Shown: in pieces, positions 1 through 64,000 of the stretch | Numbering within the stretch: the first letter of the stretch is position 1 | How the letters are laid out: each line of letters opens with the position of its first letter | Assembly (NCBI GenBank): GCA_949285785.1 | Contig: CASEAG010000039.1 | Span: 1 to 64,000 of the forward strand | Length of the DNA stretch: 64,000 nucleotides | Direction: 5' to 3' | From: an uncultured Spirochaetales bacterium | Lineage (GTDB): Bacteria > Spirochaetota > Spirochaetia > Sphaerochaetales > Sphaerochaetaceae | Program-made: the position numbers and the translations under genes | The notes under the pieces: generated by a model | Seen by the model: only the letters and a program-made list of their open reading frames with translations | The model's database searches: none | Told to the model about the DNA's origin: nothing

Positions 1-2
1 CT

Positions 3-50
3 GAAGGGCAGTTGCTCTCCTTAAAAAGATTGGAAAATGGAGCAGATTGA
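3..50 (+). CDS. possible C-terminal end of an upstream gene (partial)
   Basis: The frame is open from the window edge and ends in TGA at 48-50, reading EGQLLSLKRLENGAD. A factor-independent terminator follows at 74-98, which is what one expects after a real gene end. The fragment is too short to assign to a family. It could equally be non-coding debris next to the truncated protease gene that follows. Confidence 0.22.
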   Translation, partial: EGQLLSLKRLENGAD

Positions 51-73
51 CGGAGGAAACACACTAAATGTAG

Positions 74-98
74 AAAACGGCCCATAAAAAGGCCGTTT
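74..98 (+). terminator. hairpin terminator
   Basis: AAACGGCC (75-82) pairs with GGCCGTTT (91-98) around an A-rich loop, with A residues before and T residues closing the stem. The near-symmetry means it could work on either strand. It lies directly before the truncated S41 gene. Confidence 0.55.
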
Positions 99-116
99 CA
101 AACATATTCCCTATAG

Positions 117-1166
117 TCCTATGAATTCAGGTTCTTTTATTTACTGAAGAACTATGGGCTGAGCGATGAGGATGCTCTCTTCGTGCTCTATCATCCTGAT
201 GGCTCAAGTGATTATGGCATCGAGGGCTACGATGGTTTCAAGAACAGCGATTACCTGAACGAGAAAACGATTTCGATTCTAAGCAAAAGCTTCGGAATCG
301 ATGTCGGGAATGGTGAGAATGGTCTCAGTAACCCTTACGGACCAGCAACCAAAGGCCGGACCCCGGAATACTTCGAATCGTTCGGCGCCGTGGTCACTCC
401 CGAGGACGATCCTGTTGACGGCGGTTTCACAATGATGCTGGGGAAGACTCATGATGGGATTCTCTATTTCGCATTCTCCTCATTCGAACTGAGTCCGTTC
501 CTTGATGACGAGTCTGCCTCCGGCTTTGCCGATGATGTCAGGGCGCTGTTCAATGCCTATCTGGCTGAACTGGAAAGTGGAGATGTCAGCGGCCTTGTCC
601 TCGACTACCGTGGTAATGGTGGCGGATATATCTCCGACATCTACAACACTCTGTCGCCTCTTGCCGATGCGGATACGACCTATGCCCGGATCCGCACCAA
701 GAGAAGCGACAACCCCGGCACCTATAATGTCTGGCATGACGTCGTTATGCCGGCGGGGAGGGCGGCTGGAGATGCTGTCGACTTCCCTGTCGTCGCGATC
801 ACCAACTCGTATTCCGCGTCGAGTTCCGAGTTCTCGATCATGGCTCTCAGGGCAATGCGCGAGTGTTCTGGACTCGACTTTCTACAGGTTGGAGGCTGCA
901 CTGTAGGTGCGACCGGCATGATCCTGGATGAGAACGGCCTGTTCAATGCCGGGACCTTCGATGTCGAGGACATCGTCAGTGATACCGGCATGAGATACAC
1001 CATGACGACATACATGCCGTTTAGCCAGGTGCGCTATATGGACGGGACGAGCTACGAAGGTATTGGAATCGCACCTGATATCGAGGTCCCATTCGACAAT
1101 GGCCGGTTTACAGGTGGAACCGATGGAAGGCTTGATGCCGCATTTGCGGCTGTCAGGAGAATGTAG
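117..1166 (+). pseudogene. 5'-truncated S41-family peptidase (C-terminal-processing/tricorn-type)
   Basis: The reading frame opens just after a stop at 114-116 and already reads protein-like sequence (FFYLLKNYGLSDEDALF) before the first usable start, a GTG at 183. There is no signal peptide or PDZ region, although S41 proteases are normally exported and longer. The S41 core is clear: GLVLDYRGNGGG, then NSYSASSSEFSIMAL, where the catalytic Ser of the family would lie. A GATGMI segment follows where CtpA-type enzymes carry a Lys, and no Lys is visible there. The C-terminal YEGIGIAPDIEVP is also typical of S41. I infer that the gene lost its 5' end, perhaps by an insertion or deletion next to the hairpin at 74-98. 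A short protein starting at GTG 183 is the alternative. Confidence 0.6.
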
Positions 1167-1213
1167 GGTAGGCTTATCCAAGCTGAATATGCCAGATCAT
1201 TCCGAGTGGTTTT

Positions 1214-1510
1214 TCAACGGATTCCGAGCAGAAGTCTTTTATCCTGCATTTCATGACCCATCTGGTCCTCTCTGGCAAGAAGAAGTATGTCCTTTTCAAG
1301 GCGTAGAGCAAAAAGCACGGACAGATAGGCTCCCATAGATACGGACGGGTCTCCCTTCTCGATCTTCCAGAGCGTGGCACGTGAAATCTTGGCCCTCTCT
1401 GCACAAAGGTCGCATGATATGCGTCTCCTCATACGGGCGAGCCTGATCTGCTTGCCGACTTCAGCCAGGTATCGTCTTTCCCGAGGATAGAGCAATACTT
1501 CCTTCTTCAT
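1214..1510 (-). CDS. XRE/HipB-like helix-turn-helix regulator, no HipA partner
   Basis: A 98-residue protein with a central helix-turn-helix (CDLCAERAKISRATLWKIEKG, residues about 33-53) followed by DPSVSMGAYLSVLFALRLEKD. This is the layout of HipB-type antitoxins that sit before a HipA-like kinase gene. The gene that should follow on this strand is absent: downstream lies the truncated S41 gene read in the opposite direction. It is therefore an orphan regulator or the remnant of a HipBA-like module. No Shine-Dalgarno sequence precedes the ATG; a TATTTT lies 7 nt upstream, so a leaderless message is possible. Confidence 0.75.
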   Translation of the reverse strand: MKKEVLLYPRERRYLAEVGKQIRLARMRRRISCDLCAERAKISRATLWKIEKGDPSVSMGAYLSVLFALRLEKDILLLAREDQMGHEMQDKRLLLGIR

Positions 1511-1658
1511 GTCTATTAAAATAAACCAATAATGGTAATTTGTAAATCTTAAGAGATATATGATAAGAGCATGATGACATTATATGCATGATTGATTTTG
1601 CATTGTCCACGGTAATTCAACTCTTCTCTCTTTCATCTGTGGTGGTATCATGTAACCT
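1511..1658. promoter_or_regulatory. AT-rich divergent promoter region (HTH regulator / MazG-like)
   Basis: This 148-nt spacer separates divergent genes and is clearly more AT-rich than its surroundings. On the plus strand TATCAT (1646-1651) ends 7 nt before the ATG of the MazG-like gene, with no ribosome-binding site. On the minus strand a TATAAT (1584-1579) has a TGGACA 19 nt upstream of it. The HTH protein probably regulates itself from here, which is inference from its family. Confidence 0.4.
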
Positions 1659-1985
1659 ATGGATGCGCTGAAGGAACTCAAATGTGCAATCGACGGTTTT
1701 GCAAGGGAAAGGGACTGGGAGCAGTTCCACACCCCGGCAAATCTTGCCAAGAGCATTGCGATAGAATCTGGGGAGCTTCTGGAATGCTTCCAATGGAATG
1801 AAGACGAATTCGATCTGGCCCAGGTGAAGGAGGAGCTGGCAGACGTATTGAACTATTGTATGCGCCTGGCAAGTGTCTTGGACCTTGATGTCCGTCAGAT
1901 AATTTTGGACAAGATCGAGAAGAACCGGGCCAAGTATCCGGTCGAGAAGGCCAAGGGCCGTTCGGTGAAGTACGACAGACTCTGA
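1659..1985 (+). CDS. MazG-like nucleotide pyrophosphohydrolase
   Basis: A 108-residue all-helical protein of the MazG/RS21-C6 (dCTP pyrophosphatase) superfamily. Members cleave NTPs or dNTPs to the monophosphate and pyrophosphate. The metal-binding pattern is visible as ESGELLECFQW (about residues 36-46) and EELADVLNYCMRL (about 58-70), the EExxE...ExxD arrangement of the family. The length matches single-domain members. The DUF2075 protein starts 11 nt downstream, so the two are almost certainly co-transcribed. Substrate cannot be told from sequence: house-cleaning of damaged dNTPs or phage-induced nucleotide depletion are both possible. A -10-like TATCAT ends 7 nt before the ATG, suggesting a leaderless start. 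Confidence 0.85.
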   Translation: MDALKELKCAIDGFARERDWEQFHTPANLAKSIAIESGELLECFQWNEDEFDLAQVKEELADVLNYCMRLASVLDLDVRQIILDKIEKNRAKYPVEKAKGRSVKYDRL

Positions 1986-1996
1986 CGGGGTGGATT

Positions 1997-3865
1997 ATGA
2001 TAGTCTATGCGGGAAGCAAGAAGACGTTTCAAAGCGAGCTGATCAATGGTGGTATAGGAAGAAGGCTTGACGATCTTTTCCGTAAATTGGGAGTGCCTCG
2101 TGAAAGCTATTCCGAATTCAGGTCATGGGAGGCATCTCTGCCCCGTATCGGCATGATCATCTCCAACCGCGCAATAGACGATGAGGTACAGGTCGCCTTG
2201 GAGTACCAGATTCCGTTGACCTCCAAGCGGGTTGACTTCATGGTAGCTGGCACGGATGGGCGAAAGGACAATGTCGTCATCATCGAGCTCAAGCAGTGGG
2301 AGACATGTCAGGCGACGAGTCGAGAGAATGTCGTCAAGGCGTTTACGGGCGGTGCACTACGTGATGTCGCGCATCCATCTCAGCAGGCCTATTCCTATGC
2401 AAAGCTCATAGAGAACTTCAATGAGGATGTCAGGGTGAATGACATCGGCCTGATTCCATGTGCCTATCTGCACAACTACAAGGAGGAGAATCGTAGCCAG
2501 ATCTGCAACGGAAGATATGCCGAAGCGCTGCAGGATGCGCCCGTATTCCTGCAGAAAGACGGTGATGCTCTCGGGGACTTCATCGCGAAATATGTGTCAT
2601 CACCATCAGGAAAGAACCTTTTTGAGATCATCGAGAATGGCAAGCTCAGACCATCCAAGTCTCTGCAGGATACGGTCGGAAGCATCCTGAACGGTAACCA
2701 TGAGTTTGAAATGATCGATGAACAACTGGTGGCCTATTCGACGATTCTCAAGCTTGTCGAAAACTCGGTTTCGGACAGTGGAAAGCATACTGTGATAGTC
2801 CAGGGCGGGCCGGGTACAGGCAAATCCGTCATTGCTATGCATCTGCTTGCAAAGCTCATAAACAACGATTGTTCATGTGCCTATGTGACCAAGACCAGTG
2901 CACCTCGCTATACATTCTGGAAGAGTCTGACGAAGGGTAGGCATAAGATTGCATATCTGAAAGGGCTGTTCATGAGTTCTGGAGTCTTCCACAGGGTGGG
3001 AGCGGATACGTTCACCTGTCTCCTCGTAGATGAAGCCCACAGGCTTAATGCGAAGTCCGGATTATATGGTAACGAGGGCGAAAACCAGATACGCGAGATC
3101 ATAAACGCCTCGAAGATAAGCGTCTTTTTCATAGATGAAGACCAGATCGTATCCATGAAGGACATAGGAAGAATCGATGAGATAAGGCGGCAGGCAGAGG
3201 ATCTCGGTGCCACAGTCCATTGCAATGACAGTCTGAAGCTCACATCCCAGTTCCGTTGCAATGGATCGGATGGATATCTTGCATTTCTTGATGACATGCT
3301 CCAGATCAGAAGAACTGCGAATCGTGACTTCTTCGACCTCGACTACGACATCGAGGTGTTCGATGATGCCTGTGCGATGCGTGAGGCTCTGAGGGTGAAG
3401 AATACGAATAACAAGGCCAGGATGATTGCTGGCTACTGTTATCCCTGGATCAGCGACAGGGATAAATCGAAGATGGACATCATCCTCCCCGGTGGATTCG
3501 AGGCCCAGTGGAATTTCACCACCAACGAGTTCGCGACAGACAAGAATTCGTTCGATCAGGTAGGATGCATCCATTCGACTCAAGGACTGGAATTCGAATA
3601 TGTAGGCGTGATAATCGGGATGGACATGCAGTATGTCGGAGGAAAGGTCGTCACCGACTACCGTAGGCGCTATTTGAAGAGGGATAAGACCATAGCGAAT
3701 GTCAGGAGCGCCGAGGACGAAAGACTGGCTGACAGAATCATACGCAATACTTATAAGACGCTGCTATCAAGGGGACAGAAAGGCTGTTACGTCTACTGTG
3801 AGGACTGCAATCTCGGCAAGTACATCAGACAGCGTCTGGCTGTGGTCAGGCAGCTTGGTAATTGA
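1997..3865 (+). CDS. DUF2075-family SF1-helicase-like protein with N-terminal nuclease-like region
   Basis: A 622-residue protein. The N-terminal third has VDFMVAG...NVVIIELKQWE (about residues 76-102), which resembles the D...ExK core of restriction-type nucleases. A P-loop follows (GGPGTGKS, about 269-276), then a DEAH box (LLVDEAHRL, D345-H348), FFIDEDQIV and the helicase-like LTSQFRCNG. A late segment VGCIHSTQGLEFEYVGVIIG matches the motif with which SF1 enzymes couple ATP and DNA. The family is DUF2075. It is related to Schlafen-type helicase domains and often occurs in defence-type neighbourhoods, but its biochemistry is largely undescribed. It sits directly behind the MazG-like gene. 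The -35 element of the next promoter overlaps its stop codon. Confidence 0.8.
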   Translation: MIVYAGSKKTFQSELINGGIGRRLDDLFRKLGVPRESYSEFRSWEASLPRIGMIISNRAIDDEVQVALEYQIPLTSKRVDFMVAGTDGRKDNVVIIELKQWETCQATSRENVVKAFTGGALRDVAHPSQQAYSYAKLIENFNEDVRVNDIGLIPCAYLHNYKEENRSQICNGRYAEALQDAPVFLQKDGDALGDFIAKYVSSPSGKNLFEIIENGKLRPSKSLQDTVGSILNGNHEFEMIDEQLVAYSTILKLVENSVSDSGKHTVIVQGGPGTGKSVIAMHLLAKLINNDCSCAYVTKTSAPRYTFWKSLTKGRHKIAYLKGLFMSSGVFHRVGADTFTCLLVDEAHRLNAKSGLYGNEGENQIREIINASKISVFFIDEDQIVSMKDIGRIDEIRRQAEDLGATVHCNDSLKLTSQFRCNGSDGYLAFLDDMLQIRRTANRDFFDLDYDIEVFDDACAMREALRVKNTNNKARMIAGYCYPWISDRDKSKMDIILPGGFEAQWNFTTNEFATDKNSFDQVGCIHSTQGLEFEYVGVIIGMDMQYVGGKVVTDYRRRYLKRDKTIANVRSAEDERLADRIIRNTYKTLLSRGQKGCYVYCEDCNLGKYIRQRLAVVRQLGN

Positions 3866-3941
3866 CACTATTGTATTTGAAATGTGTATTCATTCTACAG
3901 TTTTCAATATTGAAAAATATAAAGAAAAGACACTTTTCAAT
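3862..3941 (+). promoter_or_regulatory. promoter plus 16-bp perfect palindrome before the DUF4143 ATPase
   Basis: TTGACA (3862-3867), a 17-nt spacer and TGTATT (3885-3890) form a sigma-70-type promoter. Ten nt further on is the perfect palindrome TTTTCAATATTGAAAA (3901-3916), with a repeated half-site TTTTCAAT at 3934-3941. The position just downstream of the start point suits an operator. Which regulator would bind is unknown. Confidence 0.45.
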
Positions 3942-3968
3942 GATTCTGTTCTCTACTAACATTAGAGC

Positions 3969-5315
3969 ATGGGCAAGATACTTAAAAGAAAGATCGCGAA
4001 GATTCTTGAAGACTACTATGCCAATGATCCAGGGAAGATCCTCCTTGTCGATGGAGCACGGCAGACGGGCAAGTCGTTCATCATCAGGCAGACTGCAAGC
4101 CAGAGGTTCAGGAATTATATTGAAGTGAATCTATTCGAGGATAGGCTTGGAGCCGGAATCTTTGCAGGTGTCGATACCGTTGAGAAGTTCAATATTGCGG
4201 TAAGCCTTGCCGCTGGCAATATCGGCGATGCAACGAAGGAGAATACGATCGTGTTCCTGGATGAGATTCAGGAATACCCGCAGCTGCTTCCTCTGTTGAA
4301 GTTCATCAACCAGGAAGGGCGCTATCGTTATATCGGATCAGGCTCTGCACTTGGTGTCGAACTTGCCAGAACCAGCTCAATCCCAATGGGTTCGATCGAT
4401 GTAGTCAGACTTCATCCACTAGACTTCGAGGAATACCTTTGGGCAAACGGTGTAGGTGAGGATGTCATATCCTACTTGAGAAAATGCTTCTATGGAGACA
4501 TGGCTGTAAATGAGAACATTCATATGACCATCATGCGACACTTCAGGATGTATCTTGCCGTTGGAGGACTCCCTGAAGCTGTAGCGATGCATGTCGACGG
4601 AGCGTCGATTACCCAGATCCGTACTGTTCATGCGCAGATCAGAGGCTTCTATGGTGCAGACTGTGCAAAGTACGACAGCGAACATCGTCTGCAGATCATG
4701 CGCATATATTCCATGCTGCCTTCTTTCATGGAACAGAGGAAGAAACGCGTGGTGTACAAGAAGATCGATCCCAGAAGTGCGAGATCCGACAGATATGCAG
4801 ATGAATTCGACTATCTGATCGCTTCCGGTGTCGCGCTTGGTGTTCAGGCGGTCACGAATCCGGTCTTTCCCCTTGATGCAAGTGTTACAAAGAACCTGAT
4901 AAAGCTCTATCTCAATGACGTCGGACTTCTTTCCTCGGTCCTTTTCGGGCCTAATCTGAAGGCCATCATGGATGATGCGAAGTCGATAAATCTGGGTTCT
5001 CTTTATGAAACCGCAGTGGCCATGGAGCTGTCTGCCCATGGTCATACGCTCTTCTATTACGACAACAGATCAAAGGGCGAGGTCGACTTTCTTCTGAACG
5101 ATTATGATACACTGTCTATTCTTCCTGTCGAGGTGAAGAGCGGGCGGGACTATCAGATACATTCGTCATTGACGAATATGCTCAATGATGGTCAGTGTGC
5201 CAGCAGGGCGGTGGTGCTATCCAATTCGCACAAGTACAGCCGTCGAGATGGAGTCGCCTACATGCCTGTGTACAATGTCATGTTCATAGGAGGAGTTCAT
5301 GAGTACCGGTCATGA
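3969..5315 (+). CDS. AAA-type ATPase with C-terminal DUF4143
   Basis: A 448-residue protein. Walker A is GARQTGKS (residues 29-36) and Walker B FLDEIQ (D98, E99), followed by an arginine-rich AAA_14-type core. The C-terminal half has the DUF4143 pattern, ending in GEVDFLLNDY...LPVEVKSG, a D...ExK arrangement like that of restriction nucleases. Such proteins are very common and often multi-copy in anaerobes, but their role is not established; DNA repair, defence and toxin-like roles have all been suggested. The last 17 nt overlap the start of the SWIM-domain gene, so translation of the two is probably coupled. A second, quite different paralogue lies at 8430. Confidence 0.85.
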   Translation: MGKILKRKIAKILEDYYANDPGKILLVDGARQTGKSFIIRQTASQRFRNYIEVNLFEDRLGAGIFAGVDTVEKFNIAVSLAAGNIGDATKENTIVFLDEIQEYPQLLPLLKFINQEGRYRYIGSGSALGVELARTSSIPMGSIDVVRLHPLDFEEYLWANGVGEDVISYLRKCFYGDMAVNENIHMTIMRHFRMYLAVGGLPEAVAMHVDGASITQIRTVHAQIRGFYGADCAKYDSEHRLQIMRIYSMLPSFMEQRKKRVVYKKIDPRSARSDRYADEFDYLIASGVALGVQAVTNPVFPLDASVTKNLIKLYLNDVGLLSSVLFGPNLKAIMDDAKSINLGSLYETAVAMELSAHGHTLFYYDNRSKGEVDFLLNDYDTLSILPVEVKSGRDYQIHSSLTNMLNDGQCASRAVVLSNSHKYSRRDGVAYMPVYNVMFIGGVHEYRS

Positions 5316-7059
5316 TAATCCGGAGCTGGAGCTGCAAATCGATCCCGAGTGGGTTGACATGTTCTCACCTCGCATTCTGGACAGAGGCTATGCTTATTTC
5401 ATCGATGGAACGGTACATGATATCGAGAAGTCGGAATTCGGGTATACAGCGGTTGTAGAAGGCTCAAGGCCTTATCATGTCGAAGTTGAACTCGATGATG
5501 AGGGCACTCTGGTTGATGCCGATTGCGACTGTCCATATGCCATGGACGGCAACTGGTGCAAGCATGAAGCCGCACTCATGTATGCACTTGAGGATGGTCT
5601 TGACGAATATGAGGAACATCAGAGTGTGGACACTGGTCTGGAGTGCGATGGACTTGTCGGCAATTTGGCAGATGATGTGTCGCTTGATTCCGTCCTGTCC
5701 TCGATGAGCCGGGAGGAGCTTGAGTCTCTTGTGCTCGAGCTTGCTTCCAGGAATTCTGATATCCGAGGACTGATCTGGGAAAGGTATGCCGACCGGTTGT
5801 CTTCCTCTTTCATCCTGGAAAACAGGAATCATATTGATGCCACCATCGACAGCATTCGTCGCACAGGTGCTGACGCGTGGTATGATGAGGAAGACTATTA
5901 CAGCAGCTCGGAATTCCATGAACTTGAAGAGCTGCTGGAATCAAGAGTACGTACAATCGTGCTTTGTAAAGGGTATCCATTACAGGCCTTCAGACTCTGT
6001 CTTCATATCCTCTCTCGTTTGCCGGAGCCCAGGGATTCTGAATATGGTGGTTATGAATTCGAGAAAGTCATCGGGACTGCATGTTCCGTCATGAAAGAGG
6101 CGTTTGAGATGGCAGGCGAGAACGAACGGCAAGGTATGAAGACGGACCTCGAGAAGTTATTCACCTCTCTGAGTCCCGCCAGATTATGCTACGAAGATGT
6201 CGCAATAGTCCTGTTGTCGACGATGAAAGATGTCTTTGTCGCCACTGCGATAGTCAAGAAAGGCAGAGATTCTGCAGAATCCTTTTCCGAAGAAAACATG
6301 AAGTTGTATCTGCTCTCATACCAGGTGCTTGGCTGGTGGGAGGAGATGATGGATTTCATTCTATGCCACCTGGTCTCCTATGCCGCTGTCGAGTGCGGGT
6401 ATCGATTCCTGAAGGAACATTCAGGTAGTGAAGAGGTCATATCGTTCCTGCTCAAGACCAGGACTGCGAATGACTGTTACGAACAGACGGCCATGAGCAG
6501 TTCGAAGATACAGAAGGATGTCTCTGAATGGCTTTTGGACATCTATCGTTCATGTGACAGACAGCCGGAGTATGCCGATGAGCTTGAATATAACATACTG
6601 CACATTTCACAGAATGATATTGGCCGGGTGCTGGAATTCAAATCCCTTGTCGATGAATCGAGATGGAAATCGGTATATGAAAGGCTCAGGCATTCCTGTT
6701 CCATCTCCAGTCATGCTCCTGAGTTGTATGCACATCTACAGGATTGGGAATCGCTGATGGAGTATGTAGAGAGACCATACTGCAATTGTCTTGCGCGTTA
6801 TGAGAGGATTCTTCATGAGCATTTTCCGCAGCGCCTGATCGCCTTGCTTGAAAGGAATGTACGTTCCACGGCCGCTCACATGAGCGATCGAAGAGGGTAT
6901 CAGGTGTTCGCTTCGCAGCTCAGGCATCTGAAGTCGTATGATGAAGGAACTGCGATAGTTGAGGCGATTCTACAGAATCCTGCCTTGAAAATGTCGAAAA
7001 GACATGCTCTGAAGGATGAACTGAGGAAGGCCGGATTCACGCCCGAGTATTATTATTGA
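5299..7059 (+). CDS. SWIM zinc-finger protein
   Basis: A 586-residue protein with a SWIM zinc finger near the N-terminus: C76-x-C78, C87-x-H89 in DADCDCPYAMDGNWCKHEA. SWIM fingers bind nucleic acid or protein partners and occur with SWI/SNF helicases and MuDR transposases. No helicase motif is present; the remaining 490 residues look mainly helical (repeated Leu/Glu/Arg periodicity). The start ATG lies inside the end of the DUF4143 ATPase gene, with GGAGG at 5289-5293 in front of it. This predicts a working pair, with the SWIM protein perhaps supplying nucleic-acid binding to the ATPase. That is inference. Confidence 0.8.
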   Translation: MSTGHDNPELELQIDPEWVDMFSPRILDRGYAYFIDGTVHDIEKSEFGYTAVVEGSRPYHVEVELDDEGTLVDADCDCPYAMDGNWCKHEAALMYALEDGLDEYEEHQSVDTGLECDGLVGNLADDVSLDSVLSSMSREELESLVLELASRNSDIRGLIWERYADRLSSSFILENRNHIDATIDSIRRTGADAWYDEEDYYSSSEFHELEELLESRVRTIVLCKGYPLQAFRLCLHILSRLPEPRDSEYGGYEFEKVIGTACSVMKEAFEMAGENERQGMKTDLEKLFTSLSPARLCYEDVAIVLLSTMKDVFVATAIVKKGRDSAESFSEENMKLYLLSYQVLGWWEEMMDFILCHLVSYAAVECGYRFLKEHSGSEEVISFLLKTRTANDCYEQTAMSSSKIQKDVSEWLLDIYRSCDRQPEYADELEYNILHISQNDIGRVLEFKSLVDESRWKSVYERLRHSCSISSHAPELYAHLQDWESLMEYVERPYCNCLARYERILHEHFPQRLIALLERNVRSTAAHMSDRRGYQVFASQLRHLKSYDEGTAIVEAILQNPALKMSKRHALKDELRKAGFTPEYYY

Positions 7060-7082
7060 GGTCATTGGACAATGGCTGTATC

Positions 7083-8267
7083 ATGATTGCTGCCATGAAG
7101 GACGACAGGAGACGATGCCCGCATTTCGGACGCTGCGGCGGCTGTGACATGCTTGATCTGAGGTATGATGATGAACTTGATGAGAAGCTTCTCGAGGTGG
7201 AGCATTATCTTTCCAGATTCGGCCATGTCGAGGATGTCATCGCATCTCCACGGACCCTCGGCTACAGGTGCAAGGTCCAGGCCTTATGCGGTATGGACCG
7301 CGGGCATCTTGTCACCGGGATATACCGAAGGGGAACTCATCATCTGATACCGATCCGTTCCTGTCCGCTTGAGGATCCGCTTGCGACAGAGGTCGTGTCT
7401 ACCGTCAGATACCTTGCCGACAGGGCAGGGCTGGAAGCCTGGGACGAAGACCTCATGACAGGTGACATCAGACATATCCTCGTCAGGACCAGTTCATACT
7501 ACAAGGAGGCTCTGGTCGTCCTTGTGGTTGCGGACGCACATCTTTCCTGTGCATCGGATCTTGCCGCAGCCATCCATCAACGCTGTCCTTATGTGAAGTC
7601 CGTTTCTCTTGTTGAGAACCGTGACAAGACCTCGATGGTAATACCTGCCGGCGCAACGGAACGTGTCATATACGGAAGGGGCTATATCGTAGACAGAGTG
7701 TGCGGGCTCGATTTCCGGATCTCAGGGCTCTCGTTCTTCCAGATCAATCCGGTCCAGGCTGAACGCCTGTACTCCATTGCCGTCGACATGGCCGATCTGA
7801 GAAGCGACGATGTCGTGATCGACGCCTACTGTGGAACAGGTACGATCGCCTTGATCGCCGCCTCCTCCGCTTCATGCCGGGTCATCGGTATCGAGGCCAA
7901 TGAGGATGCCGTGAAGATGGCCCGGGAGAATGCAAGGCAGAACGGCATCACGAATGCCGAGTTCATCTCGGCCGATGCCTCCAGAAAACTCAAGGAGATG
8001 GCAAGGGAAGGGCAGACCTGCTCGGTGCTCTTTCTGGATCCACCGCGTTCCGGTTCTTCTGAGCAGTTCCTTGCCGCTGCAGGGCGGATGAAGCCGGACC
8101 GTATCATCTACGTCTCATGCAACCCGCAGACTCTGGGACGGGACCTGAGGTATATCCACCATCAGCTCGGATACAGGGTCAAGGCGATACAGCCTGTGGA
8201 CCTCTTCCCCGGAAGTGCACATATCGAGACCGTCGTCATGATCGACAGGCCAAGGCCACGCATCTGA
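7083..8267 (+). CDS. rlmD: 23S rRNA m5U methyltransferase, RlmD/TrmA family
   Basis: An enzyme that transfers a methyl group from SAM to C5 of uridine in rRNA. The N-terminal CPHFGRCGGCDM, together with a later Cys (RSCPLEDP), makes the [4Fe-4S] site of the family. The SAM-binding segment is VVIDAYCGTGTIALIAA. LDPPRSG and the catalytic YVSCNPQTLGRDL follow near the C-terminus. The TRAM domain found at the front of many RlmD proteins is missing. The frame extends to a TTG at 7056 that overlaps the previous stop region. I chose ATG 7083, with ATG 7095 equally possible; no strong ribosome-binding site settles it. It is a core gene sitting between accessory genes. RlmD versus RlmC specificity cannot be decided here. 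Confidence 0.8.
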   Translation: MIAAMKDDRRRCPHFGRCGGCDMLDLRYDDELDEKLLEVEHYLSRFGHVEDVIASPRTLGYRCKVQALCGMDRGHLVTGIYRRGTHHLIPIRSCPLEDPLATEVVSTVRYLADRAGLEAWDEDLMTGDIRHILVRTSSYYKEALVVLVVADAHLSCASDLAAAIHQRCPYVKSVSLVENRDKTSMVIPAGATERVIYGRGYIVDRVCGLDFRISGLSFFQINPVQAERLYSIAVDMADLRSDDVVIDAYCGTGTIALIAASSASCRVIGIEANEDAVKMARENARQNGITNAEFISADASRKLKEMAREGQTCSVLFLDPPRSGSSEQFLAAAGRMKPDRIIYVSCNPQTLGRDLRYIHHQLGYRVKAIQPVDLFPGSAHIETVVMIDRPRPRI

Positions 8268-8281
8268 TGGCATTACGAAAT

Positions 8282-8371
8282 GCCAACTCCCGTATCGGAA
8301 ACATAGCCAACTCCCGTATCGAAAACATAGCCAACTCCCGTATCGAAAACATAGCCAACTCCCGTATCAGC
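8282..8371. repeat. 24-bp tandem repeat, 3.75 copies
   Basis: Four head-to-tail copies of a 24-nt unit beginning GCCAACTCCCGTATCG lie at 8282-8305, 8306-8329, 8330-8353 and 8354-8371, the last one partial. The first copy differs by one base (GGAAAC instead of GAAAAC); copies two and three are identical. They start 14 nt after the rlmD stop and end just before the promoter of the second DUF4143 gene. There are no unique spacers, so this is not a CRISPR array. A unit of 24 nt keeps a reading frame open (ANSRIENI repeated), but there is no start or ribosome-binding site for it. Confidence 0.85.
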
Positions 8372-8393
8372 GCGTAATCATCTCAATTTATGC

Positions 8394-8423
8394 TTGTTTA
8401 TTTTACTGCAGTAGTGATAGGAT
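8394..8423 (+). promoter_or_regulatory. promoter of the second DUF4143 gene
   Basis: TTGTTT (8394-8399), an 18-nt spacer and TAGGAT (8418-8423), followed after only 6 nt by the ATG. No Shine-Dalgarno sequence fits, so transcription would start at or next to the start codon. Confidence 0.4.
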
Positions 8424-8429
8424 TTACCT

Positions 8430-9728
8430 ATGAAAGAATATGTTCCACGTATAATCGACTCATTGCTGGATCTGAAGCTTAGTGCCAAGGGTGCGGTTGT
8501 CATAGAAGGCGCAAAATGGTGTGGCAAGACCACAAGCGCAAAGCAGAAGGCGAAAAGCGTCATCCTGATGAACGAACCTGCACGGAGGACATATTACGAC
8601 GAGGTGATGCAGATCGATCCAGGCATACTGCTCAAGGGTGATGTCCCTCGTCTGATTGATGAGTGGCAACTCTATCCTGGGTTGTGGGATGCCGTCAGAT
8701 TTGCTGTCGATGAACGGGCAGAGTTCTCACAGTTCATACTGACCGGTTCCGTCACACCGACCAAAAAGAGGAAGTCCAATGCATATCACCATAGTGGAGC
8801 TGGAAGATTCTCCTGGTTGACAATGCGTCCGATGACACTCTTCGAGTCGTCGGACTCCAGTGGCGATGTCAGTCTTCGGTCTCTCTTCGATGGTCCCCAG
8901 GCGATTTCCAGTCAGAACCCATGTCCAGACATAGATGAACTCGCCTGGCTGTTGTGCAGAGGTGGCTGGCCGATGGCATGCAGAAAGGACCTGTCTCGTA
9001 GAACAGCTCTGCTGCAGGCGCCGGAATATGTCGACGCGATTGGCAGAAGCGATATGGATGTGGATGAAGACGAAAAGACCATCCTTGACAGACGTCTGTT
9101 GCAGATGTTTCTGCGCTCCTTTGCACGTAACATAGGTACCCAGACGCCACTTGCGGAGATTGCCAGGGATTGTGTGATCGACAACATTTCGAATATGAGT
9201 GACGAGACCGCCTATAATTACCATTCGATACTGTCGTCCTGGTTCGTCATCGAGGATATGCCTGCCTGGAACCCGAATCTCAGGTCCAAGGTCGCAATCC
9301 GGACTTCACCGACACATTATTTCGTCGACCCTTCCATAGCTGTCGCAGCACTGGGACTCGGCCCTGACGATCTGGTCGGTGATCTGCAGTCGTTCGGATT
9401 CTGGTTCGAGAATCTATGCATCAGAGACCTCAGAGTCTATAGTCAGGTTCTTGATGGAGAGGTGTTCCATTACAGAGACAAGACGAATCTGGAATGTGAT
9501 GCCGTCATTCATTTGAAAAATGGTTCGTATGGCCTTGTCGAAATCAAGCTGGGAGCACATTCTGCAGTCGATCAGGCCGCAGCAACTCTGCAGAAGCTTG
9601 CTTCGCGTATCGACACGACGAAGATGAAGGCGCCCTCATTCCTCATGGTTCTGACAGGAGTCGCCCCGTTCGCCTACAGGAGAGCTGACGGTGTATATGT
9701 CGTGCCATTGGCCTGTCTCAGGCCCTGA
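8430..9728 (+). CDS. AAA-type ATPase with C-terminal DUF4143 (second paralogue)
   Basis: A 432-residue protein of the same broad family as the one at 3969 but clearly another subfamily. Walker A is EGAKWCGKTT (residues about 26-35), the GxKWCGKT variant, and Walker B lies in PRLIDEWQLYP. FILTGSVTP matches the sensor region. The DUF4143 C-terminus ends in TNLECDAVIHLKNG...LVEIKLG, again a D...ExK pattern. It is monocistronic, preceded by the 24-bp repeats and followed by a hairpin. Function is not established for the family. Confidence 0.85.
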   Translation: MKEYVPRIIDSLLDLKLSAKGAVVIEGAKWCGKTTSAKQKAKSVILMNEPARRTYYDEVMQIDPGILLKGDVPRLIDEWQLYPGLWDAVRFAVDERAEFSQFILTGSVTPTKKRKSNAYHHSGAGRFSWLTMRPMTLFESSDSSGDVSLRSLFDGPQAISSQNPCPDIDELAWLLCRGGWPMACRKDLSRRTALLQAPEYVDAIGRSDMDVDEDEKTILDRRLLQMFLRSFARNIGTQTPLAEIARDCVIDNISNMSDETAYNYHSILSSWFVIEDMPAWNPNLRSKVAIRTSPTHYFVDPSIAVAALGLGPDDLVGDLQSFGFWFENLCIRDLRVYSQVLDGEVFHYRDKTNLECDAVIHLKNGSYGLVEIKLGAHSAVDQAAATLQKLASRIDTTKMKAPSFLMVLTGVAPFAYRRADGVYVVPLACLRP

Positions 9729-9757
9729 ATTATTGTATTGCTTGCGCAGATAATGAA

Positions 9758-9781
9758 TCAGGACTCCGGCTGGAGTCCTGA
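9758..9781. terminator. terminator between convergent genes
   Basis: TCAGGACTCC (9758-9767) pairs perfectly with GGAGTCCTGA (9772-9781) around a GGCT tetraloop. The 10-bp stem lies between the convergent DUF4143 and lipoprotein genes. No clear T-run follows on either side, so its strength is uncertain. Confidence 0.5.
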
Positions 9782-9807
9782 ACTGCGCTTCGATTCATAT
9801 GTTCCTG

Positions 9808-10869
9808 TCATGGAATGATGTAGGTCGCTATCGTCGCGTAGCGGGATATGTCCTTGTCTGACAGCCCTGCGATCGTCATCGTGGAGCTCGACACCTCGAT
9901 AATCCCCTGCGTGTAGAGGAAGTCCATCCTTTCGTGGATGGAGGAGGTGGATAGCGTTATGCCGGTATCCGTCTCCTCGGAGAAGTGCGTCGCCCTGTAG
10001 GTGTCGCTGAAGGTCTGCCTCAGATGGTCGCTGATCGGCCATGCATATGATGTGCGGTAGTCGTACGGAGTGAAGATGGACCAGTCCAGACTCGAAGGTT
10101 CGCTGGAGGACAGTGCAAGTATCTTCTGGTCATCGTCGGAAAGTGCGACAAGCGAATCCAGCGCTGCGATCGAATCGTCGCTCTCCTGCGACAGATGCTC
10201 CTTCCATGTGGCGATGTCCAGGCCGGATGCAAGCGCCATGTCGTCGCCGATGTCCATGACCATCAGGTCGATGTCCTTGCCTTCGCATAGGTTGAAAGTG
10301 GCGAGTGATGATTCTGCATCCACGATGTCGCTCGTGAAGCATATGGTTCCACCTTCGAGAGTGACTGCATCCATGCCCAGAGCCTTGGCAAATGCCACCT
10401 GGTTCTCCAGGGATCCTGTGACGAGGATGAACTCGAGCCCGGTGTCCTTGACGGAGTTCACAATCCGTGTCATGTCCTCTTCGGCGACTGGTCCGGAGCC
10501 GAGGGGCAGGAGCATGACGTCGATTCTGGTGAAGGACGGATCGAGGACCTCGAGTCTGTTGACCGGCCTGTAGATGTGGGGGAAGGTCATGTCGGCAAGC
10601 TCGTCCGGGTACGCGTTGAGCGCCTGCCGGCTCTGGATTGCACGCTGCACGGCCTCCTCGGCCTGGCGGATGGATTCGATCTCCGCCTGACGCTGCGCCT
10701 CCTCCTGGGCAATGCGCTCGGCTTCGGCCTGGATCTCGCTGAGCCTGGTGGGTGGCAGCTCGCCGTATACGGGAGTGCTTATTCCCTCAAGGCCGCGCTC
10801 CACCGTGTAGCTTGCGCATGAGGAGAGGGCAAACAGGACAATGAGTGGAAGGAGAAGGGCCTTTCTCAT
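9808..10869 (-). CDS. uncharacterised lipoprotein with coiled-coil linker
   Basis: A 353-residue protein. The N-terminus is a lipoprotein signal (MRKALLLPLIVLFALSSC, lipobox LSSC), so it should be membrane-anchored on the periplasmic side. A helical, Glu/Gln/Ala-rich stretch (about residues 46-85) follows, then a globular part. The ending TGITLSTSSIHERMDFLYTQ and ATYIIP recalls the last strands of endonuclease/exonuclease/phosphatase-fold proteins, but I could not find that family's catalytic His and Asp residues. The HIT gene lies upstream, and the stop of HIT overlaps this start by 4 nt, so the two are translationally coupled. Function is not recognised. Confidence 0.7.
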   Translation of the reverse strand: MRKALLLPLIVLFALSSCASYTVERGLEGISTPVYGELPPTRLSEIQAEAERIAQEEAQRQAEIESIRQAEEAVQRAIQSRQALNAYPDELADMTFPHIYRPVNRLEVLDPSFTRIDVMLLPLGSGPVAEEDMTRIVNSVKDTGLEFILVTGSLENQVAFAKALGMDAVTLEGGTICFTSDIVDAESSLATFNLCEGKDIDLMVMDIGDDMALASGLDIATWKEHLSQESDDSIAALDSLVALSDDDQKILALSSSEPSSLDWSIFTPYDYRTSYAWPISDHLRQTFSDTYRATHFSEETDTGITLSTSSIHERMDFLYTQGIIEVSSSTMTIAGLSDKDISRYATIATYIIP

Positions 10870-11267
10870 AATGCAAGCATTGCTCCGTACTGGGCGATCT
10901 CGCCATCTGCGTACTTCGTCTTCTCAAAGCCGAATGTCTGCCCGTCGTCCTTGTAGCGGGGGATGACATGTATGTGCAGATGGGGTATCTCCTGACCAGC
11001 AGCAGGTCCGTTGTTGATGAGGATGTTGGTGCCGTCGCAGCCCAGAGCGCTCCTGAGCTTCAGATCGACCTTCTGTGCGATCTCCATCATGTGTGCCAGC
11101 CGTCCGGCCGGGCAGTCGGTGAAGTTGGGATATGCCGTCTTGGATATGACCAGACTGTGGCCCTTCGCGATCGGGTTGATGTCCAGGATGACGAGCACCT
11201 CGTCGTCCTCGTAGAGTCTTGTGGACGGGATGTCCCCGTTTATGATCATTTCGAATACCGTCGCCAT
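10866..11267 (-). CDS. HIT-family nucleotide hydrolase
   Basis: A histidine-triad protein of the Hint/Fhit superfamily. These hydrolyse nucleoside phosphoramidates or dinucleoside polyphosphates. The triad is HLHIHV, preceded by the family's NNGPAAGQEIPHLH; the N-terminal half contains VLVILDINPIAKGHSLVI. The start MATVFEMI is fixed by GGGAGG just upstream (11275-11280 on the opposite strand). About 133 residues is normal for the family. It is the first gene of a two-gene unit with the lipoprotein. Confidence 0.9.
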   Translation of the reverse strand: MATVFEMIINGDIPSTRLYEDDEVLVILDINPIAKGHSLVISKTAYPNFTDCPAGRLAHMMEIAQKVDLKLRSALGCDGTNILINNGPAAGQEIPHLHIHVIPRYKDDGQTFGFEKTKYADGEIAQYGAMLAL

Positions 11268-11414
11268 CGGAACGCCTCCCTGTGAGTGTGATATTAGCAT
11301 GAAAGACGCCGCTTGCGAAAGCTTTGCAAGGGCGGGTGGAATCATGATGCGGCGCATGAGCTAAAGCTTTTGAGCATATGGATTAACGTGAACAATATTT
11401 CACTTCGGCATCTA

Positions 11415-11483
11415 TTGCACAAGAGTGGAAAAACTAATATTATGCACCTTCGGAAATACCGTCAGGCCGGAAGTGCGCCTGAC
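11415..11483 (+). promoter_or_regulatory. fusA promoter and leader hairpin
   Basis: TTGCAC (11415-11420), a 17-nt spacer and TATTAT (11438-11443) form a good promoter. In the leader, GTCAGGC (11461-11467) pairs with GCCTGAC (11477-11483). The leader ends with GAGAGGA in front of the fusA ATG. The hairpin could stabilise the message or be bound by a regulator; nothing in the sequence decides. Confidence 0.55.
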
Positions 11484-11522
11484 AACCCACGCATGAGTTT
11501 CATTGATTGAGAGGAATCTAAT

Positions 11523-13631
11523 ATGGTCAACAACCTCAAAGATATGAGAAACATCGGTATCAGTGCTCATATCGACTCTGGAAAGACTACGCTCAGCGAG
11601 CGCATTCTCTACTACTGCAACAAGATCCATGCTATCCACGATGTCCGTGGAAAGGACGGCGTCGGCGCGACCATGGACTCCATGGAGCTCGAGAGGGAGC
11701 GCGGAATCACGATCGCATCCGCAGCCACCAACGTCTATTGGAAGGACCATGAGATCAACGTCATCGACACTCCGGGCCACGTCGACTTCACGATCGAGGT
11801 CGAGAGGTCCCTGCGCGTCCTCGACGGCGCCATCCTCGTGCTGTGCTCCGTCGGCGGCGTACAGTCCCAGTCCATCACCGTCGACCGCCAGATGAAGAGA
11901 TATCATGTCCCCCGCATCGCGTTCGTCAACAAGTGCGACAGAAGCGGCGCCAACCCCTACAGGGTCAAGGACCAGCTGATCGAGAAGCTCGGCCTCAACG
12001 CCGTGCTCATGCAGATTCCCATAGGACTCGAGGACAAGCTCGAGGGCGTCGTCGACCTGGTCGAGATGAAGGCCTACTACTTCGACGCCGGTGCCGACCA
12101 CCAGAGTCTGCGCGTGGCCGAGATCCCCGCCGAGCTCATGGACGAGGCCAAGGCCAAGAGGGACGAGATGCTTGACACCATCTCCATGAACAGCGAGGAG
12201 CTGATGGAGGCCATGCTCATGGAGGACGTCTCCGTCGAGCTGATCAAGAAGGTCGTCAGAGAGGAGACCATCGCGCTCAGGCTCTGCCCCGTCTTCATGG
12301 GATCCGCATACAAGAACAAGGGCATCCAGCCCCTGCTCGATGCAGTCGTCGACTATCTGCCCTGTCCGTCCGATGTCCACAACTACGCTCTGGATCTGGA
12401 CAACAATGAGCAGGAGGTCGAGCTTCCCAGCAACCCGGACCTTCCTCCCGTCGTGCTTGCCTTCAAGCTCGAGGACGGACAGTTCGGCCAGCTGACATAC
12501 ATCCGTGTCTACCAGGGCAGGATCAAGAAGGGCGACGAGCTGTACAACACCCGCTCCAGGAAGCGCTTCCGCGTCGGACGTCTTGTCAAGATGCATGCCG
12601 CCACGATGGAGGACATCAACGAGGCTGGATGTGGTGAGATCGCTGCTCTGTTCGGCATCGATTGCGCTTCCGGCGATACGTTCTGCGGCGGCGGTCTGAA
12701 CTACTCCATGACGAGTATGTTCGTCCCCAACCCGGTCATCTCGCTGGCAATCGAGCCTGTCGACAAGAAGGCTGCGGACAACATGGCCAAGGCCCTCAAC
12801 CGCTTCACCAAGGAGGATCCGACCTTCCAGACCTATGTCGATCCCGAGAGCTCACAGACCATCATCAAGGGAATGGGCGAGCTGCACCTCGACGTCTACA
12901 TCGAGAGGATGAAGAGGGAGTATAAGGCCGAGGTCAGGGTCGGACAGCCCGAGGTCGCCTACCGCGAGGCCATCACCCAGAAGGCGGAGTTCAACTACAC
13001 CCACAAGAAGCAGACCGGTGGTTCTGGACAGTATGCCCGCGTAGCCGGCTACATCGAGCCAATCGAGCAGACCGGCGAGGGCGAAGTCAAGGACTACGAG
13101 TTCGTCGACGAGGTCAAGGGCGGTGCGATTCCGACCGAGTACATCCCCTCCTGTGACAAGGGCTTCCAGTCGGCCATGAAGAAGGGCAGCCAGATCGGCT
13201 TCCCCGTCGTCGGTGTCCGCTGTGTCGTCAACGATGGTGCATGGCACCCCGTCGACTCCAGCGACATGGCGTTCCAGACCGCTGCGATCGGAGCCTTCAA
13301 GGAGGCATACGAGAAGGCGAAGCCCGCCATCCTCGAGCCTATCATGAAGGTCGAGGTCACAGGCCCCAGCGAGTTCCAGGGCAACATCTTCGGCTCGATC
13401 AACCAGAGAAGAGGCATGATCGTCTCCTCGACCGAGGACAACAACCAGTGCACGGTCATCGCAGAGGTCCCGCTTTCCGAGATGTTCGGCTACTCCACGG
13501 TTCTGCGCTCCCTCACCCAGGGCAAGGCCGAGTTCACGATGGAGGTCTCCAAGTACGGCAGAGTCCCGCAGAGCGTCTCCGACGATCTGAAGAAGAAGTA
13601 CGAGGAGAAGAGGAAGGCCGAGAAGAAGTGA
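11523..13631 (+). CDS. fusA: elongation factor G, mitochondrial/spirochaete (spdEFG1-like) type
   Basis: A 702-residue translational GTPase that moves tRNAs and mRNA through the ribosome. G1 is AHIDSGKTT (residues 15-23), G3 DTPGHVDF and G4 NKCDRSG. Domain IV carries the EF-G signature from [13 protein letters not shown] to GSGQYARV, and the length is full. The S in AHIDSGKTT and the stretch [19 protein letters not shown] match mitochondrial EF-G1 closely; the usual bacterial form has AHIDAGKTT. This EF-G class is known from spirochaetes, planctomycetes and some deltaproteobacteria. It is monocistronic with its own promoter and a strong terminator, not inside a str operon. Codon choice is strongly biased (GAG, AAG, CTC, ATC), as expected for high expression. 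Confidence 0.95.
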
Positions 13632-13660
13632 GTCTTCACGACCTGATGTCGATTCTACAG

Positions 13661-13703
13661 GAGTCCTGTGCAGTCATCTGCATGGGACTCTTTCCTTTTC
13701 TGT
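13661..13703 (+). terminator. fusA terminator
   Basis: A 13-bp stem (13661-13673 with 13678-13690, two G-T pairs) with a TCAT loop is followed by TTTCCTTTTC. It lies 29 nt after the fusA stop. Confidence 0.85.
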
Positions 13704-13753
13704 TGCCTCGAGTGTGATGCATTGCTAGATTTCTCCATGAGGAGATGAACATC

Positions 13754-14311
13754 ATGAGAAAGGATTTCGGAGTAAAGACCTGGATCTATCCACAGCCGGT
13801 GTTGATCATAGGCACATACGACGAGGACGGCACGCCCAACGCGATGAACGCGGCCTGGGGCGCCATCTATGATGACGACCAGGTGGTACTGTGTCTCAGC
13901 AAGGGCCACAGGACAACCAGGAACATCAAGGAGCGCAAGGCGTTCACGCTGAGCTTCGCGACCGCGGACCAGGTGGTACCCTGCGACTATGTAGGCATCA
14001 CCAGCGGCAACGGCACCCCGGACAAGGTTGCAAGGGCAGGCTTCAGCGTCACACGCAGCAGCAGGGTGGATGCACCGCTCATCAACGAGCTCCCGCTTGC
14101 CATGGAGTGCGAGCTGATCCGCGTGGATGGAGAGGAGCACATCATCGGACGCATCGTGAACGTGAGCTGTGACGAGCGCATGCTCGGAGAGGATGGCAAT
14201 CCCGACTACAGGAAGATCCGCCCGATCACATATGATCCGGTTCATTTCGACTATGTCGCGCTTGGAGAGAAGGTTGGTACGGCATTCAGTTCCGGTAAGG
14301 CGCTGAAGTAG
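13754..14311 (+). CDS. flavin reductase-like FMN-binding protein
   Basis: A protein of about 185 residues in the DIM6/NTAB flavin reductase family. It shows IYPQPVLIIGTYDEDGTPNAMNAAWG at the front, then the family's SKGHRTTRNI and FTLSFAT. Members bind FMN and act as NAD(P)H:flavin reductases or as flavoproteins of unknown partner. The frame begins at ATG 13745, but the GGAG (13741-13744) abuts that codon. The second ATG at 13754, 9 nt from the GGAG, is the better start. It is flanked by terminators on both sides, so it is monocistronic. Confidence 0.85.
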   Translation: MRKDFGVKTWIYPQPVLIIGTYDEDGTPNAMNAAWGAIYDDDQVVLCLSKGHRTTRNIKERKAFTLSFATADQVVPCDYVGITSGNGTPDKVARAGFSVTRSSRVDAPLINELPLAMECELIRVDGEEHIIGRIVNVSCDERMLGEDGNPDYRKIRPITYDPVHFDYVALGEKVGTAFSSGKALK

Positions 14312-14338
14312 GGCGCTTTGATTCAGGTTTCATGAGGT

Positions 14339-14362
14339 AAGGCAGGAAAGTGCTCCTGCCTT
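14339..14362 (+). terminator. hairpin after the flavin reductase gene
   Basis: AAGGCAGGA (14339-14347) pairs with TCCTGCCTT (14354-14362) across a 6-nt loop. It is followed by GTCCTGTCTT, only mildly T-rich. Confidence 0.5.
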
Positions 14363-14449
14363 GTCCTGTCTTGGACCCATCGCCGATATGCAAAGTGGTT
14401 GAACGGAAGCGTGGATCTGGACCACAATTGCAACTGTCAGGAGAGTGAA

Positions 14450-15550
14450 GTGAAGGTCCTTGTAGGTCTGTCAGGAGGAATCGATTCCAGCGTCGCGGCG
14501 CATCTGCTTGCAAAGGAAGGGCATGAAGTGGAAGGGGTGACCATGCTCATATGGAAGAAGGACTCCCCGTATCCGGCGCCAGTCAGCCCGAACAGCTGCT
14601 ATTCGCCCGCCAGGGCGGAGGACAAGGTCCAGATCGCCGAGTTCTGCAGAAGGCTCTCTATTCCATACCATATCCTGGACTGCAGCGACCTTTACGAATC
14701 CACTGTGCTGGAGAACTTCCGCAGCGAGTACATGAATGCCCGTACTCCGAACCCCTGCGTCTGGTGCAACCAGAAGATAAAGTTCGGCTGTCTTCTGGAC
14801 TATGCAAGAGAGCAGGGTATCGACTTCGATGCGTTCGCCACCGGGCACTACGCCAGAATCACATACGACCGGGATCTTGACCGATGGGAGCTCAGGCGGG
14901 CGAAGGACCTTAAGAAGGACCAGTCCTACTTCCTCTATCGACTGAATCAGGATCAGCTTGCCCATACGCTCTTTCCGCTCGGCGGACTTCTCAAGAGCGA
15001 GGTGAGGGCGATCGATGTCGCCCAGGGCTTCCATGAAGAGGGGCAGGCCGAAAGCCAGGACTTCTATGGCGGGGACTACAGCGAGCTGATCGGTGTAGAG
15101 GACCGGCCTGGGGACATAGTCACGACCGATGGCCGGGTGCTGGGACGCCATAAGGGCTTCTGGCACTATACGATCGGCCAGAGGAAGGGACTGGGCATAG
15201 CCGCCGCCCGCCCGCTGTACGTGCTTGAACTGGACAGTGTATCCAACCGCGTCGTCGTCGGATTTGCTGATGAGGGCGGCCAGAGCATCGCGGATGTCGA
15301 TGACGTCGTGTGGACAAGCCGCGACGATTTCGTTGCGGGCAGGGGCTACCAGGTGAAGGTGCGCAGTACTAGCCGGGGGGAGGAAGCACTGGTGGAGAAG
15401 ACCGGACCGTTCTCATTCCGCGTCCGTTTCATGTCGCCTTCGAGAGGCGTGACTGCGGGGCAGAGCTGCGTGGTCTACGATGGCGACCTGGTCGTCGCAG
15501 GCGGCATCATAGAGTCTTCTCCATTGGACATGGCGCATGTCTCATGCTAA
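14450..15550 (+). CDS. mnmA: tRNA-specific 2-thiouridylase MnmA
   Basis: Forms 2-thiouridine at the wobble position U34 of tRNAs for Lys, Glu and Gln, using ATP to adenylate the base and a persulfide sulfur. The PP-loop is VGLSGGIDSSVAAHLL at the N-terminus. TPNPCVWCNQKIKF holds the first catalytic Cys and the target-uridine contacts, and FATGHYARI follows. The second family Cys may lie in the central part, but the usual GIC-type motif is not obvious. HYTIGQRKGLGI and the C-terminal beta barrel are present. The frame extends upstream to a TTG at 14399, but GTG 14450 has AGGAG 7-8 nt before it and starts exactly at the PP-loop strand. It is probably co-transcribed with nagB. Confidence 0.92.
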   Translation: MKVLVGLSGGIDSSVAAHLLAKEGHEVEGVTMLIWKKDSPYPAPVSPNSCYSPARAEDKVQIAEFCRRLSIPYHILDCSDLYESTVLENFRSEYMNARTPNPCVWCNQKIKFGCLLDYAREQGIDFDAFATGHYARITYDRDLDRWELRRAKDLKKDQSYFLYRLNQDQLAHTLFPLGGLLKSEVRAIDVAQGFHEEGQAESQDFYGGDYSELIGVEDRPGDIVTTDGRVLGRHKGFWHYTIGQRKGLGIAAARPLYVLELDSVSNRVVVGFADEGGQSIADVDDVVWTSRDDFVAGRGYQVKVRSTSRGEEALVEKTGPFSFRVRFMSPSRGVTAGQSCVVYDGDLVVAGGIIESSPLDMAHVSC

Positions 15551-15593
15551 GCTTCCAGATAGTATTACAAACGAAAGATGAGGAGGCGTTGAA

Positions 15594-16403
15594 ATGCGCG
15601 TAATTATCCAGAACGACTATGACAGCCTTTCGGCATGGGCCGCCAGGCACATCGCCAGGACGATCAGGGACTTCCAGAAGGAGAACACCAGACCATTCGT
15701 CCTCGGACTTCCCACAGGCTCGTCACCGATCGGAACATACAAGGAGCTGATCAGGCTGAACAAGGAGGGCTATGTCTCGTTCAGGAACGTCATCACGTTC
15801 AACATGGACGAATATGTCGGCCTGCCCAAGAGCCATCCCGAGAGCTACTGGTCGTTCATGCATCGCAACTTCTTCGACCATATCGACATTCCCGCCGAGA
15901 ACATAAACATCCTCAACGGAAATGCGGAGGATCTTGCCGCCGAGTGCCAGAGGTATGAGGACAAGATCGCCTCCGTCGGAGGCATCGACCTCTTCCTGGG
16001 CGGAATCGGAGCCGATGGCCACATCGCCTTCAACGAGCCCTTCAGCTCACTTGCCTCCAGGACGCGTCAGAAGACGCTCACATACGACACGAAGGTCATG
16101 AACTCCCGCTTCTTCGACAACGACATCGGCAAGGTGCCCAGCACCGCGCTCACAGTCGGTGTCCAGACCGTCACCGACAGCAGGGAGGTCGTCATCCTCG
16201 TCAACGGCCACAACAAGGCACGCGCGCTCCAGGCCACCGTCGAGGGGGCGGTGTCCCAGTCATGGACCTGCTCCGCACTGCAGATGCATCGCCATGCGAT
16301 CATCGTGTGCGACGAGCCTGCCTGCGGCGAGCTGAAGGTCGACACATACAAGTACTTCAAGGACATCGAGAAGGACAATCTGGACGTCGACGCGATTCTC
16401 TGA
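15594..16403 (+). CDS. nagB: glucosamine-6-phosphate deaminase
   Basis: Converts glucosamine-6-phosphate to fructose-6-phosphate and ammonia, the last step by which amino sugars enter glycolysis. The N-terminal [11 protein letters not shown] is the phosphate-binding loop. NMDEYVGL and [16 protein letters not shown] contain the catalytic Asp and His region, and the protein is full length at 269 residues. GAGGAGG precedes the ATG. No nagA or PTS gene is nearby, so it is likely housekeeping. A strong terminator follows. Confidence 0.95.
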
Positions 16404-16424
16404 CGATTCGACGTCTGTTCAACG

Positions 16425-16458
16425 AAGCCTCCGGCAAGTCGGCTGGAGGCTTTCTTTT
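16425..16458 (+). terminator. nagB terminator
   Basis: AGCCTCC (16426-16432) pairs with GGAGGCT (16445-16451), with further pairing inside (CCGGC/GGCTGG region). TTTCTTTT follows directly. Confidence 0.8.
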
Positions 16459-16590
16459 GTCCGACCGATGTCGGCGATACATGTTGACATGGTTCCAGAT
16501 GAGCATTTTTCTGTAGCAAAAGCGCACTTCCGTGCAATACAGCCTGCGATGTGCCATGCTATCATCATCGCCTAGGAAGGAGATGACGTG

Positions 16591-18585
16591 ATGATCACGA
16601 CAGGAGTGAGGATTATCGAAGGCGATGACTTCATCCAGGAGAACGCATTGCCGATCTTCCGCTCAAGAGCACATGAAAGGCTTCTGGACGACAGGTTCCT
16701 CCTTGATGATGAAAAGCCCGGGTACGGCTATGAGACCGGTGACAGGGTGCTGCCGTACAAGTGGCAGGACGTCTATTCCCGTCGTCGCGGCAATGTGGAG
16801 ATCCGCACCATCGTCATGGAGAACGATCATGTGAGGGCGGAGTTCTGGCCCGATTACGGCATGCGTCTGTACTCTCTCTTCCAGAAAGACGATGGGCACG
16901 AGCTTCTGTTCTGCAACCCTGTGCTGCAGTTCGGGAACCTTGCCATAAGAAGGGCCTGGTTCAGCGGTGGAATCGAATGGAACTTCGGCCAGCTCGGCCA
17001 TTCGTTCACCACATGCGCTCCCGTGTTCGTCGCGAGGATGGAGGACGAAGACGGCAACGGGTTTCTCCGTGCATATGAATACGAGAGGCAGAAGGGCCTC
17101 TACTGGCATCTGGACTTCCATCTGGACGACGATGACCGCAACCTGTGGGTCTATGGCCGGTTCATCAACCCTCATGACGATGACAGACCGTTCTACTGGT
17201 GGACGAATATCGCAGTTAGGGAGGAGGAAGGCATGCGCATCTTCTCCGGAAGCGACGATGTCATCTTCATAGATTCGAGTTCTCTCATGAGCGAGAGTGC
17301 GAAGCGTGTCATGGCGCATGGAAGACTCCCCTATCTGGGAATCAGGGAAGGGGTGGACTACACCTATCCTGAGAACTTCACCGACTACTCGAACGAGTAC
17401 TTCTTCCAGAACCGCCGCCGGGAGGACGAGAGCTGGGAGGCCGCCGCCTGGAAGGACGGATGGGTCTTCTTCGACCGTGCAGACCGGGGTCTTGCATATC
17501 ACAAGATGTTCTGCTGGGGAGGAGAGGCCGGGGGAAGACACTGGAGGGACTACCTAAGTCGTGAGGGCGAGGGGGCGTATGTGGAGCTTCAAGCGGGCTT
17601 CACCCGCACCCAGGTGCATGGAATGGACATCGCCGCCCACTCCTTTATCGATTTCGTACAGACCTTCGGTGGCTTCCAATGCCATGCGGGCTTCGCAGAC
17701 GGCGATTACGATGCTAAGCGTACTCTTCTCTACAGGAGAATGGATGCGCTTGTCGGTGAAGACGAGATCCGTCGCAGGAAGGCTGAATATGCTTCGTATT
17801 CGACGCTCATGCCGTCATGTCTGCTGAACAAAGGAAGCGGATACGGTGCACTCGAGACGATACGCCGACCGTCTCTCGTCCCGTCGGGACTGCTCTTCCC
17901 TCTCGATTCGATCGGCGATGAGGAACGGACATGGCTGGATGTGCTAGAAGGCCGTCCCCTGCCGGACGAGGACATCCCTTCCTCATACATGGTCGACTGC
18001 GGATGGAGACCCATGATAGAAGCCGTGGCCGGCGACAACCCCAACGCATGGAACATCCTCGGCGTGATGGACCTGGAGAACGAAAACGACCAGAGCGCAA
18101 GGCAATGCTTCGAGAAGGCTTTGTCCATCAGACGCAACGCGTTCTCGCTGCGCTGTCTTGCCGTCATGGCCATTCAGCAGGGACGTACGGATGAGGCCGT
18201 CGGACTCATGGGTGAATGCATCGCCCTGGACGGCAGAAGGGAATACGCCGAGGAGTATATCTCCCTTCTGGTCTCCTGTGGACATCATCAGGAGGCGTGG
18301 GACTGCTACCAGGGGCTGGATGATGATGTGAAGAGGGACGAGCGGCTGATCATAGATCTTCTGCCGGCTGCATGCAGGCTCGGCAGGCTGGAGTTCCTGG
18401 AGGAATGCTACAGCCACGAGTTCGCCGTCATCAGGGAAGGGGAGAGGAACTACACCGAGAGCTGGTACTGGTACCATGCCATGAAGAAGGCGGCGGAGGA
18501 TGGTGTGCCGTTCAACGAGGACCTGGTCGGACAGTGCATGGACAGCGTGACCATACCACCACAATACGACTTCCGTCTGGGATGA
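16591..18585 (+). CDS. DUF5107 protein with C-terminal TPR-like repeats
   Basis: A 664-residue protein without a signal peptide. The N-terminal two thirds match DUF5107, a galactose-mutarotase-like beta-sandwich seen with glycoside-utilisation genes. Landmarks are VYSRRRGNVEIRTIVMEN, WPDYGMRLYSLF, and FSGGIEWNFGQLGHSFTTCAPV. From about residue 480 the sequence turns helical, with TPR-like segments such as AWNILGVMDLENENDQSA and FSLRCLAVMAIQQGRTDEA. AAGGAG at 16577-16582 favours ATG 16591 over GTG 16588. It likely acts on or binds a sugar in the cytoplasm, but no activity is established for the family. The convergent AraC regulator may govern sugar genes nearby; that is a guess. Confidence 0.8.
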   Translation: MITTGVRIIEGDDFIQENALPIFRSRAHERLLDDRFLLDDEKPGYGYETGDRVLPYKWQDVYSRRRGNVEIRTIVMENDHVRAEFWPDYGMRLYSLFQKDDGHELLFCNPVLQFGNLAIRRAWFSGGIEWNFGQLGHSFTTCAPVFVARMEDEDGNGFLRAYEYERQKGLYWHLDFHLDDDDRNLWVYGRFINPHDDDRPFYWWTNIAVREEEGMRIFSGSDDVIFIDSSSLMSESAKRVMAHGRLPYLGIREGVDYTYPENFTDYSNEYFFQNRRREDESWEAAAWKDGWVFFDRADRGLAYHKMFCWGGEAGGRHWRDYLSREGEGAYVELQAGFTRTQVHGMDIAAHSFIDFVQTFGGFQCHAGFADGDYDAKRTLLYRRMDALVGEDEIRRRKAEYASYSTLMPSCLLNKGSGYGALETIRRPSLVPSGLLFPLDSIGDEERTWLDVLEGRPLPDEDIPSSYMVDCGWRPMIEAVAGDNPNAWNILGVMDLENENDQSARQCFEKALSIRRNAFSLRCLAVMAIQQGRTDEAVGLMGECIALDGRREYAEEYISLLVSCGHHQEAWDCYQGLDDDVKRDERLIIDLLPAACRLGRLEFLEECYSHEFAVIREGERNYTESWYWYHAMKKAAEDGVPFNEDLVGQCMDSVTIPPQYDFRLG

Positions 18586-18590
18586 AGGGC

Positions 18591-19481
18591 CTAGATGTCC
18601 AGTATCAGGGACGTGTCCGCAAGCCGGTCCCTCAGTCTGTCATCGTCCCTGGCCATGCGTCTGCAGCCCAGGGGTGTGGTGCCTGTGTATGACTTGAATG
18701 CGTTTGCGAATGCCGACTCCGTCGAGAAGCCGCAGCGGTATGCCACTTCGCTCAACGACAATCTGGTCGTGCGCAGCAGGAAGACCGCCGTGCCTATTCT
18801 GCTCCTGATGACGTACTCGTGCGGAGTGAGGCCGGTCTCCTTCCTGAAGGCGCGGATGAAATGGAAGGTGCTCATGCCTGCCACCGATGCAAGCTCATCG
18901 TTCGTCAGCCTGCGTTCGATGTTGGCTCCTATGTAGCTGCATACCTTGTCGAACCGTCTGCCGGGGATGCCGCCTCCTTCGATGTCGTCGGGACAGAAGA
19001 ACTCGGTCAGGATGCACGTGATGTATTTGTTTACAATCGCCTCGGGCGGCATGAGACCGGATGACAGGGGATCCAGGATTCTTCTGAAGCACCTTTCCAT
19101 GGACTGCATGTCGGAGACGTTGACGACATGATGCATCATGTTCCTGTACATCTCGTCGATTCCGTGTCCGTCGAAGTGGATCCACATGAAACGGGTATCC
19201 TCGCATGCTCCATACGAAGGTCTTTCATAGCAGTTCACAATCGCCAGTCTTCCTGCTTCAACCTCGTCCCGCCTGCCGTCTGGAAAGCCGAAGAACAGCC
19301 TTCCGGATGTCACGAGAAGCAGCAGGTAGCTGTCCAGCGGACAGCCGTCCACACGGTAGTCCGCATTGCAGGCGTAGCTGCCTGTGCACAGCATCTGGTA
19401 CAGCCAGTCCTTCTTCTCCAGAGAAGGCGGGAAGATATAGATGTCAGACTCTGGGAGGACCCCCTTCTCCTGGAGCTTCAT
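18591..19481 (-). CDS. AraC-family transcriptional regulator
   Basis: A 296-residue regulator. The N-terminal half is a cupin-like ligand domain (LLLLVTSGRLFFGFPDGR, RFMWIHFDGHG). The C-terminal 100 residues hold both AraC helix-turn-helices: LTNDELASVAGMSTFHFIRAFRKETG and LSLSEVAYRCGFSTESAFANAFKSYTG. It is the last gene of the minus-strand unit trmJ-gdpD-DUF362-araC, only 6 nt after the ferredoxin-type gene, and runs toward the DUF5107 gene. The ligand is unknown. Confidence 0.92.
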   Translation of the reverse strand: MKLQEKGVLPESDIYIFPPSLEKKDWLYQMLCTGSYACNADYRVDGCPLDSYLLLLVTSGRLFFGFPDGRRDEVEAGRLAIVNCYERPSYGACEDTRFMWIHFDGHGIDEMYRNMMHHVVNVSDMQSMERCFRRILDPLSSGLMPPEAIVNKYITCILTEFFCPDDIEGGGIPGRRFDKVCSYIGANIERRLTNDELASVAGMSTFHFIRAFRKETGLTPHEYVIRSRIGTAVFLLRTTRLSLSEVAYRCGFSTESAFANAFKSYTGTTPLGCRRMARDDDRLRDRLADTSLILDI

Positions 19482-19487
19482 GACCTC

Positions 19488-20591
19488 TTATTTCACCCTG
19501 ACCAGCTCGTATTCCCTCGTGCCGAGCCCGATGGACTGGGCGTATTCGAGCCCCTGCTTCCATGAGGTGTCCGGATGGATGTCGTGGAAATGGTCTCCGG
19601 TGTGCTCCTTCGCCTCGTCGTACATCGTCCCCCTGTTGCCGGGCATCGCGTTCACCGCATCGGCGCAGGCCTGGTCGAGGGCGACCGGGTCGAAGGATGC
19701 GAACATGCCCACATTGGGCGTGATCGGCGCATCGTTCTCGTTATGGCAGTCGCAATTTGGCGAGATGTCCACCGCGATTGCCAAGTGGAAGCATGGACGG
19801 CCCTGCACGACCGCCTTGGCGTACTCCATCATTTTGCAGTTGAGCACCTCGTTGCTGTTGTCTTCACCGCTTCCGATGGCATCCACAGGACACACTCCGA
19901 TGCATCTTCCGCATCCGACGCACTTCGTCAGGTCGATATGGCACTTCCTGTCTGCGAATGTCGGCGCACCATGGGCGCATATCCTCTCGCAGCGATGACA
20001 GCCTATGCACTTCGTCTCGTCCACGACAGGCTTGCCCTGGCTGTGCATGTCCATCTTGCCGGCCCTGGACCCGCAGCCCATGCCGATGTTCTTCAGCGCG
20101 CCTCCGAAGCCTGTCGACTCATGTCCCTTGAAGTGGGTGAGAGAGATGAAGACGTCGGCGTCCATCACGGCACGTCCTATGTGTGCGCTCTTGACGTATG
20201 CTCCGTCTACTGGCACATCCACGTCGTCGGTGCCCTTGAGACCATCCGCGATGATGATCTGGCAGCCGGTGGTCATCGGGTTGAAGCCGTTCATGTTGGC
20301 GCTCTCCAGATGGTCCAGTGCATTCTTCCTCCCTCCGACGTACAGCGTGTTGCAGTCGGTGAGGAAAGGCTTGCCGCCGAGCCTCTTGACTTCGTCTGCC
20401 ACGCAACGTGCCCAGTTGGGGCGCAGGAATGCAAGATTGCCCGGCTCTCCGAAGTGCATCTTGATCGCCACATAGTGGTTCGTGAAGTCGATCGTGCCGA
20501 TGCCGGCCTCCCGCATCAGGCGCGTGAGCTTGTCCAGAAGCGAATTGTCGAAACCCGTCCTCAGGTCGCTGAAATATACCTTGCTTGCCAT
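19488..20591 (-). CDS. DUF362-domain protein with two [4Fe-4S] clusters
   Basis: A 367-residue protein. The DUF362 part contains HYVAIKMHFGEPGN, LTDCNTLYVGGR and ISLTHFKGHESTGFGGALKN. Two ferredoxin motifs follow at about residues 195-240: CIGCHRCERICAHG and CVGCGRCIGVCPVDAI. Family members are thought to transfer electrons in anaerobes; the redox partner is not known. The gene starts 4 nt after the gdpD stop and precedes araC, so it belongs to that operon. Confidence 0.88.
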   Translation of the reverse strand: MASKVYFSDLRTGFDNSLLDKLTRLMREAGIGTIDFTNHYVAIKMHFGEPGNLAFLRPNWARCVADEVKRLGGKPFLTDCNTLYVGGRKNALDHLESANMNGFNPMTTGCQIIIADGLKGTDDVDVPVDGAYVKSAHIGRAVMDADVFISLTHFKGHESTGFGGALKNIGMGCGSRAGKMDMHSQGKPVVDETKCIGCHRCERICAHGAPTFADRKCHIDLTKCVGCGRCIGVCPVDAIGSGEDNSNEVLNCKMMEYAKAVVQGRPCFHLAIAVDISPNCDCHNENDAPITPNVGMFASFDPVALDQACADAVNAMPGNRGTMYDEAKEHTGDHFHDIHPDTSWKQGLEYAQSIGLGTREYELVRVK

Positions 20592-20595
20592 GTCG

Positions 20596-21402
20596 CTATC
20601 TCCTTATCCCCATCTCCTCGGCGACCTTTATGACCAGTGCCGGGTTGTCCGTCATCACAGAGTCCACGCCCATGCCGAACAGCTCTCTCATCGACTGCTC
20701 GTCGTTTATCGTCCAGACCATCACGACTGCATCCCTACTGTGCATCTCGCGCACGAATGACGGTGTGACGACCTTTATGAAGGAGGCCTGCCGCGGTATC
20801 TGGAAGATGATCTTCCGCTTGAACGTCTTTGGCAGTGTGTGGGTCTTCTGCCTCAGCAGCAGCGGCACAACCTCCGCGGTGGTGACGCTGGTGAGGAAGT
20901 CCGGGGCAAGTCTCCTGAGCCTCCTGAGGTTCGACAGGTGAAACGAGGCCCCCACGACCCTGTCCACAGCATCATGCTGCCTGATGACGCGGATGAACTC
21001 GTCTACGATCTGCGGACACTTCGTCTTGAGGTCTATGTTGAACCTCTGGTCCGGACAGGCTTCGAGCGCCTCGGCAAGTGTGCACATGGTGATCCCCTTG
21101 CCCCTGAACGGATAGGTCCTGCCGCCGTCCTTCGTGAACGTGTAGCCGGCATCGTATCTCCTCAGCTCCTCCAGGGTATGGTCTTCGACACGACCGGTGC
21201 CGTCTGTGTTTCGCTCCAGCGTCGGGTCGTGCCAGATCACCAGCACACCGTCCTTCGTGATGTGTATGTCCGTCTCGACGACGTCGATGCCCATGTCGAC
21301 CGCCGAACGGAAGGCCGGCAGCGTGTTCTCCGGGTAGTTGTGGCTGTCTCCGCGATGTGCGATCACGCGCGGCATCGGGGAGAGGAAAGCATACTCACTC
21401 AT
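20596..21402 (-). CDS. ugpQ: glycerophosphodiester phosphodiesterase
   Basis: Hydrolyses glycerophosphodiesters (from phospholipid breakdown) to glycerol-3-phosphate and an alcohol. The family signature is at the start: VIAHRGDSHNYPENTLPAFRSA, with the catalytic His-Arg-Gly, then VETDIHITKDGVLVIWHD with the metal-binding Glu/Asp and second catalytic His. NIDLKTK and a C-terminal VMTDNPAL complete the TIM barrel. No signal peptide, so it is cytoplasmic. It overlaps the trmJ end by 8 nt. Confidence 0.92.
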   Translation of the reverse strand: MSEYAFLSPMPRVIAHRGDSHNYPENTLPAFRSAVDMGIDVVETDIHITKDGVLVIWHDPTLERNTDGTGRVEDHTLEELRRYDAGYTFTKDGGRTYPFRGKGITMCTLAEALEACPDQRFNIDLKTKCPQIVDEFIRVIRQHDAVDRVVGASFHLSNLRRLRRLAPDFLTSVTTAEVVPLLLRQKTHTLPKTFKRKIIFQIPRQASFIKVVTPSFVREMHSRDAVVMVWTINDEQSMRELFGMGVDSVMTDNPALVIKVAEEMGIRR

Positions 21403-22135
21403 CTTTCATGTCCTTGTATATCTTGATCTTCTCTATCTTCGCGAAGAGCTTGTCGAAGCGCTGCATCTCGCTTTCACTGAGTCCGGCCCGCTCGAGGGTG
21501 TCGCGCAGGAAGGACTCCGTCCACTTGCGCTCCTCGTCCCATTTGTAGTAGCCGATCGCGTCCAGATGTCCGGATGCCTGGACGACCGCCGAGGCGATCC
21601 TCTCATGGCTGACCGCCGTCATCCCTGTGGGATACACCTGGGCCTGGTTGAACAGGACGTAGGCTATTATCTGGACGGACTGGGCAAGGTTCAGGGACGG
21701 GAATGCGTCGCTGGTGGGGATCGTGACGACTGACGAGCAGAGCATCACCTCGTCATCCCTCAGACCGTCGGACTCCCGTCCGAACACGATCGACACCCTT
21801 CCTTCCGGAATCGTGCTGATGTGGCATGCGAGCTGCTCCGGGCTGTATGCCGACATCTTGCGCAGCCTCCCGCGCCTTCTTGTGGCGGCGACTGTGAACA
21901 CGCTGTCGCGAAGGGCCTCCTCAAGCGTCCTCACGCGCCTTGCGTTCTCATACAGGTCGAAGGCGTGCAGGGCCAGCATGTGCACCCTGTTCTCGTCGTA
22001 TGAGCGCTCCGTCACCAAGGTGAGGTCCGTCAGCCCCATCGTCTTCATGGCACGGCATACGCTTCCTATGTTGGCACCGTCCTGAGTGTCCACGAGGACG
22101 ATGTTGATTCTCTTCAGGTACTGCTTGTCTTCCAT
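21395..22135 (-). CDS. TrmH/TrmJ-type SPOUT RNA 2'-O-methyltransferase
   Basis: A 247-residue protein with the SPOUT knot. Landmarks are INIVLVDTQDGANIGSVCRAMKTMG, VSIVFGRESDGLRDDEV and the C-terminal IPTSDAFPSLNLAQSVQIIAYVLF. These are the three SpoU motifs of tRNA/rRNA ribose methyltransferases, closest in layout to TrmJ (tRNA Nm32). The C-terminal extension predicted to dimerise or bind RNA is also TrmJ-like. Start ATG 22135 has no ribosome-binding site. A promoter TTAACA-18-TAGAAT ends 8 nt before it, so the message is probably leaderless. Confidence 0.85.
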   Translation of the reverse strand: MEDKQYLKRINIVLVDTQDGANIGSVCRAMKTMGLTDLTLVTERSYDENRVHMLALHAFDLYENARRVRTLEEALRDSVFTVAATRRRGRLRKMSAYSPEQLACHISTIPEGRVSIVFGRESDGLRDDEVMLCSSVVTIPTSDAFPSLNLAQSVQIIAYVLFNQAQVYPTGMTAVSHERIASAVVQASGHLDAIGYYKWDEERKWTESFLRDTLERAGLSESEMQRFDKLFAKIEKIKIYKDMKDE

Positions 22136-22143
22136 CGACAAGC

Positions 22144-22196
22144 ATTCTAATGAATGATGTGCATGCTTGTTAAGAAGGTGGCTTGTGCCTTATCCT
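22144..22196. promoter_or_regulatory. overlapping divergent promoters, trmJ-like / AI-2E transporter
   Basis: On the minus strand TTAACA (22173-22168), 18 nt and TAGAAT (22149-22144) lead to the TrmJ-type gene. On the plus strand TTGTTA (22167-22172) and TATCCT (22191-22196) lead to the transporter. The two -35 elements occupy the same bases, so the promoters should compete. Both -10 boxes are within about 11 nt of the start codons. Confidence 0.45.
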
Positions 22197-22207
22197 TTTA
22201 TCCGGAT

Positions 22208-23422
22208 ATGAAGGAGATTCCCGGTTCAGGCACATACATGAGACAGGTGAGGAACATACTGGCCTTCGGCGCAGTGGTGCTCTTCCTGTTCGTCCTCAAG
22301 GCGGCAAGCGAGGTCACGCTGCCGATCGCCCTGGCGCTGTTCATCTTCGCCTTTGCCAATCCCCTGATGGAAAGGCTGGCAAGGCTCAAGGTGCCCAACA
22401 TCATCTCCGTGGTGCTGGTCCTGGCGCTGGTCGTGGTCCTGTTCTTCGGCTTCATCTACGTCCTCATCCTGATGGTGAACATGCTCCTGGACCGCGTGGA
22501 CTATTATGCGGAGCGCATAAGGAGCCTGGACGCTCTGCTGTCAGGCTACCTCATGGACTATTTCCCCGAGGCCGATGAAGACTTCTCGATCCTCTCGTAC
22601 GTCAACGTCGACTGGTACGGCCTTGCCGTCTCCTGGCTGACGAGCTTCTCGTCCAAGATCATCTCGATCCTCTCGGATTCCATGATGATCTTCGTCACGC
22701 TGCTGTTCCTGCTGCTGGAGAGGACCACGTTCCTGCCCAAGATCGCTTTCGCCTTCCCCAGGGACAAGAGCCAGAAGTTCTCCTCGATGCTCGGCCGCAT
22801 AAACCGCCAGATGTCGAAGTACCTGCTGCTGAAGGCCATCATAAGTCTGATGACGGGTCTTCTCTTCTATCTGACGGCCATCGTCACCGGACTCGACTTC
22901 GCCCTGGTGTGGGGCGTGCTCGCGGTTCTGCTGAACTTCATACCGACCATAGGTTCGATAATCGTCACCGCCCTGACAATCCTGATGTCGATCATACAGT
23001 TCGCCCCGGACGCCTGGATCAACATCGTCTACGTCGTCATCCTGACGATCTCGATAGAGATGGTGCTGGGCAACATCATAGATCCCCGCCTGCAGGGCGT
23101 GCAGCTGAACATGTCGCCACTGATGATCCTGATCTCCCTGTCCCTCTGGGGCTTCATATGGGGATTGCCTGGAATGTTCCTGGCCGTGCCGATCATGAGC
23201 ATCATCCAGATCATCTGTGCAATCGTGCCTTCGCTCAAGCCCGTGGCCGTGCTGCTGTCTTCGGGAAAGACGTATGTACGCGAGTACCGTAGCCAGGAGA
23301 AGAGCCGTAGACTGCGCAGGAGAGGTGCGGACGGGGAGTCCGACAAGCCCTCCGGAGGGGACATCATCCTGCCTGAGGGCGGCAACCGGAAGGAGGACGG
23401 AGAAGGGGACGGACAGGCCTGA
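22208..23422 (+). CDS. AI-2E family (PerM/DUF20) transporter
   Basis: A membrane protein of about 404 residues with seven to eight hydrophobic segments. These include ILAFGAVVLFLFVLKAA, VVLVLALVVVLFFGFIYVLILMV and FVTLLFLLLERTTFL. The late GVLAVLLNFIPTIGSIIV, LGNIIDPRLQGVQLNMSPL and WGLPGMFLAVPIM are the conserved motifs of the family. Members export small molecules (AI-2 was proposed for TqsA); the substrate here is unknown. The cytoplasmic tail is Arg-, Gly- and Glu-rich. The start is uncertain: ATG 22208 follows a -10-like box closely, ATG 22238 also fits, and the frame extends to 22154. Confidence 0.88.
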   Translation: MKEIPGSGTYMRQVRNILAFGAVVLFLFVLKAASEVTLPIALALFIFAFANPLMERLARLKVPNIISVVLVLALVVVLFFGFIYVLILMVNMLLDRVDYYAERIRSLDALLSGYLMDYFPEADEDFSILSYVNVDWYGLAVSWLTSFSSKIISILSDSMMIFVTLLFLLLERTTFLPKIAFAFPRDKSQKFSSMLGRINRQMSKYLLLKAIISLMTGLLFYLTAIVTGLDFALVWGVLAVLLNFIPTIGSIIVTALTILMSIIQFAPDAWINIVYVVILTISIEMVLGNIIDPRLQGVQLNMSPLMILISLSLWGFIWGLPGMFLAVPIMSIIQIICAIVPSLKPVAVLLSSGKTYVREYRSQEKSRRLRRRGADGESDKPSGGDIILPEGGNRKEDGEGDGQA

Positions 23423-23437
23423 AGCCGTCTGCCGAGC

Positions 23438-23466
23438 TTGCCTTTTTATCGCTGGAAAAGTATGTT
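23438..23466 (+). promoter_or_regulatory. promoter for mrp
   Basis: TTGCCT (23438-23443), a 17-nt spacer and TATGTT (23461-23466). TTAGGAG precedes the ATG at 23488. Confidence 0.45.
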
Positions 23467-23487
23467 AAGTGCCGTTAGGAGTCTCTT

Positions 23488-24411
23488 ATGGCACAGGACA
23501 ACGTCAAGGACGAGTGGGATCTTCAGACACAGAGGATCCAGGACAGGATGGACAGGATCTCCCGCAAGATACTTGTCATGTCGGGCAAGGGCGGGGTCGG
23601 CAAGACCACGATCACGGTCAACCTTGCCAACGCGCTGGTGGACATGGGCTGTACCGTCGGCATCCTCGATACGGACATAACAGGTCCGAACGTGGCCAAG
23701 ATGCTGGGCTGCGAGGATGGCGTCCTCGGCTCACCTGACGGCACCACGCTGTACCCTGTCGAGCCCAGGAAGAACCTGAAGGTCGTCTCCCTGGCCTTCG
23801 CGATACAGGATCCGGATGCCCCGATCATCTGGCGCGGCAGTCTCAAGAACACCGCCATCAGGCAGTTTCTGGCCGATGTGGAGTGGGGTGAGCTGGACTA
23901 CCTGCTCATCGACTCACCTCCCGGAACCGGAGACGAACAGCTTACCGTCTGCCAGTCGATACACTCGCTCACCGGCACGATCATCGTCACCACACCTCAG
24001 CCTGTGGCCGTGCTGGATGCCAGACGCAGCGTCGGCTTCTCCCGCAAGCTCGGCTGTGCGATCATCGGAGTGATCGAGAACATGTCCGGCCTCGTATGTC
24101 CGGAATGCGGCAAGGAGATTCCCGTGTTCGGAATCGGAGGCGGTCAGAAGATGTGCCAGGACATGCATGTGCCCTTCCTCGGCCGCGTGCCGATGGAGAT
24201 CGACCTAAGGGAGGCCGAGGACAGCGGTGTCGACTTCATGTCCAGCGGCGTCAGCCATCCCTCGAGAGAGGCGCTGATGGAGATCTGCCGCAAGATAAAC
24301 TTCGGTACAGCCTGCTCCACAGGCCGTGACACGTCGTTTCTGGGCACCCCGCAGTGCTCTCCCTCCGCATGTGCATCGTGCACGAGCAACTGCCCCTCGA
24401 GGAGAAAGTGA
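23488..24411 (+). CDS. mrp: Mrp/NBP35-type iron-sulfur cluster carrier ATPase
   Basis: A 307-residue P-loop ATPase of the ApbC/Mrp group that carries and delivers [4Fe-4S] clusters. The deviant Walker A is MSGKGGVGKTT (about residues 31-41). DTDITGPNVAKMLG and LIDSPPGTGDEQLTV follow. The cluster-binding CxxC pair is VCPECG. The Cys-rich tail (CSTGRD, CSPSACASCTSNC) is an extra feature of some anaerobe homologues and may bind another cluster. The N-terminal DUF59 domain of classical Mrp is missing. The stop codon overlaps the NUDIX start (TGATG). Confidence 0.92.
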   Translation: MAQDNVKDEWDLQTQRIQDRMDRISRKILVMSGKGGVGKTTITVNLANALVDMGCTVGILDTDITGPNVAKMLGCEDGVLGSPDGTTLYPVEPRKNLKVVSLAFAIQDPDAPIIWRGSLKNTAIRQFLADVEWGELDYLLIDSPPGTGDEQLTVCQSIHSLTGTIIVTTPQPVAVLDARRSVGFSRKLGCAIIGVIENMSGLVCPECGKEIPVFGIGGGQKMCQDMHVPFLGRVPMEIDLREAEDSGVDFMSSGVSHPSREALMEICRKINFGTACSTGRDTSFLGTPQCSPSACASCTSNCPSRRK

Positions 24412-25013
24412 TGGAAAGGAACTTCAGACTTCATGACGACGAGAGCTCTTCGCACCTGATGTGGAGCACTGATGGGCGCAGAAGGACATTCTCCTGCCCG
24501 ATCTTCTCGGTGAACGAGGTGGACCGCACCTGTCATGACGGCAGGAAGGGCACCTTCATCGAGATCGAATGCCCCGAGTGGATAGTCATCATCCCCATCT
24601 ACAGGGACGCTGATGGTGTGATGCGCGTCATAGTCGAGCGGCAGTACAGGCATGGCAGCGACACCGTCACCTTGGAATACCCCGCAGGGCTGGTGGAGAA
24701 GGGTGAGGATCCTCTGGATGCCGCCCGGAGGGAGCTTCTCGAGGAGACCGGCTTCGAGGCGGGCAGGGTGACTCATCTGGGGACGCTGTGCCCGAACAAC
24801 GCCTTCATGTCCAATCATCAGCACTACTATCTTGCAGAGGATCTTCATCTGGTGTCCGGTCAGGACCTGGATGCCAATGAGGAGATCGACGTATACTCCC
24901 TGCCTCTGGACGAGGTTGTCCGGAAGATGGGCATCGGCAGCGCCGACAACGCACTGATGGTCGCGGCGAGCGCCCTGCTCATGAGGGAGCTGGAATCACG
25001 TAAGGAGAAATAG
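24411..25013 (+). CDS. NUDIX hydrolase, ADP-ribose pyrophosphatase-like
   Basis: A 200-residue hydrolase of nucleoside diphosphate-X compounds. The Nudix box is complete: GLVEKGEDPLDAARRELLEE followed by TGF. The flanking VIVERQYRHGSDTVTLEYPAG matches ADP-ribose/ADP-sugar pyrophosphatases (NudF type). GAGGAG at 24399-24404 fixes the ATG at 24411 rather than upstream starts inside mrp. It is coupled to mrp in front and to the SIMPL lipoprotein gene immediately after. Confidence 0.9.
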   Translation: MERNFRLHDDESSSHLMWSTDGRRRTFSCPIFSVNEVDRTCHDGRKGTFIEIECPEWIVIIPIYRDADGVMRVIVERQYRHGSDTVTLEYPAGLVEKGEDPLDAARRELLEETGFEAGRVTHLGTLCPNNAFMSNHQHYYLAEDLHLVSGQDLDANEEIDVYSLPLDEVVRKMGIGSADNALMVAASALLMRELESRKEK

Positions 25014-25724
25014 ATGATGAGAAGATTCATCGTCGTCGCACTGGTCGCCCTGGCTTTTCTGACAGGCTGCCAGAGCACCACCGTTGACTACATGAGCGTA
25101 TCCGTCTCAGGCAGTGCAACCGTGACGTTGACACCCGACATGGCATCGTTCTCGATATCGGTCAGCGAGACGGGCCAGACCACCTGGGAGGCCCAGCAGA
25201 TGGCGAATGCCAAGATGCAGGACATCTATGACATCCTGCACGACGACTTCGGCATTGTCGCAGAGAACATCAGGACCACTTCGATGAGCCTGTATCCCGA
25301 GTACCGCTACGAGGACGGACAGCAGATCCTGGTCGGCCAGACTGCCAGCCAGAGCATTTCGGTCACTGTCCATCGTCTCGACGACCTCGCCCCGATTGTG
25401 GACGGTCTCTCCTCGGTCACAGGCATATCCCTGTCATCCATCAGCCTCGATGCAAGCGAGAAGGACGAGAGCATGAGCCAGGCCCGCAGGCTTGCCATGC
25501 AGGATGCCATGGACAAGGCCAGGGACTACGCCGAGGCCGCCGGCCTCGTGCTCGGTGATCCGGTATCAGTCAGCGAGAGCGGCAGCTACCACTATGCAAA
25601 CCGCGTCCAGCCCACGATGCTGATGGCAAGCGCCAGCGCGAAGGACGAGGCCTCCAGCGCATCATACTACGCGGGCGATCTGAGCGTCGCAGCGGATGTG
25701 GACGTCACATTCACGATGCATTGA
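25014..25724 (+). CDS. SIMPL-domain (DUF541) lipoprotein
   Basis: A 236-residue lipoprotein. The signal MMRRFIVVALVALAFLTGC ends in the lipobox LTGC. The rest is a SIMPL/DUF541 domain, with VSVSGSATVTLTPDMASFSISV near the front and AMDKARDYAEAAGLVLGDPVSVSE toward the end. The family is periplasmic, implicated in oxidative stress in some Gram-negatives, and forms channel-like oligomers in one studied member. It begins on the base after the NUDIX stop. Confidence 0.9.
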   Translation: MMRRFIVVALVALAFLTGCQSTTVDYMSVSVSGSATVTLTPDMASFSISVSETGQTTWEAQQMANAKMQDIYDILHDDFGIVAENIRTTSMSLYPEYRYEDGQQILVGQTASQSISVTVHRLDDLAPIVDGLSSVTGISLSSISLDASEKDESMSQARRLAMQDAMDKARDYAEAAGLVLGDPVSVSESGSYHYANRVQPTMLMASASAKDEASSASYYAGDLSVAADVDVTFTMH

Positions 25725-25745
25725 AATCGTGTATCCGATCTGATG

Positions 25746-25780
25746 AGGGAGGGCCTGGGTTTCATGCCCTCCCTTTCTTT
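25746..25780 (+). terminator. terminator after the mrp-NUDIX-SIMPL operon
   Basis: AGGGAGGGC (25746-25754) pairs with GCCCTCCCT (25766-25774), followed by TTCTTT. Its position rules out the upstream start codon (25743) of the next reading frame. Confidence 0.85.
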
Positions 25781-25820
25781 GTCCTATGCCAAACCGGCTT
25801 TTCGTAATATAGTTCGGATT

Positions 25821-26978
25821 ATGAAGATAATCGTCATCGGAAACGGAATCGCCGGATACACTTTCGCCTCCCTCATGATCAAGGGTCTGGACTACTGCAG
25901 GCTCGAGGTCTTCAGCGACGAGTCCTTCAGCCCGTACTACAGGACCCGGATCCTCTCTCTGCTGGACAGGGATGTCCAGCCTTCCACGCTCGAGATCCTT
26001 CCTCGCATCGATGACGGGCGCTACAGTCTGAAGAACCTGCACGTCGACACGATAGACTGCGAGAACAAGCTCGTCTATACATCGGATGGCAGGATGCACC
26101 AGTACGATGTATTGGTCCTGGCCAACGGTGCCAAGGCCAACATGCTCCCGCTTCCTGGCGGAAGGGCGAAAGGCATATTCTCCATCAGGACGGTCGATGA
26201 TGTCCACGCCCTCTCCTCATGGCTCGAAGGACACGGCGACCATGTCGTCGTCCTGGGCGGAGGTCTGCTCGGTCTCGAGGCCGCCTGCCAGGTGGCCTCC
26301 TGGACCAGGCGTGACGTGACCGTCGTGGAGAGCGCCGGTCATCTGCTTCCCCGTCAGCTTGACGAAGACAGCGCCCGCTATCTCCAGCGTCGTCTTTCAC
26401 AGATGGGCGTGAAGGTGCTGTGCGGCGTGAAGACCAGCAACTTCCTCAGCCGCGACGAAGCTGTGACGGGGATAAAATGCGACGACGGCTTCCTGATCCC
26501 CTCCGACACCGTGATCGAGTCCGTCGGCATAAGACCCAACACGTTCCTTGCGGTCGACGCCGGGCTCAAGGTGGAGCGTGCCGTGGTGGTCGACGACCAT
26601 CTGCGCACGAGTGTGGAGGACGTCTATGCGATAGGGGATGTCGCCCAGTTCGACGGCGTGGTGGCAGGCCAGGTATCAGCCGCCATGGCGATGGCCCGCA
26701 CCCTGGCCTCCAATCTCTGCGGCAAGGATGCCGCATACACGCCGGCACCGGCCCAGAGCATGCTCAAGGTCGCCGATCTCGATGTGATCAGCCTTGGAGA
26801 CGTGTATGGTGGAGACGAGTGCATCGTCAACGAGGGCGATTCCTTCCGCGAGGCCTTCCATGTCACCGGCGGCATGCTGACGGGATGCACCCTGATCGGA
26901 AGCCGCGAGCACTACGCCGCTGTGCGTGGTGCCATCGGAAAGCCGTTTTCCGAAATCAGGGAAGGCCTTGGACTCTAG
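25821..26978 (+). CDS. FAD-dependent NAD(P)H oxidoreductase (rubredoxin/nitrite reductase-type)
   Basis: A 385-residue pyridine nucleotide-disulfide oxidoreductase-fold protein. The N-terminal FAD loop is IIVIGNGIAGYTFASLMI. The NAD(P) loop is VVVLGGGLLGLEAACQVA (about residues 143-160), and DVYAIGDVAQFDG is the second FAD motif. There is no CxxxxC redox disulfide and no extra cluster domain, as in NADH:rubredoxin reductases. The start is ATG 25821, because a terminator lies over the earlier start. TATAGT ends 7 nt before it and there is no ribosome-binding site. The electron acceptor is unknown. Confidence 0.85.
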   Translation: MKIIVIGNGIAGYTFASLMIKGLDYCRLEVFSDESFSPYYRTRILSLLDRDVQPSTLEILPRIDDGRYSLKNLHVDTIDCENKLVYTSDGRMHQYDVLVLANGAKANMLPLPGGRAKGIFSIRTVDDVHALSSWLEGHGDHVVVLGGGLLGLEAACQVASWTRRDVTVVESAGHLLPRQLDEDSARYLQRRLSQMGVKVLCGVKTSNFLSRDEAVTGIKCDDGFLIPSDTVIESVGIRPNTFLAVDAGLKVERAVVVDDHLRTSVEDVYAIGDVAQFDGVVAGQVSAAMAMARTLASNLCGKDAAYTPAPAQSMLKVADLDVISLGDVYGGDECIVNEGDSFREAFHVTGGMLTGCTLIGSREHYAAVRGAIGKPFSEIREGLGL

Positions 26979-27042
26979 TCCGGCGGGAATGTAGTCGGGC
27001 CCATCGCCGCGATGTGTCCTCTTTTGTCTTGCACATGGTGCA

Positions 27043-27083
27043 TGACCGGCTGGCGTGATCGTATAAGACCACGCGTCCGGTCA
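27043..27083. terminator. hairpin between convergent genes
   Basis: TGACCGG (27043-27049) pairs with CCGGTCA (27077-27083), and GCGTG with CACGC inside. The outer arm overlaps the DUF3737 stop codon. It lies between the convergent FAD oxidoreductase and DUF3737 genes. There is no T-run. Confidence 0.4.
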
Positions 27084-27929
27084 CTGTGCAGGCTTTCCGT
27101 CGACGAAGATCTGTCCTCTGGACGACTCGTCGTCCCGTATGATCTGATCGACGGCAGGTACGCTGATCCTGCCTTCCCTTGGGTTCTTGATGCTGATCAC
27201 GGGGCTCTTTATGTCGGCGACGACCTCGGACTTCTCGAAGGCAAGGTCGCATTCCTCCATCACGCAGTCAATAAGGCGCAGGCCCTTGCAGTAGCACAGC
27301 GGCTGGGTGCCGATGATCCTGCAGTTCTCGAACGTCACGTTCTCGCAGTACCATGCGAGGTACTCGCCCTTGACGATGCTGTTCCTGACCAGGACGTTCC
27401 TGGCATGCCAGAACGCATCCTTCGTGTCGAAGCGGCAGTCATCGAATACCGCATTGTCGATGTACTGGAAGGAGTACTTGCCCTTGAAGTCGACATCGGA
27501 GAACCTGATGTCCTCGGCCCTCATCATGAAGTACTCGCTCTCGGCATGGGTGTTCTTCATCTCGACGTTGCGGCTCGACCAGCCGAACTCGGGGCTGACG
27601 ATGTCGCTATTGGCGATCCTGACGTTGTCGCACTCGCGAAGCGCCTTGATGCCGTGCATCTTCACGTTCCCGATTTCGATGTTGTCCGAATACCACAACG
27701 CAGCGCGGCAGGCCTCGGTCATCTCGCTGTCGCGTATGATGAGGTTGTGCACATGCCAGCAGGGGTAGCGCAGGTTGAACAGTGTGTTCTCCACCTCTAT
27801 GTTCCTGCATTCCTTTATCGCGCTCTCGCCGTCCGCCGGACCGGTGAAGGAGCAGTTCCTGATCACCAGGCCGTTTGAGCCGTACAGGGCCCTCTCCTGG
27901 TCGAAGCTCCGATTCTCGATGATCTGCAT
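27081..27929 (-). CDS. DUF3737 family protein (right-handed beta-helix)
   Basis: A 282-residue cytoplasmic protein of the DUF3737 family. The sequence is a run of short strands with regularly spaced Asn/Asp and aromatic residues (VIRNCSFTG, IEVENTLFN, LIIRDSEMT, VRIANSDIV, VLVRNSIVK, VTFENCRI). This is the pattern of a pentapeptide-like or right-handed beta-helix. Function is unknown. AGGAGTG 7 nt upstream fixes the ATG at 27929; the longer frame is not coding. Confidence 0.88.
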   Translation of the reverse strand: MQIIENRSFDQERALYGSNGLVIRNCSFTGPADGESAIKECRNIEVENTLFNLRYPCWHVHNLIIRDSEMTEACRAALWYSDNIEIGNVKMHGIKALRECDNVRIANSDIVSPEFGWSSRNVEMKNTHAESEYFMMRAEDIRFSDVDFKGKYSFQYIDNAVFDDCRFDTKDAFWHARNVLVRNSIVKGEYLAWYCENVTFENCRIIGTQPLCYCKGLRLIDCVMEECDLAFEKSEVVADIKSPVISIKNPREGRISVPAVDQIIRDDESSRGQIFVDGKPAQ

Positions 27930-28182
27930 ATCTGTCACTCCTGTCTGCTCTTGTCTACGGGCTGGGGGATGATGTGGCCGACGTTTCCGATTCTGCGCTC
28001 TTGGCTGTGCCATTGCCATGCAGCGGATCGTGTTGGCCTTCGGGCGTCTTCTATCCCTCTTCATATCGTCCTCGACCCCCGCTGATGGAATATAACAGGG
28101 AGGTGCTGAAATGGCAAATGCCTGTTCCCAATACCTGCATATTACCCCAGGGCATTCCTGCCGATGGAGTCGGGAAAGAGCT

Positions 28183-29088
28183 TCAGCTTCTCCGCTTCCG
28201 CTCCGCGATGAAGTTGAGTGCTATGCCGGCGAGCATGATCAGGGCACCGGCGAGCAGGGCGGGGGAGAAGAGCGAGTACATGGCCGCATCCAGCACGACG
28301 CTTGCAAGTATCTGCCCCGAGGACATCAGCAGTGACGAGTAGACCGCGGGAATCATTGGGATTATGAGATTGGTGGCGCTCACCACCACGATCGCCAGGG
28401 TTCCGCCGAGTACTATCGTCGAGAACGGCAGACCTGGCAGACGGGTGAAGCCCGACATGGTCCCCTCCGGCATGAGTATGAAGGCGTAGACGAGTGTCCC
28501 CGCAAGGCCCGAGAGGGCGTTCTGCCTTGCAGAGAGGAGTGCGCCCTTGTGCTTTGCGAAGGACGAGTTGTAGCACATCTGCAGCATTGTCAGCACCCCG
28601 GCGCCGATTCCCATCAGAATGTATGGGATGCTGTATGTGCCATCCCGGGAAAGACTCATGACCACGATTCCCAGGAACGAGACGGCTATCGAGAGCGCCT
28701 TTGTCCTGGTTATGGTCCTCTTCTGCATTCCGAAGGCTCCCGTCAGATCAAGAACCAGACCTGTGATGCTCTGGCCGAACACTGCCGCAGCCATGGCGAG
28801 CCCCGCTCCGACATGGCTTACGCTGTAGAAGTTGGCGATCATGATGAAGATGCCGAAGATGCCGCCGAAGTACATGTACCAGCGGCTGGCGGTGCGCGGG
28901 GGACAGATGACCGGCGATCTGCGTCCGGCAAGCAGAATCGCGCTGACCAGGACCACGCCTATGGCCTGGTTTACGATCATGGACACTTCATTCGTCGTCG
29001 CCACGCCCAGGTTGGTGTTCGCGACGACCATGACGCTGATGACCACACCCGTGAGGAATGCGGTGATGTATGCGGCGGCGTTCTTCAT
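28183..29088 (-). CDS. DMT-superfamily inner-membrane transporter (YdcZ/DUF606-like)
   Basis: A protein of about 301 residues with roughly ten hydrophobic segments in two similar halves. It starts at MKNAAAYITAFLTGVVISVMV and ends in ALLAGALIMLAGIALNFIAERKRR. Motifs such as FGIFIMIANFYSVSHVGAGLAMAAAVFGQS and MLQMCYNSSFAKHKGALLSARQNALSGL resemble the DUF606/YdcZ branch. Each half of those proteins is one unit, so this looks like a fused pair. The substrate is unknown. The frame continues far upstream, but the first hydrophobic segment begins at this ATG. Confidence 0.8.
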   Translation of the reverse strand: MKNAAAYITAFLTGVVISVMVVANTNLGVATTNEVSMIVNQAIGVVLVSAILLAGRRSPVICPPRTASRWYMYFGGIFGIFIMIANFYSVSHVGAGLAMAAAVFGQSITGLVLDLTGAFGMQKRTITRTKALSIAVSFLGIVVMSLSRDGTYSIPYILMGIGAGVLTMLQMCYNSSFAKHKGALLSARQNALSGLAGTLVYAFILMPEGTMSGFTRLPGLPFSTIVLGGTLAIVVVSATNLIIPMIPAVYSSLLMSSGQILASVVLDAAMYSLFSPALLAGALIMLAGIALNFIAERKRRS

Positions 29089-29175
29089 GGGGCAATCGTA
29101 GCACGGCCCGGCCATTGAAAGCATCCCCCATCTGTCATATGATTTGCCCACACGGCGGTGTGTGAGGAGGAAGCC

Positions 29176-29781
29176 ATGGAAGTCGTATGCCTCGACCTTG
29201 AAGGGGTCCTTGTGCCCGAGATCTGGATAGCGTTCGCCGAGAAGACAGGCATAGAAGAGCTGAGACTGACGACGAGGGACGTACCCGACTACGATGTCCT
29301 TATGGCGGGACGGATCCGTATCCTCGCCGAGCATGGCCTGAAGCTTGCGGACATCCAGGACGTGATCGCCACGATCCGCCCTCTGGATGGCGCGAAGGAC
29401 TTCCTGGACGAGCTCAGGAGCCTGACCCAGGTCATCATTCTCTCGGACACGTTCCGCGAGTTCGCCTCTCCGCTGATGCGTCAGCTCGACTGGCCCACGA
29501 TCTTCTGCAACAGCCTCGTCGTGGATGATGATGGCATGATCACGGGCTTCACGCTGCGTCAGAGAGACGGCAAGAAAAAGGCAATCGAGCATCTCAAGGG
29601 CATGGGATTCAGGACATTCGCCGCCGGTGACAGCTACAATGACCTGACAATGATCATGAGCGCCGACTCCGGCAGCCTCTTCCGCGCACCTGCAAACATC
29701 CTGCAGGAGTACCCGCAGCTTCATCTGTCCACCACATATGACGACTTCCTTTCCACCATCAGGAGCTTCATCGATGGCTGA
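29176..29781 (+). CDS. thrH: ThrH: phosphoserine phosphatase / homoserine phosphotransferase
   Basis: A HAD-superfamily enzyme of about 201 residues. Motif I is VVCLDLEGVLVPEIW; the second acidic residue of the usual DxDxT is replaced by Glu-Gly, which is characteristic of ThrH. Motif II is VIILSDTF, and motif III/IV KKKAIEHLK...FAAGDSYNDLTMI. ThrH releases serine from phosphoserine and can pass the phosphate to homoserine. GAGGAGG at 29163-29169 sets the ATG at 29176. The small membrane-protein gene overlaps the end by 8 nt. Confidence 0.88.
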   Translation: MEVVCLDLEGVLVPEIWIAFAEKTGIEELRLTTRDVPDYDVLMAGRIRILAEHGLKLADIQDVIATIRPLDGAKDFLDELRSLTQVIILSDTFREFASPLMRQLDWPTIFCNSLVVDDDGMITGFTLRQRDGKKKAIEHLKGMGFRTFAAGDSYNDLTMIMSADSGSLFRAPANILQEYPQLHLSTTYDDFLSTIRSFIDG

Positions 29782-29977
29782 CAGGAATCCGCTCAAGGGC
29801 CTCTGGCCCGCCCTCGTCGTACTGGTGGCAGGAATGACGGCAGGTTTCATCCTCCTGGCGATGGTCTACACCGGTCCGGTGTGGGTGAAGGTCGTCGTGT
29901 TCATCGTCTACATCGTGGTAGTGATCGGCGTCATCACCAGCATGAAGCGCTTCAGCGACGACGTGAAGGACCGCTGA
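29774..29977 (+). CDS. small two-helix membrane protein
   Basis: A 67-residue protein, MADRNPLKGLW..., with two hydrophobic segments (ALVVLVAGMTAGFILLAMVY and VKVVVFIVYIVVVIGVI) and a basic C-terminus. The ATG lies inside the end of thrH, indicating coupled translation. The last 26 nt overlap the end of metK on the other strand. Function is not recognised; its hydrophobicity and coupling make it more likely a real gene than a chance frame. Confidence 0.6.
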   Translation: MADRNPLKGLWPALVVLVAGMTAGFILLAMVYTGPVWVKVVVFIVYIVVVIGVITSMKRFSDDVKDR

Positions 29978-31127
29978 ACGGGCCTCCTTTCCACATCAGC
30001 CTCTTGAGCGACTCGATACGCCGAGGGCTGACCTGCTCCCATCTCTGTCCGGTGCCGAAGTGCCCCGTCTCGCTGAGCACCGCGTAGCCCGGCTCGCGCA
30101 GATGGAACTCGTCGATGATCCCCTTTGGCGACAGGTCCCATTCATCGCGTACCCAGCTGGCAAGCACGCTGTCATCGACCAGGCCTGTGCCATATGTGTC
30201 CACATATACCGAGACGGGATCGCTGACACCTATCGCATAGGCAAGCTGCACGAGACACCGGTCCGCAAGCGCGCTTCTCACGATCGTCAATGCAACATTG
30301 CGTGCGGCATAGCTGGCGCTCCTGTCGACCTTCGTCGCATCCTTGCCGCTGAATGCTCCGCCTCCATGGGGAGCCCAGCCGCCATATGTATCCACTATGA
30401 TCTTGCGTCCGGTCAGGCCGGTGTCGGCGGCAGGACCTCCCAGCACGAAACGACCCGTGGGGTTGATGTAGTACTTCGTGTCTCCGTCGACCATGTCCCG
30501 GGGCAGGATCCTGTCGACGACCTGAGTGCGCAACGTGGCCCTGAGCTCCTCGATGTCCACGTCATCGTCGCTCTGGCTGGACAGGACCACGGCCGCGATG
30601 CGTGAGGCCTTTCCGTTCCTGTACTCGACGCTCACCTGCGCCTTTCCGTCTGGGCGGAGGAACGGAATGTCGCCATCGCGTCGTGCCCTCGTGAGCTCAC
30701 ATGTCAGGCCTCTGGCGAGATTGACCGTCAGCGGCATACCGTTGGAGCACTCTCCCGTCGCATAGCCGAACATCATGCCCTGGTCGCCGGCACCCAGTCC
30801 GTCGACCAGAGAGACACCCATCGCTATGTCAGGCGACTGCTCGTGGACGCTGGTGATGATCTTGACCTTGTCGGTGAACAGGTATTCGTCCTTCGTGTAT
30901 CCTGCATGGCGTATCGTGTCGCGTACGATGGAGTCGATGTCCACGTCGGCCTTCGTCGTGACTTCTCCCATGACATGGACGAAGTCCTGGCATGCGGTGG
31001 TCTCGATGGCGGCACGGGTGTCTCCATCCTGGGTGAGCATGGCATCGAGAATCGAGTCCGAAATCTGGTCGCACAGCTTGTCCGGGTGTGCGACGGTGAC
31101 GCATTCGCTTGTGAAGCAGCCGTTCAT
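29952..31127 (-). CDS. metK: S-adenosylmethionine synthetase
   Basis: Makes SAM from ATP and methionine. Family signatures are present: CVTVAHPDKLCDQISDSILDA at the front, GAGDQGMMFGYA (hexapeptide motif), and GGGAFSGKDATKVDRSASYAAR (P-loop region). Full length at 391 residues. AAGGAGG precedes the ATG. The spacer to the next gene (31128-31394) shows no recognisable SAM riboswitch by eye. Confidence 0.96.
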   Translation of the reverse strand: MNGCFTSECVTVAHPDKLCDQISDSILDAMLTQDGDTRAAIETTACQDFVHVMGEVTTKADVDIDSIVRDTIRHAGYTKDEYLFTDKVKIITSVHEQSPDIAMGVSLVDGLGAGDQGMMFGYATGECSNGMPLTVNLARGLTCELTRARRDGDIPFLRPDGKAQVSVEYRNGKASRIAAVVLSSQSDDDVDIEELRATLRTQVVDRILPRDMVDGDTKYYINPTGRFVLGGPAADTGLTGRKIIVDTYGGWAPHGGGAFSGKDATKVDRSASYAARNVALTIVRSALADRCLVQLAYAIGVSDPVSVYVDTYGTGLVDDSVLASWVRDEWDLSPKGIIDEFHLREPGYAVLSETGHFGTGQRWEQVSPRRIESLKRLMWKGGPFSGPSRRR

Positions 31128-31320
31128 GATGCGTCCTCCTTGTCGATGAAAGGGTGTGACGCACTTCTGGCCTACGTCATTTCAAGAGATAGCATGGATT
31201 TCCACACAGGGCAAGCGATGATTGCGGAGGTGAAAATTCACCATGTGACATGAAGATGAGATATCTTTTTATATTGAGAGGATTTATCATGTACATTGCC
31301 GGTTGCCGTGGAGTTTTCTC

Positions 31321-31348
31321 TTGACATAAGGGAAATTCCTGCTATATT
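31321..31348 (+). promoter_or_regulatory. promoter of the DksA/TraR-like gene
   Basis: TTGACA (31321-31326), a 16-nt spacer and TATATT (31343-31348), close to the sigma-70 consensus. A GGGGGG run before the start codon is the likely ribosome-binding site. Confidence 0.7.
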
Positions 31349-31394
31349 GCCATATACATCCGAAAGAGACATCAACGGGGGGAATTACAGTATT

Positions 31395-31751
31395 ATGGAT
31401 GCCACATTCATTGAAGAGATGAAGGAGCGCCTGTACAAGGAGCGAAAGGAGATCCTTGACAGGATGAACGGCGAGAACTCCAACTTCAAGGAGGAGGGGG
31501 CCACCGGCCGTGGAGACAGTGTCGACCTGGCCAGCGACGAAGGCGCCTTCAAGAAGATGGAGGCACTCAACGCAATGGATGCAAAGAGGCTTGTAGCGGT
31601 CGAGAACGCACTCAAGCGGATCAGCGAGAACAAGTACGGCATCTGTCTGAAGTGCGGCAAGAGGATTCCCGAGGACAGGTTGCGTGCGATGCCTTCGGCA
31701 GTGCTGTGCATCGACTGCAAGAGCGCAGAGGAGAAGCGGCGCAACGCCTGA
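31395..31751 (+). CDS. DksA/TraR-family zinc-finger protein
   Basis: A 118-residue protein with an N-terminal helical hairpin (MDATFIEEMKERLYKERKEILDRM) and a C-terminal C4 zinc finger (GICLKCGKRIPEDRLRAMPSAVLCIDC, CxxC...CxxC). DksA-type proteins bind the RNA polymerase secondary channel and tune transcription with ppGpp. The acidic tip residues of E. coli DksA (DxxDxA) are represented by DSVDLASDEG in the loop. It has its own promoter. The longer upstream frame overlaps that promoter and is not used. Confidence 0.9.
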   Translation: MDATFIEEMKERLYKERKEILDRMNGENSNFKEEGATGRGDSVDLASDEGAFKKMEALNAMDAKRLVAVENALKRISENKYGICLKCGKRIPEDRLRAMPSAVLCIDCKSAEEKRRNA

Positions 31752-31760
31752 AGACTCCTG

Positions 31761-32396
31761 TCAGATCAGGAAAGGGTTGTGGGTCCTCTCGTAGCCGAAA
31801 CTCGACATCGGACCATGACCCGGAAGTATTCTTACATCATCATCAATCGTTTCGAGGAGCCTCGTCAGAGATGACCTGAGCTCCTTTTCGTCCCCTCCCA
31901 GGTCGCAGCGTCCCACGCTTCCCCTGAAGAGGGTGTCCCCTGTGAAGAGGATCCTGTCCTCCTCTCCGTAGAAGCATACCGAGCCGGGGGTATGTCCACC
32001 GGTTCTGATCACGCGATAGCCGAATTCCGTCTCGTCACCATCCTCAAGCAGAAAGTCCACGGGCGGGAATTCGTCCACATCGCCCGGCATGCCGAAGCGC
32101 GACATGGCCTCAAGGCAGATCCTCCTGTCCAGAAGACGGCTGTCGGCCCCGCAGATGGCCAGCTTCATCTCCGGATAGCGTCTCCGGAGCTCCGGAATCG
32201 CCATGACATGGTCGAAGTGCCCATGCGTAAGATAGACCGCCTCGAGGGAAAGAGAAAGCTCATCGAGCATTGCGATGAGCCTGTCCGCCGGAGCCGGGGC
32301 GTCGACCAGATAGGCCTTCTCCCCGTCCCTTATGATGTAGCAGTCCGTCGCGAGCGGACCGTTAGTCCTGCACAGAATCTCCAGCTGTCTGTCCAT
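31761..32396 (-). CDS. metallo-beta-lactamase-fold hydrolase (glyoxalase II-like)
   Basis: A protein of about 211 residues. The zinc-binding motif is LTHGHFDHV (HxHxDH), with further ligands in GGHTPGS and FTGDTLF and the final GHGPMS. This is the set of hydroxyacylglutathione-hydrolase-like MBL proteins, which use thioesters as substrates. The start (ATG 32396 or GTG 32402) lies inside the end of the DbpA-type gene, so the pair is translationally coupled. The substrate is unknown. Confidence 0.88.
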   Translation of the reverse strand: MDRQLEILCRTNGPLATDCYIIRDGEKAYLVDAPAPADRLIAMLDELSLSLEAVYLTHGHFDHVMAIPELRRRYPEMKLAICGADSRLLDRRICLEAMSRFGMPGDVDEFPPVDFLLEDGDETEFGYRVIRTGGHTPGSVCFYGEEDRILFTGDTLFRGSVGRCDLGGDEKELRSSLTRLLETIDDDVRILPGHGPMSSFGYERTHNPFLI

Positions 32397-33024
32397 CTTC
32401 ACCCGCCTGGGCGGTCTCGGCCGACGCCTTCCTGTCCTTGTTGGAGAAGTTCACCTGGATTGTCCTGTTCCTGTGTGTCTGTCCCTGCAGACGCTCGATG
32501 GTCTTGAGACAGTCGGGCTCGCTCATCGTGACGAACGAGTACTTGTCATGGAGACGGATCTGGTAGATGTCGTCCTTCGAGATGTCTCCATCGGCGGTGA
32601 TCAGGGCGATCAGGTCACGGGCATAGACGTGTCCCATCTTTCCCAGATTGATGTAAAGCGTCTTGGCATCCTCCGGAATGGCACGCTGCTCCCTTCTTTG
32701 CGCAGGAGCCTCGCTCCTGTCGCGCTGGACGGGCTTCCTCTCCTCTCTGGCTGCAGGGGTGCTCTGGCTGTTCTGCTGCTGAGCCTGGCCTCTTCTCTGC
32801 TCTCTCGGCTCCCTCTCCTTTCTGGCGGGTCTTGCCGGCGTCTTCGTCAGCTCCCTGAGAAGATAGGCGGCGAAGTAGCCGCGAAGCGTGAAGGGGACGT
32901 TCCTCTTGATGAGCTTCTTTATCGTCTCGAGCTCCTCGGGATTGCCGTCGGCTCTCACCGATGCCGTCAGGGCCTGGATCTTCGAGACAAGCTCGTCCTG
33001 GCTCATGGAATTGTCGTTCTGCAT
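32362..33024 (-). CDS. free-standing DbpA-type RNA-binding-domain protein
   Basis: A 220-residue protein. The N-terminal helical part (SQDELVSKIQALTASVRADGN...KRNVPFTLRGYFAAYLL) is followed by a long, charged, disordered Arg/Glu/Gln linker (about residues 72-125). It ends in a DbpA-like RNA-binding domain (TLYINLGKMGHVYARDLIALI...DDIYQIRLHDKYSFVTM). That domain normally sits at the end of DEAD-box helicases such as DbpA, where it recognises 23S rRNA. No helicase core is present. It may be a ribosome-assembly or RNA-chaperone factor. AGGAGTC upstream supports ATG 33024. Confidence 0.8.
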   Translation of the reverse strand: MQNDNSMSQDELVSKIQALTASVRADGNPEELETIKKLIKRNVPFTLRGYFAAYLLRELTKTPARPARKEREPREQRRGQAQQQNSQSTPAAREERKPVQRDRSEAPAQRREQRAIPEDAKTLYINLGKMGHVYARDLIALITADGDISKDDIYQIRLHDKYSFVTMSEPDCLKTIERLQGQTHRNRTIQVNFSNKDRKASAETAQAGEDGQTAGDSVQD

Positions 33025-33155
33025 AGTTGTCGTGACTCCTGTGTGCATTCCGTGCACATATGAAATAGGTTCCACACTGTCTCCCGAAGCAGGCTGGATT
33101 CTTCCTTGCAAGGGACTTTGGAACCGAAGCAAAGGATAGCCAACAAGCCTCTGCT

Positions 33156-33183
33156 TTGTCAATTCGGACGCCTCTGATATAAT
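33156..33183 (+). promoter_or_regulatory. promoter of the coiled-coil/mltG operon
   Basis: TTGTCA (33156-33161), a 16-nt spacer and a perfect TATAAT (33178-33183). The ATG follows after only 8 nt with no ribosome-binding site, which points to a leaderless transcript. Confidence 0.7.
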
Positions 33184-33191
33184 CGGTTGCC

Positions 33192-34226
33192 ATGGACAGC
33201 GTGAAGAGCCGCATAGACGAGATTCAGAAGGACATGGACGGCACCTGGAGCGAACTGCGTCGCCAGGCCTGCCGCCTGGCCTCCCTTGCTGCCCATCTCG
33301 AGGACGGACCCGTCACGCTGATCAGTCCGTCGCTGCGCACATCGTTCCTGGAGGCGGAGCGGTCCTTCAACCAGGTCGACGGCAGGAAGAAGGCCCGCGA
33401 CGAGCTCGCCCGACATCTCAGCGAAGGGCAGGAGAAGGTGTCCCGCCTTCAGAAGGAGCGTACCGAGAGCCGGAGGCGGCTTGCCCAGCTGAAGGTGCAG
33501 ATCGGGGCACTTGCCTTCGCACAGGCGGAAAGCCCCGTCTGCGACAAGGACGTCTCCGCCGCCCTCTCTTCGTTCCTGGCAGAGCACCGCCGCCTTGTGG
33601 AATCCTCACACGCTTCCGGTCTCGTGGGGGCCATGGGGCGTTTCAGACTGTCCATGTACGGCAAGGGGCAGGAGAAGGTGTTCAGCAGCTGCTTCGACAC
33701 CCTCTTCGAGAAGGGGCTTCTCGACAGGCTGGTCGGCGATAAGGCCCGTGACCTGCTTGATGCCTATCTTGCGCTCTCGTCCTCCTATGAGGCTCTGGAC
33801 AGCGACATCGAGGCGCGCAGTCATAGGTTGTCTGCGGGAAGGATGGAACTCGACGAGGACGACGATCTCGATAGACGGTTCCGACAGGCACGCGACGATG
33901 CGGACGAGGCCGGGGTATCGTACGGGATGTATCTCTTCGACAACGGCTCGAAGTGGATCGGTCCCGACACTCCGGATTCCTTCCTGGACTGTGTCCAGTC
34001 CATGCTCGCCCTCAATGAACACATCGAGGAATGCCAGAGGAACATCGAGCGTGAGAAGGAATACTCCGCCATCGCCGACTTCTCCAGCATGATCGAGTTC
34101 AACGACGGAAAGATCCGTGAGCTCAGAAGCGAGATCGAGCGCATAAACGGAGAGATCGCCTCCATCGAGGAGGACAACAGGTCGCTCAGACGCAAGATCG
34201 CCAACGTCAAGGAGCGCATGCGATGA
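33192..34226 (+). CDS. coiled-coil protein of unknown function, coupled to mltG
   Basis: A 344-residue protein without signal or membrane segments. Heptad-like coiled coils are visible at about residues 60-105 (ARDELARHLSEGQEKVSRLQ) and at the C-terminus (IREEL-like repeats: IRELRSEIERINGEIASIEE). The middle part (GLVGAMGRFRLSMYGKGQEKVF) looks globular. I do not recognise the family. The stop overlaps the mltG start (ATGA), so the two products are made together; a role at the cell envelope or divisome is inference from that context alone. Confidence 0.75.
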   Translation: MDSVKSRIDEIQKDMDGTWSELRRQACRLASLAAHLEDGPVTLISPSLRTSFLEAERSFNQVDGRKKARDELARHLSEGQEKVSRLQKERTESRRRLAQLKVQIGALAFAQAESPVCDKDVSAALSSFLAEHRRLVESSHASGLVGAMGRFRLSMYGKGQEKVFSSCFDTLFEKGLLDRLVGDKARDLLDAYLALSSSYEALDSDIEARSHRLSAGRMELDEDDDLDRRFRQARDDADEAGVSYGMYLFDNGSKWIGPDTPDSFLDCVQSMLALNEHIEECQRNIEREKEYSAIADFSSMIEFNDGKIRELRSEIERINGEIASIEEDNRSLRRKIANVKERMR

Positions 34227-35689
34227 GCGAGAACAGCTTCAAGGTCCGTGCAAAGAAGGATCCTGTGAAAGGTCCGGAAGGAAAAGTCGTGACAGATCGC
34301 CCGCAAAAGCCTGCGAAGACGTCAAAGGGGACAGGCGGAGCGGCGTCATCGACGAAGACTGCCAGAAGCTCCGGCTCCCCGACTGGCGTCAAGAGGACCT
34401 CCCAGGGACAGGCGTCCCGTGAGAAGCTTCGCAGAGCCCGGGTGACAGGTTCTGCATCCGGCCGCATGCCCGACAGGTCGCTGCCCGATGTTCCTGACAT
34501 GGGCAACATGAGAAGCGAGGAGCGAATAGGCAAGGTTCTTGGCATCGAGAAGAACAGCAAAAGTGTAAACAGGAAGAACGAGGTTCCTAAGTCGGATCGT
34601 TATTCATCGATGAAGAAGCAGATCCAGAAGAACCGGAGTACTGCCGTCAAGCCCACACCGGCCAGGGCGAAGGTCAGGGCGAAGGATGACTGGGCCTTGT
34701 TCGTCATCCGCATCGCATGTGCTCTCATACTCGCCATCCTCATCGCCATAGTCGTCCTGGTCACGACGCGTGCCGTTCCTGAAGCGTCCGAACCGCCGGT
34801 CCAGGCGACCTCCGATATGTCTGAATTACATGGAAGCGCATCTCCTGTCGCCTCGATGGTCACGATAGACTCCGGTATGGGGGCGCGCGAGGTGGCCGGG
34901 CTGTTCTCGGACCATGTCGATCCGGCCAGCCTCGTCGCGTTTCTGGAAGGGGAGGGGCTCTCCTCGTCGATCCAGGTTGGCACCTATGCACTCTCGCCTG
35001 GCATGGACGTCGCCCAGATCGCCGCGATGATCACCGAAAGGCGCAGCGACGCCATCTCCATCTGGCCGGGCTATACGATCGAGGACATGGACAGGATGCT
35101 TGCCAACCGCTCCCTTGCCCCATCCGGTGCGTTCATCGAGGCGGCACAGGAGCTCGAGCGTGAATACGGTCTTCCGTTCACGGAGGGCTGGCTGCTTGCC
35201 GGTACATACGTCTTCTCGTCTCCATACGCGCTTGCCCATGACATGCTCGCCGCGATGTTGGGCCTTCTCAAGAGCATGGGAGATGAGGTCATGGCCAGCG
35301 GACTGTCCCTCGACCAGATCGTGACGATCGCGAGCATGGTCAACAGGGAGACGCAGGATGCCGCACAGATGCCTGTCATCTCCGCCGTCATACTGAACCG
35401 TCTTGAGGCCGGAATGCCCTTGGGAATAGACGCGACGACACGATACGAGCTGGACGACTGGCAGAACGCCATCCCGCAGTCCACATACGAGCTGGACACG
35501 CCGTACAACACGCGACGACGTCCGGGACTTCCACCGTCCGGGATAGGCTGCCCGTCGCCGCAGGCGGTCGTCTCGGTGCTCCAGCCTGCCGACACGCAGG
35601 CCCTCTACTACCTTCACGACGAAGATGGAAAGTTGTACACTTCGTACACATACGAGGAACATCTTGATACCTATGAACAGGTCCATTGA
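34223..35689 (+). CDS. mltG: endolytic murein transglycosylase MltG
   Basis: Cuts nascent peptidoglycan strands near the membrane and sets glycan length. The 488-residue protein has an unusually long, basic, Ser/Thr/Lys-rich cytoplasmic N-terminus (about 150 residues). One membrane helix (FVIRIACALILAILIAIVVLV) and the periplasmic YceG-like domain follow. The catalytic Glu lies in IVTIASMVNRETQD. PVISAVILNRLEAGMPLGIDATTRYEL and the ending NTRRRPGLPPSGIGCPSPQA are the family's conserved blocks. It overlaps the coiled-coil gene in front and the histidinol phosphatase gene behind. Confidence 0.93.
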   Translation: MSENSFKVRAKKDPVKGPEGKVVTDRPQKPAKTSKGTGGAASSTKTARSSGSPTGVKRTSQGQASREKLRRARVTGSASGRMPDRSLPDVPDMGNMRSEERIGKVLGIEKNSKSVNRKNEVPKSDRYSSMKKQIQKNRSTAVKPTPARAKVRAKDDWALFVIRIACALILAILIAIVVLVTTRAVPEASEPPVQATSDMSELHGSASPVASMVTIDSGMGAREVAGLFSDHVDPASLVAFLEGEGLSSSIQVGTYALSPGMDVAQIAAMITERRSDAISIWPGYTIEDMDRMLANRSLAPSGAFIEAAQELEREYGLPFTEGWLLAGTYVFSSPYALAHDMLAAMLGLLKSMGDEVMASGLSLDQIVTIASMVNRETQDAAQMPVISAVILNRLEAGMPLGIDATTRYELDDWQNAIPQSTYELDTPYNTRRRPGLPPSGIGCPSPQAVVSVLQPADTQALYYLHDEDGKLYTSYTYEEHLDTYEQVH

Positions 35690-36476
35690 ACGCTACAACA
35701 TACACACACATTCGTTCTATTGCGGGCATGGAAGCGGCACCATAGCGGAATACGTCGACGAGGCGCTGGACAAGGGGCTTTCCATTCTCGGTTTCAGCGA
35801 CCACTGCCCGTTTCCCGACTCCTTCCTGCTGCGCTCGAGGATGCGCTATGAGCAGATGAAGGACTATGAGGCCGACATCGCCCGGGAGAGGGCAAGGGTC
35901 GACATGCCCATCATCACAGGCTATGAGTGCGACTATTTCCCGCGCTACAGGAGCTTCTTCGAGGACCTCAAGGCATCGGGACGCACAGACTACCTCATCA
36001 CCGGCACCCATTTCATAGTCCGTGCGGACGAAAGCAGGGTCTCTCCGTTTTCAGACCGGCTTGAGCGCGACGACGTGCTGCGCTACCGCGACCAGCTCAT
36101 CGGCGCCGTGGAGACCGGTCTGTTCGACTTCATGGCACATCCCGACCTCTATATGGCCGGCTACTTCCAGTGGGACGAGACCGCCATCACGGTCGCTGAG
36201 CAGATCATACAGGCATCCATGGACCATGGCGTACCACTTGAGATCAACGCCAACGGTCTGCAGAAGCCGCAGGTCGATGGCAGGGCTCCGTACCCCTATG
36301 GCCCGTTCTGGGAACTGGCAGGCAGGATGGGGGCCAGGGCGGTCCTGTCCACCGATGCGCACAAGGTCTCGAACCTCACTTTCAACCGCCAGCGCATAGA
36401 GGACTTCGCCATTGAACACTCGGTTGCTGTCGTGGAGCCCGTCGCGAAGAACGGGCGCCTAGAATGGGCAAGGTGA
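35673..36476 (+). CDS. hisK: PHP-family histidinol-phosphatase
   Basis: A 267-residue metal-dependent phosphatase of the PHP family. Metal ligands are visible in YNIHTHSFYCGH, LGFSDHCPF, GYECDY, ITGTHFI, FMAHPDLY and STDAHKV. The layout matches HisJ/HisK-type histidinol-phosphatases of histidine biosynthesis. No other his gene is in the window, so another phosphoester cannot be excluded. The start ATG 35673 lies 17 nt before the mltG stop. Its last 18 nt overlap the end of the convergent pseudouridine synthase gene. Confidence 0.8.
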   Translation: MNRSIERYNIHTHSFYCGHGSGTIAEYVDEALDKGLSILGFSDHCPFPDSFLLRSRMRYEQMKDYEADIARERARVDMPIITGYECDYFPRYRSFFEDLKASGRTDYLITGTHFIVRADESRVSPFSDRLERDDVLRYRDQLIGAVETGLFDFMAHPDLYMAGYFQWDETAITVAEQIIQASMDHGVPLEINANGLQKPQVDGRAPYPYGPFWELAGRMGARAVLSTDAHKVSNLTFNRQRIEDFAIEHSVAVVEPVAKNGRLEWAR

Positions 36477-37691
36477 CGAGAAGCTGACTTTCTGTCCTGT
36501 TCCGGGGTGGGTGAACTCCAGACTTTCGGCATGAAGGCATAGCCTCTGGCCGGGCTTGCGCGTGCCGTACAGCCTGTCCCCCACCACAGGATGTCCAAGT
36601 CCGTAGGCCGCATGCACTCTTATCTGGTGGGTCCGTCCGGTATGGGGGATGAAGCGGATGCGAGTGACGGGCCGCCCATCCACGATCTCCACTCCGATTC
36701 TCTGGAAACGGGTCACTGCCTTGCGCCCCATCTGCATGTCGACGATCTGCCGCGGCCTGTCCTCCACGTCCAGTCTCATGGGAAGGTCTATCGTGCCTTC
36801 ATCCTGCCTGACGACGCCTTCAACGAGGGCGATGTAGGTCTTTTTCGTCGTCCGCTGTTCGAACTGCCTGGATATCCCGCGCTTGGCATCGTCCGTCTTG
36901 GCCATCACGAGGATGCCGGAGGTGTCCATGTCCAGGCGGTGCACAGACGGGTTCTGCGGAATCGAGGGGAATATGTCACGGGCCCGCTTCGTGGCGCAGT
37001 CCTGCTTGTCTTCTCCGCGTCCCGGCACGGAGAGCATCCCCTCGGGCTTGTCCACGACGATGATCTCGTCGTCGCTGTAGATCATCGGTATGCGGAGAAT
37101 ATGCGGCAGAATGGGCGCGCACTTCTCGTCGCATGGTGTGCACATCTGCATGTGGGAGTATCGTGTGCTGCCATGACCGTAGTAAATCTCGCACAGGCTC
37201 AGCGGCTCCCAGCCGCGCCGGAAGCAGTAGGATATCAGCTTGATCGTGGCGCAGTCGCCCGTGCCTGTCGGGATTCCGGCAAGCCCCATCTCGTCCAGCT
37301 TCACCGTTCCGATGGGGGTGTGGAACGTGTACAGGGCCCTGAGCCTGGCAAGACATTCGTTCGACAGTGCGCTTCGCATCGGCTCGAGTCCCTCCTCCCC
37401 ACGCTCGATCCTGTCGCTGTAGCAATGGATGAGGCTGTCGTACTCGCCGATGATGTCTTCAGCCTCGTGCGCCGAGAAGCATGGCGGGACGAAGCCCTTG
37501 TGGATGTAGGAGCCGTGAAGCGCTCCGGAGAATGCATGGACAGTGCAGGTCTGGCCACCGGCGGCCCGCGCGACCAGACAGCCGAACATGATGCCGTCCC
37601 TGTCCTCGGAGATGACTCCGTCCGCCTCGAGTGACGCGATGAGGTCGACCAGAGGTCCTCTGGCCGCATCCGGCGAGAGAAGCTGCAGCAT
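36459..37691 (-). CDS. RluA-family 23S rRNA/tRNA pseudouridine synthase, two-domain form
   Basis: A 410-residue enzyme that isomerises uridine to pseudouridine. The catalytic domain is C-terminal: PMIYSDDEIIVVDKPEGMLSVPG, then the catalytic Asp in VHRLDMDTSGILVMAK, TKKTYIALVEG and RIRFIPHTGRTHQIRVHAA. About 185 extra N-terminal residues (MLQLLSPDAARGPLVDLI..., CATIKLISYCFRRGWEPLSL) resemble the leading domain seen in long RluA proteins of some proteobacteria. The target base is unknown. It is the last gene of an operon with the GH36-like gene and gpsA; its ATG overlaps the gpsA stop. Confidence 0.85.
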   Translation of the reverse strand: MLQLLSPDAARGPLVDLIASLEADGVISEDRDGIMFGCLVARAAGGQTCTVHAFSGALHGSYIHKGFVPPCFSAHEAEDIIGEYDSLIHCYSDRIERGEEGLEPMRSALSNECLARLRALYTFHTPIGTVKLDEMGLAGIPTGTGDCATIKLISYCFRRGWEPLSLCEIYYGHGSTRYSHMQMCTPCDEKCAPILPHILRIPMIYSDDEIIVVDKPEGMLSVPGRGEDKQDCATKRARDIFPSIPQNPSVHRLDMDTSGILVMAKTDDAKRGISRQFEQRTTKKTYIALVEGVVRQDEGTIDLPMRLDVEDRPRQIVDMQMGRKAVTRFQRIGVEIVDGRPVTRIRFIPHTGRTHQIRVHAAYGLGHPVVGDRLYGTRKPGQRLCLHAESLEFTHPGTGQKVSFSSPCPF

Positions 37692-38659
37692 CAGCCGATC
37701 ACCGAGAGTATGTAGTCGTTGAGCGTCGCCCCTTCGTACAACAGGCGGTAGAGGGCCTGGACGATTGGGTAGTCGTTCTCGACACCCCGCTCGCGCGTGA
37801 GCTCGCCCAGCAGCCTTATCGTCCTGTGGCCCTCGACCAGCGTCGCGGTGTTTCCCGTGCTGTAGTCGAAGCCCTTGCCGATGAGCATTCCAAGCGTCCT
37901 GTTGCGGGACAGGTCGTTCAGGCCGGTGAGGCCGAGGTCTCCGATGGCGCAGTAGCGGAAGATCGTCTCCTCGTCGCAGTTGAACATCCTCAGGAAGGCA
38001 CGCATCTCGTTGACGGCCCTGGTGTAGACGAGGAAGTCGACGTTCGGGCTGGAGTAGCGTCCCGAGACGACGCCGATCGCGATTGCGTACATGTTCTTCA
38101 GTATGCTGGTCAGCTCGACGCCACGCACGTCGTCTGTGTGGTCGAGCATGAGGCTGGTGCCCTTGAAGACCTCCTTCTTCACATACAGATAGTCCTCCCG
38201 GCTTCCGCCGAAGGTGAAGGCCGTCGGCATGCCGTTGAGGACCTCGATGGCGAAGCTTGGCCCCTTCATGCTGGCCGTTCTCGAGAATGGTATCTTCTCG
38301 GTGATGAACGCACCGTCGTCGCTCATGCCCTTGGCCAGATTGACCACCAGAGGCTCCCTGTCTCCGGTGTACCTGCGCATCTCCTGCGAGAAGCTGACGA
38401 TCGCCTTGGACGGGATGACCAGGAATATGGCGTCGGCGTCGCCGAAGACGGAGTAGTCGCCGCTTGCCGTCAGGTTCATGTTCAGAAAGCGGGTGGGGAA
38501 GTACTTCACGTTCCTGTGCTGACCATTGATGGTCTGCACGACGTCCTGTTCCACGGAATGGATCACGACATGGTTCTCGCTGTTCCATGCCAGGCGCTCC
38601 GCCATCGCCGTTCCGAATACGCCGCCTCCTGCGACGACTATGTTGTTCTTCCTCTGCAT
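37691..38659 (-). CDS. gpsA: NAD(P)-dependent glycerol-3-phosphate dehydrogenase
   Basis: Reduces dihydroxyacetone phosphate to glycerol-3-phosphate for phospholipid synthesis. The nucleotide loop is VVAGGGVFGTAMAERLA near the N-terminus. VVNLAKGM, MKGPSFAIEVLNGMPTAF, the catalytic Lys region LTSILKNMYAIAIGV, and RAVNEMRAFLRMF are family blocks, as is GDLGLTGLNDLSRNR. The GGGVFG loop differs slightly from the usual GAGxWG. It begins 6 nt after the GH36-like gene, an odd partner for a core lipid gene. Confidence 0.9.
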   Translation of the reverse strand: MQRKNNIVVAGGGVFGTAMAERLAWNSENHVVIHSVEQDVVQTINGQHRNVKYFPTRFLNMNLTASGDYSVFGDADAIFLVIPSKAIVSFSQEMRRYTGDREPLVVNLAKGMSDDGAFITEKIPFSRTASMKGPSFAIEVLNGMPTAFTFGGSREDYLYVKKEVFKGTSLMLDHTDDVRGVELTSILKNMYAIAIGVVSGRYSSPNVDFLVYTRAVNEMRAFLRMFNCDEETIFRYCAIGDLGLTGLNDLSRNRTLGMLIGKGFDYSTGNTATLVEGHRTIRLLGELTRERGVENDYPIVQALYRLLYEGATLNDYILSVIG

Positions 38660-38665
38660 ATGTCC

Positions 38666-40936
38666 TCAATCCTCCCTGGCGTCTATCCTGCGCACCACGT
38701 ACAGTCTGGTGGAATGGTCGCCCATGACCCTCATGTCCTCGCTGTACCCGGCTCCCTGATAGCCTCTGTCAAGTCTTATCCCCGCATGTCTGAGCGTGTC
38801 TCCGCCGACGACATACGACTCCTTCTCCATCGGCGGGGCGCTGTAGTAGTCATCCCCCAGGATGACCTCCTCGTCCTCGTTCCTGCGCGTGACGCTGTAG
38901 AGCGCGTTCTCGTCTGCATCCTCGACGTAGAGTATGTCGTCGCTGCCGTTTGCCTCCATGTTCCTCAGTGCGTATAGCACAAGGATCGTGGACGCATCGG
39001 CATCCGATGCGCTCAGCATGATCTTCTGGCCTTCCTGCCTGACACGGTAGCGTCCGAACTGCGTCACCTGGCGATACATCTTGTAGAACTCGAGCTGGTC
39101 GACGATCGCCTGACGCTCCTTGCGCGAGAGCCTCTTGAGATCCAGCGAGTAGGACAGGGCCCCGAACACGGCCACGTTGAAGGCGCTGGAGAAGCTGGAA
39201 TAGCGGCCTTCGATGTTGTATCGTCTGGATGCCAGCATGGTGGACAGGCACGAGGGCGGCATGATCTGCAGTGCGCCGCACAGCGAGTCCAGCTGCTCGA
39301 ACGGATCGGTCAGCGAGCAGCAGGTCACCTGGGACGATGACGCGAGCAGCCCGACATCAAGCCGTGGACTGGTGTCGCTGGTGTTCTCCATGAGCAGGTT
39401 CGGGAAGCTCAGCTGGATAGAGCGCTGCAGCTTGTAGAATGCGCAGATGTAGTTGTGACGCCACTGGCCGTCCGGCTTGTCCGAACGCGACCAGATGTCG
39501 CCCATCTGGGTTCCTATGGACCAGCGCAGGGCGTCTATGCCCGTGCGTTCGATCAGACCGCATATCGTCTCGAGCACGTATTCGTAGACCTCATGCCGCG
39601 TGATGTCCAGAAGATACTGTCCGTTCTCGATCGGGGATGACTTCCTCCTGGGGTTCCTCACCAGCCAGTCGGGATGCTCCATCGCCAGCCTGCTGTGGAG
39701 GCTGACAGCCTCCGGCGACAGCCATATGCCGAAGAGCATGCCCGCCAGATGGCATTCCCTGGATATCTCGGCAAGCCCGTCCGGAAGCTTCATCGGATTC
39801 GCGCTCCAGTCTCCGACCGAGTCGTCCTTCGTGTTCCTGACGCCGAACCAGCCGTCGTCCAGCATGAACAGCTCGAAGCCCATCTGTCCGGCGAGCCTGA
39901 TCTGCTCGCGCACCTTGCGCTCCTGGACGTCGAGTCCCAGCGCATGGCGGGTGTTGAAGCATACCGGGCGCAGTCTGTTGCACCAGGTGCCCCTCATGAT
40001 GTGGTTCTCCTCGAAATGCTGCAGGGCGTATGTGCATCGGCTGCGGTCCTCGGCAAGCGTGAGGAAGGCTTCGGGTGTCTCGAAGGACTCTCCCGGCTCC
40101 AGAGTCGGGTGGACCGTCTCCTCGTTGATGCCGTTGACGATGTGCGTCGTGCCGTAGGGGCTGACCTCTATGGTCGCCTTGTGGTCCCCGCAGTACAGCA
40201 GCCCCGTGATGATGCAGCCCTGGCGTCCCTCGATGATGAACGTGTTCGACTTCTGGCCGGTGAAGCCGGACCTCGATTCGTTGACCATGGTGGCGTATGA
40301 GAGCCGCTGGGTGCGCGGCCTGTTCTCACGTCCCCAGGGACCGCCGATGAACGTCACGCTCCGGTCGCAGTCGAAGAGGTCAAGCTGCATGCTTGCGAAC
40401 TTCCTCAGCATGACGGCCCGTCTGGAGGTGTTCTTGATGACGGCACGTCTCACGATGGTGTCACAGAGGGGGAAGACCGTGTAGTAGAGGCTGAGCGTGA
40501 TGTCGTTCAGGTCGTCCTGGAAGTCGAGCCTCAGGCCGTGCACCTCATCATCGCTGCCGAGAGCCTGCGGCAGACCGCTCGTGATTCTCCTGATTCCGTT
40601 GAACGTCTCGCTATGGCGGTATCTGATGTCCATTCCGCAGGCACAGCCTCTGGCCTCGTCGATGGCGATGAACGGGGTGCGGAAGTCGCCGCCTCCCTCG
40701 AAGGACGCCTCCTGCGGCAGGTCTACCGGGTTGGTCTGCCAGTCACGGGCGCTCTGCGACACCTCCCCCTGGCGCGGCACGGATCTCTTGGGCACGAGGG
40801 CGTCCACATCATGCTCCGGGTGTCTGAGGGCGGGGCCGTAGTACAGATGCTCGGCGATGCCGCGTCCATCGATCATGAACACGTAGCTGGTGTGGCTGGT
40901 CGCCAGGTGGAAAACATTGTTCTTGACTGTTATCAT
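38666..40936 (-). CDS. GH36 alpha-galactosidase homologue lacking both catalytic aspartates
   Basis: A 756-residue protein with the GH36 architecture. It has an N-terminal beta-sandwich (SHTSYVFMIDGRGIAEHLYYG, GDFRTP), a TIM barrel and a C-terminal beta domain. Barrel landmarks are FNTRHALGLD, FELFMLDDGWFG, GDWSANPMKLPDGL and GIWLSPEAV. In active GH36 enzymes the nucleophile lies in a KWDMN-type motif; here it is ALRWSIGTQ (W472, S473). The acid/base Asp of the WTSDxTD motif aligns with Ser541 in TCCSLTDPFEQ, and the CSSGGGR loop is TSDTSPR. By those rules it should not hydrolyse galactosides by the retaining mechanism. It may bind sugars, or have gained another activity. Start ATG 40936 follows AAGGA; gpsA is 6 nt downstream. 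Confidence 0.85.
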   Translation of the reverse strand: MITVKNNVFHLATSHTSYVFMIDGRGIAEHLYYGPALRHPEHDVDALVPKRSVPRQGEVSQSARDWQTNPVDLPQEASFEGGGDFRTPFIAIDEARGCACGMDIRYRHSETFNGIRRITSGLPQALGSDDEVHGLRLDFQDDLNDITLSLYYTVFPLCDTIVRRAVIKNTSRRAVMLRKFASMQLDLFDCDRSVTFIGGPWGRENRPRTQRLSYATMVNESRSGFTGQKSNTFIIEGRQGCIITGLLYCGDHKATIEVSPYGTTHIVNGINEETVHPTLEPGESFETPEAFLTLAEDRSRCTYALQHFEENHIMRGTWCNRLRPVCFNTRHALGLDVQERKVREQIRLAGQMGFELFMLDDGWFGVRNTKDDSVGDWSANPMKLPDGLAEISRECHLAGMLFGIWLSPEAVSLHSRLAMEHPDWLVRNPRRKSSPIENGQYLLDITRHEVYEYVLETICGLIERTGIDALRWSIGTQMGDIWSRSDKPDGQWRHNYICAFYKLQRSIQLSFPNLLMENTSDTSPRLDVGLLASSSQVTCCSLTDPFEQLDSLCGALQIMPPSCLSTMLASRRYNIEGRYSSFSSAFNVAVFGALSYSLDLKRLSRKERQAIVDQLEFYKMYRQVTQFGRYRVRQEGQKIMLSASDADASTILVLYALRNMEANGSDDILYVEDADENALYSVTRRNEDEEVILGDDYYSAPPMEKESYVVGGDTLRHAGIRLDRGYQGAGYSEDMRVMGDHSTRLYVVRRIDARED

Positions 40937-40987
40937 GTAAGAGGTGTCCTTCTCTGTTATGATACATTTACGGGAGCGTGTTGGCAA
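40937..40987. promoter_or_regulatory. 51-bp divergent promoter region, GH36-like / mutarotase-like
   Basis: The spacer contains TATGAT (40958-40963), which also reads as TATCAT for -10 elements on the opposite strand, so both genes may use the same bases. GGGAG (40973-40977) serves the plus-strand gene. Common control of the two genes is likely. Confidence 0.35.
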
Positions 40988-42187
40988 ATGGATATAAGGC
41001 GCATACCACTTTGGGAGTCGCGGAACGCTACTTACATGAGCAACAACCTGGTGCGCACCGTCATAGAGGACCAGGGCGAGGTCGCCATCGAGCTGTCGGC
41101 CAGATGCATCCAGGGCGGTTATGTCAATGCGCTTGGCCTGCCGTACTTCCGCGGGCGGGGCATCGGTGTCCTGTCCGACCAGAACGCCGACTGGTGGAAG
41201 AGCCGCCAGAGCTTCTACCAGGCCGGTGGCATCTACGTGACGTTCCCCTCGAAGGACGAGGACAGCATACTCACCAGCAACACGTACTGGATGGTGCGCC
41301 GCTACGGGTCGGACGGAGAGAGCGGCGGGCTGTGGAGGCTCAGCGAGATGAAGAGCCGGCAGGAGCACAACCGCTACCGCGCCACCAAGGTGGACATGAT
41401 CCTGCCGGACCATCCGGTGCTCTACTCCCTGGTGAGACTTGTCAACACGGGCGACGAGGACCTCGAGTACAACGCCGGCGTGCATACCATGCTCTCTCCT
41501 CCATTCCTGGAGTCGGGATGTTTCATGAACACCGTCCCGGCGACTTTCTCTGCATACAGCCCCAACTTCCGCGAGGTGGCATTCAACCGCCTGAGAAGCG
41601 GCGTGCACTTCAACGACCTGCGCCACGCCCCGTCGCTGAACGGCATGCCGCTGGACGCCTCGTACATACCCGGACCGACCGGTTCATACGACTATCTGGC
41701 AGGGGAGGTGTCCAATGGAGAGGAGCTGGGCTGGATCACCGTGATCAACCCGCGTCTGCAGATGGTCTACATGATCCTGTTCCCGACGCCGTACACGCAT
41801 CTGGACGACAGCGTGATGAAGTGTCCTGACATCGACATCGCCGTGAATCTGCTGGGACGTATGGACAGTCCGTGGGCGCTGTACGAGGGCGGAACGCCCC
41901 AGGTCTTCAGCCTCACTCTCGGTCATGGCCGTCTGGACCATCACGGAGCGTTCAGCTCCCCGACATCGTACTTCCTCAAGCCTGGCCAGTGGACGGACCT
42001 CGTGTCGGCACAGGCTCTGACGAGCTACGAGAACCCCAGGATATCCTCAGGCTTCTACTCGCTTGAGAAGGAGCCGGGGGCGCTGGTGCTCAAGCGCACC
42101 AAGAGCTTTGCCATGGTGCCGTGCGACTACACGTTCTCGACGCTCAGGACCCTAGCCGAGAAGCTCATCAGGAACGCCCAGGAATAG
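40988..42187 (+). CDS. uncharacterised protein with mutarotase-like beta-sandwich features
   Basis: A 399-residue cytoplasmic protein. It contains LVRTVIEDQGEVAIELSARC, YSLVRLVNTGDEDLEYNAGVHTML and GELGW-like WITVINPRLQMVYMILF. These short strands with the conserved VNTG-E pattern recall galactose-mutarotase-fold proteins (DUF4432-like). I do not recognise the exact family, and the general fold is inference. It is divergent from the inactive-looking GH36 gene across 51 bp, so a joint role in sugar recognition or metabolism is likely. The frame runs far upstream through the GH36 gene; ATG 40988 with GGGAG 10 nt before it is the real start. Confidence 0.65.
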   Translation: MDIRRIPLWESRNATYMSNNLVRTVIEDQGEVAIELSARCIQGGYVNALGLPYFRGRGIGVLSDQNADWWKSRQSFYQAGGIYVTFPSKDEDSILTSNTYWMVRRYGSDGESGGLWRLSEMKSRQEHNRYRATKVDMILPDHPVLYSLVRLVNTGDEDLEYNAGVHTMLSPPFLESGCFMNTVPATFSAYSPNFREVAFNRLRSGVHFNDLRHAPSLNGMPLDASYIPGPTGSYDYLAGEVSNGEELGWITVINPRLQMVYMILFPTPYTHLDDSVMKCPDIDIAVNLLGRMDSPWALYEGGTPQVFSLTLGHGRLDHHGAFSSPTSYFLKPGQWTDLVSAQALTSYENPRISSGFYSLEKEPGALVLKRTKSFAMVPCDYTFSTLRTLAEKLIRNAQE

Positions 42188-42189
42188 CA

Positions 42190-42762
42190 TCAATAGACGA
42201 CGTAGCTCCTCTGGTCGGGACTCGAGGGATCCCACCGGTAGCCCATGCCAAGCGTCACCGTGTTCGTCAGCGCGAACGTCCTGAAGCCGTCCGTGCCTAT
42301 CTGATGGAAGTAGTACGATGCGTCCCATGCGGCGAACAGCGCGAAGCTCTGAGAGACCTTGATGGAGGCCACGGTCTCGAGGTAGACGCCTGTGTAGAAG
42401 TCCGCCTGGCGGAACGCCGGGCGCGAGTCCGCCCTGATGCTGAAGCCGGGCATGAATGTGAGGGAGAAGCTCCCCAGCCGAGCCTTGAGACTGAGCCCCA
42501 GACCTCCGGATACGTTGAGACTCGGCAGATTCCGGGAGAAGTTCGACAGTGCACTGGCCTGGAACGAGATTCCGTACCAGTCGTCCTCGAACAGCAGTTC
42601 GCCGAACACCGTCGCACCGTACACCATCTGGCCGCGGCCTGCGCCGTCGTATCTGCCGACGCTTCTGCCCGCGCTGAGACCCAGGTATGTCGTGTTGTCG
42701 AATGCCCACAGCACAGATGCCGATGCGCATGCGAGAAGAACAATCGCGATCGCCTTTTTCAT
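42190..42762 (-). CDS. exported beta-barrel-like protein
   Basis: A 190-residue protein. The signal peptide MKKAIAIVLLACASASVLWA should be cleaved before FDNTTYLG. The mature part alternates hydrophobic and polar residues with many Gly and aromatic residues, and ends in YVVY, the look of a small outer-membrane beta-barrel. GAGGGG is 7 nt before the ATG. The adjacent gene encodes a similar protein, 11 nt away. Function unknown. Confidence 0.75.
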   Translation of the reverse strand: MKKAIAIVLLACASASVLWAFDNTTYLGLSAGRSVGRYDGAGRGQMVYGATVFGELLFEDDWYGISFQASALSNFSRNLPSLNVSGGLGLSLKARLGSFSLTFMPGFSIRADSRPAFRQADFYTGVYLETVASIKVSQSFALFAAWDASYYFHQIGTDGFRTFALTNTVTLGMGYRWDPSSPDQRSYVVY

Positions 42763-42773
42763 CACATCACCCC

Positions 42774-43379
42774 TCAGTAGAGCAGCAGGTGCGCTGCGTA
42801 GTGCGGCAGGTACGGGAAGTGGGTGAAGTCGAATGTGATGCCCACGAACGGTACAAGAGAGATGCCGACATAGTCGACGTCGAGGCCTATGTGTCCGTAT
42901 GCGGCAAGTCCGACGTCCAGCGAGACCAGGTTCATGTACGTGGGGGTGAAGCGGACCAGTGCCGCCGCTCCAGGTCCCATGGTGATGATGGGTTCGTTGG
43001 AAATCCTGGAGTCGAGTACGCCGACGGCAAGGCCCAGCATGAAGTCGAAGGCGACATTGCGGTTCATGCGGTACATGCCCTCGAGACCCATGAGAATGTC
43101 GAATGAGATGTCCGGACCTTCCTTGCCTATGCCGAACTCGAAGTCCGTCCTGGTGCCGAAGCCTAGGGCGAAGGATCCGTCCTGGGAATTGGCCAGGATT
43201 CCCGTTTGCAGCCCAAGCGGAATGGACTGTGCGTAGGGCTGGTCCGAAAGCGTCGCGACGTAGCCAGACGAGACGGAGCCGTAGCTGTAGATAGGTGGAA
43301 CGTATACATCATCCTGTGCGCCTGCACCTGTGAGGACCAGACAAATCAGGACCATCATGATCGGCAATGTTCTTCTCAT
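42774..43379 (-). CDS. exported beta-barrel-like protein
   Basis: A 201-residue protein with the signal MRRTLPIMMVLICLVLTGAGAQ. The mature part has alternating strands (GVLDSRISNEPIITMGPGAAALVRF) and a C-terminal FPYLPHYAAHLLLY ending in an aromatic, consistent with an outer-membrane protein. The start ATG 43379 lies 6 nt after TATATT with no ribosome-binding site. It pairs with the following exported protein; they may be paralogous in fold though not obviously in sequence. Confidence 0.72.
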   Translation of the reverse strand: MRRTLPIMMVLICLVLTGAGAQDDVYVPPIYSYGSVSSGYVATLSDQPYAQSIPLGLQTGILANSQDGSFALGFGTRTDFEFGIGKEGPDISFDILMGLEGMYRMNRNVAFDFMLGLAVGVLDSRISNEPIITMGPGAAALVRFTPTYMNLVSLDVGLAAYGHIGLDVDYVGISLVPFVGITFDFTHFPYLPHYAAHLLLY

Positions 43380-43420
43380 GACCTGAATATAGCGCACATG
43401 GAGTGGTTTTTCGAGTCCCT

Positions 43421-44104
43421 TCAGGAAAACGGTATGCTCACGAGAACCGTCAGGATGCCTGATGTGACGAGCGAGATGGATGACATCGCTCCCTGTATCT
43501 CGCCCATTTCGATCGCCTTGCCCGTACCGACGGCGTGGCTGGAGGCTCCGATCGCGATGCCCTGGACGACCTCGTCACGTATTCTGAAGACCTTCGTCAG
43601 GAATGGGGCGAGGATGCTTCCGAGTATTCCGGTGAAGATGACGGCGAGGACAGTAAGCGATCCGATTCCGCCAAGGGACTGTGAAACGGCGATGGCCATT
43701 GGCGTCGTGATGCTCTTCGGCAGGAGCGATGCCGTGACGATTTCGTCCAGAGACAGCAGACGACACATCGCGTAGACCGTCGTGATGGAGGTGATGCATC
43801 CGGCGAGCGTACCTGCCGCAATCGCGAGGAGATGACGCCTTACGAGCTCCCTCTGGCGATAAATCGTGAGGGCCAGCACCGCCGTGGCGGGGGAGAGGAA
43901 CATGTCGATGAGATCCCCTCCGTTTTCATACCATTCCAGCGGGATGCCTGCCAGAAGCAGCGTCGGTATGATGATCAGGTAGCTGATCAGCAGGGGATTG
44001 CATATGGCAAGGGACGTCCTCCTGCAGATCATGACGCCGATGCAGTATGCCGCCAGCGACAACGTGATGCCGAAGAACGGCGAAGAGAAGACGGCTTCCC
44101 TCAT
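43421..44104 (-). CDS. lrgB: LrgB/CidB-family membrane protein
   Basis: A 227-residue membrane protein with at least six hydrophobic segments. Family blocks include FFGITLSLAAYCIGVMI, LLISYLIIIPTLLL, FLSPATAVLALTIYRQR, SLLPKSITTPMAIAVSQSLGG and GIAIGASSHAVGTGKAIEMGE. LrgB/CidB proteins were linked to murein hydrolase control and to export of pyruvate or similar products. GGAGG precedes the ATG, which overlaps the lrgA stop by 4 nt. Confidence 0.92.
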   Translation of the reverse strand: MREAVFSSPFFGITLSLAAYCIGVMICRRTSLAICNPLLISYLIIIPTLLLAGIPLEWYENGGDLIDMFLSPATAVLALTIYRQRELVRRHLLAIAAGTLAGCITSITTVYAMCRLLSLDEIVTASLLPKSITTPMAIAVSQSLGGIGSLTVLAVIFTGILGSILAPFLTKVFRIRDEVVQGIAIGASSHAVGTGKAIEMGEIQGAMSSISLVTSGILTVLVSIPFS

Positions 44105-44457
44105 CGTCTCCTCCTCTCGAAGCGCATGGCAAGGCCTGCGGCGAGCGCGCTGGCCAGGAACACGGCCACGGTGGAGACGACCACGACGACGATGAATCGC
44201 CACCAGATGGCCGAGACGAGAGACAGGTGCTCTATGACCCTGACGCCTGCGGGGATGAAGAAGAAGGACATGTTCGACAGCAGGAAGTCGCTCTTGTGCC
44301 GTATGTGCTCCACCTTCAGGATCCCGGTCCACAGTGCGGCCAGCAGGAGAAGCATCGCCGCTATCGACGAAGGGAAGGGGAAGGGCAGGACGGCGCTGAG
44401 TGCCTCTCCTGCAAGACATGTGGCGAATACGATCGCCATCTGTGCAAGGATGCTCAT
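44101..44457 (-). CDS. lrgA: LrgA/CidA-family holin-like membrane protein
   Basis: A 118-residue protein with four hydrophobic segments (MSILAQMAIVFATCLAGEALSAVL; SIAAMLLLLAAL; LSNMSFFFIPAGVRVIEHL; FIVVVVVSTVAVFLASALAAGL). LPFPFPSSIAAMLLLLAALWTG and FFFIPAGV are conserved in the family. It works with LrgB as a two-part membrane system. Start has AGGAG upstream. Downstream of the divergent spacer lies a choloylglycine-hydrolase-like gene. Confidence 0.9.
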   Translation of the reverse strand: MSILAQMAIVFATCLAGEALSAVLPFPFPSSIAAMLLLLAALWTGILKVEHIRHKSDFLLSNMSFFFIPAGVRVIEHLSLVSAIWWRFIVVVVVSTVAVFLASALAAGLAMRFERRRR

Positions 44458-44482
44458 CGGGGATTCTCCTATGACGACGAGT

Positions 44483-44514
44483 TGGAATCTAGCAGAATGA
44501 GGAATTCTGTTCCA
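44483..44514. promoter_or_regulatory. inverted repeat between lrgA and the Ntn hydrolase gene
   Basis: CAGAAT (44493-44498) and ATTCTG (44504-44509) form an inverted repeat, flanked by TGGAA (44483-44487) and TTCCA (44510-44514). In the middle of a divergent spacer this could be an operator for both genes. Confidence 0.35.
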
Positions 44515-44595
44515 GTGAGGGCAGCTTCATGAGGCGAAGTCTTCTTCCGCCCGACGCCAGGACGGGTGTAGACTGGTGGAAGGAGGATATCCACG

Positions 44596-45630
44596 ATGAA
44601 TGAAAGACACCTCTCGATAGGCTGCTCCGGCTTCAGCTGGCACACTACGGATGGAAGACACCTTCTCGGCCGTACATACGACATGTTCGGTGACCTGAAG
44701 GCCAACCGGATCACTCTGGTCGCACCCGGCTATGGCCTGGCCTCCAGCCCGGGAGAAGGAACAGGGCGCATCAGGCTGGAATACGGCTTCATCGGCAACG
44801 CGATACAGGGCTCGACCTCCCCGATATTCACCGACGGGGTGAACGAGCACGGTCTGATGGGCACTCTGCAGAACTATCCCGGATACGGACACTACGATAC
44901 GTACAAGGACCAGGGCCGGGTCGATCTGCATCCTGCCTTCCTGGTGCCGTACATGCTTGGCACCTGCACGAGCGTGGAGGATGTCGCCAAGGCCGTGGAC
45001 AGGATCAACCTGACGGGCGAGCCGATCTTCTCTGCCCATATGAGCGTGCACTATCTCTTCGGCGACGAAAGCGGCGAGGCCATCATCATCGAACCGGACG
45101 AGGGCGGCATCAGGGTGCACCGCGACACGATAGGCGTCATGACCAACGCCCCGGGCTACGAGTGGCAGTACACCAACCTGAAGAACTATGTCGCTGTCTC
45201 GAACATCCATACCCCGCCTCGCGATCTCCTCGGTCGCAGCATCTCCACGTTCGGATCAGGAACCGGAGGCAGCTTCGGCCTTCCGGGAGGCTTCTCGTCC
45301 CCGGACCGCTTCGTGCGCCTGGCATTCGCCAAGAACTATGCAACCCCGGGTTCCTGCGAGAAGGAGGGCGTGTCGCGCATGTTCGACACGTTCAGCATCG
45401 TCCATGTGCCTGAGGGTATGCTCGTCGGGAAGGAGGGCTCGTCCGAGTGCGAGAAGACGCTGTGCACATGCGTCATGTGCGCCGAGAGCCGTACGTACTA
45501 CTTCTCTCCGTACGGCAACCGCAGGATCAGCTCATATGATCTGACCAGGGCCCTCTCCTCGCTTGGGGACGGAGAGCTCGTCAGACTCTACGACATCGAC
45601 TTCGAGGAGGACATCAGGGTCGTCGTCTGA
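44596..45630 (+). CDS. choloylglycine hydrolase-family (linear amide C-N hydrolase)
   Basis: A 344-residue Ntn hydrolase related to bile salt hydrolase and penicillin V acylase. The likely nucleophile is Cys10 in LSIGCSGFSW, to be exposed by removal of a 9-residue leader, as in Bacillus penicillin V acylase. The early GRTYDM carries the conserved Arg-Asp, VNEHGL is the next block, and NAPGYEWQYTNLKNY matches the conserved NxP...N region. AAGGAGG precedes the ATG. The natural substrate (bile salts, acyl-homoserine lactones or other N-acyl amides) cannot be told. No signal peptide is seen. Confidence 0.85.
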   Translation: MNERHLSIGCSGFSWHTTDGRHLLGRTYDMFGDLKANRITLVAPGYGLASSPGEGTGRIRLEYGFIGNAIQGSTSPIFTDGVNEHGLMGTLQNYPGYGHYDTYKDQGRVDLHPAFLVPYMLGTCTSVEDVAKAVDRINLTGEPIFSAHMSVHYLFGDESGEAIIIEPDEGGIRVHRDTIGVMTNAPGYEWQYTNLKNYVAVSNIHTPPRDLLGRSISTFGSGTGGSFGLPGGFSSPDRFVRLAFAKNYATPGSCEKEGVSRMFDTFSIVHVPEGMLVGKEGSSECEKTLCTCVMCAESRTYYFSPYGNRRISSYDLTRALSSLGDGELVRLYDIDFEEDIRVVV

Positions 45631-45687
45631 CACCCTGTCCTCAAGACTCCCCAGGTGGTACAATCCCACTATTAGCGAGGTTTTCCA

Positions 45688-48252
45688 ATGAAGGTGATAG
45701 TGATCGGAGGAGTCGCTGCCGGTACCAAGGCGGCGGCCAAGTTGAAAAGGGAGGACAGGAGCGCCCACGTCAGGCTCCTGACGAAAGGCCATGACATCTC
45801 CTATGCGGGATGCGGTCTGCCGTATTACATATCCTCGGTCATTGAGGACAGGGGTGATCTGATCGTCAACACCCCCGAAAAGTTCAGCGCACTCACAGGC
45901 GTAGAGGTCGTCACCGGGGCGGAGGTCACGGGCGTGGACTTCTCCTCGAAGACCGTCACCTATGTGCATGGAGGACAGAAGAGGGACGAGTCCTATGACA
46001 GGCTCGTCATCGCCACAGGTGCGTCGAGCATCGTCCCGCCGGTTCCAGGCGTGGATCTCGATGGAGTCTTCAGCGTGAGGACGCCGGATGATGCACAGGC
46101 GATACGGGACTGGATCCGCGCCGATGGCGTGCGCCGCGCCGTGGTCGCCGGAGCCGGATTCATAGGTCTGGAGGTGGCCGAGAACCTCAGGTCCGCCGGA
46201 CTGTCCGTGACCGTCATCGACATGGCCGGCAACATCATGCCCAACGCCTTCGACGACGAGATGGCCACCTGGGCCCGCCGTCGCATCGAGGAGGCCGGCA
46301 TCAGGGTGATGACAGGTACCAGGCTCGAAGGAGTGGAAGGAGAGGGCAGAGTCGGTGCGGTGCGCACGGACAAGGCCGTCCTTCCTGCCGACATGCTCAT
46401 CCTTGCGCTCGGTGTCAGGCCCTCCACCGCATTCCTCGAAGGCAGCGGAATCGAGATGGAGAAGGGCGCCATCGTCGTGGACGGACACATGAGGACGAAC
46501 ATCGACGACGTATACGCCGCAGGCGACTGCGCGCTTGTGACCAGCCGTCTGACCGGCAGGAGGATGTATTCGGCGATGGGCTCCACTGCGAACCTCGGTG
46601 CAAGGGTCCTTGCCCAGTCCGTCGCAGGACGTGACAGTGTCTATCCCGGAGCCCTCGGGACAGGTGTCGTAAGACTTCTCGACACTCTCAACGCCGCACG
46701 CACCGGACTGACCGAGGAGGCGGCGGTGAAGGAAGGCTATGATGTGGTCAGCGCATTGGCCGTCACGGATGACAAGGCGCACTATTACGCGGGCTCATCG
46801 TTCTTCATAATGAAGATGATAGCCGAGCGCAAGACGCATCGCATCCTAGGCTTCCAGGTGCTGGGATCCGGAGCCGTGGACAAGATGAACGACATCGCCG
46901 TGGTGGCGGTGTCGAAGGGCATGAAGGTCGAGGATTTCGATTCGATGGACTTCTCCTACGCCCCTCCGTTCTCCACTGCGATAAGCCCGTTCGTGCAGGT
47001 CTGCTGTGTGCTTGAGAACAAGATCCTGGGACAGCTCGAGACGATGACGCCTGCCGAGTACGCCGCGACCAGAGCCGCCGGCTACAAGGTGGTCGACGTC
47101 ATGCCGGAGAAAACCATACCCGGAGCGACATGGGTGGACCTCGGCAAGGTAGACGGACCAGTGGAGGGACTTGGCAAGGACGACAGGCTGCTGCTGGTAT
47201 GCGCTCGTGGCAAACGGGGCTACTTCCTCCAGAACAGGCTGAAGGCCTTCGGCTATACCGCCACCAGGGTGCTCGAGGGTGGCATGACGTTCAACGACGT
47301 GCGGGTGGACTTTGCCGGAGCGATTCCTCCGGAGGAGGTGAAGCGCGTCAAGGGACTTGGCTGTCTGCAGGACAAGAGACGGCCAGACCACTTCAACGTG
47401 CGTGTCATAACCCGGAACGGCAAGATCACGGCACATGAGCAGAAGGCCATCGCCGAGGCGGCACAGCGATGGGGAAGCGGGGAGGTGACCATGACCACCC
47501 GCCTCACGCTCGAGATACAGGGCGTGCAGTACTCGGACATCGAGCCTCTGATCGCGTTCCTCAAGGAGCATGGACTCGACACCGGAGGGACCGGAAGCAA
47601 GGTGCGGCCGGTCGTCTCGTGCAAGGGCACGACCTGCCAGTACGGCCTGATAGACACCTTCGCCCTCTCCGAGAGGCTTCATGAGACCTTCTACGTAGGC
47701 TGGCACGACGTGTCGCTTCCGCACAAGTTCAAGATCGCGGTCGGCGGCTGTCCCAACAACTGCGTCAAGCCCAGTCTCAACGACATCGGCATCGTGGGTC
47801 AGCGTCTGGTCTCGTTCGACATGGACAGGTGCCGCGGCTGCAGGGCCTGCCAGGTGGAGAAGTCCTGCCCGATCCGCATCGCCCATGTCGAGGAGGGCAG
47901 GCTGGTGGTGGACGATGCACAGTGCAACCACTGCGGACGCTGTCTGGACAAGTGTCCCTTCGGCGTCACCTCGTCGTATGTCGGAGGCTATGCGGTATAC
48001 GTCGGTGGAAGATGGGGCAAGAAGGTCGAGATCGGCAAGCGGCTGAGCCGCATCCTCCACAGCGAGGACGAAGTGGTGCAGGTGGTGGAGAACGCCATAC
48101 TCCTGTTCCGCGACGAAGGCATCAGCGGCGAGCGCTTCGCCGACACGGTCAACAGGCTCGGCCTGGAGCATGTCGAGGACAGGCTCTTCGACTCCAGGAT
48201 TGACAAGCAGGCCGTGCTGAAGAAGAATGTAGTCGGCGGGGCGACCTGCTGA
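45688..48252 (+). CDS. four-part fusion: CoA-disulfide reductase, rhodanese, sirohaem sulfite-reductase half, ferredoxin
   Basis: An 854-residue protein. Residues 1-440 are a CoA-disulfide-reductase/NADH-oxidase flavoprotein: IVIGGVAAGTKAA, catalytic Cys42 in YAGCGLPYYI, VAGAGFIGLEVAENL, NIDDVYAAGDCA. Residues about 455-560 are a rhodanese domain with Cys505 in LVCARGKRG. The next 200 residues carry the sulfite/nitrite-reductase sirohaem-[4Fe-4S] motif: C645-x4-C650 (SCKGTTCQYG) and C688-x3-C692 (GGCPNNCVKPS). A two-cluster ferredoxin follows (CRGCRACQVEKSC, CNHCGRCLDKCPFG), then a short helical tail. One polypeptide could pass electrons from NAD(P)H to sulfite or a persulfide sulfur. The AsrC subunit of anaerobic sulfite reductase has a similar sirohaem-ferredoxin arrangement. 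It is followed by a metal-chelate transporter. Confidence 0.88.
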   Translation: MKVIVIGGVAAGTKAAAKLKREDRSAHVRLLTKGHDISYAGCGLPYYISSVIEDRGDLIVNTPEKFSALTGVEVVTGAEVTGVDFSSKTVTYVHGGQKRDESYDRLVIATGASSIVPPVPGVDLDGVFSVRTPDDAQAIRDWIRADGVRRAVVAGAGFIGLEVAENLRSAGLSVTVIDMAGNIMPNAFDDEMATWARRRIEEAGIRVMTGTRLEGVEGEGRVGAVRTDKAVLPADMLILALGVRPSTAFLEGSGIEMEKGAIVVDGHMRTNIDDVYAAGDCALVTSRLTGRRMYSAMGSTANLGARVLAQSVAGRDSVYPGALGTGVVRLLDTLNAARTGLTEEAAVKEGYDVVSALAVTDDKAHYYAGSSFFIMKMIAERKTHRILGFQVLGSGAVDKMNDIAVVAVSKGMKVEDFDSMDFSYAPPFSTAISPFVQVCCVLENKILGQLETMTPAEYAATRAAGYKVVDVMPEKTIPGATWVDLGKVDGPVEGLGKDDRLLLVCARGKRGYFLQNRLKAFGYTATRVLEGGMTFNDVRVDFAGAIPPEEVKRVKGLGCLQDKRRPDHFNVRVITRNGKITAHEQKAIAEAAQRWGSGEVTMTTRLTLEIQGVQYSDIEPLIAFLKEHGLDTGGTGSKVRPVVSCKGTTCQYGLIDTFALSERLHETFYVGWHDVSLPHKFKIAVGGCPNNCVKPSLNDIGIVGQRLVSFDMDRCRGCRACQVEKSCPIRIAHVEEGRLVVDDAQCNHCGRCLDKCPFGVTSSYVGGYAVYVGGRWGKKVEIGKRLSRILHSEDEVVQVVENAILLFRDEGISGERFADTVNRLGLEHVEDRLFDSRIDKQAVLKKNVVGGATC

Positions 48253-48334
48253 CCGCATCACGGATTTGCCATACTTGCAATAGGAAAGGGCCTTGAAACA
48301 ATCCTCGGATCCCGGTCTTCGCACTGGGGGAGGA

Positions 48335-49186
48335 ATGTCCAGAAGGCTCTTTCTGTATCTATCGGCTACGCTGCTGTCCCTGTCATGCGCATTCGCGGAT
48401 GGCGTGGCCTGTCTCAATTCGTCCATCGCCGACCTCTGGACGCTTGCCGGAGGAGACGTGTCCATCACCGTCCAGGACTCTATCGACAGAGGCTTTTGCG
48501 ATGAGGACGCCATACTCGTGGACGGCGCGTCCGGACGCAGCATAAACCTCGAGATCCTTGTCGCATCCAAGCCGCAGCTCGTCCTGGCAAGCGCCGATAC
48601 CCCAAGCCACGTCAGGGTGAAGGCCCTGATGGACGACCTGGGCATTCCGGCGTTTCTCATCCGACAGGACTCGTTCGACGACTTCCTCTCCGTCTTCCGC
48701 ATCATGACGAGGATCACCGGACGCGAGGACCTGTGGCAGGAACACGGGCCGGGACAGAAGGAGGTCGTGGATGAGATGATCCGGGAGTGTCGGACCATCG
48801 GGGAAAGGCCGCGGGTGCTCTTCGTGCGTGCAGGCAGCGCCTTCGCGTCCGTCAGGGCCAAGAGGGCTGAGGACCACTTCGCTGCCGCCATCATCGAGGA
48901 CCTGGGCGGGGTGAACGTCGCCGCCGAGGCCGAGGCGCTGACCGAATCGATTTCGCTGGAGTCCGTACTCGCAATGCAGCCGGACAGGATCATCATCGTC
49001 GCACAGGGCGATGAGGAGGCCAGCCGCCGGTACATCTCCTCCCTCTTCTCGCGTCCTGGCTGGAGCAGCGTCAAGGCGGTCAGGGATGGACAGGTCCGCT
49101 TCGTTTCGAAAGAGCTGTTCAACTACAAGCCCAACGGACGCTGGAGCGAGGCCTACCGGGTGATGGCGGAGGCGCTGTATGAGTGA
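48335..49186 (+). CDS. periplasmic binding protein of a metal-chelate ABC transporter
   Basis: A FepB/BtuF-type (class III) binding protein of about 283 residues. It shows a signal peptide (RRLFLYLSATLLSLSCAFA), LVASKPQLVLASADT and LMDDLGIPAFLIRQDSFDDF. The DRIIIVAQGD and the tail VRDGQVRFVSKELF, with the family's typical ending, follow. Substrates of such systems are iron siderophores, haem or cobalamin. The frame begins at TTG 48293, which has AGGA 7 nt upstream. ATG 48335 gives a cleaner signal peptide but has GGAGG almost touching it. The start is therefore open. The permease and ATPase follow with overlaps. Confidence 0.85.
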   Translation: MSRRLFLYLSATLLSLSCAFADGVACLNSSIADLWTLAGGDVSITVQDSIDRGFCDEDAILVDGASGRSINLEILVASKPQLVLASADTPSHVRVKALMDDLGIPAFLIRQDSFDDFLSVFRIMTRITGREDLWQEHGPGQKEVVDEMIRECRTIGERPRVLFVRAGSAFASVRAKRAEDHFAAAIIEDLGGVNVAAEAEALTESISLESVLAMQPDRIIIVAQGDEEASRRYISSLFSRPGWSSVKAVRDGQVRFVSKELFNYKPNGRWSEAYRVMAEALYE

Positions 49187-50156
49187 CAGGGCACGCTTTG
49201 TCCGTATCGTCGTCATCCTCTTCGTCGCGCTTATGGCGATGACATTCGTCTCGCTTTCCCTCGGAAGCACCCGTGTGGACCCGTCCCGGGTGTTTCAAGA
49301 GGGAAGTGTGGATGCCGTCATAGTATTCGACATCAGGTTGCCGAGGACTCTCGCCGCGATCATGGCGGGTGCCGCCTTCTCCGTCGCAGGCCTTCTGATA
49401 CAGACCGCATCGTCGAATGCACTGGCAAGCCCGAACATCATAGGTGTGAACTCGGGTGCCGGTTTCGCCGTCCTGGTGTTCCTGTCGTTCTTCCCCCAGC
49501 TGTACCGGCTTCTTCCGCTTGCCGCGTTCGTCGGAGCCCTCGTGGCCGTGTCGCTGGTCTTCCTGATATCTTCAGCGACACGCCGCATGACATCTTCGTC
49601 CTCGCTGATCCTCTCCGGCATCGCCGTCAACGCCCTCTTCAATGCATTGATCAGCACCCTTGCAAGCCTGGACCCTGATGTCATGGGCACATACAGCGCG
49701 TTTTCCGTGGGAGGTTTTGCGTCTGTGGGCATGGACCAGCTCGCACCTGCCGCCATCATCATGGCCGGCTGTCTCGTGGCGGTCCTCCCTCTGGCACACG
49801 TCATGGACATCGTCAGACTATCCGACGAGATCGCCTCGTCGCTCGGCTACCGTCCACAGCGGATACGTATCATTCTCATGGCGCTTGCCTGTCTCATGGC
49901 GGCCTCGGCCGTGTCGTTTGCAGGCCTTCTGGGCTTCGTCGGCCTGATTGTGCCCCATGTCGCATCCTTCCTGTGTCCTGGCGGCAGCCGGAGGACGTTG
50001 ACGCTCTCGCTGCTGGCCGGACCTGTGCTGGTACTGGTCGCGGACTTCCTGGGCCGCATGGTCATGAGACCGTCCGAGCTGCCTGCAGGCGTGTTCATGG
50101 CAATGGTGGGTGTTCCGTTCTTCATCTTCCTGCTTACGAGGAGGTCGAGGTCATGA
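49179..50156 (+). CDS. FecCD-family permease
   Basis: A 325-residue membrane protein with eight to ten segments. Conserved blocks are FDIRLPRTLAAIMAGAAFSVAGLLIQTASSNALASPNIIGVNSGAGF, GIAVNALFNALIS, ASSLGYRPQRIRII and GLLGFVGLIVPHVASFL. These define permeases for iron complexes and cobalamin. It overlaps the binding-protein gene by 8 nt and the ATPase gene by 4 nt. Confidence 0.93.
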   Translation: MSDRARFVRIVVILFVALMAMTFVSLSLGSTRVDPSRVFQEGSVDAVIVFDIRLPRTLAAIMAGAAFSVAGLLIQTASSNALASPNIIGVNSGAGFAVLVFLSFFPQLYRLLPLAAFVGALVAVSLVFLISSATRRMTSSSSLILSGIAVNALFNALISTLASLDPDVMGTYSAFSVGGFASVGMDQLAPAAIIMAGCLVAVLPLAHVMDIVRLSDEIASSLGYRPQRIRIILMALACLMAASAVSFAGLLGFVGLIVPHVASFLCPGGSRRTLTLSLLAGPVLVLVADFLGRMVMRPSELPAGVFMAMVGVPFFIFLLTRRSRS

Positions 50157-50863
50157 TCCGGGTCGACGGGCTTTCGCTGAAGATACATGGCAGGACTCTT
50201 CTGGAGGACATCTCCTTCACGCTGGAAGAGGGTCGCGTGTACGCCCTGCTGGGCGAGAACGGAAGCGGAAAGACGACACTGATGAGGTGCCTGTCCTCCT
50301 TCTATCCCGGTTACGAGGGCTCCATCATGTTTTCAGGCATGCAGCTTAAGGACTGTACGAGAACCGAGAGGGAGCACCTCCACTCCCTGCTTCCACAGAC
50401 GCTCGCCTCACTCGACATGGGCGTCGAGTACATGCTCTCCCTGACCGGCGGCGCGGCGCAGATGCTCTCGTCGTTCGGACTCGGACATATTCTTTCTCGT
50501 AGGATGGACACGCTCTCCGGAGGCGAGAGACAGATGGTCTACCTGGCCTTCGCAGTCGCCCGTGATGCGATGCTGTACCTGATGGACGAGCCGGAGGCCA
50601 GCCTCGATGGCCGTTTCCGGCGGAAGGTCGAATCGACCATGAGGAGGCTTGCCGACGATGGCCGCATAGTCCTCGCATCCTTCCATGACATGAACAGGGC
50701 GCTTGCCGTCGCCGATGGGATCCTCGTCCTCTCCAAGGGGAGACTGGTCTTCAGCGGTAGCGTATCCGGCTTCCTTGAGACCGGAATCGGCGAGAGCCTG
50801 TTCGCGCTCTCAAGACGCACGCTCCTGGACGAGGACGGTTCACCTGTCACCGTCTTCCTATGA
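50153..50863 (+). CDS. ABC transporter ATPase for the metal-chelate system
   Basis: A 236-residue ATPase. Walker A is LLGENGSGKTTLMR, the signature is TLSGGERQMVYLA and Walker B is LYLMDEPEASLD; the H-loop lies in LASFHDMNRAL. GAGGAGG precedes ATG 50153. It overlaps the permease gene and completes a binding protein-permease-ATPase transporter. Its end overlaps the convergent chelatase gene by 6 nt. Confidence 0.93.
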   Translation: MIRVDGLSLKIHGRTLLEDISFTLEEGRVYALLGENGSGKTTLMRCLSSFYPGYEGSIMFSGMQLKDCTRTEREHLHSLLPQTLASLDMGVEYMLSLTGGAAQMLSSFGLGHILSRRMDTLSGGERQMVYLAFAVARDAMLYLMDEPEASLDGRFRRKVESTMRRLADDGRIVLASFHDMNRALAVADGILVLSKGRLVFSGSVSGFLETGIGESLFALSRRTLLDEDGSPVTVFL

Positions 50864-51514
50864 CAGGAGCTCTTCCAGATGTTCCATGAACATGGCCTCG
50901 AATTCCCTCGAGATCCCGAGCAGGCCGCATTCCATCATGGTCACATCATGTCCTGCACATTCCAGCGCGGGTACGATGCTCCTGGCGATGTCATTGCGGG
51001 CGTGATGGCCGAATGTCAGCAGGAGGGGCACCACGACGAGATTCCTCATGGTGAACGTATGTGCATCAAAGCCCGGAGCACCCTTGAGCGTCACGAGCCT
51101 CATGTCGTCTCTCAGCGCACGGCCCAGTGCATCGAGCTGGCCGACCGGGCCATCCTCTCTTCCATGTGCGACGATGACATGGCCTGTATCGGCCTTCCTC
51201 TCGAGCGTGGATGACAGGATCGATGCGACGCGCATGATGTCATGGCTGCCTGCGAGAAGAGGCCTGCCGCACCGGCATCCGGTCTCGAGCAGAAGCTGAT
51301 ATGAGGAGCCTTCCTGGACGAGCAGGGGCATTATCCGCACATCCTGGCCCCTGTGTGCGGCGAGCTGGGCATCCAGCTGGCCGCGCCCGCCTCTGACCGA
51401 GACCCTGGAGAATGTGCATCCGAGGCGCGAGCCCAGACGGCCGACAATCGATGCGATGCGCTCCTCTTCCTCCTCGATCGAGGATGAGAAGCCGGCGAAG
51501 ACCACGTGGATCAC
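50858..51514 (-). CDS. CbiK-like sirohydrochlorin cobaltochelatase/ferrochelatase family protein
   Basis: A 218-residue protein with the CbiK two-lobe layout. HVVFAGFSSSIEEEEERIASI replaces the usual front, then GHVIVAHGRED with a catalytic His. LLTFGHHARNDIA is the second metal-binding block, and ECGLLGISREFEAMFMEHLEELL the end. CbiK inserts cobalt (or iron) into sirohydrochlorin; relatives are found with haem/iron transporters. No other corrin-pathway gene is here, so sirohaem synthesis for the fusion protein at 45688, or demetallation of an imported tetrapyrrole, are both possible. It is cytoplasmic and follows the methyltransferase with a 4-nt overlap. Confidence 0.8.
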   Translation of the reverse strand: MIHVVFAGFSSSIEEEEERIASIVGRLGSRLGCTFSRVSVRGGRGQLDAQLAAHRGQDVRIMPLLVQEGSSYQLLLETGCRCGRPLLAGSHDIMRVASILSSTLERKADTGHVIVAHGREDGPVGQLDALGRALRDDMRLVTLKGAPGFDAHTFTMRNLVVVPLLLTFGHHARNDIARSIVPALECAGHDVTMMECGLLGISREFEAMFMEHLEELLS

Positions 51515-52257
51515 TTCTTCACAGCCCTGACGGCCCAGAACGAGGGTATGTTCAGCTCGTGCAGCAGGCCATAGCCGTTTGTGTCCTCGTAGACGTCGGT
51601 GAGCGTGAAGCCCGCCCTGATCAGGCCTCCTATCTGCTCGCTGAACGAGTGGGAGAACTGGTAGCCGTCCTCCTTGCTGTACAGCGAGGGGTCCTCAAGC
51701 GGGTTGAAGGGCAGAGACTGGCAGATGCGGCCTTCGTCATTCGGATCGGTTATGTAGTTGATGCCGTTCTCGAATGTGATCATCAGCACGCCATCGTTCT
51801 TCAGTATCCTCCAGCATTCCCTGATGATGGGCTCCACCTTCTCCACGTAGCACAGCGAGGCGGGGTTGAAGATGATGTCGAAGCTCTCGTCGTCGAAGGG
51901 CAGGGGCCTTGTCATGTCGGCCTTGACGATGTCGACGTCGTATCCCTCCCTCCTGGAGACCATCCTCTCGCTCTCGAGCTGGTCGTCGTTGTAGTCCAGC
52001 ACAGTGCACTCTGCGCCAAGTGCGCTGAAGATGGGGATCTGCTGGCCGCCACCGGATGCAAGCCCAAGCAGCCGCCGTCCTTCCAGACTCCCTCCGAACC
52101 AGTAGTGCGGCACCATCTTCGTCGGCGTGAGCTGCACGTCCCATCGCCCCGCCTTCGCCTCGGCGTATGTTCTTGAGTCGATGGGTCTGCCCCATTGCCA
52201 GTCCTCTTCACGTATCCATGTGGATATCGTCTCGGCGTTCACATCCTGATAGCCCAT
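51511..52257 (-). CDS. class I SAM-dependent methyltransferase
   Basis: A 248-residue methyltransferase. Motif I is LLGLASGGGQQIPIF (about residues 64-78), followed by CTVLDYNDDQL, DMTRPLPFDDESFDIIFNPAS and CWRILKNDGVLMITFENG. The front (TWIREEDWQWGRPI, GGSLEGRRLLG) is conserved in a small-molecule methyltransferase subgroup of gut anaerobes. The substrate is unknown. AGGAGGG precedes the ATG. It is coupled to the CbiK-like gene by a 4-nt overlap, which hints at tetrapyrrole or another metal-ligand chemistry; that is only context. Confidence 0.85.
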   Translation of the reverse strand: MGYQDVNAETISTWIREEDWQWGRPIDSRTYAEAKAGRWDVQLTPTKMVPHYWFGGSLEGRRLLGLASGGGQQIPIFSALGAECTVLDYNDDQLESERMVSRREGYDVDIVKADMTRPLPFDDESFDIIFNPASLCYVEKVEPIIRECWRILKNDGVLMITFENGINYITDPNDEGRICQSLPFNPLEDPSLYSKEDGYQFSHSFSEQIGGLIRAGFTLTDVYEDTNGYGLLHELNIPSFWAVRAVKK

Positions 52258-52361
52258 CGTCTTATGCCCTCCTGAGTCCGCTGTCAGAGTCTAGTCGAAG
52301 AGGGCGGAGGATGCAATATTCTCTTAATGCAAGTAGTATGAATCAGCTTTCTGTCGGAGTG

Positions 52362-53348
52362 TCATCGCCTTGCAGGCGAGCCTGTATCGCGGAGTATGAG
52401 ATTGGCGGACAGTGTCATCTTCTGATGCGGCATGCTGTTGTCTCTCATCTCCTGCATCAGCAGGTACATGGCGTTCTTGCCCATTTCCCGGAGCGGCTGG
52501 CGTACCGTTGTCAGTCCGGCCTTGCCGGCCGAGGGGATGTCATCGTAGCCGATCACCGACACATCATGTGGTACGTCTATCCCGAGCTCTGCGAGAGCTC
52601 TCATGGCTCCAAGCGCCATTTCGTCGTTTGATGCACAAACCGCGGTGAAGTCGACGTTGCCCCGGTCCATGATCCTGCTACGTACAACGTGGTATGCAGT
52701 GGCGTTGCCGTAATCCGCATTCTCGAAAATAATGCCGGAGGCGTCCACATCGCTATCATGAATGGCTTGCATGAAGCCGTCATATCTCTCCTTTGTCGTC
52801 GAGGCGCCCCTTGTCCCTGCAAGGAAGAGAATCTGCCTGTGCCCAAGCGTGATCAGATACTTGGCCGCCTGATACATGCCGTCTCTGTTCTCCACCGTCA
52901 CCAGGTCGATGCCTGCAAGCCCCGGGTCGCGGTCTAGAAAGACAATCGGGACATGACGGTCCCTGACGATTCGCTCGAGATAGGGATAGACGGTTCCGCA
53001 CGAAATCAGTATCAGTCCGTCCACTCCGTGGTCGGCAAGCCGACGCACGATCTTCTCCTCCCTGGTTGCGTTGGCGTTGCTGGAACACTGCAGTATGGTC
53101 AGGTCGTTCGCATCAGCGACATCGTTTATCCCTTCATACATCATCGGGAAGAACGGATTGCGCGTATCGGGTATCACAAGGCCTATGAGGTTGGACTGTC
53201 CGCCACGGTTCTGGAGCTCACGCACCGCCTTGTCGATAATCTCCTGTGTCTCACGGCGTACAAGACCGGAGCCGGACATCGCTCTCGATATCGTGGCTAT
53301 TGAAAGGCCTGTCCTGGCCGAAATCTCCTTGAGTGTCGGTCTGTTCAT
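52362..53348 (-). CDS. LacI-family repressor of the adjacent catabolic locus
   Basis: A 328-residue regulator. The helix-turn-helix and hinge are MNRPTLKEISARTGLSIATISRAMSGSGLVRRET, followed by a periplasmic-binding-protein-like core (LIGLVIPDTRNPFFPMMYEGI, DGLILISCG, VIGYDDIPSAGKAGLTTVRQP). The effector is unknown but should be the sugar or nucleoside-like substrate of the divergent locus. The start ATG 53348 has no ribosome-binding site. TACAAT ends 7 nt upstream and TTGCCA stands 18 nt behind it, so the mRNA is probably leaderless. Confidence 0.93.
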   Translation of the reverse strand: MNRPTLKEISARTGLSIATISRAMSGSGLVRRETQEIIDKAVRELQNRGGQSNLIGLVIPDTRNPFFPMMYEGINDVADANDLTILQCSSNANATREEKIVRRLADHGVDGLILISCGTVYPYLERIVRDRHVPIVFLDRDPGLAGIDLVTVENRDGMYQAAKYLITLGHRQILFLAGTRGASTTKERYDGFMQAIHDSDVDASGIIFENADYGNATAYHVVRSRIMDRGNVDFTAVCASNDEMALGAMRALAELGIDVPHDVSVIGYDDIPSAGKAGLTTVRQPLREMGKNAMYLLMQEMRDNSMPHQKMTLSANLILRDTGSPARR

Positions 53349-53716
53349 CACTGGGATTGTAAACGTGTTGTCCGGATTATGGCAAATGGAAAAATACATG
53401 TCTTTTCATTTTTTCTGCCGTGCCTGATGACATTGTTCTTCGATATGACGACTTTTCCAATGTAATACTGAACGGCTATAAAACATATGTTTCATGCAAT
53501 CCAGACGGTGATGGGGGCAGTTGTTTCATCTTCGGAGTCATCGCATCCAGGCCATTTTACGCTTCATTCCATGAAAATGAACTGTTCCATACAAATGTGA
53601 TGATGAGAAACGTTATGAAAATATAATGAAAACAAATGTAAAAAATGATTACATTATTTTTTTGACAGTACCCTTGTTTGCCCCATATAAGGAAGACAAA
53701 GGGAGGTTGACCGGTC
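53349..53716. promoter_or_regulatory. 368-bp AT-rich control region with divergent promoters and inverted repeats
   Basis: No gene is supported here. The lacI promoter is TTGCCA (53385-53380), 18 nt, TACAAT (53361-53356) on the minus strand. The locus promoter is TTGACA (53662-53667), 18 nt, TATAAG (53686-53691). Just upstream of it AATGTAA (53635-53641) and TTACATT (53649-53655) form an inverted repeat with a 7-nt spacer. A perfect AAACATATGTTT stands at 53481-53492. TTGTAAACGT (53357-53366), overlapping the lacI -10 box, resembles a LacI-family half-site. These are candidates for repressor binding. Confidence 0.6.
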
Positions 53717-55102
53717 TTGGACTGTATCAGAATACTGTCACCATGTGGAATTCTAGGTTATGGATTCCCGACATCGTCTCTGGAAAGAGGCATGGCCATG
53801 AGGCCGGATGCCATCGTGGTCGATGCGGGGTCCACCGATGCCGGGCCTCACAAACTGGGTGCGAAGACCGCCATAGTCAGCAGGATGGCGGCCAGGAAGG
53901 ATCTTGAGCGTCTGATCGAGGCGGCAATTGGCAATGACATCCCGCTGATCGTGTCATCTGCAGGTGGCAGTGGAGGAAGGGAGCATGTCATGTGGACGCT
54001 GTCCATAATCGAGGAGATATTCCGCGAGCGCTCGTTCCCACAAGTCGACACCTGCGTAATCTGGGCGGATATCCCGGATGATGTAATCCTCAGCAGCATG
54101 GAAAGAGGAGAGGTGACTCCACTGGATGCAAAGGTCCCGCAGCTGGATGCAGTACGGCTCGAGGAGACCACAGGCGTCGTCGCACAGATGGGCGTTGAAC
54201 CAATCGTCAAAGCTCTTGAAAGCGGAGCCAGGATCATCATCGCCGGGCGTGCATACGATCCGGCACCATTCGCGGCGGTCGGCATCTTCCACGGCTTCGA
54301 TGCCGCCATTAGTTACCACATGGGCAAAGTTCTGGAGTGCGGTGCGCTGTGCTGCAATCCAGGAACCACGAAGGACTGCATGATAGGTGAGGTATATGAG
54401 GACTCATTCGTCGTGTATCCCTGCGATCCTGGCAGGCAGTGCACATCTCTGTCCGTCGCTGCGCATACGTTCTATGAAAAGGACCATCCGTACATTCTGC
54501 ATGGGCCTGGAATCGAGATGGATCTGTCGCAGTGCACATTCGAGGAGCTTGGCGACAACAGAGTCAGGGTGAAGGGTAGTCGTCTCAAGGCTACCAATCC
54601 GTACATGATTAAGCTCGAAGGTGCCCGTCTTGTGGCATACAGGACCTTCGTCATTGCAGGCGTGAGGGATCCCATCCTGATTGGAAAGGTGGCCCAGGTC
54701 GAGGATCTTGTCCGCCGTTCCGTACAGGAGCAGTACTCGGAAATCGACCCCTCCAGCTATTCGATCGACTTCTACAACTACGGCATAGACGGCGTAATGG
54801 GTCCTTTGGAGCCGCTTCATGACACGCCTCATGAAATCTGCGTGATGTTCGAGGTTCTATCATCGTCGCAGGAACTGTCCAATGCGATATGCGCATCGGT
54901 GCGTTCGACGTTCATGCACTACGGCTACGAGGGACGCAAGTCCACGGCTGGCAATCTCGCCTTTCCGTTCGCGCCGAGTGACGTGCCATTCGGCCCGGTA
55001 TACGAGTTCTCCGTATACCATCTGATGCCGGTGGACGACCCTACGGCTCTCTTTCCGATCCAGAGATGGAGCCCCTATACGGGATTCGGAGGTGCGACAT
55101 GA
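53717..55102 (+). CDS. AtuA-like (DUF1446) protein
   Basis: A 461-residue protein of the AtuA family, named after an acyclic-terpene-utilisation gene of Pseudomonas; its biochemistry is unclear. RILSPCGILGYGFP at the very start is the family's hallmark. DAIVVDAGSTDAGPHKLG, SSAGGSGGREHVMWT, IIIAGRAYDPAPFAAVG and YSIDFYNYGIDGVMG follow. The start is TTG 53717 with GGGAGG 10 nt before it (53701-53706); a later ATG would cut into the conserved front. The DUF4387 gene overlaps the stop (ATGA). Here it accompanies a sugar-type transporter and glycohydrolases, not carboxylases. Confidence 0.85.
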   Translation: MDCIRILSPCGILGYGFPTSSLERGMAMRPDAIVVDAGSTDAGPHKLGAKTAIVSRMAARKDLERLIEAAIGNDIPLIVSSAGGSGGREHVMWTLSIIEEIFRERSFPQVDTCVIWADIPDDVILSSMERGEVTPLDAKVPQLDAVRLEETTGVVAQMGVEPIVKALESGARIIIAGRAYDPAPFAAVGIFHGFDAAISYHMGKVLECGALCCNPGTTKDCMIGEVYEDSFVVYPCDPGRQCTSLSVAAHTFYEKDHPYILHGPGIEMDLSQCTFEELGDNRVRVKGSRLKATNPYMIKLEGARLVAYRTFVIAGVRDPILIGKVAQVEDLVRRSVQEQYSEIDPSSYSIDFYNYGIDGVMGPLEPLHDTPHEICVMFEVLSSSQELSNAICASVRSTFMHYGYEGRKSTAGNLAFPFAPSDVPFGPVYEFSVYHLMPVDDPTALFPIQRWSPYTGFGGAT

Positions 55103-55410
55103 CAAGACTAGTGGAGCTTGCAAAGGTGCTCAGAAGCAAGAACAGCGGACCTTTTCTAATTACTCTGGACGTCCTGTTCGACGACAGGGAGAAGTACGAG
55201 AGGGTGAGGGATAGCGGCGTGATCTGCCAGGACACCATATGTCGGATCTATAACCTTGATCCGGATGCTCTCAAGTGTATTGTGTTCTTCGATGCTGCGA
55301 TGGGCGTGAAGATCACATACGACCGCAGCACGCCATCCGGTACATGCTTCGACCGTGACGTGTATGGTGCCCAGCAGCATGCCCCGTTGATGGAATTGCT
55401 GATCCCATGA
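55099..55410 (+). CDS. DUF4387 protein, partner of the AtuA-like protein
   Basis: A 103-residue protein with LAKVLRSKNSGPFLITLDVLFDD and FFDAAMGVKITYDRSTPSGT...DVYGAQQHAPL, the DUF4387 pattern. DUF4387 is found next to or fused with AtuA-like domains, so the two probably form one enzyme or complex. GGAGG precedes the ATG, which overlaps the previous stop by 4 nt. Catalytic role unknown. Confidence 0.88.
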   Translation: MTRLVELAKVLRSKNSGPFLITLDVLFDDREKYERVRDSGVICQDTICRIYNLDPDALKCIVFFDAAMGVKITYDRSTPSGTCFDRDVYGAQQHAPLMELLIP

Positions 55411-55438
55411 TCTGCCCATGGTGGAAAAAGGAGGAAAG

Positions 55439-56389
55439 ATGAAACGGAAAGGAGACTCCACTGACATCCAGACCGGATCCGCATCACAGATACGGCGTGC
55501 CCCGCTCTGGAAGAGGGTTTGGAACGAGAAGGTGCTCTATCTGATCCTTCTGCCGACCATGCTCTACTTCATTTTCTTCAAGGTACTTCCGATCATCAAC
55601 ATGCGCCTGGCCTTCTATTCATTCAATGCCAGAGGCCCATGGAGGTTCGCTGGTCTGCACTATTTCGAGATGATCTTCAGTAGTCCGGCGTTCTTCAACA
55701 TTCTCAAGAACACTCTGATCATCAGCTTCATGAAGTACATTCTGCTGTTCCCGTTCTTCCTGATCTTCGCCATCATGCTGACGCAGGTCAGGAGCTGGGG
55801 ATTCAGGAAGTACGTGCAGGTCATATCGTATCTTCCCCACTTCCTCTCATGGGTCGTAATCGCAGGCATCTGGATCGATGCCCTCTCTATCCAGGGAGGG
55901 GTGAATGAGCTACTGGGATTCTTCGGCATCGAGGCCCATGATTTCATGACCGACCGTTCGGTGATCCGCTGGATCCTGATGATCTGCGAAGGTTGGAGAA
56001 GCATCGGCTGGGATTCAATAATATATTATACTGCAATCATCTCGATCAGTCCGTCTCTGTTTGAGGCGGCGGACATGGACGGCGCCAACACGTTCCAGAA
56101 AATCTGGCATGTGGTGCTTCCTGCTCTCATCACGCCGGCCGTGACGATGTTCATCCTGAACCTGGGCTTCTTCCTTTCCGCAGGGTTCGACCAGGTGTTG
56201 AACTTCTCCAACACCGCGGTGGAGTCGACGATCGACATTCTCGACACGTATATCTACAGGATAGGTATCCAGGGGGGACAGTATTCGCTGGCCACAGCCG
56301 TCAGCCTCATCAAGGGAGTCGTCGGCATGATTCTCGTCCTTGCGACACATCTGGTGTCCAAGCGTCTGACAGGTGAGGGGGTCTGGTGA
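55439..56389 (+). CDS. ABC sugar-transporter permease, LplB type
   Basis: A 316-residue inner-membrane permease with six segments. WNEKVLYLILLPTMLYFIFFKVLPIINMRLAF and IGWDSIIYYTAIISI are LplB-like, and the EAA loop is EAADMDGANTFQKIWHVVLP. LplB/YtcP systems import oligosaccharides and glycosides and take a shared ATPase encoded elsewhere. AAGGAGG fixes ATG 55439. The second permease starts 1 nt after its stop. Confidence 0.92.
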   Translation: MKRKGDSTDIQTGSASQIRRAPLWKRVWNEKVLYLILLPTMLYFIFFKVLPIINMRLAFYSFNARGPWRFAGLHYFEMIFSSPAFFNILKNTLIISFMKYILLFPFFLIFAIMLTQVRSWGFRKYVQVISYLPHFLSWVVIAGIWIDALSIQGGVNELLGFFGIEAHDFMTDRSVIRWILMICEGWRSIGWDSIIYYTAIISISPSLFEAADMDGANTFQKIWHVVLPALITPAVTMFILNLGFFLSAGFDQVLNFSNTAVESTIDILDTYIYRIGIQGGQYSLATAVSLIKGVVGMILVLATHLVSKRLTGEGVW

Positions 56390-56390
56390 T

Positions 56391-57284
56391 ATGCAGGTAA
56401 GAGGAAGAAGATTTTCGATAGGTCAGATTCTGCTGGTCATTCTGCTGTTCGCGCTGACGATGACGATGCTCATCCCGCTGCTCAACATCCTGGCAAAATC
56501 TCTCTCCAGCCCGACGGGGTCGATGGAGATGTCCGGTCTGGATATCATCCCGCATGATCTGGACTTCACGAACTACCGCATCGTGTTCAGCCACCCGATT
56601 CTGGTTCCGGCTCTGATCAACTCGGTGATAATCACTGTGGTCGGAACAGCAATCAACATGATATTGACGGTCACGGCGGCCTATGTGCTCACACGACCCC
56701 GTCTTGCCCTCAAGAGACCTATCATGGTCTTCCTGATCATCATGATGCTCTTCGACCCCGGAACGGTTCCCGAATACCTGGTCGTGCAGAACCTTGGCCT
56801 GATGGGAAGCAAGTTGTCTGTCATTCTGGTAACAGCTGTCAACGTATACTACCTGATCATCATGATGCGCTATTTCGAAAGTGTGCCGAAAAGCATCGTC
56901 GAGGCGGCTGAGATTGACGGGGCAGGGCACCTGAAGAGCATGACAAGCGTCTACATCCCGCTTGCCAAGAGCGGAATCGCGACGATAACCATGTTCTATG
57001 CCGTGGTCAGATGGAACGAGTATTTCAAAGCCAGCATCTACCTGACCGAGAAGTCCACCGACACCGTGCTCCAGGTCGTCCTGCGGCAGTTCGTTGTCCT
57101 CGGTGATGTCGTATCCATTCTGGGACAGCAGAACGTCTTCGACTACAACACGCTGGCACGTGTCGACTATGCGGCGCTCAAGGGAGCCACGATAGTCGTC
57201 GCAATCGTCCCGATACTGATCCTCTATCCATTTGTCCTGAAATTCTACACGAAGGATGTCATGGGTGGAGGAATAAAGGAATAG
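56391..57284 (+). CDS. ABC sugar-transporter permease, YtcP/MalG type
   Basis: A 297-residue permease. Segments include GQILLVILLFALTMTMLIPLLNILAKSLSS and ALINSVIITVVGTAINMILTVTAAYVLTR. The EAA loop is EAAEIDGAGHLKSMTSVYIPLAK, and the C-terminal PFVLKFYTKDVMGGGIKE is the usual end of YtcP-type proteins. It pairs with the LplB-type permease just upstream and the binding protein 28 nt downstream. Confidence 0.93.
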   Translation: MQVRGRRFSIGQILLVILLFALTMTMLIPLLNILAKSLSSPTGSMEMSGLDIIPHDLDFTNYRIVFSHPILVPALINSVIITVVGTAINMILTVTAAYVLTRPRLALKRPIMVFLIIMMLFDPGTVPEYLVVQNLGLMGSKLSVILVTAVNVYYLIIMMRYFESVPKSIVEAAEIDGAGHLKSMTSVYIPLAKSGIATITMFYAVVRWNEYFKASIYLTEKSTDTVLQVVLRQFVVLGDVVSILGQQNVFDYNTLARVDYAALKGATIVVAIVPILILYPFVLKFYTKDVMGGGIKE

Positions 57285-57312
57285 AGGAAAAAAGGAAAAC
57301 GGAGGTAAAAAG

Positions 57313-58830
57313 ATGAAAAGGACATTTTGCGTTCTTCTGGCGCTTCTGGTTGCGCTTTCATGCGCATTCGCCGGCGGAAGCGGCGAGAGCACGTCTGCCG
57401 ATGCAGGACAGACCGTCACCGCCGAGATGCTCTCACAGCATGTCGGAACACCTGAGGCACCTGTCCAGGTCACATACCTGTACAAGGACATTGATCCGAT
57501 TGTGGACGCCGACATCTGTGCAGTGCTCGAGAAGGAGATCGAGGAGGGATTGGCCGCTCAGGGCGACTATATCGACCTTGTATTCCTCAGCGCTCCCACC
57601 GGTTCGTATGCCACTGTCGTGCCTATTGCATTCAGGACCGGACAGATCAACCCTGACATAATCTATTTCCAGGGTGGGGACCAGGCCGTTGCCGACGAGG
57701 GACTGCTCGAGGACCTTACGCCGTATATCGAGAGCTCGACATACGTCAAGCAGATTCTCGACATGGAGCCACATGCCAAGGAGCAGATCGCCAACTATCC
57801 ATACCTGCTCTGGCTTGAACCGCCGCGCATCAAGGTTCCCGTGCTCAGACAGGACTGGTTCGATGCGATGAGCTCTTCCGAAGCCCTCATGGCCGATCCG
57901 ACACTCGAGAATTATCTGGCGTTCTTCAGGGAGCTCAAGGCTTCCGGCCTGTGCACCTGGCCCATCACGCTGGACGGTGCGACGCAGAGCGATGGATCGA
58001 TCCTGGAGCTGGACAACATGTTCAATCATGCATTCGGCATCACGTCCACGATCACTCAGGACGAGAACGGTGACTGGGTGTACTCCGTGACGACCGAGAA
58101 CGAGAAGGCCAAGCTCGCATTCTATGCTCAGCTGTACAATGAGGGGCTTCTCGACAACGGCTATGTTACCAAGACATGGGAGACCAAGGAGCAGTCGTTC
58201 TACGAAGGAGAGAGCGCCATGGTCATGGCGACCGCTGGTGATACGCTCAACGTCTACAGCACGAAAATGAAGGAGACCCAGGGACAGGATCTTGTCGTGC
58301 TTCCTCCTGCCAAGGGTGAGAGCTGGGCATACAAGAGCGTCGACGTCACCAAGGCGACAAGGGGTATCGCGATCAATGCCTACAGCGAGGTCAAGGTCGC
58401 TGCATGGAAGGTCCTCGAGTTCATGGCAAGCCCTGAGGGAAGAGTCATAGACAAACTCGGCCTTGAGGGGATCCACTACAACGTCGAGAATGGCAAGTAC
58501 GTCCTCACAGACCAGTACTCGTCCTGGTGGGCACGTTGCTGGACCACAATCGACAACCTCGACATGTCCAAGGTTGACGGTCAGGTTCTCTCCGATGCCG
58601 CTCTCGAGTCCCTTGACATGGTGCAGGAGTACTTCGCCGACGATATCAACGTCATTCTTCCGGAAGACCTCGTGCCCCTCAAGGACGCCATGGATTCCCT
58701 GTACAGGGAGTATGCGACCGACATCATCCGCGGAGTGCGCCCGGTCGACGACTTCGAGAAGTTCGTCGAGCAGTGGAACCAGGCCGGTGGAACGAAGATC
58801 ACCGAATACCTGAACTCGGTGCTCGGCTGA
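57313..58830 (+). CDS. extracellular solute-binding protein (LplA/YtcQ type)
   Basis: A 505-residue binding protein with a cleavable signal, MKRTFCVLLALLVALSCAFA, then GGSGESTSAD, a leader often seen in spirochaete binding proteins. A Cys in the signal (ALSC) could make it a lipoprotein under the loose spirochaetal lipobox, but this is uncertain. FRTGQINPDIIYFQGGDQAVADEG and LWLEPPRIKVPVLRQDWFDA are typical of the long family that binds oligosaccharides or glycosides. GGAGG precedes the ATG. A hairpin directly after the gene would let it be made in excess over the downstream genes. Confidence 0.9.
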   Translation: MKRTFCVLLALLVALSCAFAGGSGESTSADAGQTVTAEMLSQHVGTPEAPVQVTYLYKDIDPIVDADICAVLEKEIEEGLAAQGDYIDLVFLSAPTGSYATVVPIAFRTGQINPDIIYFQGGDQAVADEGLLEDLTPYIESSTYVKQILDMEPHAKEQIANYPYLLWLEPPRIKVPVLRQDWFDAMSSSEALMADPTLENYLAFFRELKASGLCTWPITLDGATQSDGSILELDNMFNHAFGITSTITQDENGDWVYSVTTENEKAKLAFYAQLYNEGLLDNGYVTKTWETKEQSFYEGESAMVMATAGDTLNVYSTKMKETQGQDLVVLPPAKGESWAYKSVDVTKATRGIAINAYSEVKVAAWKVLEFMASPEGRVIDKLGLEGIHYNVENGKYVLTDQYSSWWARCWTTIDNLDMSKVDGQVLSDAALESLDMVQEYFADDINVILPEDLVPLKDAMDSLYREYATDIIRGVRPVDDFEKFVEQWNQAGGTKITEYLNSVLG

Positions 58831-58839
58831 TGAGGTGAG

Positions 58840-58870
58840 AGCTCTTCCGGAGCCTTTCGGAAGAGCTTTC
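58840..58870 (+). terminator. attenuator-like terminator after the binding-protein gene
   Basis: AGCTCTTCCG (58840-58849) pairs perfectly with CGGAAGAGCT (58858-58867), followed by TTC. It lies inside the operon, so some transcripts should pass through it to the downstream genes. Confidence 0.7.
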
Positions 58871-58907
58871 GACGAAGGGCATGGGCACATCCCGTGTCAC
58901 TCGTCGA
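58869..58907 (+). repeat. inverted repeat TCGACGA/TCGTCGA
   Basis: TCGACGA (58869-58875) and TCGTCGA (58901-58907) form a second inverted repeat immediately after the hairpin and up to the AAAGGAG of the next gene. It may mask that ribosome-binding site or act in mRNA processing. Confidence 0.4.
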
Positions 58908-58926
58908 AAGGAGATTTCCCACTGAT

Positions 58927-61038
58927 ATGGAACCCAGACACAATGAGTATTTGGAGAGGATCTATTCAGGCTTCCTCGGTATGAACATAGGCATCAGGCT
59001 CGGTGCCCCCGTGGAGCCGACGATCTGGACAAGCGATCGCATCGAGCGCTTCTATGGCGACATCACGGACTATGTGAAGCCGTTCAGGAACTTCGCCGCG
59101 GATGATGATGCCAACGGTCCCGTCTTCTTCCTTCGCGCTCTCGATGACGGTGCGATGGACAGGCCGTTGGAGCCGGGAGACGTCGCCGAGGCTTGGCTGA
59201 ACTATGCCAGGGAGGGCATCGGAATGTTCTGGTGGGGGGGATATGGCGTAAGCACAGAGCATACAGCATACCTGAATCTGAAGAACGGCATCAAAGCTCC
59301 GGCATCCGGATCCGTCAAGGTCAACGGCAGGATCATGGCGGAGCAGATCGGTGGTCAGATCTTCATAGACACCTGGGGGCTAGTCTGTCCAGGAGACCCT
59401 GCCCGGGCTGCACGCTACGCCCGGATTGCGGCAAGCGTATCCCATGACGGAAACGCCCTGGAGGGCGCGGCGTTCATCGCCGCCTGCATCGCCGAGGCAT
59501 TCTGTACAGATGACGTCGATAGCATCATCGAGAAGGGACTTTCGTTGATCGATCCGGAATGTGACTACGCCAAGGTCGTCAACGCCGTGATCGGATTCCA
59601 TTCCAGTAACCCCGGTTCCTGGAGGAAATGTCTGAAGTTCCTGCAGGATGAATGGGGATATGACAAATGGCCGGGCGCCTGCCATATCATCCCGAACGCA
59701 GGCGTGTGCATCATGGCAATGCTCTATGGACGCACATTCTCCAGGACGGTGGAGATCGCCACGATGGCCGGATGGGATACCGACTGCAATGCAGGAAACG
59801 TCGGTACGATCATGGGCGTTGCCAATGGTCTTGAAGATATTCCTGATCACTACAGGAAGCCGGTCAACGATGCAATCGTACTCTCCGGCATATCCGGCTA
59901 CCTGAACATCCTGGACATTCCGACATACGCAAGGAAGCTGGCAGAGACCGCTCTCAGACTGAAGGGGGAGCCCGTCCCAGAGGAACTGACCGTCGACGAG
60001 AAGGTCGTCGACTTCGACTTCTCCCTTCCCGGATCAACGCATTGCATGCGCGTCTCGAACGAGTTTCTGTGCCGCATAAGGCATGTCGATGGACAAGGTA
60101 CTGATGGCAAGGGCGCACTCGAGGTCCTCTTCGACCGTGGTACGAGGGGTGATGTGTCCCGCATCTACTACAAGCCGTTCTACCGTAGAGCGGACTTTGA
60201 CGATGAACGCTATCAGCCGGTGTTCTCTCCAAGGGTATATCCTGGCCAGCATGTCAGCATGAAGGTGCGTTTCGATCGGTTGAACGGTGAGAGTGTGATT
60301 CTCTCTCCCTACGTGAGGAATACGCTCACAGGGGAGCTTGTGTTCCTTGGTGGCGAGGTGTACCGTGACGACAAATGGCATGAGATCGAGTTCGACATTC
60401 CATCTGATGACGATAGGATTTCCGGTGCCATGATCGACGAGGTTGGACTTCAGTTCGAGGCGAATTCTCCGGCTAAGACGAAGGACCTTGGCTGTTTCTA
60501 TATCGATTACCTTCGCATCACGGGAAAGGGCAGATACACAATCGATGTCTCACGGCAGAAGAAGGAGTTTTCATCGATAATCCCGTTCAGCCACAACCAC
60601 GGTTCCTGGGAGATCAGGGACTCTAGAATACAGGCCATGTGCCTGGACCACTGCGAGGCGATGACCGGCAACTACTTCATGAGCGACGTCGAGGTCCATG
60701 GCAGCATCATGGTCCACAACGGAGGCGGCGCATTCATGTCCGTGCGAGTGCAGGGTGCCAGGCGCGGCTACTACGCCGGACTGGTTGCCGACGGGATCGC
60801 AATCATGAAGAACTGCGGCGACAGAGGACTCGTTACGCTTGCACACCTTCCTTTCGACTGGCGGGAGGAGACGGAGTACGACATCATGTTCAGGGCTGTC
60901 GGGGACAGTCTGAGCGCCAGTGTTGGCGGCCGGCTGATCGAGGCTGTCGATCCGGAGTATGGATACGGCATGGTGGGATACGCCATGTACAATGGAGGAC
61001 GATGTGCATTCGGCGATCTTGGCGTCGAGGAGCTTTGA
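58927..61038 (+). CDS. ADP-ribosylglycohydrolase-family protein with C-terminal beta-sandwich domain
   Basis: A 703-residue protein. Residues 1-350 are an ADP-ribosylglycohydrolase (ARH/DraG) fold of the variant kind. The usual GDxxG start is GFLGMNIGIRLGAPVEP, FAADDDANGPVFFLRAL holds the acidic cluster, and MAGWDTDCNAGNVGTIMG is the second metal block. Residues about 370-703 look like one or two jelly-roll domains, as in carbohydrate-binding proteins (HDWHEIEFDIP-like strands, SVRVQGARRGYYAGLVADG). AAAGGAG lies 13 nt before ATG 58927. No signal peptide, so it acts in the cytoplasm on what the transporter brings in. The substrate is probably a glycoside rather than a modified protein; that is inference. 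Confidence 0.8.
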   Translation: MEPRHNEYLERIYSGFLGMNIGIRLGAPVEPTIWTSDRIERFYGDITDYVKPFRNFAADDDANGPVFFLRALDDGAMDRPLEPGDVAEAWLNYAREGIGMFWWGGYGVSTEHTAYLNLKNGIKAPASGSVKVNGRIMAEQIGGQIFIDTWGLVCPGDPARAARYARIAASVSHDGNALEGAAFIAACIAEAFCTDDVDSIIEKGLSLIDPECDYAKVVNAVIGFHSSNPGSWRKCLKFLQDEWGYDKWPGACHIIPNAGVCIMAMLYGRTFSRTVEIATMAGWDTDCNAGNVGTIMGVANGLEDIPDHYRKPVNDAIVLSGISGYLNILDIPTYARKLAETALRLKGEPVPEELTVDEKVVDFDFSLPGSTHCMRVSNEFLCRIRHVDGQGTDGKGALEVLFDRGTRGDVSRIYYKPFYRRADFDDERYQPVFSPRVYPGQHVSMKVRFDRLNGESVILSPYVRNTLTGELVFLGGEVYRDDKWHEIEFDIPSDDDRISGAMIDEVGLQFEANSPAKTKDLGCFYIDYLRITGKGRYTIDVSRQKKEFSSIIPFSHNHGSWEIRDSRIQAMCLDHCEAMTGNYFMSDVEVHGSIMVHNGGGAFMSVRVQGARRGYYAGLVADGIAIMKNCGDRGLVTLAHLPFDWREETEYDIMFRAVGDSLSASVGGRLIEAVDPEYGYGMVGYAMYNGGRCAFGDLGVEEL

Positions 61039-61053
61039 CGAGTGGAGGATATG

Positions 61054-62031
61054 ATGAAAAGCATTGCACAGATGAACAGGAACGAGATCGAGAAGAGGGC
61101 GGTAGGCTGCATGGTCGGCCTTGCGATAGGCGATTCCTTCGGTGATGCCGCAAGGATGCAGGACAACAGGTCAAATTATCAGATCACGACGGATTTCAAC
61201 AGCGGGGCATCATGGAGTACCGATGATACCGAGTTTGCTCTTCTCACGGCGAAGACCCTGATCAGATGCAAGGGTAGGCTGACCAGCGATGAGGTCGTGG
61301 CATCCTGGATGGAGGACGTCGTCGTGCAGGACGAGTACAAGAGGGGCGGGGCCAGCGAGAAGGCAGCTGCAGACAACCTCAGGAGGGGACTCCTCCCACC
61401 TCTTACTGGCAAGTTCAGCACGTTCAACATGAGCGATGGTACCGCTATGAGAATACCACCTGTGGGAATCGTGTGCGCAGGGCGCCCTGAAGACGCTGTC
61501 AGAATGGCCGAGACCGAGGCCTCGATCAGCCATTACGGTGAAGGCGTCTGGGGCGCACAGGCGGTTGCGGCAGCGGTTTCGGTCGCGATGGTGGATGGAA
61601 GCTGGCAGGAGATACTCGACGCGGCACTTGCCCCTATTCCTGAGGACAGCTGGCTGTACTACAACATGACACAGTCGCTTCGTCTGGTCGAAGAGGCACA
61701 TGGCGATCTGCTCGAGTGGTGGATGCCGGTGCACGACCTTCTTCGCTCAAGCCAGTGGGCTACCACCGCAGAGGCTGTACCTTCGGCATTCTGCGCTCTC
61801 GCACAGTGTCATGACGACTTCCGCTCCGGCGTTGTGCTGGCTGGAAACTTCGGCCGTGATGCCGATACCATTGGAGCCGTAGCAGGTGCCATCCTTGGTG
61901 CAAAGTACGGAATCGATGCGATTCCCGAGCGATGGATGCAGAAGGTGAGGTATCCCTCCGGAACATGTCTGCAATTCACCAGGGGAATCGATATAGTCGA
62001 CATTGGAAAGCAGCTGGCACAGCTAGTATAA
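61054..62031 (+). CDS. ADP-ribosylglycohydrolase-family protein, canonical motifs
   Basis: A 325-residue single-domain ARH/DraG family protein. It keeps the usual metal-binding set: GLAIGDSFGDAARMQ, WSTDDTEFALLTAKTLI (STDDT) and GNFGRDADTIGAVAGAILG (RDADT). Family enzymes cut N- or O-glycosidic bonds to ADP-ribose; bacterial operon-borne members often have other, unknown ribosyl substrates. GGAGG (61044-61048) is 5 nt before ATG 61054 (ATG 61051 is the alternative). It has little resemblance to its neighbour at 58927 beyond the fold, so the two probably act on different bonds or anomers. Confidence 0.88.
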   Translation: MKSIAQMNRNEIEKRAVGCMVGLAIGDSFGDAARMQDNRSNYQITTDFNSGASWSTDDTEFALLTAKTLIRCKGRLTSDEVVASWMEDVVVQDEYKRGGASEKAAADNLRRGLLPPLTGKFSTFNMSDGTAMRIPPVGIVCAGRPEDAVRMAETEASISHYGEGVWGAQAVAAAVSVAMVDGSWQEILDAALAPIPEDSWLYYNMTQSLRLVEEAHGDLLEWWMPVHDLLRSSQWATTAEAVPSAFCALAQCHDDFRSGVVLAGNFGRDADTIGAVAGAILGAKYGIDAIPERWMQKVRYPSGTCLQFTRGIDIVDIGKQLAQLV

Positions 62032-62043
62032 GGGAGGCTTGGC

Positions 62044-62931
62044 ATGTCAAAGGTGCTCTGTTTCGGATCTCTCAACATCGACCACGTCTACCGTGTTCCT
62101 CACATGGTCATGGAGGGCGAGACGCTTTCGTGCACTTCGCTCAGGACAAGCGCCGGAGGCAAGGGTGCGAACCAGAGCGCCGCCATGGCCCGTGCAGGTC
62201 TGGAGGTCTATCATGCCGGCAGGATAGGGACGGACGGCATGTTCCTGGTCGATCTGCTGGACGGCTATGGAGTCGACACCCGTTACATCGACACCACCTC
62301 CAGTGCGACCGGGAACGCCATCATACAGGTCGACGATGAGGGACGCAACTGCATAATGATCTATCCCGGAGGCAACAGGGAGATCACGAAGGAAATGGTC
62401 GACGCGGTGCTTTCCGATTTCTCGCAGGGCGACTGGCTGGTGCTCCAGAACGAGATCAACCTCGTCGACTATCTGATCACGTGCGCCAGCAGGTGCGGCA
62501 TGAGGATATGCCTCAATCCTGCGCCTTATGTGGATGAGGTGAAGAGCTTCCATCTCGACCTGGTGGACATCATATGCGTCAACGAGATCGAGGGCGCGGC
62601 GCTTGCCGGACTTCCTCTGAATGCCGGCTACGAGACGATACTCGAGACTCTGGTGGAGGCCCATCCGCACCCGCAGATACTCCTGACCGCAGGAAGCCAT
62701 GGGGCATATTACGGCTACCGCGACAGACGCGGGCGTGGATACATCGTGGACCTTCCCGTCAAGGACACGACCGCTGCCGGCGATACGTTCATCGGCTACT
62801 ATATCGCCTCGATAGAGCGTGGATACGATGTGGACGAAGCCCTTGCATATGCCTGCCGCGCCTCGTCGATCGCCGTGTCCAGAGAGGGGGCCATGCAGTC
62901 GATCCCCGCGGCGTCGGAGGTGTTCACATGA
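62044..62931 (+). CDS. rbsK: PfkB-family ribokinase
   Basis: Phosphorylates ribose (or a related sugar) to the 5-phosphate. A 295-residue protein with the two PfkB signatures: GGKGANQSAAMARAG near the front and DTTAAGDTFIGYYIAS, with the catalytic Asp, near the end. CFGSLNIDHVYRVPHMVMEGETLS is typical for ribokinase. It is the last gene of the run. It fits a pathway in which the glycohydrolases free ribose in the cytoplasm. Fructose or 2-deoxyribose cannot be excluded. Confidence 0.88.
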   Translation: MSKVLCFGSLNIDHVYRVPHMVMEGETLSCTSLRTSAGGKGANQSAAMARAGLEVYHAGRIGTDGMFLVDLLDGYGVDTRYIDTTSSATGNAIIQVDDEGRNCIMIYPGGNREITKEMVDAVLSDFSQGDWLVLQNEINLVDYLITCASRCGMRICLNPAPYVDEVKSFHLDLVDIICVNEIEGAALAGLPLNAGYETILETLVEAHPHPQILLTAGSHGAYYGYRDRRGRGYIVDLPVKDTTAAGDTFIGYYIASIERGYDVDEALAYACRASSIAVSREGAMQSIPAASEVFT

Positions 62932-63030
62932 CATGCATCCATCTTGCCTGATGCATGATGAGCGGCCTTCCGGAACCCGCTGGATGCGTCGAAACGTGCA
63001 TATGGAGCCGTCTCGGCATGCCTATGCGCA

Positions 63031-63059
63031 TTGAACAAATCACCGAAGGCGAATAACAT
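63031..63059 (+). promoter_or_regulatory. promoter of prs
   Basis: TTGAAC (63031-63036), a 17-nt spacer and TAACAT (63054-63059). The ATG follows 7 nt later and has no ribosome-binding site, so the transcript should be leaderless. This separates prs from the upstream operon. Confidence 0.5.
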
Positions 63060-63066
63060 TCTTCAC

Positions 63067-64000
63067 ATGAGCATCATCAAACCGCACAAGCTGGGGGTTA
63101 TTGCCGGCCCTGGCAGCGAGTATTTCACAGGCAAGGTCGTCAAGCACTTGAGAAGACTTTACATAGACCGCTATGAGAAGGTCTCCAAGGCACTCTCCAA
63201 GAGACACGAGATGACAGAGGCCGAGCTGCTGAAGCAGGTCACGCTCATCGATGATCTGGACAGCAAGAAGATCCCCACTGGCAAGCTGCCCAGCGCCTTC
63301 TACTGCCCGGACTTCACGATCAACGTGAAGTATACCCGCTTCGCCAACGGCGAGGAGAAGGCCGAGCTCATCGATCCGGTGCGAGGACTCAACGTATACA
63401 TCATCCACGACGTGTCCAACAGCGCTCCAATCAAGGTTGCAGGTCTCGATGAACCGCAGCCGATATCCATCAACGACCACCTGATGTTCCTGTTCACCAC
63501 GATCGACGCCGTCAAGCTCGCCGGCGCCGCCTCCATAACGCTGGTCCTTCCCACCTATCCGTATGCAAGACAGCACAAGAAGGCCGGACGCGAGGCGCTG
63601 ACCGCCAGCATGTTCGCCCGCTTCTGCGAGGGACTGGGCGTCGAGAGGATCATCACGCTCGACATACACTCGCGCGAGATCGAGAACGCGTTCTCCACAT
63701 GCCATCTGGAGAACCTCCACGGCTCCTACCAGACCCTGATCGCGCTCAGGAAGGTCATCGACCTGTCCGATCCGGACCTGGTCGTCGTGTCCCCGGACAC
63801 CGGCGCCGTCAGCCGCAACAAGTTCTACGCCCAGGGACTGCACAGGCCGCTGGCCATGCTCTACAAGGAGAGGGACTACTCAATCGTCAGCAAGGATGCC
63901 AAGAACAGCAACATCAAGAGCATCAACCTGCTTGGCGACGTCCGTGGCAAGACCGTCCTGATGGCCGACGACATGATAGCCACCGGAGGCACGATGATCA
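63067..64000 (+). CDS. prs: ribose-phosphate pyrophosphokinase (3' end outside window)
   Basis: Makes PRPP from ribose-5-phosphate and ATP. The visible 311 residues start MSIIKPHKLGVIAGPG. RFANGEEKAEL, VLPTYPYARQHKK (the PYxYARQ block), ITLDIHSREIENAF, VVSPDTGAV and VLMADDMIATGGTM (PRPP-binding loop) follow. About 45 extra residues (VVKHLRRLYIDRYEKVSKAL...) are inserted between the first strand and FANGE compared with the short bacterial enzyme; such a longer form occurs in some spirochaetes and related lineages. The gene runs off the window end. Confidence 0.92.
   Translation, partial: MSIIKPHKLGVIAGPGSEYFTGKVVKHLRRLYIDRYEKVSKALSKRHEMTEAELLKQVTLIDDLDSKKIPTGKLPSAFYCPDFTINVKYTRFANGEEKAELIDPVRGLNVYIIHDVSNSAPIKVAGLDEPQPISINDHLMFLFTTIDAVKLAGAASITLVLPTYPYARQHKKAGREALTASMFARFCEGLGVERIITLDIHSREIENAFSTCHLENLHGSYQTLIALRKVIDLSDPDLVVVSPDTGAVSRNKFYAQGLHRPLAMLYKERDYSIVSKDAKNSNIKSINLLGDVRGKTVLMADDMIATGGTMI

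Follow-up and report, generated by a model that had tools for sequence, protein, structure and literature searches.

Why would a gut spirochaete keep a full-length alpha-galactosidase homologue in which both catalytic aspartates are gone? The locus considered here, in a window of 64,000 nucleotides (the whole stretch analysed, from an uncultured Spirochaetales bacterium), raises two questions: (i) whether the catalytic residues are truly lost, in this genome and in its relatives; and (ii) what maintains the protein once they are.

The GH36 protein and its active site

The gene lies at 38666..40936 on the minus strand (ATG at 40936, TGA at 38666-38668) and encodes a protein of 756 aa, P0001, consisting of an N-terminal beta-supersandwich, a (beta/alpha)8 barrel and a C-terminal beta domain. 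All three GH36 Pfam domains are found above their cut-offs, Glyco_hydro_36N (PF16875) with 151 bits, Melibiase (PF02065) with 231.9 and Glyco_hydro_36C (PF16874) with 29, and the Melibiase match spans the complete profile (residues 284-628, E 1.3e-68); by this architecture P0001 belongs to GH36 as a sequence and fold family. Among solved structures its nearest relatives are GH36 alpha-galactosidases (~28% identity), with phmmer matches in the PDB to 3mi6 (E 1e-97), 2xn0 (E 4e-94) and AgaA, 4fnr (E 2e-89). An AlphaFold2 model built from an input alignment of 14 sequences has a pLDDT of 80.6 and a pTM of 0.86, and GH36 structures are also its best matches, AgaB (4fnq) standing first with Z 45.5 and an rmsd of 2.1 over 669 residues. 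By sequence and predicted fold, P0001 is a complete GH36 protein. It is like the tetrameric GH36 alpha-galactosidases (AgaA/AgaB of Geobacillus stearothermophilus, LaMel36A, 2xn0, and RgAgaSK, 2yfn) in its full-length three-domain architecture, in model Z scores of 43-45 and in the DDGWF and GDW motifs; it differs from them in having other residues at both catalytic Asp positions, in the CxGGGRF loop and in most of subsite -1.

In the GH36 enzyme galV, D478 is the nucleophile and D548 the acid/base, within the motifs KWD and SDxxD (PMC8509150); Asp478 and Asp548 of AgaA are the residues mutated in PDB entries 4fnu (D478A) and 4fnt (D548N), as given in the entry titles. The corresponding residues of P0001 are Ser473 (codon TCC, 39518..39520, minus strand) and Ser541 (codon TCG, 39314..39316, minus strand). 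The phmmer alignments to PDB GH36 structures are gap-free at both sites, and the same assignment is obtained in MAFFT alignments containing between 30 and 100 homologues. An alternative alignment that would restore a catalytic Asp is ruled out, since several methods give the same result and there is no relocated acidic residue; Asp468, Asp480 and Asp544, which lie near the two sites, are ordinary family residues present also in intact members, and no displaced Asp or Glu replacement was found there.

The sugar pocket is altered as well. The residues listed for subsite -1, in AgaA numbering, are Trp336, Asp366, Trp411, Arg443, Lys476, Trp545 and the CxGGGRF loop (PMC7688924). In P0001, Trp336 is replaced by Arg330, Arg443 by Asn438, Lys476 by Arg471 and the Trp of the WTSD motif (Trp545) by Thr538, and the loop reads NTSDTSPRL where CSxGGGRF is expected; Asp360 and Trp405 alone are kept. 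Two of nine active-site columns that are invariant in intact enzymes are unchanged. A sequence-only reading of this DNA had reported the two serines, a separation of 68 residues and the loss of the CSSGGGR loop; as judged from these alignments it was right and understated the extent of the loss. In AgaA the separation is 70 residues.

P0001 thus lacks the sequence features by which a GH36 alpha-galactosidase is recognized as an enzyme, namely the Asp nucleophile, the Asp acid/base and the full subsite -1 set. A GH36 protein without its nucleophile would not be expected to hydrolyse by the family mechanism; in P0001 the acid/base and most of subsite -1 are replaced as well, and the retaining double-displacement reaction should no longer be possible. 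We infer that P0001 is inactive on alpha-galactosides.

Orthologues in the genus

The window genome belongs to a genus, here g1, whose members include Candidatus Aphodenecus pullistercoris along with several uncultured Spirochaetales bins. A GH36 orthologue is present in all 16 g1 genomes, and ten members, including that of the window, form one clade (SH-aLRT support 100 in a quick tree search, stem length 0.82). The nine orthologues of P0001 in this pseudo clade are full length and 50-82% identical to it, which rules out a sequencing error or a pseudogene confined to one genome; the ten proteins are 733-760 aa long, with no frameshift or internal stop. Not one of the ten has Asp at both catalytic positions. 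The nucleophile position holds Ser (two members), Asn (six), Asp (one) or Glu (one), and the acid/base position Ser (three), Ala (six) or Val (one). The Ser/Ser pair itself occurs only in the window genome and its 82% relative, the other combinations being Asn/Ala, Asn/Val, Asp/Ser and Glu/Ala. As to whether the Ser/Ser form is conserved as a clade, there is a well-supported clade of proteins that have lost catalytic residues, but a conserved Ser/Ser catalytic pair is ruled out by its presence in only two of ten. Among the remaining g1 genomes, three (G002, G005, G010) have an intact GH36, one (G013) has Glu as the acid/base, one (G003) lacks the acid/base region through a deletion, and in one (G006) the gene is cut by the contig end.

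Repeated loss in the spirochaete family

Outside g1 and a second genus, g16, the catalytic Asp pair is intact in 31 of 32 full-length GH36 sequences of the family; these proteins occupy the same locus as P0001, with the same head-to-head partner and often with gpsA downstream, but differ from it in keeping both Asp. The exception is an isolated case in genus g4 (G018, locus L166), in which the pair reads Gly/Glu and the CxGGGRF loop is deleted, beside an intact sister (G016); the loss is apparently recent and separate. Within g1 and g16, 50 of 58 GH36 proteins lack one or both catalytic Asp. The g16 share is 38 of 43, and one g16 member (G101) is fully intact. In g16 the acid/base is replaced by Glu, Cys, Val, Ala, Lys, Arg, Tyr, Gln and others, and the nucleophile by Glu, Gly, Asn or Thr; some of these proteins, in particular those with Asp to Glu, might still be active.

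On the assumption that a lost residue is never regained, the tree implies that the Asp pair was lost about nine times independently (13 times for the acid/base and 8-9 for the nucleophile). The count for the pair is the same after weak branches are collapsed, and unordered parsimony gives seven changes. In four g16 genomes (G030, G119, G045, G133) the slot between the partner gene and gpsA is filled by a shrunken, strongly degenerate GH36 open reading frame of 614-625 aa and ~25% identity (L097:3763-5607, L098:7768-9636; also L139 and L148), whose placement on the tree is unsure owing to long branches. The genomes compared in this work as a whole are mostly metagenome bins.

Selection on the GH36 gene

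Nei-Gojobori dN/dS values, which are crude at high dS, are far below 1 in the pseudo clade: 0.154 for the window genome and G011, 0.052 for G012/G001, 0.063 for G009/G012 and 0.060 for G009/G001. An intact GH36 paralogue compared between G001 and G012 gives 0.098, and the range of 0.05-0.15 in the pseudo clade resembles that of active GH36 genes. The g16 members without the acid/base Asp give 0.023-0.05, and one g16 pair, G133/G045, gives 0.20. The lineage has thus lost its catalytic residues and kept purifying selection, as is characteristic of a pseudoenzyme.

Constraint is not spread evenly over the protein. Intact GH36 proteins have 92 invariant columns; the pseudo clade keeps a fraction of 0.68 of those outside the active site versus 0.21 of the nine active-site columns (permutation p ~0.001), so that losses have fallen on active-site residues more than on other conserved positions; the structural motifs are invariant in the dead clade. 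The constraint is nevertheless weaker on dead copies than on active ones and has been relaxed in part. Divergence of GH36 relative to that of its divergent neighbour, P0003, is 1.4-2.0x in dead pairs versus 0.6-1.1x where both members are intact, which indicates a constraint reduced about twofold yet still strong.

Organization of the locus

P0003, an uncharacterized gene of 399 aa at 40988..42187 on the plus strand, stands head-to-head with GH36 throughout the spirochaete family. The divergent start codons are separated by 51 bp in the window (40937..40987); the nearest orthologous loci have about the same spacing (~50 bp). On the other side lies gpsA, encoding NAD-dependent glycerol-3-phosphate dehydrogenase (37691..38659, minus strand). 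The GH36 stop is followed, 6 bases on, by the ATG of gpsA, whose ribosome-binding region therefore falls within the final part of GH36. The order P0003 (divergent), GH36, gpsA and an RluA-type pseudouridine synthase is found in the window and in the orthologous loci. In those g1 and g16 loci where the junction was measured, the stop of GH36 and the start of gpsA abut or overlap (gpsA is not resolved in G008 and falls outside the contig in G006).

A P0003 match is present in 101 of the family's 139 genomes. Among 93 loci examined it is head-to-head with GH36 in 91, the exceptions being one genome in which the genes are apart (G036) and one in which they are on different contigs (G034). GH36 is present in all 101 genomes that carry P0003 and in 20 of the 38 that do not, although these counts are not independent of phylogeny and synteny alone can persist by descent.

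P0003 represents a conserved spirochaete family of ~400 aa. It has no match in Pfam or NCBIfam, its profile finds nothing in a PDB sequence search, and comparison with aldose epimerases also gave nothing. In hhalign its similarity to DUF4432 (galactose mutarotase-like) has E 0.02 and a probability of 2%, and remote P0003-like proteins resemble the same family at E 0.016-0.035, below the cut-off; a mutarotase fold is a weak lead only. The remote P0003-like genes outside the spirochaete family have neighbourhoods with no consistent partner.

Two other genes in the window are noted here. The plus-strand gene at 44596-45630 encodes a choloylglycine hydrolase family protein (PF02275, E 9e-71), which in this gut bacterium may be a bile-salt hydrolase or an amidase related to one. 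The gene at 45688-48252 (plus strand) encodes 854 aa that, by eye, include CoA-disulfide reductase-like, rhodanese-like and sulfite-reductase/ferredoxin-like parts.

Possible explanations for the retained protein

The loss of residues, the full-length orthologues, the purifying selection and the repetition of the loss at one syntenic locus in related genomes are all observed. Together with 41 positions that have become fixed anew in all ten pseudo members, they make it probable that P0001 is a pseudo-alpha-galactosidase, kept as a folded protein for a candidate non-catalytic role. The sequence-only reading had likewise held that a full-length protein with its structural motifs was not in simple decay, and had considered either a pseudoenzyme, acting as sugar sensor or scaffold, or a changed reaction to be likely; the orthologues, the low dN/dS and the concentration of losses in the active site support a pseudoenzyme over simple decay.

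What the role might be is a more tentative matter. P0003 is found in this family only where there is a GH36, active or not, which favours GH36 as a non-catalytic scaffold or partner, P0003 being the first protein to consider; a structural or regulatory partner of P0003 is the most likely assignment, although we hold it with less than even confidence. The ancestral GH36 would already have had a second function besides hydrolysis; catalysis would then have become dispensable in two genera, and the folded protein would have been retained between P0003 and gpsA. Equally tentatively, P0003 and GH36 may constitute a two-gene module in which an alpha-galactosidase has become a non-catalytic subunit many times in gut spirochaetes. 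Several observations weigh against the pseudoenzyme explanation or the partnership. Four g16 genomes pair the shrunken GH36 with an ordinary P0003, whose divergence is no greater than usual, which argues against a tight interface between the two proteins, at least there; the 20 genomes with GH36 and no P0003 also count against the explanation, as does the faster evolution of GH36 than of P0003 in dead lineages, a sign of partly relaxed constraint. An obligate heteromer with a second, active GH36 is ruled out as a general role, there being no second GH36 in G011 (97% complete), in G004 or in about two fifths of the g16 genomes.

The main rival is slow decay, in which a dispensable former enzyme is kept open mainly as a leading cistron whose translation feeds gpsA. 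The tight coupling of the two genes in the measured g1 and g16 loci, the approximate doubling of the relative GH36 rate after catalytic loss, the degenerate versions at the same place in g16, the dN/dS of 0.20 in G133/G045 and the deletion in G003 all fit with it. Translational coupling, however, needs no amino-acid conservation across 750 residues, yet full-length copies show dN/dS of 0.02-0.15 and the structural motifs are invariant in the dead clade; the losses, moreover, are focused on the active site and not distributed evenly. We consider slow decay unlikely.

A changed reaction, with the pocket rebuilt for another substrate or chemistry through new conserved residues, is doubtful. Residues such as Gly475, Gln477, Asn518, Arg571 and Arg572 occur in every one of the ten pseudo members but seldom or never in intact ones, and 10 of the 41 positions newly fixed across the clade fall in pocket loops; this is not a significant enrichment when compared with the remainder of the barrel (Fisher p 0.22), and the former catalytic positions vary freely. 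A changed reaction built on two serines is spoken against by the rarity of the pair. A sugar sensor, raised in the sequence-only reading and here taken to bind an alpha-galactoside and pass a signal on to P0003 or gpsA, is very improbable: Trp405 is kept in nine and Asp360 in seven of the ten members, but the equivalents of Trp336, Arg443, Lys476 (to Arg), Trp545 and the CxGG loop are replaced, and a sensor of the same sugar is hard to reconcile with that pocket.

Implications

Pseudoenzymes are best known from eukaryotic signalling, and those with glycoside hydrolase folds include Klotho (GH1), the chitinase-like proteins (GH18) and 4F2hc/rBAT (GH13). Like P0001, these retain the hydrolase fold and have lost catalytic residues, and they act non-catalytically in complexes or in binding; they belong to other families and other hosts. 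A full-text search of open-licence papers found none that contained both GH36 and pseudoenzyme.

The locus described here is a bacterial one in which stages from enzyme to pseudoenzyme (intact, one substitution, both residues lost, shrunken) are found between the same neighbours, and it offers a natural series for dissecting an enzyme's second function. It also means that a GH36 annotation in gut spirochaete metagenome bins does not imply the use of alpha-galactosides, and it draws attention to P0003, a conserved family without a name. Finally, we note that if P0003 and GH36 do form a module, the active GH36 would already have had a structural or regulatory second function, and its partner would still need it.

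Follow-up and report, generated by a model that had tools for sequence, protein, structure and literature searches.

A candidate operon for the uptake and breakdown of a ribosyl conjugate of a citrate-type acid

What compound would be taken up and broken down by a gene set that combines an AtuA-family protein, a DUF4387 protein, an LplB/YtcP-type transporter, two ADP-ribosylglycohydrolase (ARH)-fold proteins and a ribokinase? The window (the whole 64,000-nucleotide stretch of DNA that was analysed) has these eight genes in a row next to a divergent regulator:

52362..53399, minus strand: divergent LacI-family regulator (PF13377 E 2e-33, PF00356 E 5e-7)
53662..53691, plus strand: promoter TTGACA-18-TATAAG, read from sequence (TTGACA 53662-53667, 18 nt, TATAAG 53686-53691)
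53717..55102, plus strand: AtuA-family protein, homologue of CmlA (citramalate lyase large subunit), TTG start (PF07287 E 4e-25; PDB 9erq chain A)
55099..55410 (first listed ORF start 55066), plus strand: DUF4387 protein, homologue of CmlB (citramalate lyase small subunit) (PF14330 E 1e-35; PDB 9erq chain B)
55418..56389, plus strand: LplB-type ABC permease (PF00528)
56373..57284, plus strand: YtcP-type ABC permease (PF00528)
57313..58830, plus strand: solute-binding protein (PF01547, SBP_bac_1; PDB 1y3n E 3e-9)
58894..61038, plus strand: ARH1, ARH-fold hydrolase with a CBM-like beta-sandwich and a CBM66-like domain (PF03747 E 2e-51; AF2 model)
61042..62031, plus strand: ARH2, single-domain ADP-ribosylglycohydrolase-fold hydrolase (PF03747 E 9e-56; TDDT and DADT motifs)
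62044..62931, plus strand: ribokinase of the PfkB family (PF00294 E 3e-43)

The predicted eight-gene operon is real, and the observation as a whole is confirmed. The sequence-only reading had described eight tightly spaced or overlapping genes in one direction, and all are present on the plus strand, in the families it named (Pfam and NCBIfam profile search), with short or negative gaps of -37, 7, -17, 28, 63, 3 and 12 nt. The first gap is -37 with the listed DUF4387 start and -4 with the ATG at 55099, which gives an ATGA overlap with the cmlA-like gene. The good promoter facing a LacI-type gene was also found, and a GGGAGG ribosome-binding site, likewise read from the sequence, precedes the TTG start at 53717. 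G011, a sister genome, has the same promoter hexamers and GGGAGG site, although the remaining intergenic DNA has diverged. An upstream palindrome, AATGTAA-N7-TTACATT, was considered as the LacI operator and dropped because its copy in G011 is not strictly conserved. The likely start of the regulator is the MNRPTLKEISARTG Met at about 53348. Its top NCBIfam model is of the RbsR type, with a score under the cut-off, and in some related loci a LacI protein is fused to ribokinase.

Conservation of the gene block extends over spirochaetes, clostridia and Paenibacillus, and its genes show strong co-conservation in different phyla. For one Paenibacillus-containing family 104 genomes were compared: this type of AtuA occurs in 24, each of which also carries an ARH1 orthologue (24/24), and ARH1 without AtuA in 2; the association has a Fisher p of about 1e-21 if relatedness among the 104 genomes is ignored. 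This co-occurrence search had been proposed in the sequence-only reading as a check, and its outcome is favorable. The statement that the gene set is undescribed also agrees with a literature search, which found no account of such an operon.

The AtuA and DUF4387 proteins are full-length matches to both subunits of a solved enzyme (PDB 9erq/9evf). The AtuA protein aligns with 9erq chain A over residues 4-444 (E 4e-128) and the DUF4387 protein with chain B (E 2.5e-25). The name citramalate lyase for 9erq/9evf is the depositor's, taken from the PDB titles; a literature search for a CmlAB paper found none, so the identity of the enzyme is that given in the titles, and a search on DUF4387 found no paper. 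Because this deposited assignment exists, the earlier statement that the pair has no established reaction is out of date. Seven AtuA positions (C10, A42, K46, I53, V54, F252 and H257) differ from CmlA-type proteins and are invariant or nearly so in both groups; K46 and H257 are invariant here (79/79) and are Y and D in the CmlA-type proteins (5/5). These fixed differences suggest that the acid cleaved may be other than citramalate.

Some related loci share this ARH1 and the LplB/YtcP/binding-protein transporter but have unrelated citrate-type acid-splitting systems in place of AtuA/DUF4387. The substitute is CitE plus CitF in L055, L056, L178, L179 and L059, an ADP-forming CoA ligase plus a CitE-like lyase in L162 and L163, and an ADP-forming CoA ligase plus a citryl-CoA lyase in L054 and L180-L182. 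L059 is an exception with respect to the transporter, as its permeases are only distant from the shared type, and it has L-arabinose genes instead of ribokinase. One of the four lyase systems occurs in 45 of the 46 loci selected by ARH1 alone, and L057 is an ARH1-selected locus without a lyase. This figure covers only loci found with ARH1, because the CmlAB count is biased among the 80 loci that had been fetched with AtuA. The ARH1 tree contains a supported clade with 42 rows, of which 41 have a lyase, and the lyase types are intermixed in it. Five sulfatase-bearing ARH1 loci (L058, L165, L167, L168 and L172) have no lyase and were treated separately, as a group with another substrate. That four unrelated citrate-type lyases replace one another in the same gene setting defines the acid part far more closely than a single annotation would. 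Together with the CmlA/CmlB homology, this replacement suggests that AtuA/DUF4387 most likely makes a retro-aldol-type C-C cut in the acid part, which is likelier than the processing of an oxidised or dehydrated intermediate proposed earlier.

The kinase points to the sugar. The window kinase scores 223.5 bits against the TIGR02152 equivalog, under the cut-off of 299.65, and carries the ribose-binding residues of E. coli RbsK (N14, D16, G42, K43, N46, E143 and D255). The kinases of related loci keep N14, D16, K43, N46, E143 and D255, a full set that none of YegV, PsuK, KdgK and FruK keeps. On these residues KDG kinase, pseudouridine kinase, fructose-1-phosphate kinase and YegV were ruled out as its identity, and the earlier suggestion of a ribosyl substrate gains support. 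A ribokinase lies inside the block in the window and in G011, is absent from the block in the other near Spirochaetes, and occurs elsewhere in 44 of the 63 loci that are well covered. The loci that have no ribokinase in the block are an observation that counts against the pathway proposed below.

ARH proteins are best known for reversing protein ADP-ribosylation. The catabolic setting suggested for them here is supported. In its AF2 model (pLDDT 91), ARH1 is an ARH fold with two carbohydrate-binding-like domains, one of them CBM66-like. Its ARH domain compares with the ARH/DraG family (ARH3, DraG, MJ1187) at Z 21-23 over about 300 residues (VIA-align; MJ1187, Z 22.9; ARH3, Z about 22). The CBM66-like domain resembles CBM66 in fold over its whole length (Z 17.6, rmsd 1.7, 152 residues, TM 0.82 of the target). 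A phmmer search of full ARH1 against the PDB gave no match, and the domains were placed by structure comparison only. The likely start of ARH1 is a Met near 58927. ARH1 lacks the two canonical ARH threonines, with ADDD and DTDCN as metal motifs instead of TDDT and DxDT, and retains the four di-metal Asp; ADDD/DTDC is found in 74/74 orthologues. ARH2 has the canonical STDDTE and DADT motifs, kept in 37/37 orthologues. Complete blocks have two or more ARH-fold proteins that are not orthologous to one another: ARH1 together with ARH2, with a third type of roughly 386 aa, or with both; the ORF of this size in Paenibacillus loci was considered as a new enzyme class and rejected, being the third ARH-fold protein. 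A single bond does not account for two or three distinct ARH-fold proteins in a locus, and this too counts against the proposed pathway.

The LplB-type permease has orthologues in related loci that are 47-99% identical, and the closest solved relatives of the solute-binding protein are AlgQ1/AlgQ2. AlgQ binds alginate oligosaccharides. The operon is without an ATPase gene, and the genome has one MalK-type ATPase.

These features suggest, with a probability of roughly 0.6, that the operon serves the uptake and cytoplasmic breakdown of a 2-hydroxy-2-R-succinate, in the simplest case citrate or citramalate, conjugated to a pentofuranosyl group that is here most likely ribosyl. Gene content, homology, conservation and lyase replacement are observed; each catalytic step is inferred, and so are the identity of the acid, the anomer and the way the two halves are linked. 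The binding protein and the LplB/YtcP permeases would import the conjugate with energy from a shared MalK/MsmX-type ATPase. The two ARH-fold hydrolases would then cut the bond at the anomeric carbon of ribose, with the CBM66-like domain of ARH1 holding the furanose, and ribokinase would convert the sugar to ribose-5-phosphate. The CmlAB-type AtuA/DUF4387 would split the C2-C3 bond of the acid, which yields acetate and a 2-oxoacid, the latter being pyruvate if the acid is citramalate and oxaloacetate if it is citrate. The LacI regulator may sense the substrate or ribose. PMC4682846 is among the points cited for the citrate/citramalate-conjugate reading. Against this reading, the literature searched yielded neither ribosyl-citrate nor ribosyl-citramalate as a natural compound; the seven AtuA residue differences, the missing threonines of ARH1, the L-arabinose genes of L059 and the lyase-free locus L057 also count against it. 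The earlier proposal of a single uptake-and-hydrolysis pathway is supported.

The ribose and the acid might not be directly joined. A larger compound, such as an esterified or oligomeric glycoside, could be imported, ARH1 and ARH2 could cut two different bonds, and citrate or citramalate could be freed by ester cleavage or one step later. This would account for the multiple ARH-fold proteins in complete blocks and for the esterases in some loci (L090, PF00756; L079, AXE1), and anions the size of oligosaccharides would suit this type of transporter with its AlgQ-like binding protein. However, an esterase or other additional enzyme is missing from most loci, and the core is only transporter, ARHs, kinase and lyase. 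Such a larger compound is unlikely.

An improbable alternative is the degradation of nucleosides or ADP-ribose-like compounds, in which the ARH proteins free ribose from N-ribosides or ADP-ribose and AtuA/DUF4387 handles an unrelated aglycone. The ARH fold and the ribokinase would fit, as would E. coli yegTUV, which has an ARH protein, a PfkB kinase and a nucleoside-type transporter (PMC10819704). However, a nucleoside transporter and base-processing genes are absent here, YegV lacks the ribose-binding residues kept by these kinases, ARH1 has carbohydrate-binding-like domains, and what is conserved alongside is a lyase of the citrate/citramalate type, which takes four unrelated forms. It is very improbable that AtuA/DUF4387 acts instead on a phosphorylated or other sugar-derived acid formed later in the pathway. 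The invariant K46 and H257 do point to a substrate with an additional negative charge, but the extra carboxylate of citrate accounts for the same change. CitF, CitE and citryl-CoA lyase are not known to act on sugar phosphates.

A broader proposal, to which we give about even odds, is a widespread undescribed catabolic pathway for citrate/citramalate pentofuranosides, in which ARH-fold enzymes would be glycosidases that release the sugar, and the acid would be processed by one of the four unrelated lyase systems. If this is true, conjugates of this kind are common in soil and gut as a nutrient that has gone unrecognised. Bacterial ARH-fold proteins are common and mostly annotated by likeness to enzymes that undo protein ADP-ribosylation; one large ARH clade would gain a concrete catabolic role and a predicted substrate class. 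AtuA/DUF4387, named after terpene degradation, would have a likely second function, that of a CoA-free lyase.

Among known systems, CmlAB of the methylaspartate (glutamate fermentation) pathway shares both subunits at full length, the order A-B and most conserved motif residues. It differs in the consistent residue changes, including K46 and H257, and in its setting of glutamate mutase and methylaspartase, which occurs with AtuA relatives 44-47% identical and is absent from this clade, where the setting is transporter, ARH and ribokinase. The ARH/DraG family shares the fold and the four di-metal Asp; here the operon is catabolic with no ADP-ribosylation partner gene, and ARH1 differs by its ADDD/DTDC motifs and by two additional carbohydrate-binding-like domains. 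The rus locus of Bacteroides thetaiotaomicron is described as having ribokinases beside an ARH-type gene for ribose scavenging, and differs from this operon in its TonB/SusD uptake and nucleoside hydrolase. No citrate-type lyase is known in it. The BT2804 gene group of the same species has a ribokinase and a nucleoside hydrolase (PMC10434189). E. coli yegTUV (repressor GgaR/YegW), whose function is also unsettled (PMC10819704), likewise has an ARH-fold gene beside a PfkB-family sugar kinase and a transporter, but the transporter is of the nucleoside-symporter type, the kinase is without the ribokinase ribose-binding residues and there is no lyase. The LplB/YtcP/AlgQ-type oligosaccharide ABC importers resemble this operon in the type of permease and binding protein and in having no ATPase of their own.

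The window carries eight genes on one strand (53717-62931), encoding AtuA-family and DUF4387 proteins, LplB- and YtcP-type permeases, a solute-binding protein, two ADP-ribosylglycohydrolase (ARH)-fold proteins (ARH1, 714 aa; ARH2, 329 aa) and a ribokinase. The first gene is preceded by a good promoter and ribosome-binding site, both retained in the sister genome G011, and a LacI-family regulator gene is divergent from the operon. The sequence-only reading had claimed such a one-direction block with a good promoter facing a LacI-type regulator, and all of these elements are present. Since the intergenic gaps are tight (-37 to 63 nt), the eight genes are probably co-transcribed. The nearest solved relatives of the binding protein are AlgQ1 and AlgQ2, whose ligands are acidic oligosaccharides. 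The operon has no ATPase gene of its own, and a single MalK-type ATPase is encoded in the genome. A PRPP-synthetase-like gene (PRK06827 type; 63031-64000) starts 99 nt past the ribokinase, likewise in G011, but none was seen adjoining the other related loci. Its product would consume ribose-5-phosphate.

A scan for the AtuA clade over 84,980 species found 80 loci, distributed over Spirochaetes, Clostridia, Paenibacillaceae and Bacillaceae. Among the 63 with good flanks, ARH1 is present in 60, the transporter in 61, a detected DUF4387 in 58 and ribokinase in 44. These loci were selected by AtuA; therefore, one Paenibacillus-containing family of 104 genomes is a fairer test. The AtuA type occurs in 24 of its genomes and an ARH1 orthologue in 26, and all 24 have both (p ~1e-21, which overstates independence because the genomes are related), although in one of them, G182, both genes are in broken pieces. 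Gene order differs among lineages, but the gene set is retained. The proposed co-occurrence of AtuA-like and ARH genes holds. A divergent copy (L176, 8423-18120; AtuA 38%, DUF4387 41%) likewise has ARH1, ARH2 and LplB/YtcP partners.

Searching with ARH1 instead of AtuA found loci without AtuA/DUF4387. These retain ARH1 and the LplB/YtcP/binding-protein set, except L059, where permeases are only distant. Representative loci had their substitute enzymes identified by Pfam and NCBIfam, the remaining loci by BLAST.

Lyase systems in place of AtuA/DUF4387
L055, L056: CitE and CitF (CitF PF04223, E ~1e-130 or better)
L178, L179, L059: CitE and CitF pair
L162, L163 (Paenibacillaceae): CitE-like lyase and 706-aa ADP-forming CoA ligase, beside LacI, ribokinase and a third ARH type
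L054, L180, L181, L182: ADP-forming CoA ligase and citryl-CoA-lyase (citrate-synthase fold) protein

The substitutes are unrelated to the citramalate lyase subunits CmlAB, and their known families all act on citrate- or citramalate-type acids. One of the four systems (CmlAB or a substitute) occurs in 45/46 close-clade loci found with ARH1 only, with lyase identity in part from BLAST. The accompanying chance estimate assumes an intentionally generous background. In the ARH1 tree these loci form one supported clade (42 rows) with lyase types intermixed, and the CoA ligase plus CitE type is nested among Paenibacillus CmlAB loci. Read most directly, this interchange of systems beside ARH1 points to citrate, citramalate or a close analogue as the acid that the pathway releases.

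By sequence comparison, AtuA and DUF4387 align along their full length with the two chains of PDB 9erq/9evf, whose deposited names are citramalate lyase subunits A and B. In other Spirochaetes, the genes that precede the pair encode GntR, a B12-binding glutamate mutase subunit, MutL, glutamate mutase E and methylaspartate ammonia-lyase, a pathway that is a source of citramalate. CmlAB directly follows methylaspartate ammonia-lyase in three such operons (L049, L050, L051), and no mesaconase was seen beside them. DUF1446 is the former name of AtuA. A 2015 paper placed DUF1446 beside methylaspartate-pathway genes of E. coli O157:H7 but did not settle what becomes of citramalate (PMC4682846). Together, these matches, neighbours and the earlier report make C2-C3 cleavage of a 2-hydroxy-2-substituted succinate very likely as the family reaction. 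AtuA of these loci shows consistent differences from five CmlA-type proteins. The sharpest are at C10, A42, K46, I53, V54, F252 and H257, all fixed in 79/79 proteins of these loci except A42 (76/79). Within conserved motifs, K46 stands where the CmlA-type proteins have Y, and H257 where they have D; this only hints at a more positive pocket, which would suit the third carboxylate of citrate.

All full-length associated kinases retain N14, D16, K43, N46, E143 and D255 of E. coli ribokinase, a set incomplete in YegV, PsuK, KdgK and FruK (FruK lacks only E143). Some loci encode a LacI-ribokinase fusion, possibly a sugar-sensing repressor. The L094 fusion (8018-9970, ~650 aa) is upstream of AtuA; length and kinase match indicate others in L093, L098, L110, L111, L112, L118 and L125. 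The retained ribose-binding residues and the fusions make ribose the likely sugar in most loci. The pentose may vary, since in L059 (13395-17253) ARH1/ARH2 and CitE plus CitF adjoin genes for an FGGY kinase, L-arabinose isomerase and class II aldolase-type epimerase, which looks like an arabinose version of the locus.

The predicted ARH1 structure (pLDDT 91) has an ARH catalytic domain (Z ~22 to MJ1187 and ARH3), a CBM-like beta-sandwich (Z ~14.6) and a CBM66-like domain (Z 17.6). CBM66 binds terminal fructofuranose. ARH3 cleaves an O-linked alpha-ribofuranoside of serine, a compound that chemically resembles the ribofuranoside of a hydroxy acid. The TDDT/DADT metal motifs are complete in ARH2, whereas ARH1 retains the four aspartates but within altered motifs (ADDD/DTDC). 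The complete blocks examined have ARH1 together with ARH2 and/or the third ARH type; the two ARH proteins may each cut a different bond or anomer, or the substrate may be larger. More distant ARH1 loci (L058, L165, L167, L168, L172) have sulfatases, ribokinase in some, and no citrate-type lyase; their substrates are probably sulfated ribosides. Esterases in or beside some ARH/CmlAB loci (L090, 17243-18007, PF00756; L079, 10812-12515, AXE1-like) hint at ester bonds in the substrate. In L076, two ARH genes flank a metallo-beta-lactamase-fold protein (4718-5617, PF12706) that by eye resembles PhnP-type phosphodiesterases.

A literature search that covered few subscription papers found no paper on this gene set or on ribosyl citrate/citramalate. 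The block is best seen as a sugar-conjugate utilisation operon with a new predicted substrate class, a claim open to direct testing. Among described systems, E. coli yegTUV comes nearest in placing an ARH protein with a PfkB kinase, and its own function is unsettled (PMC10819704).
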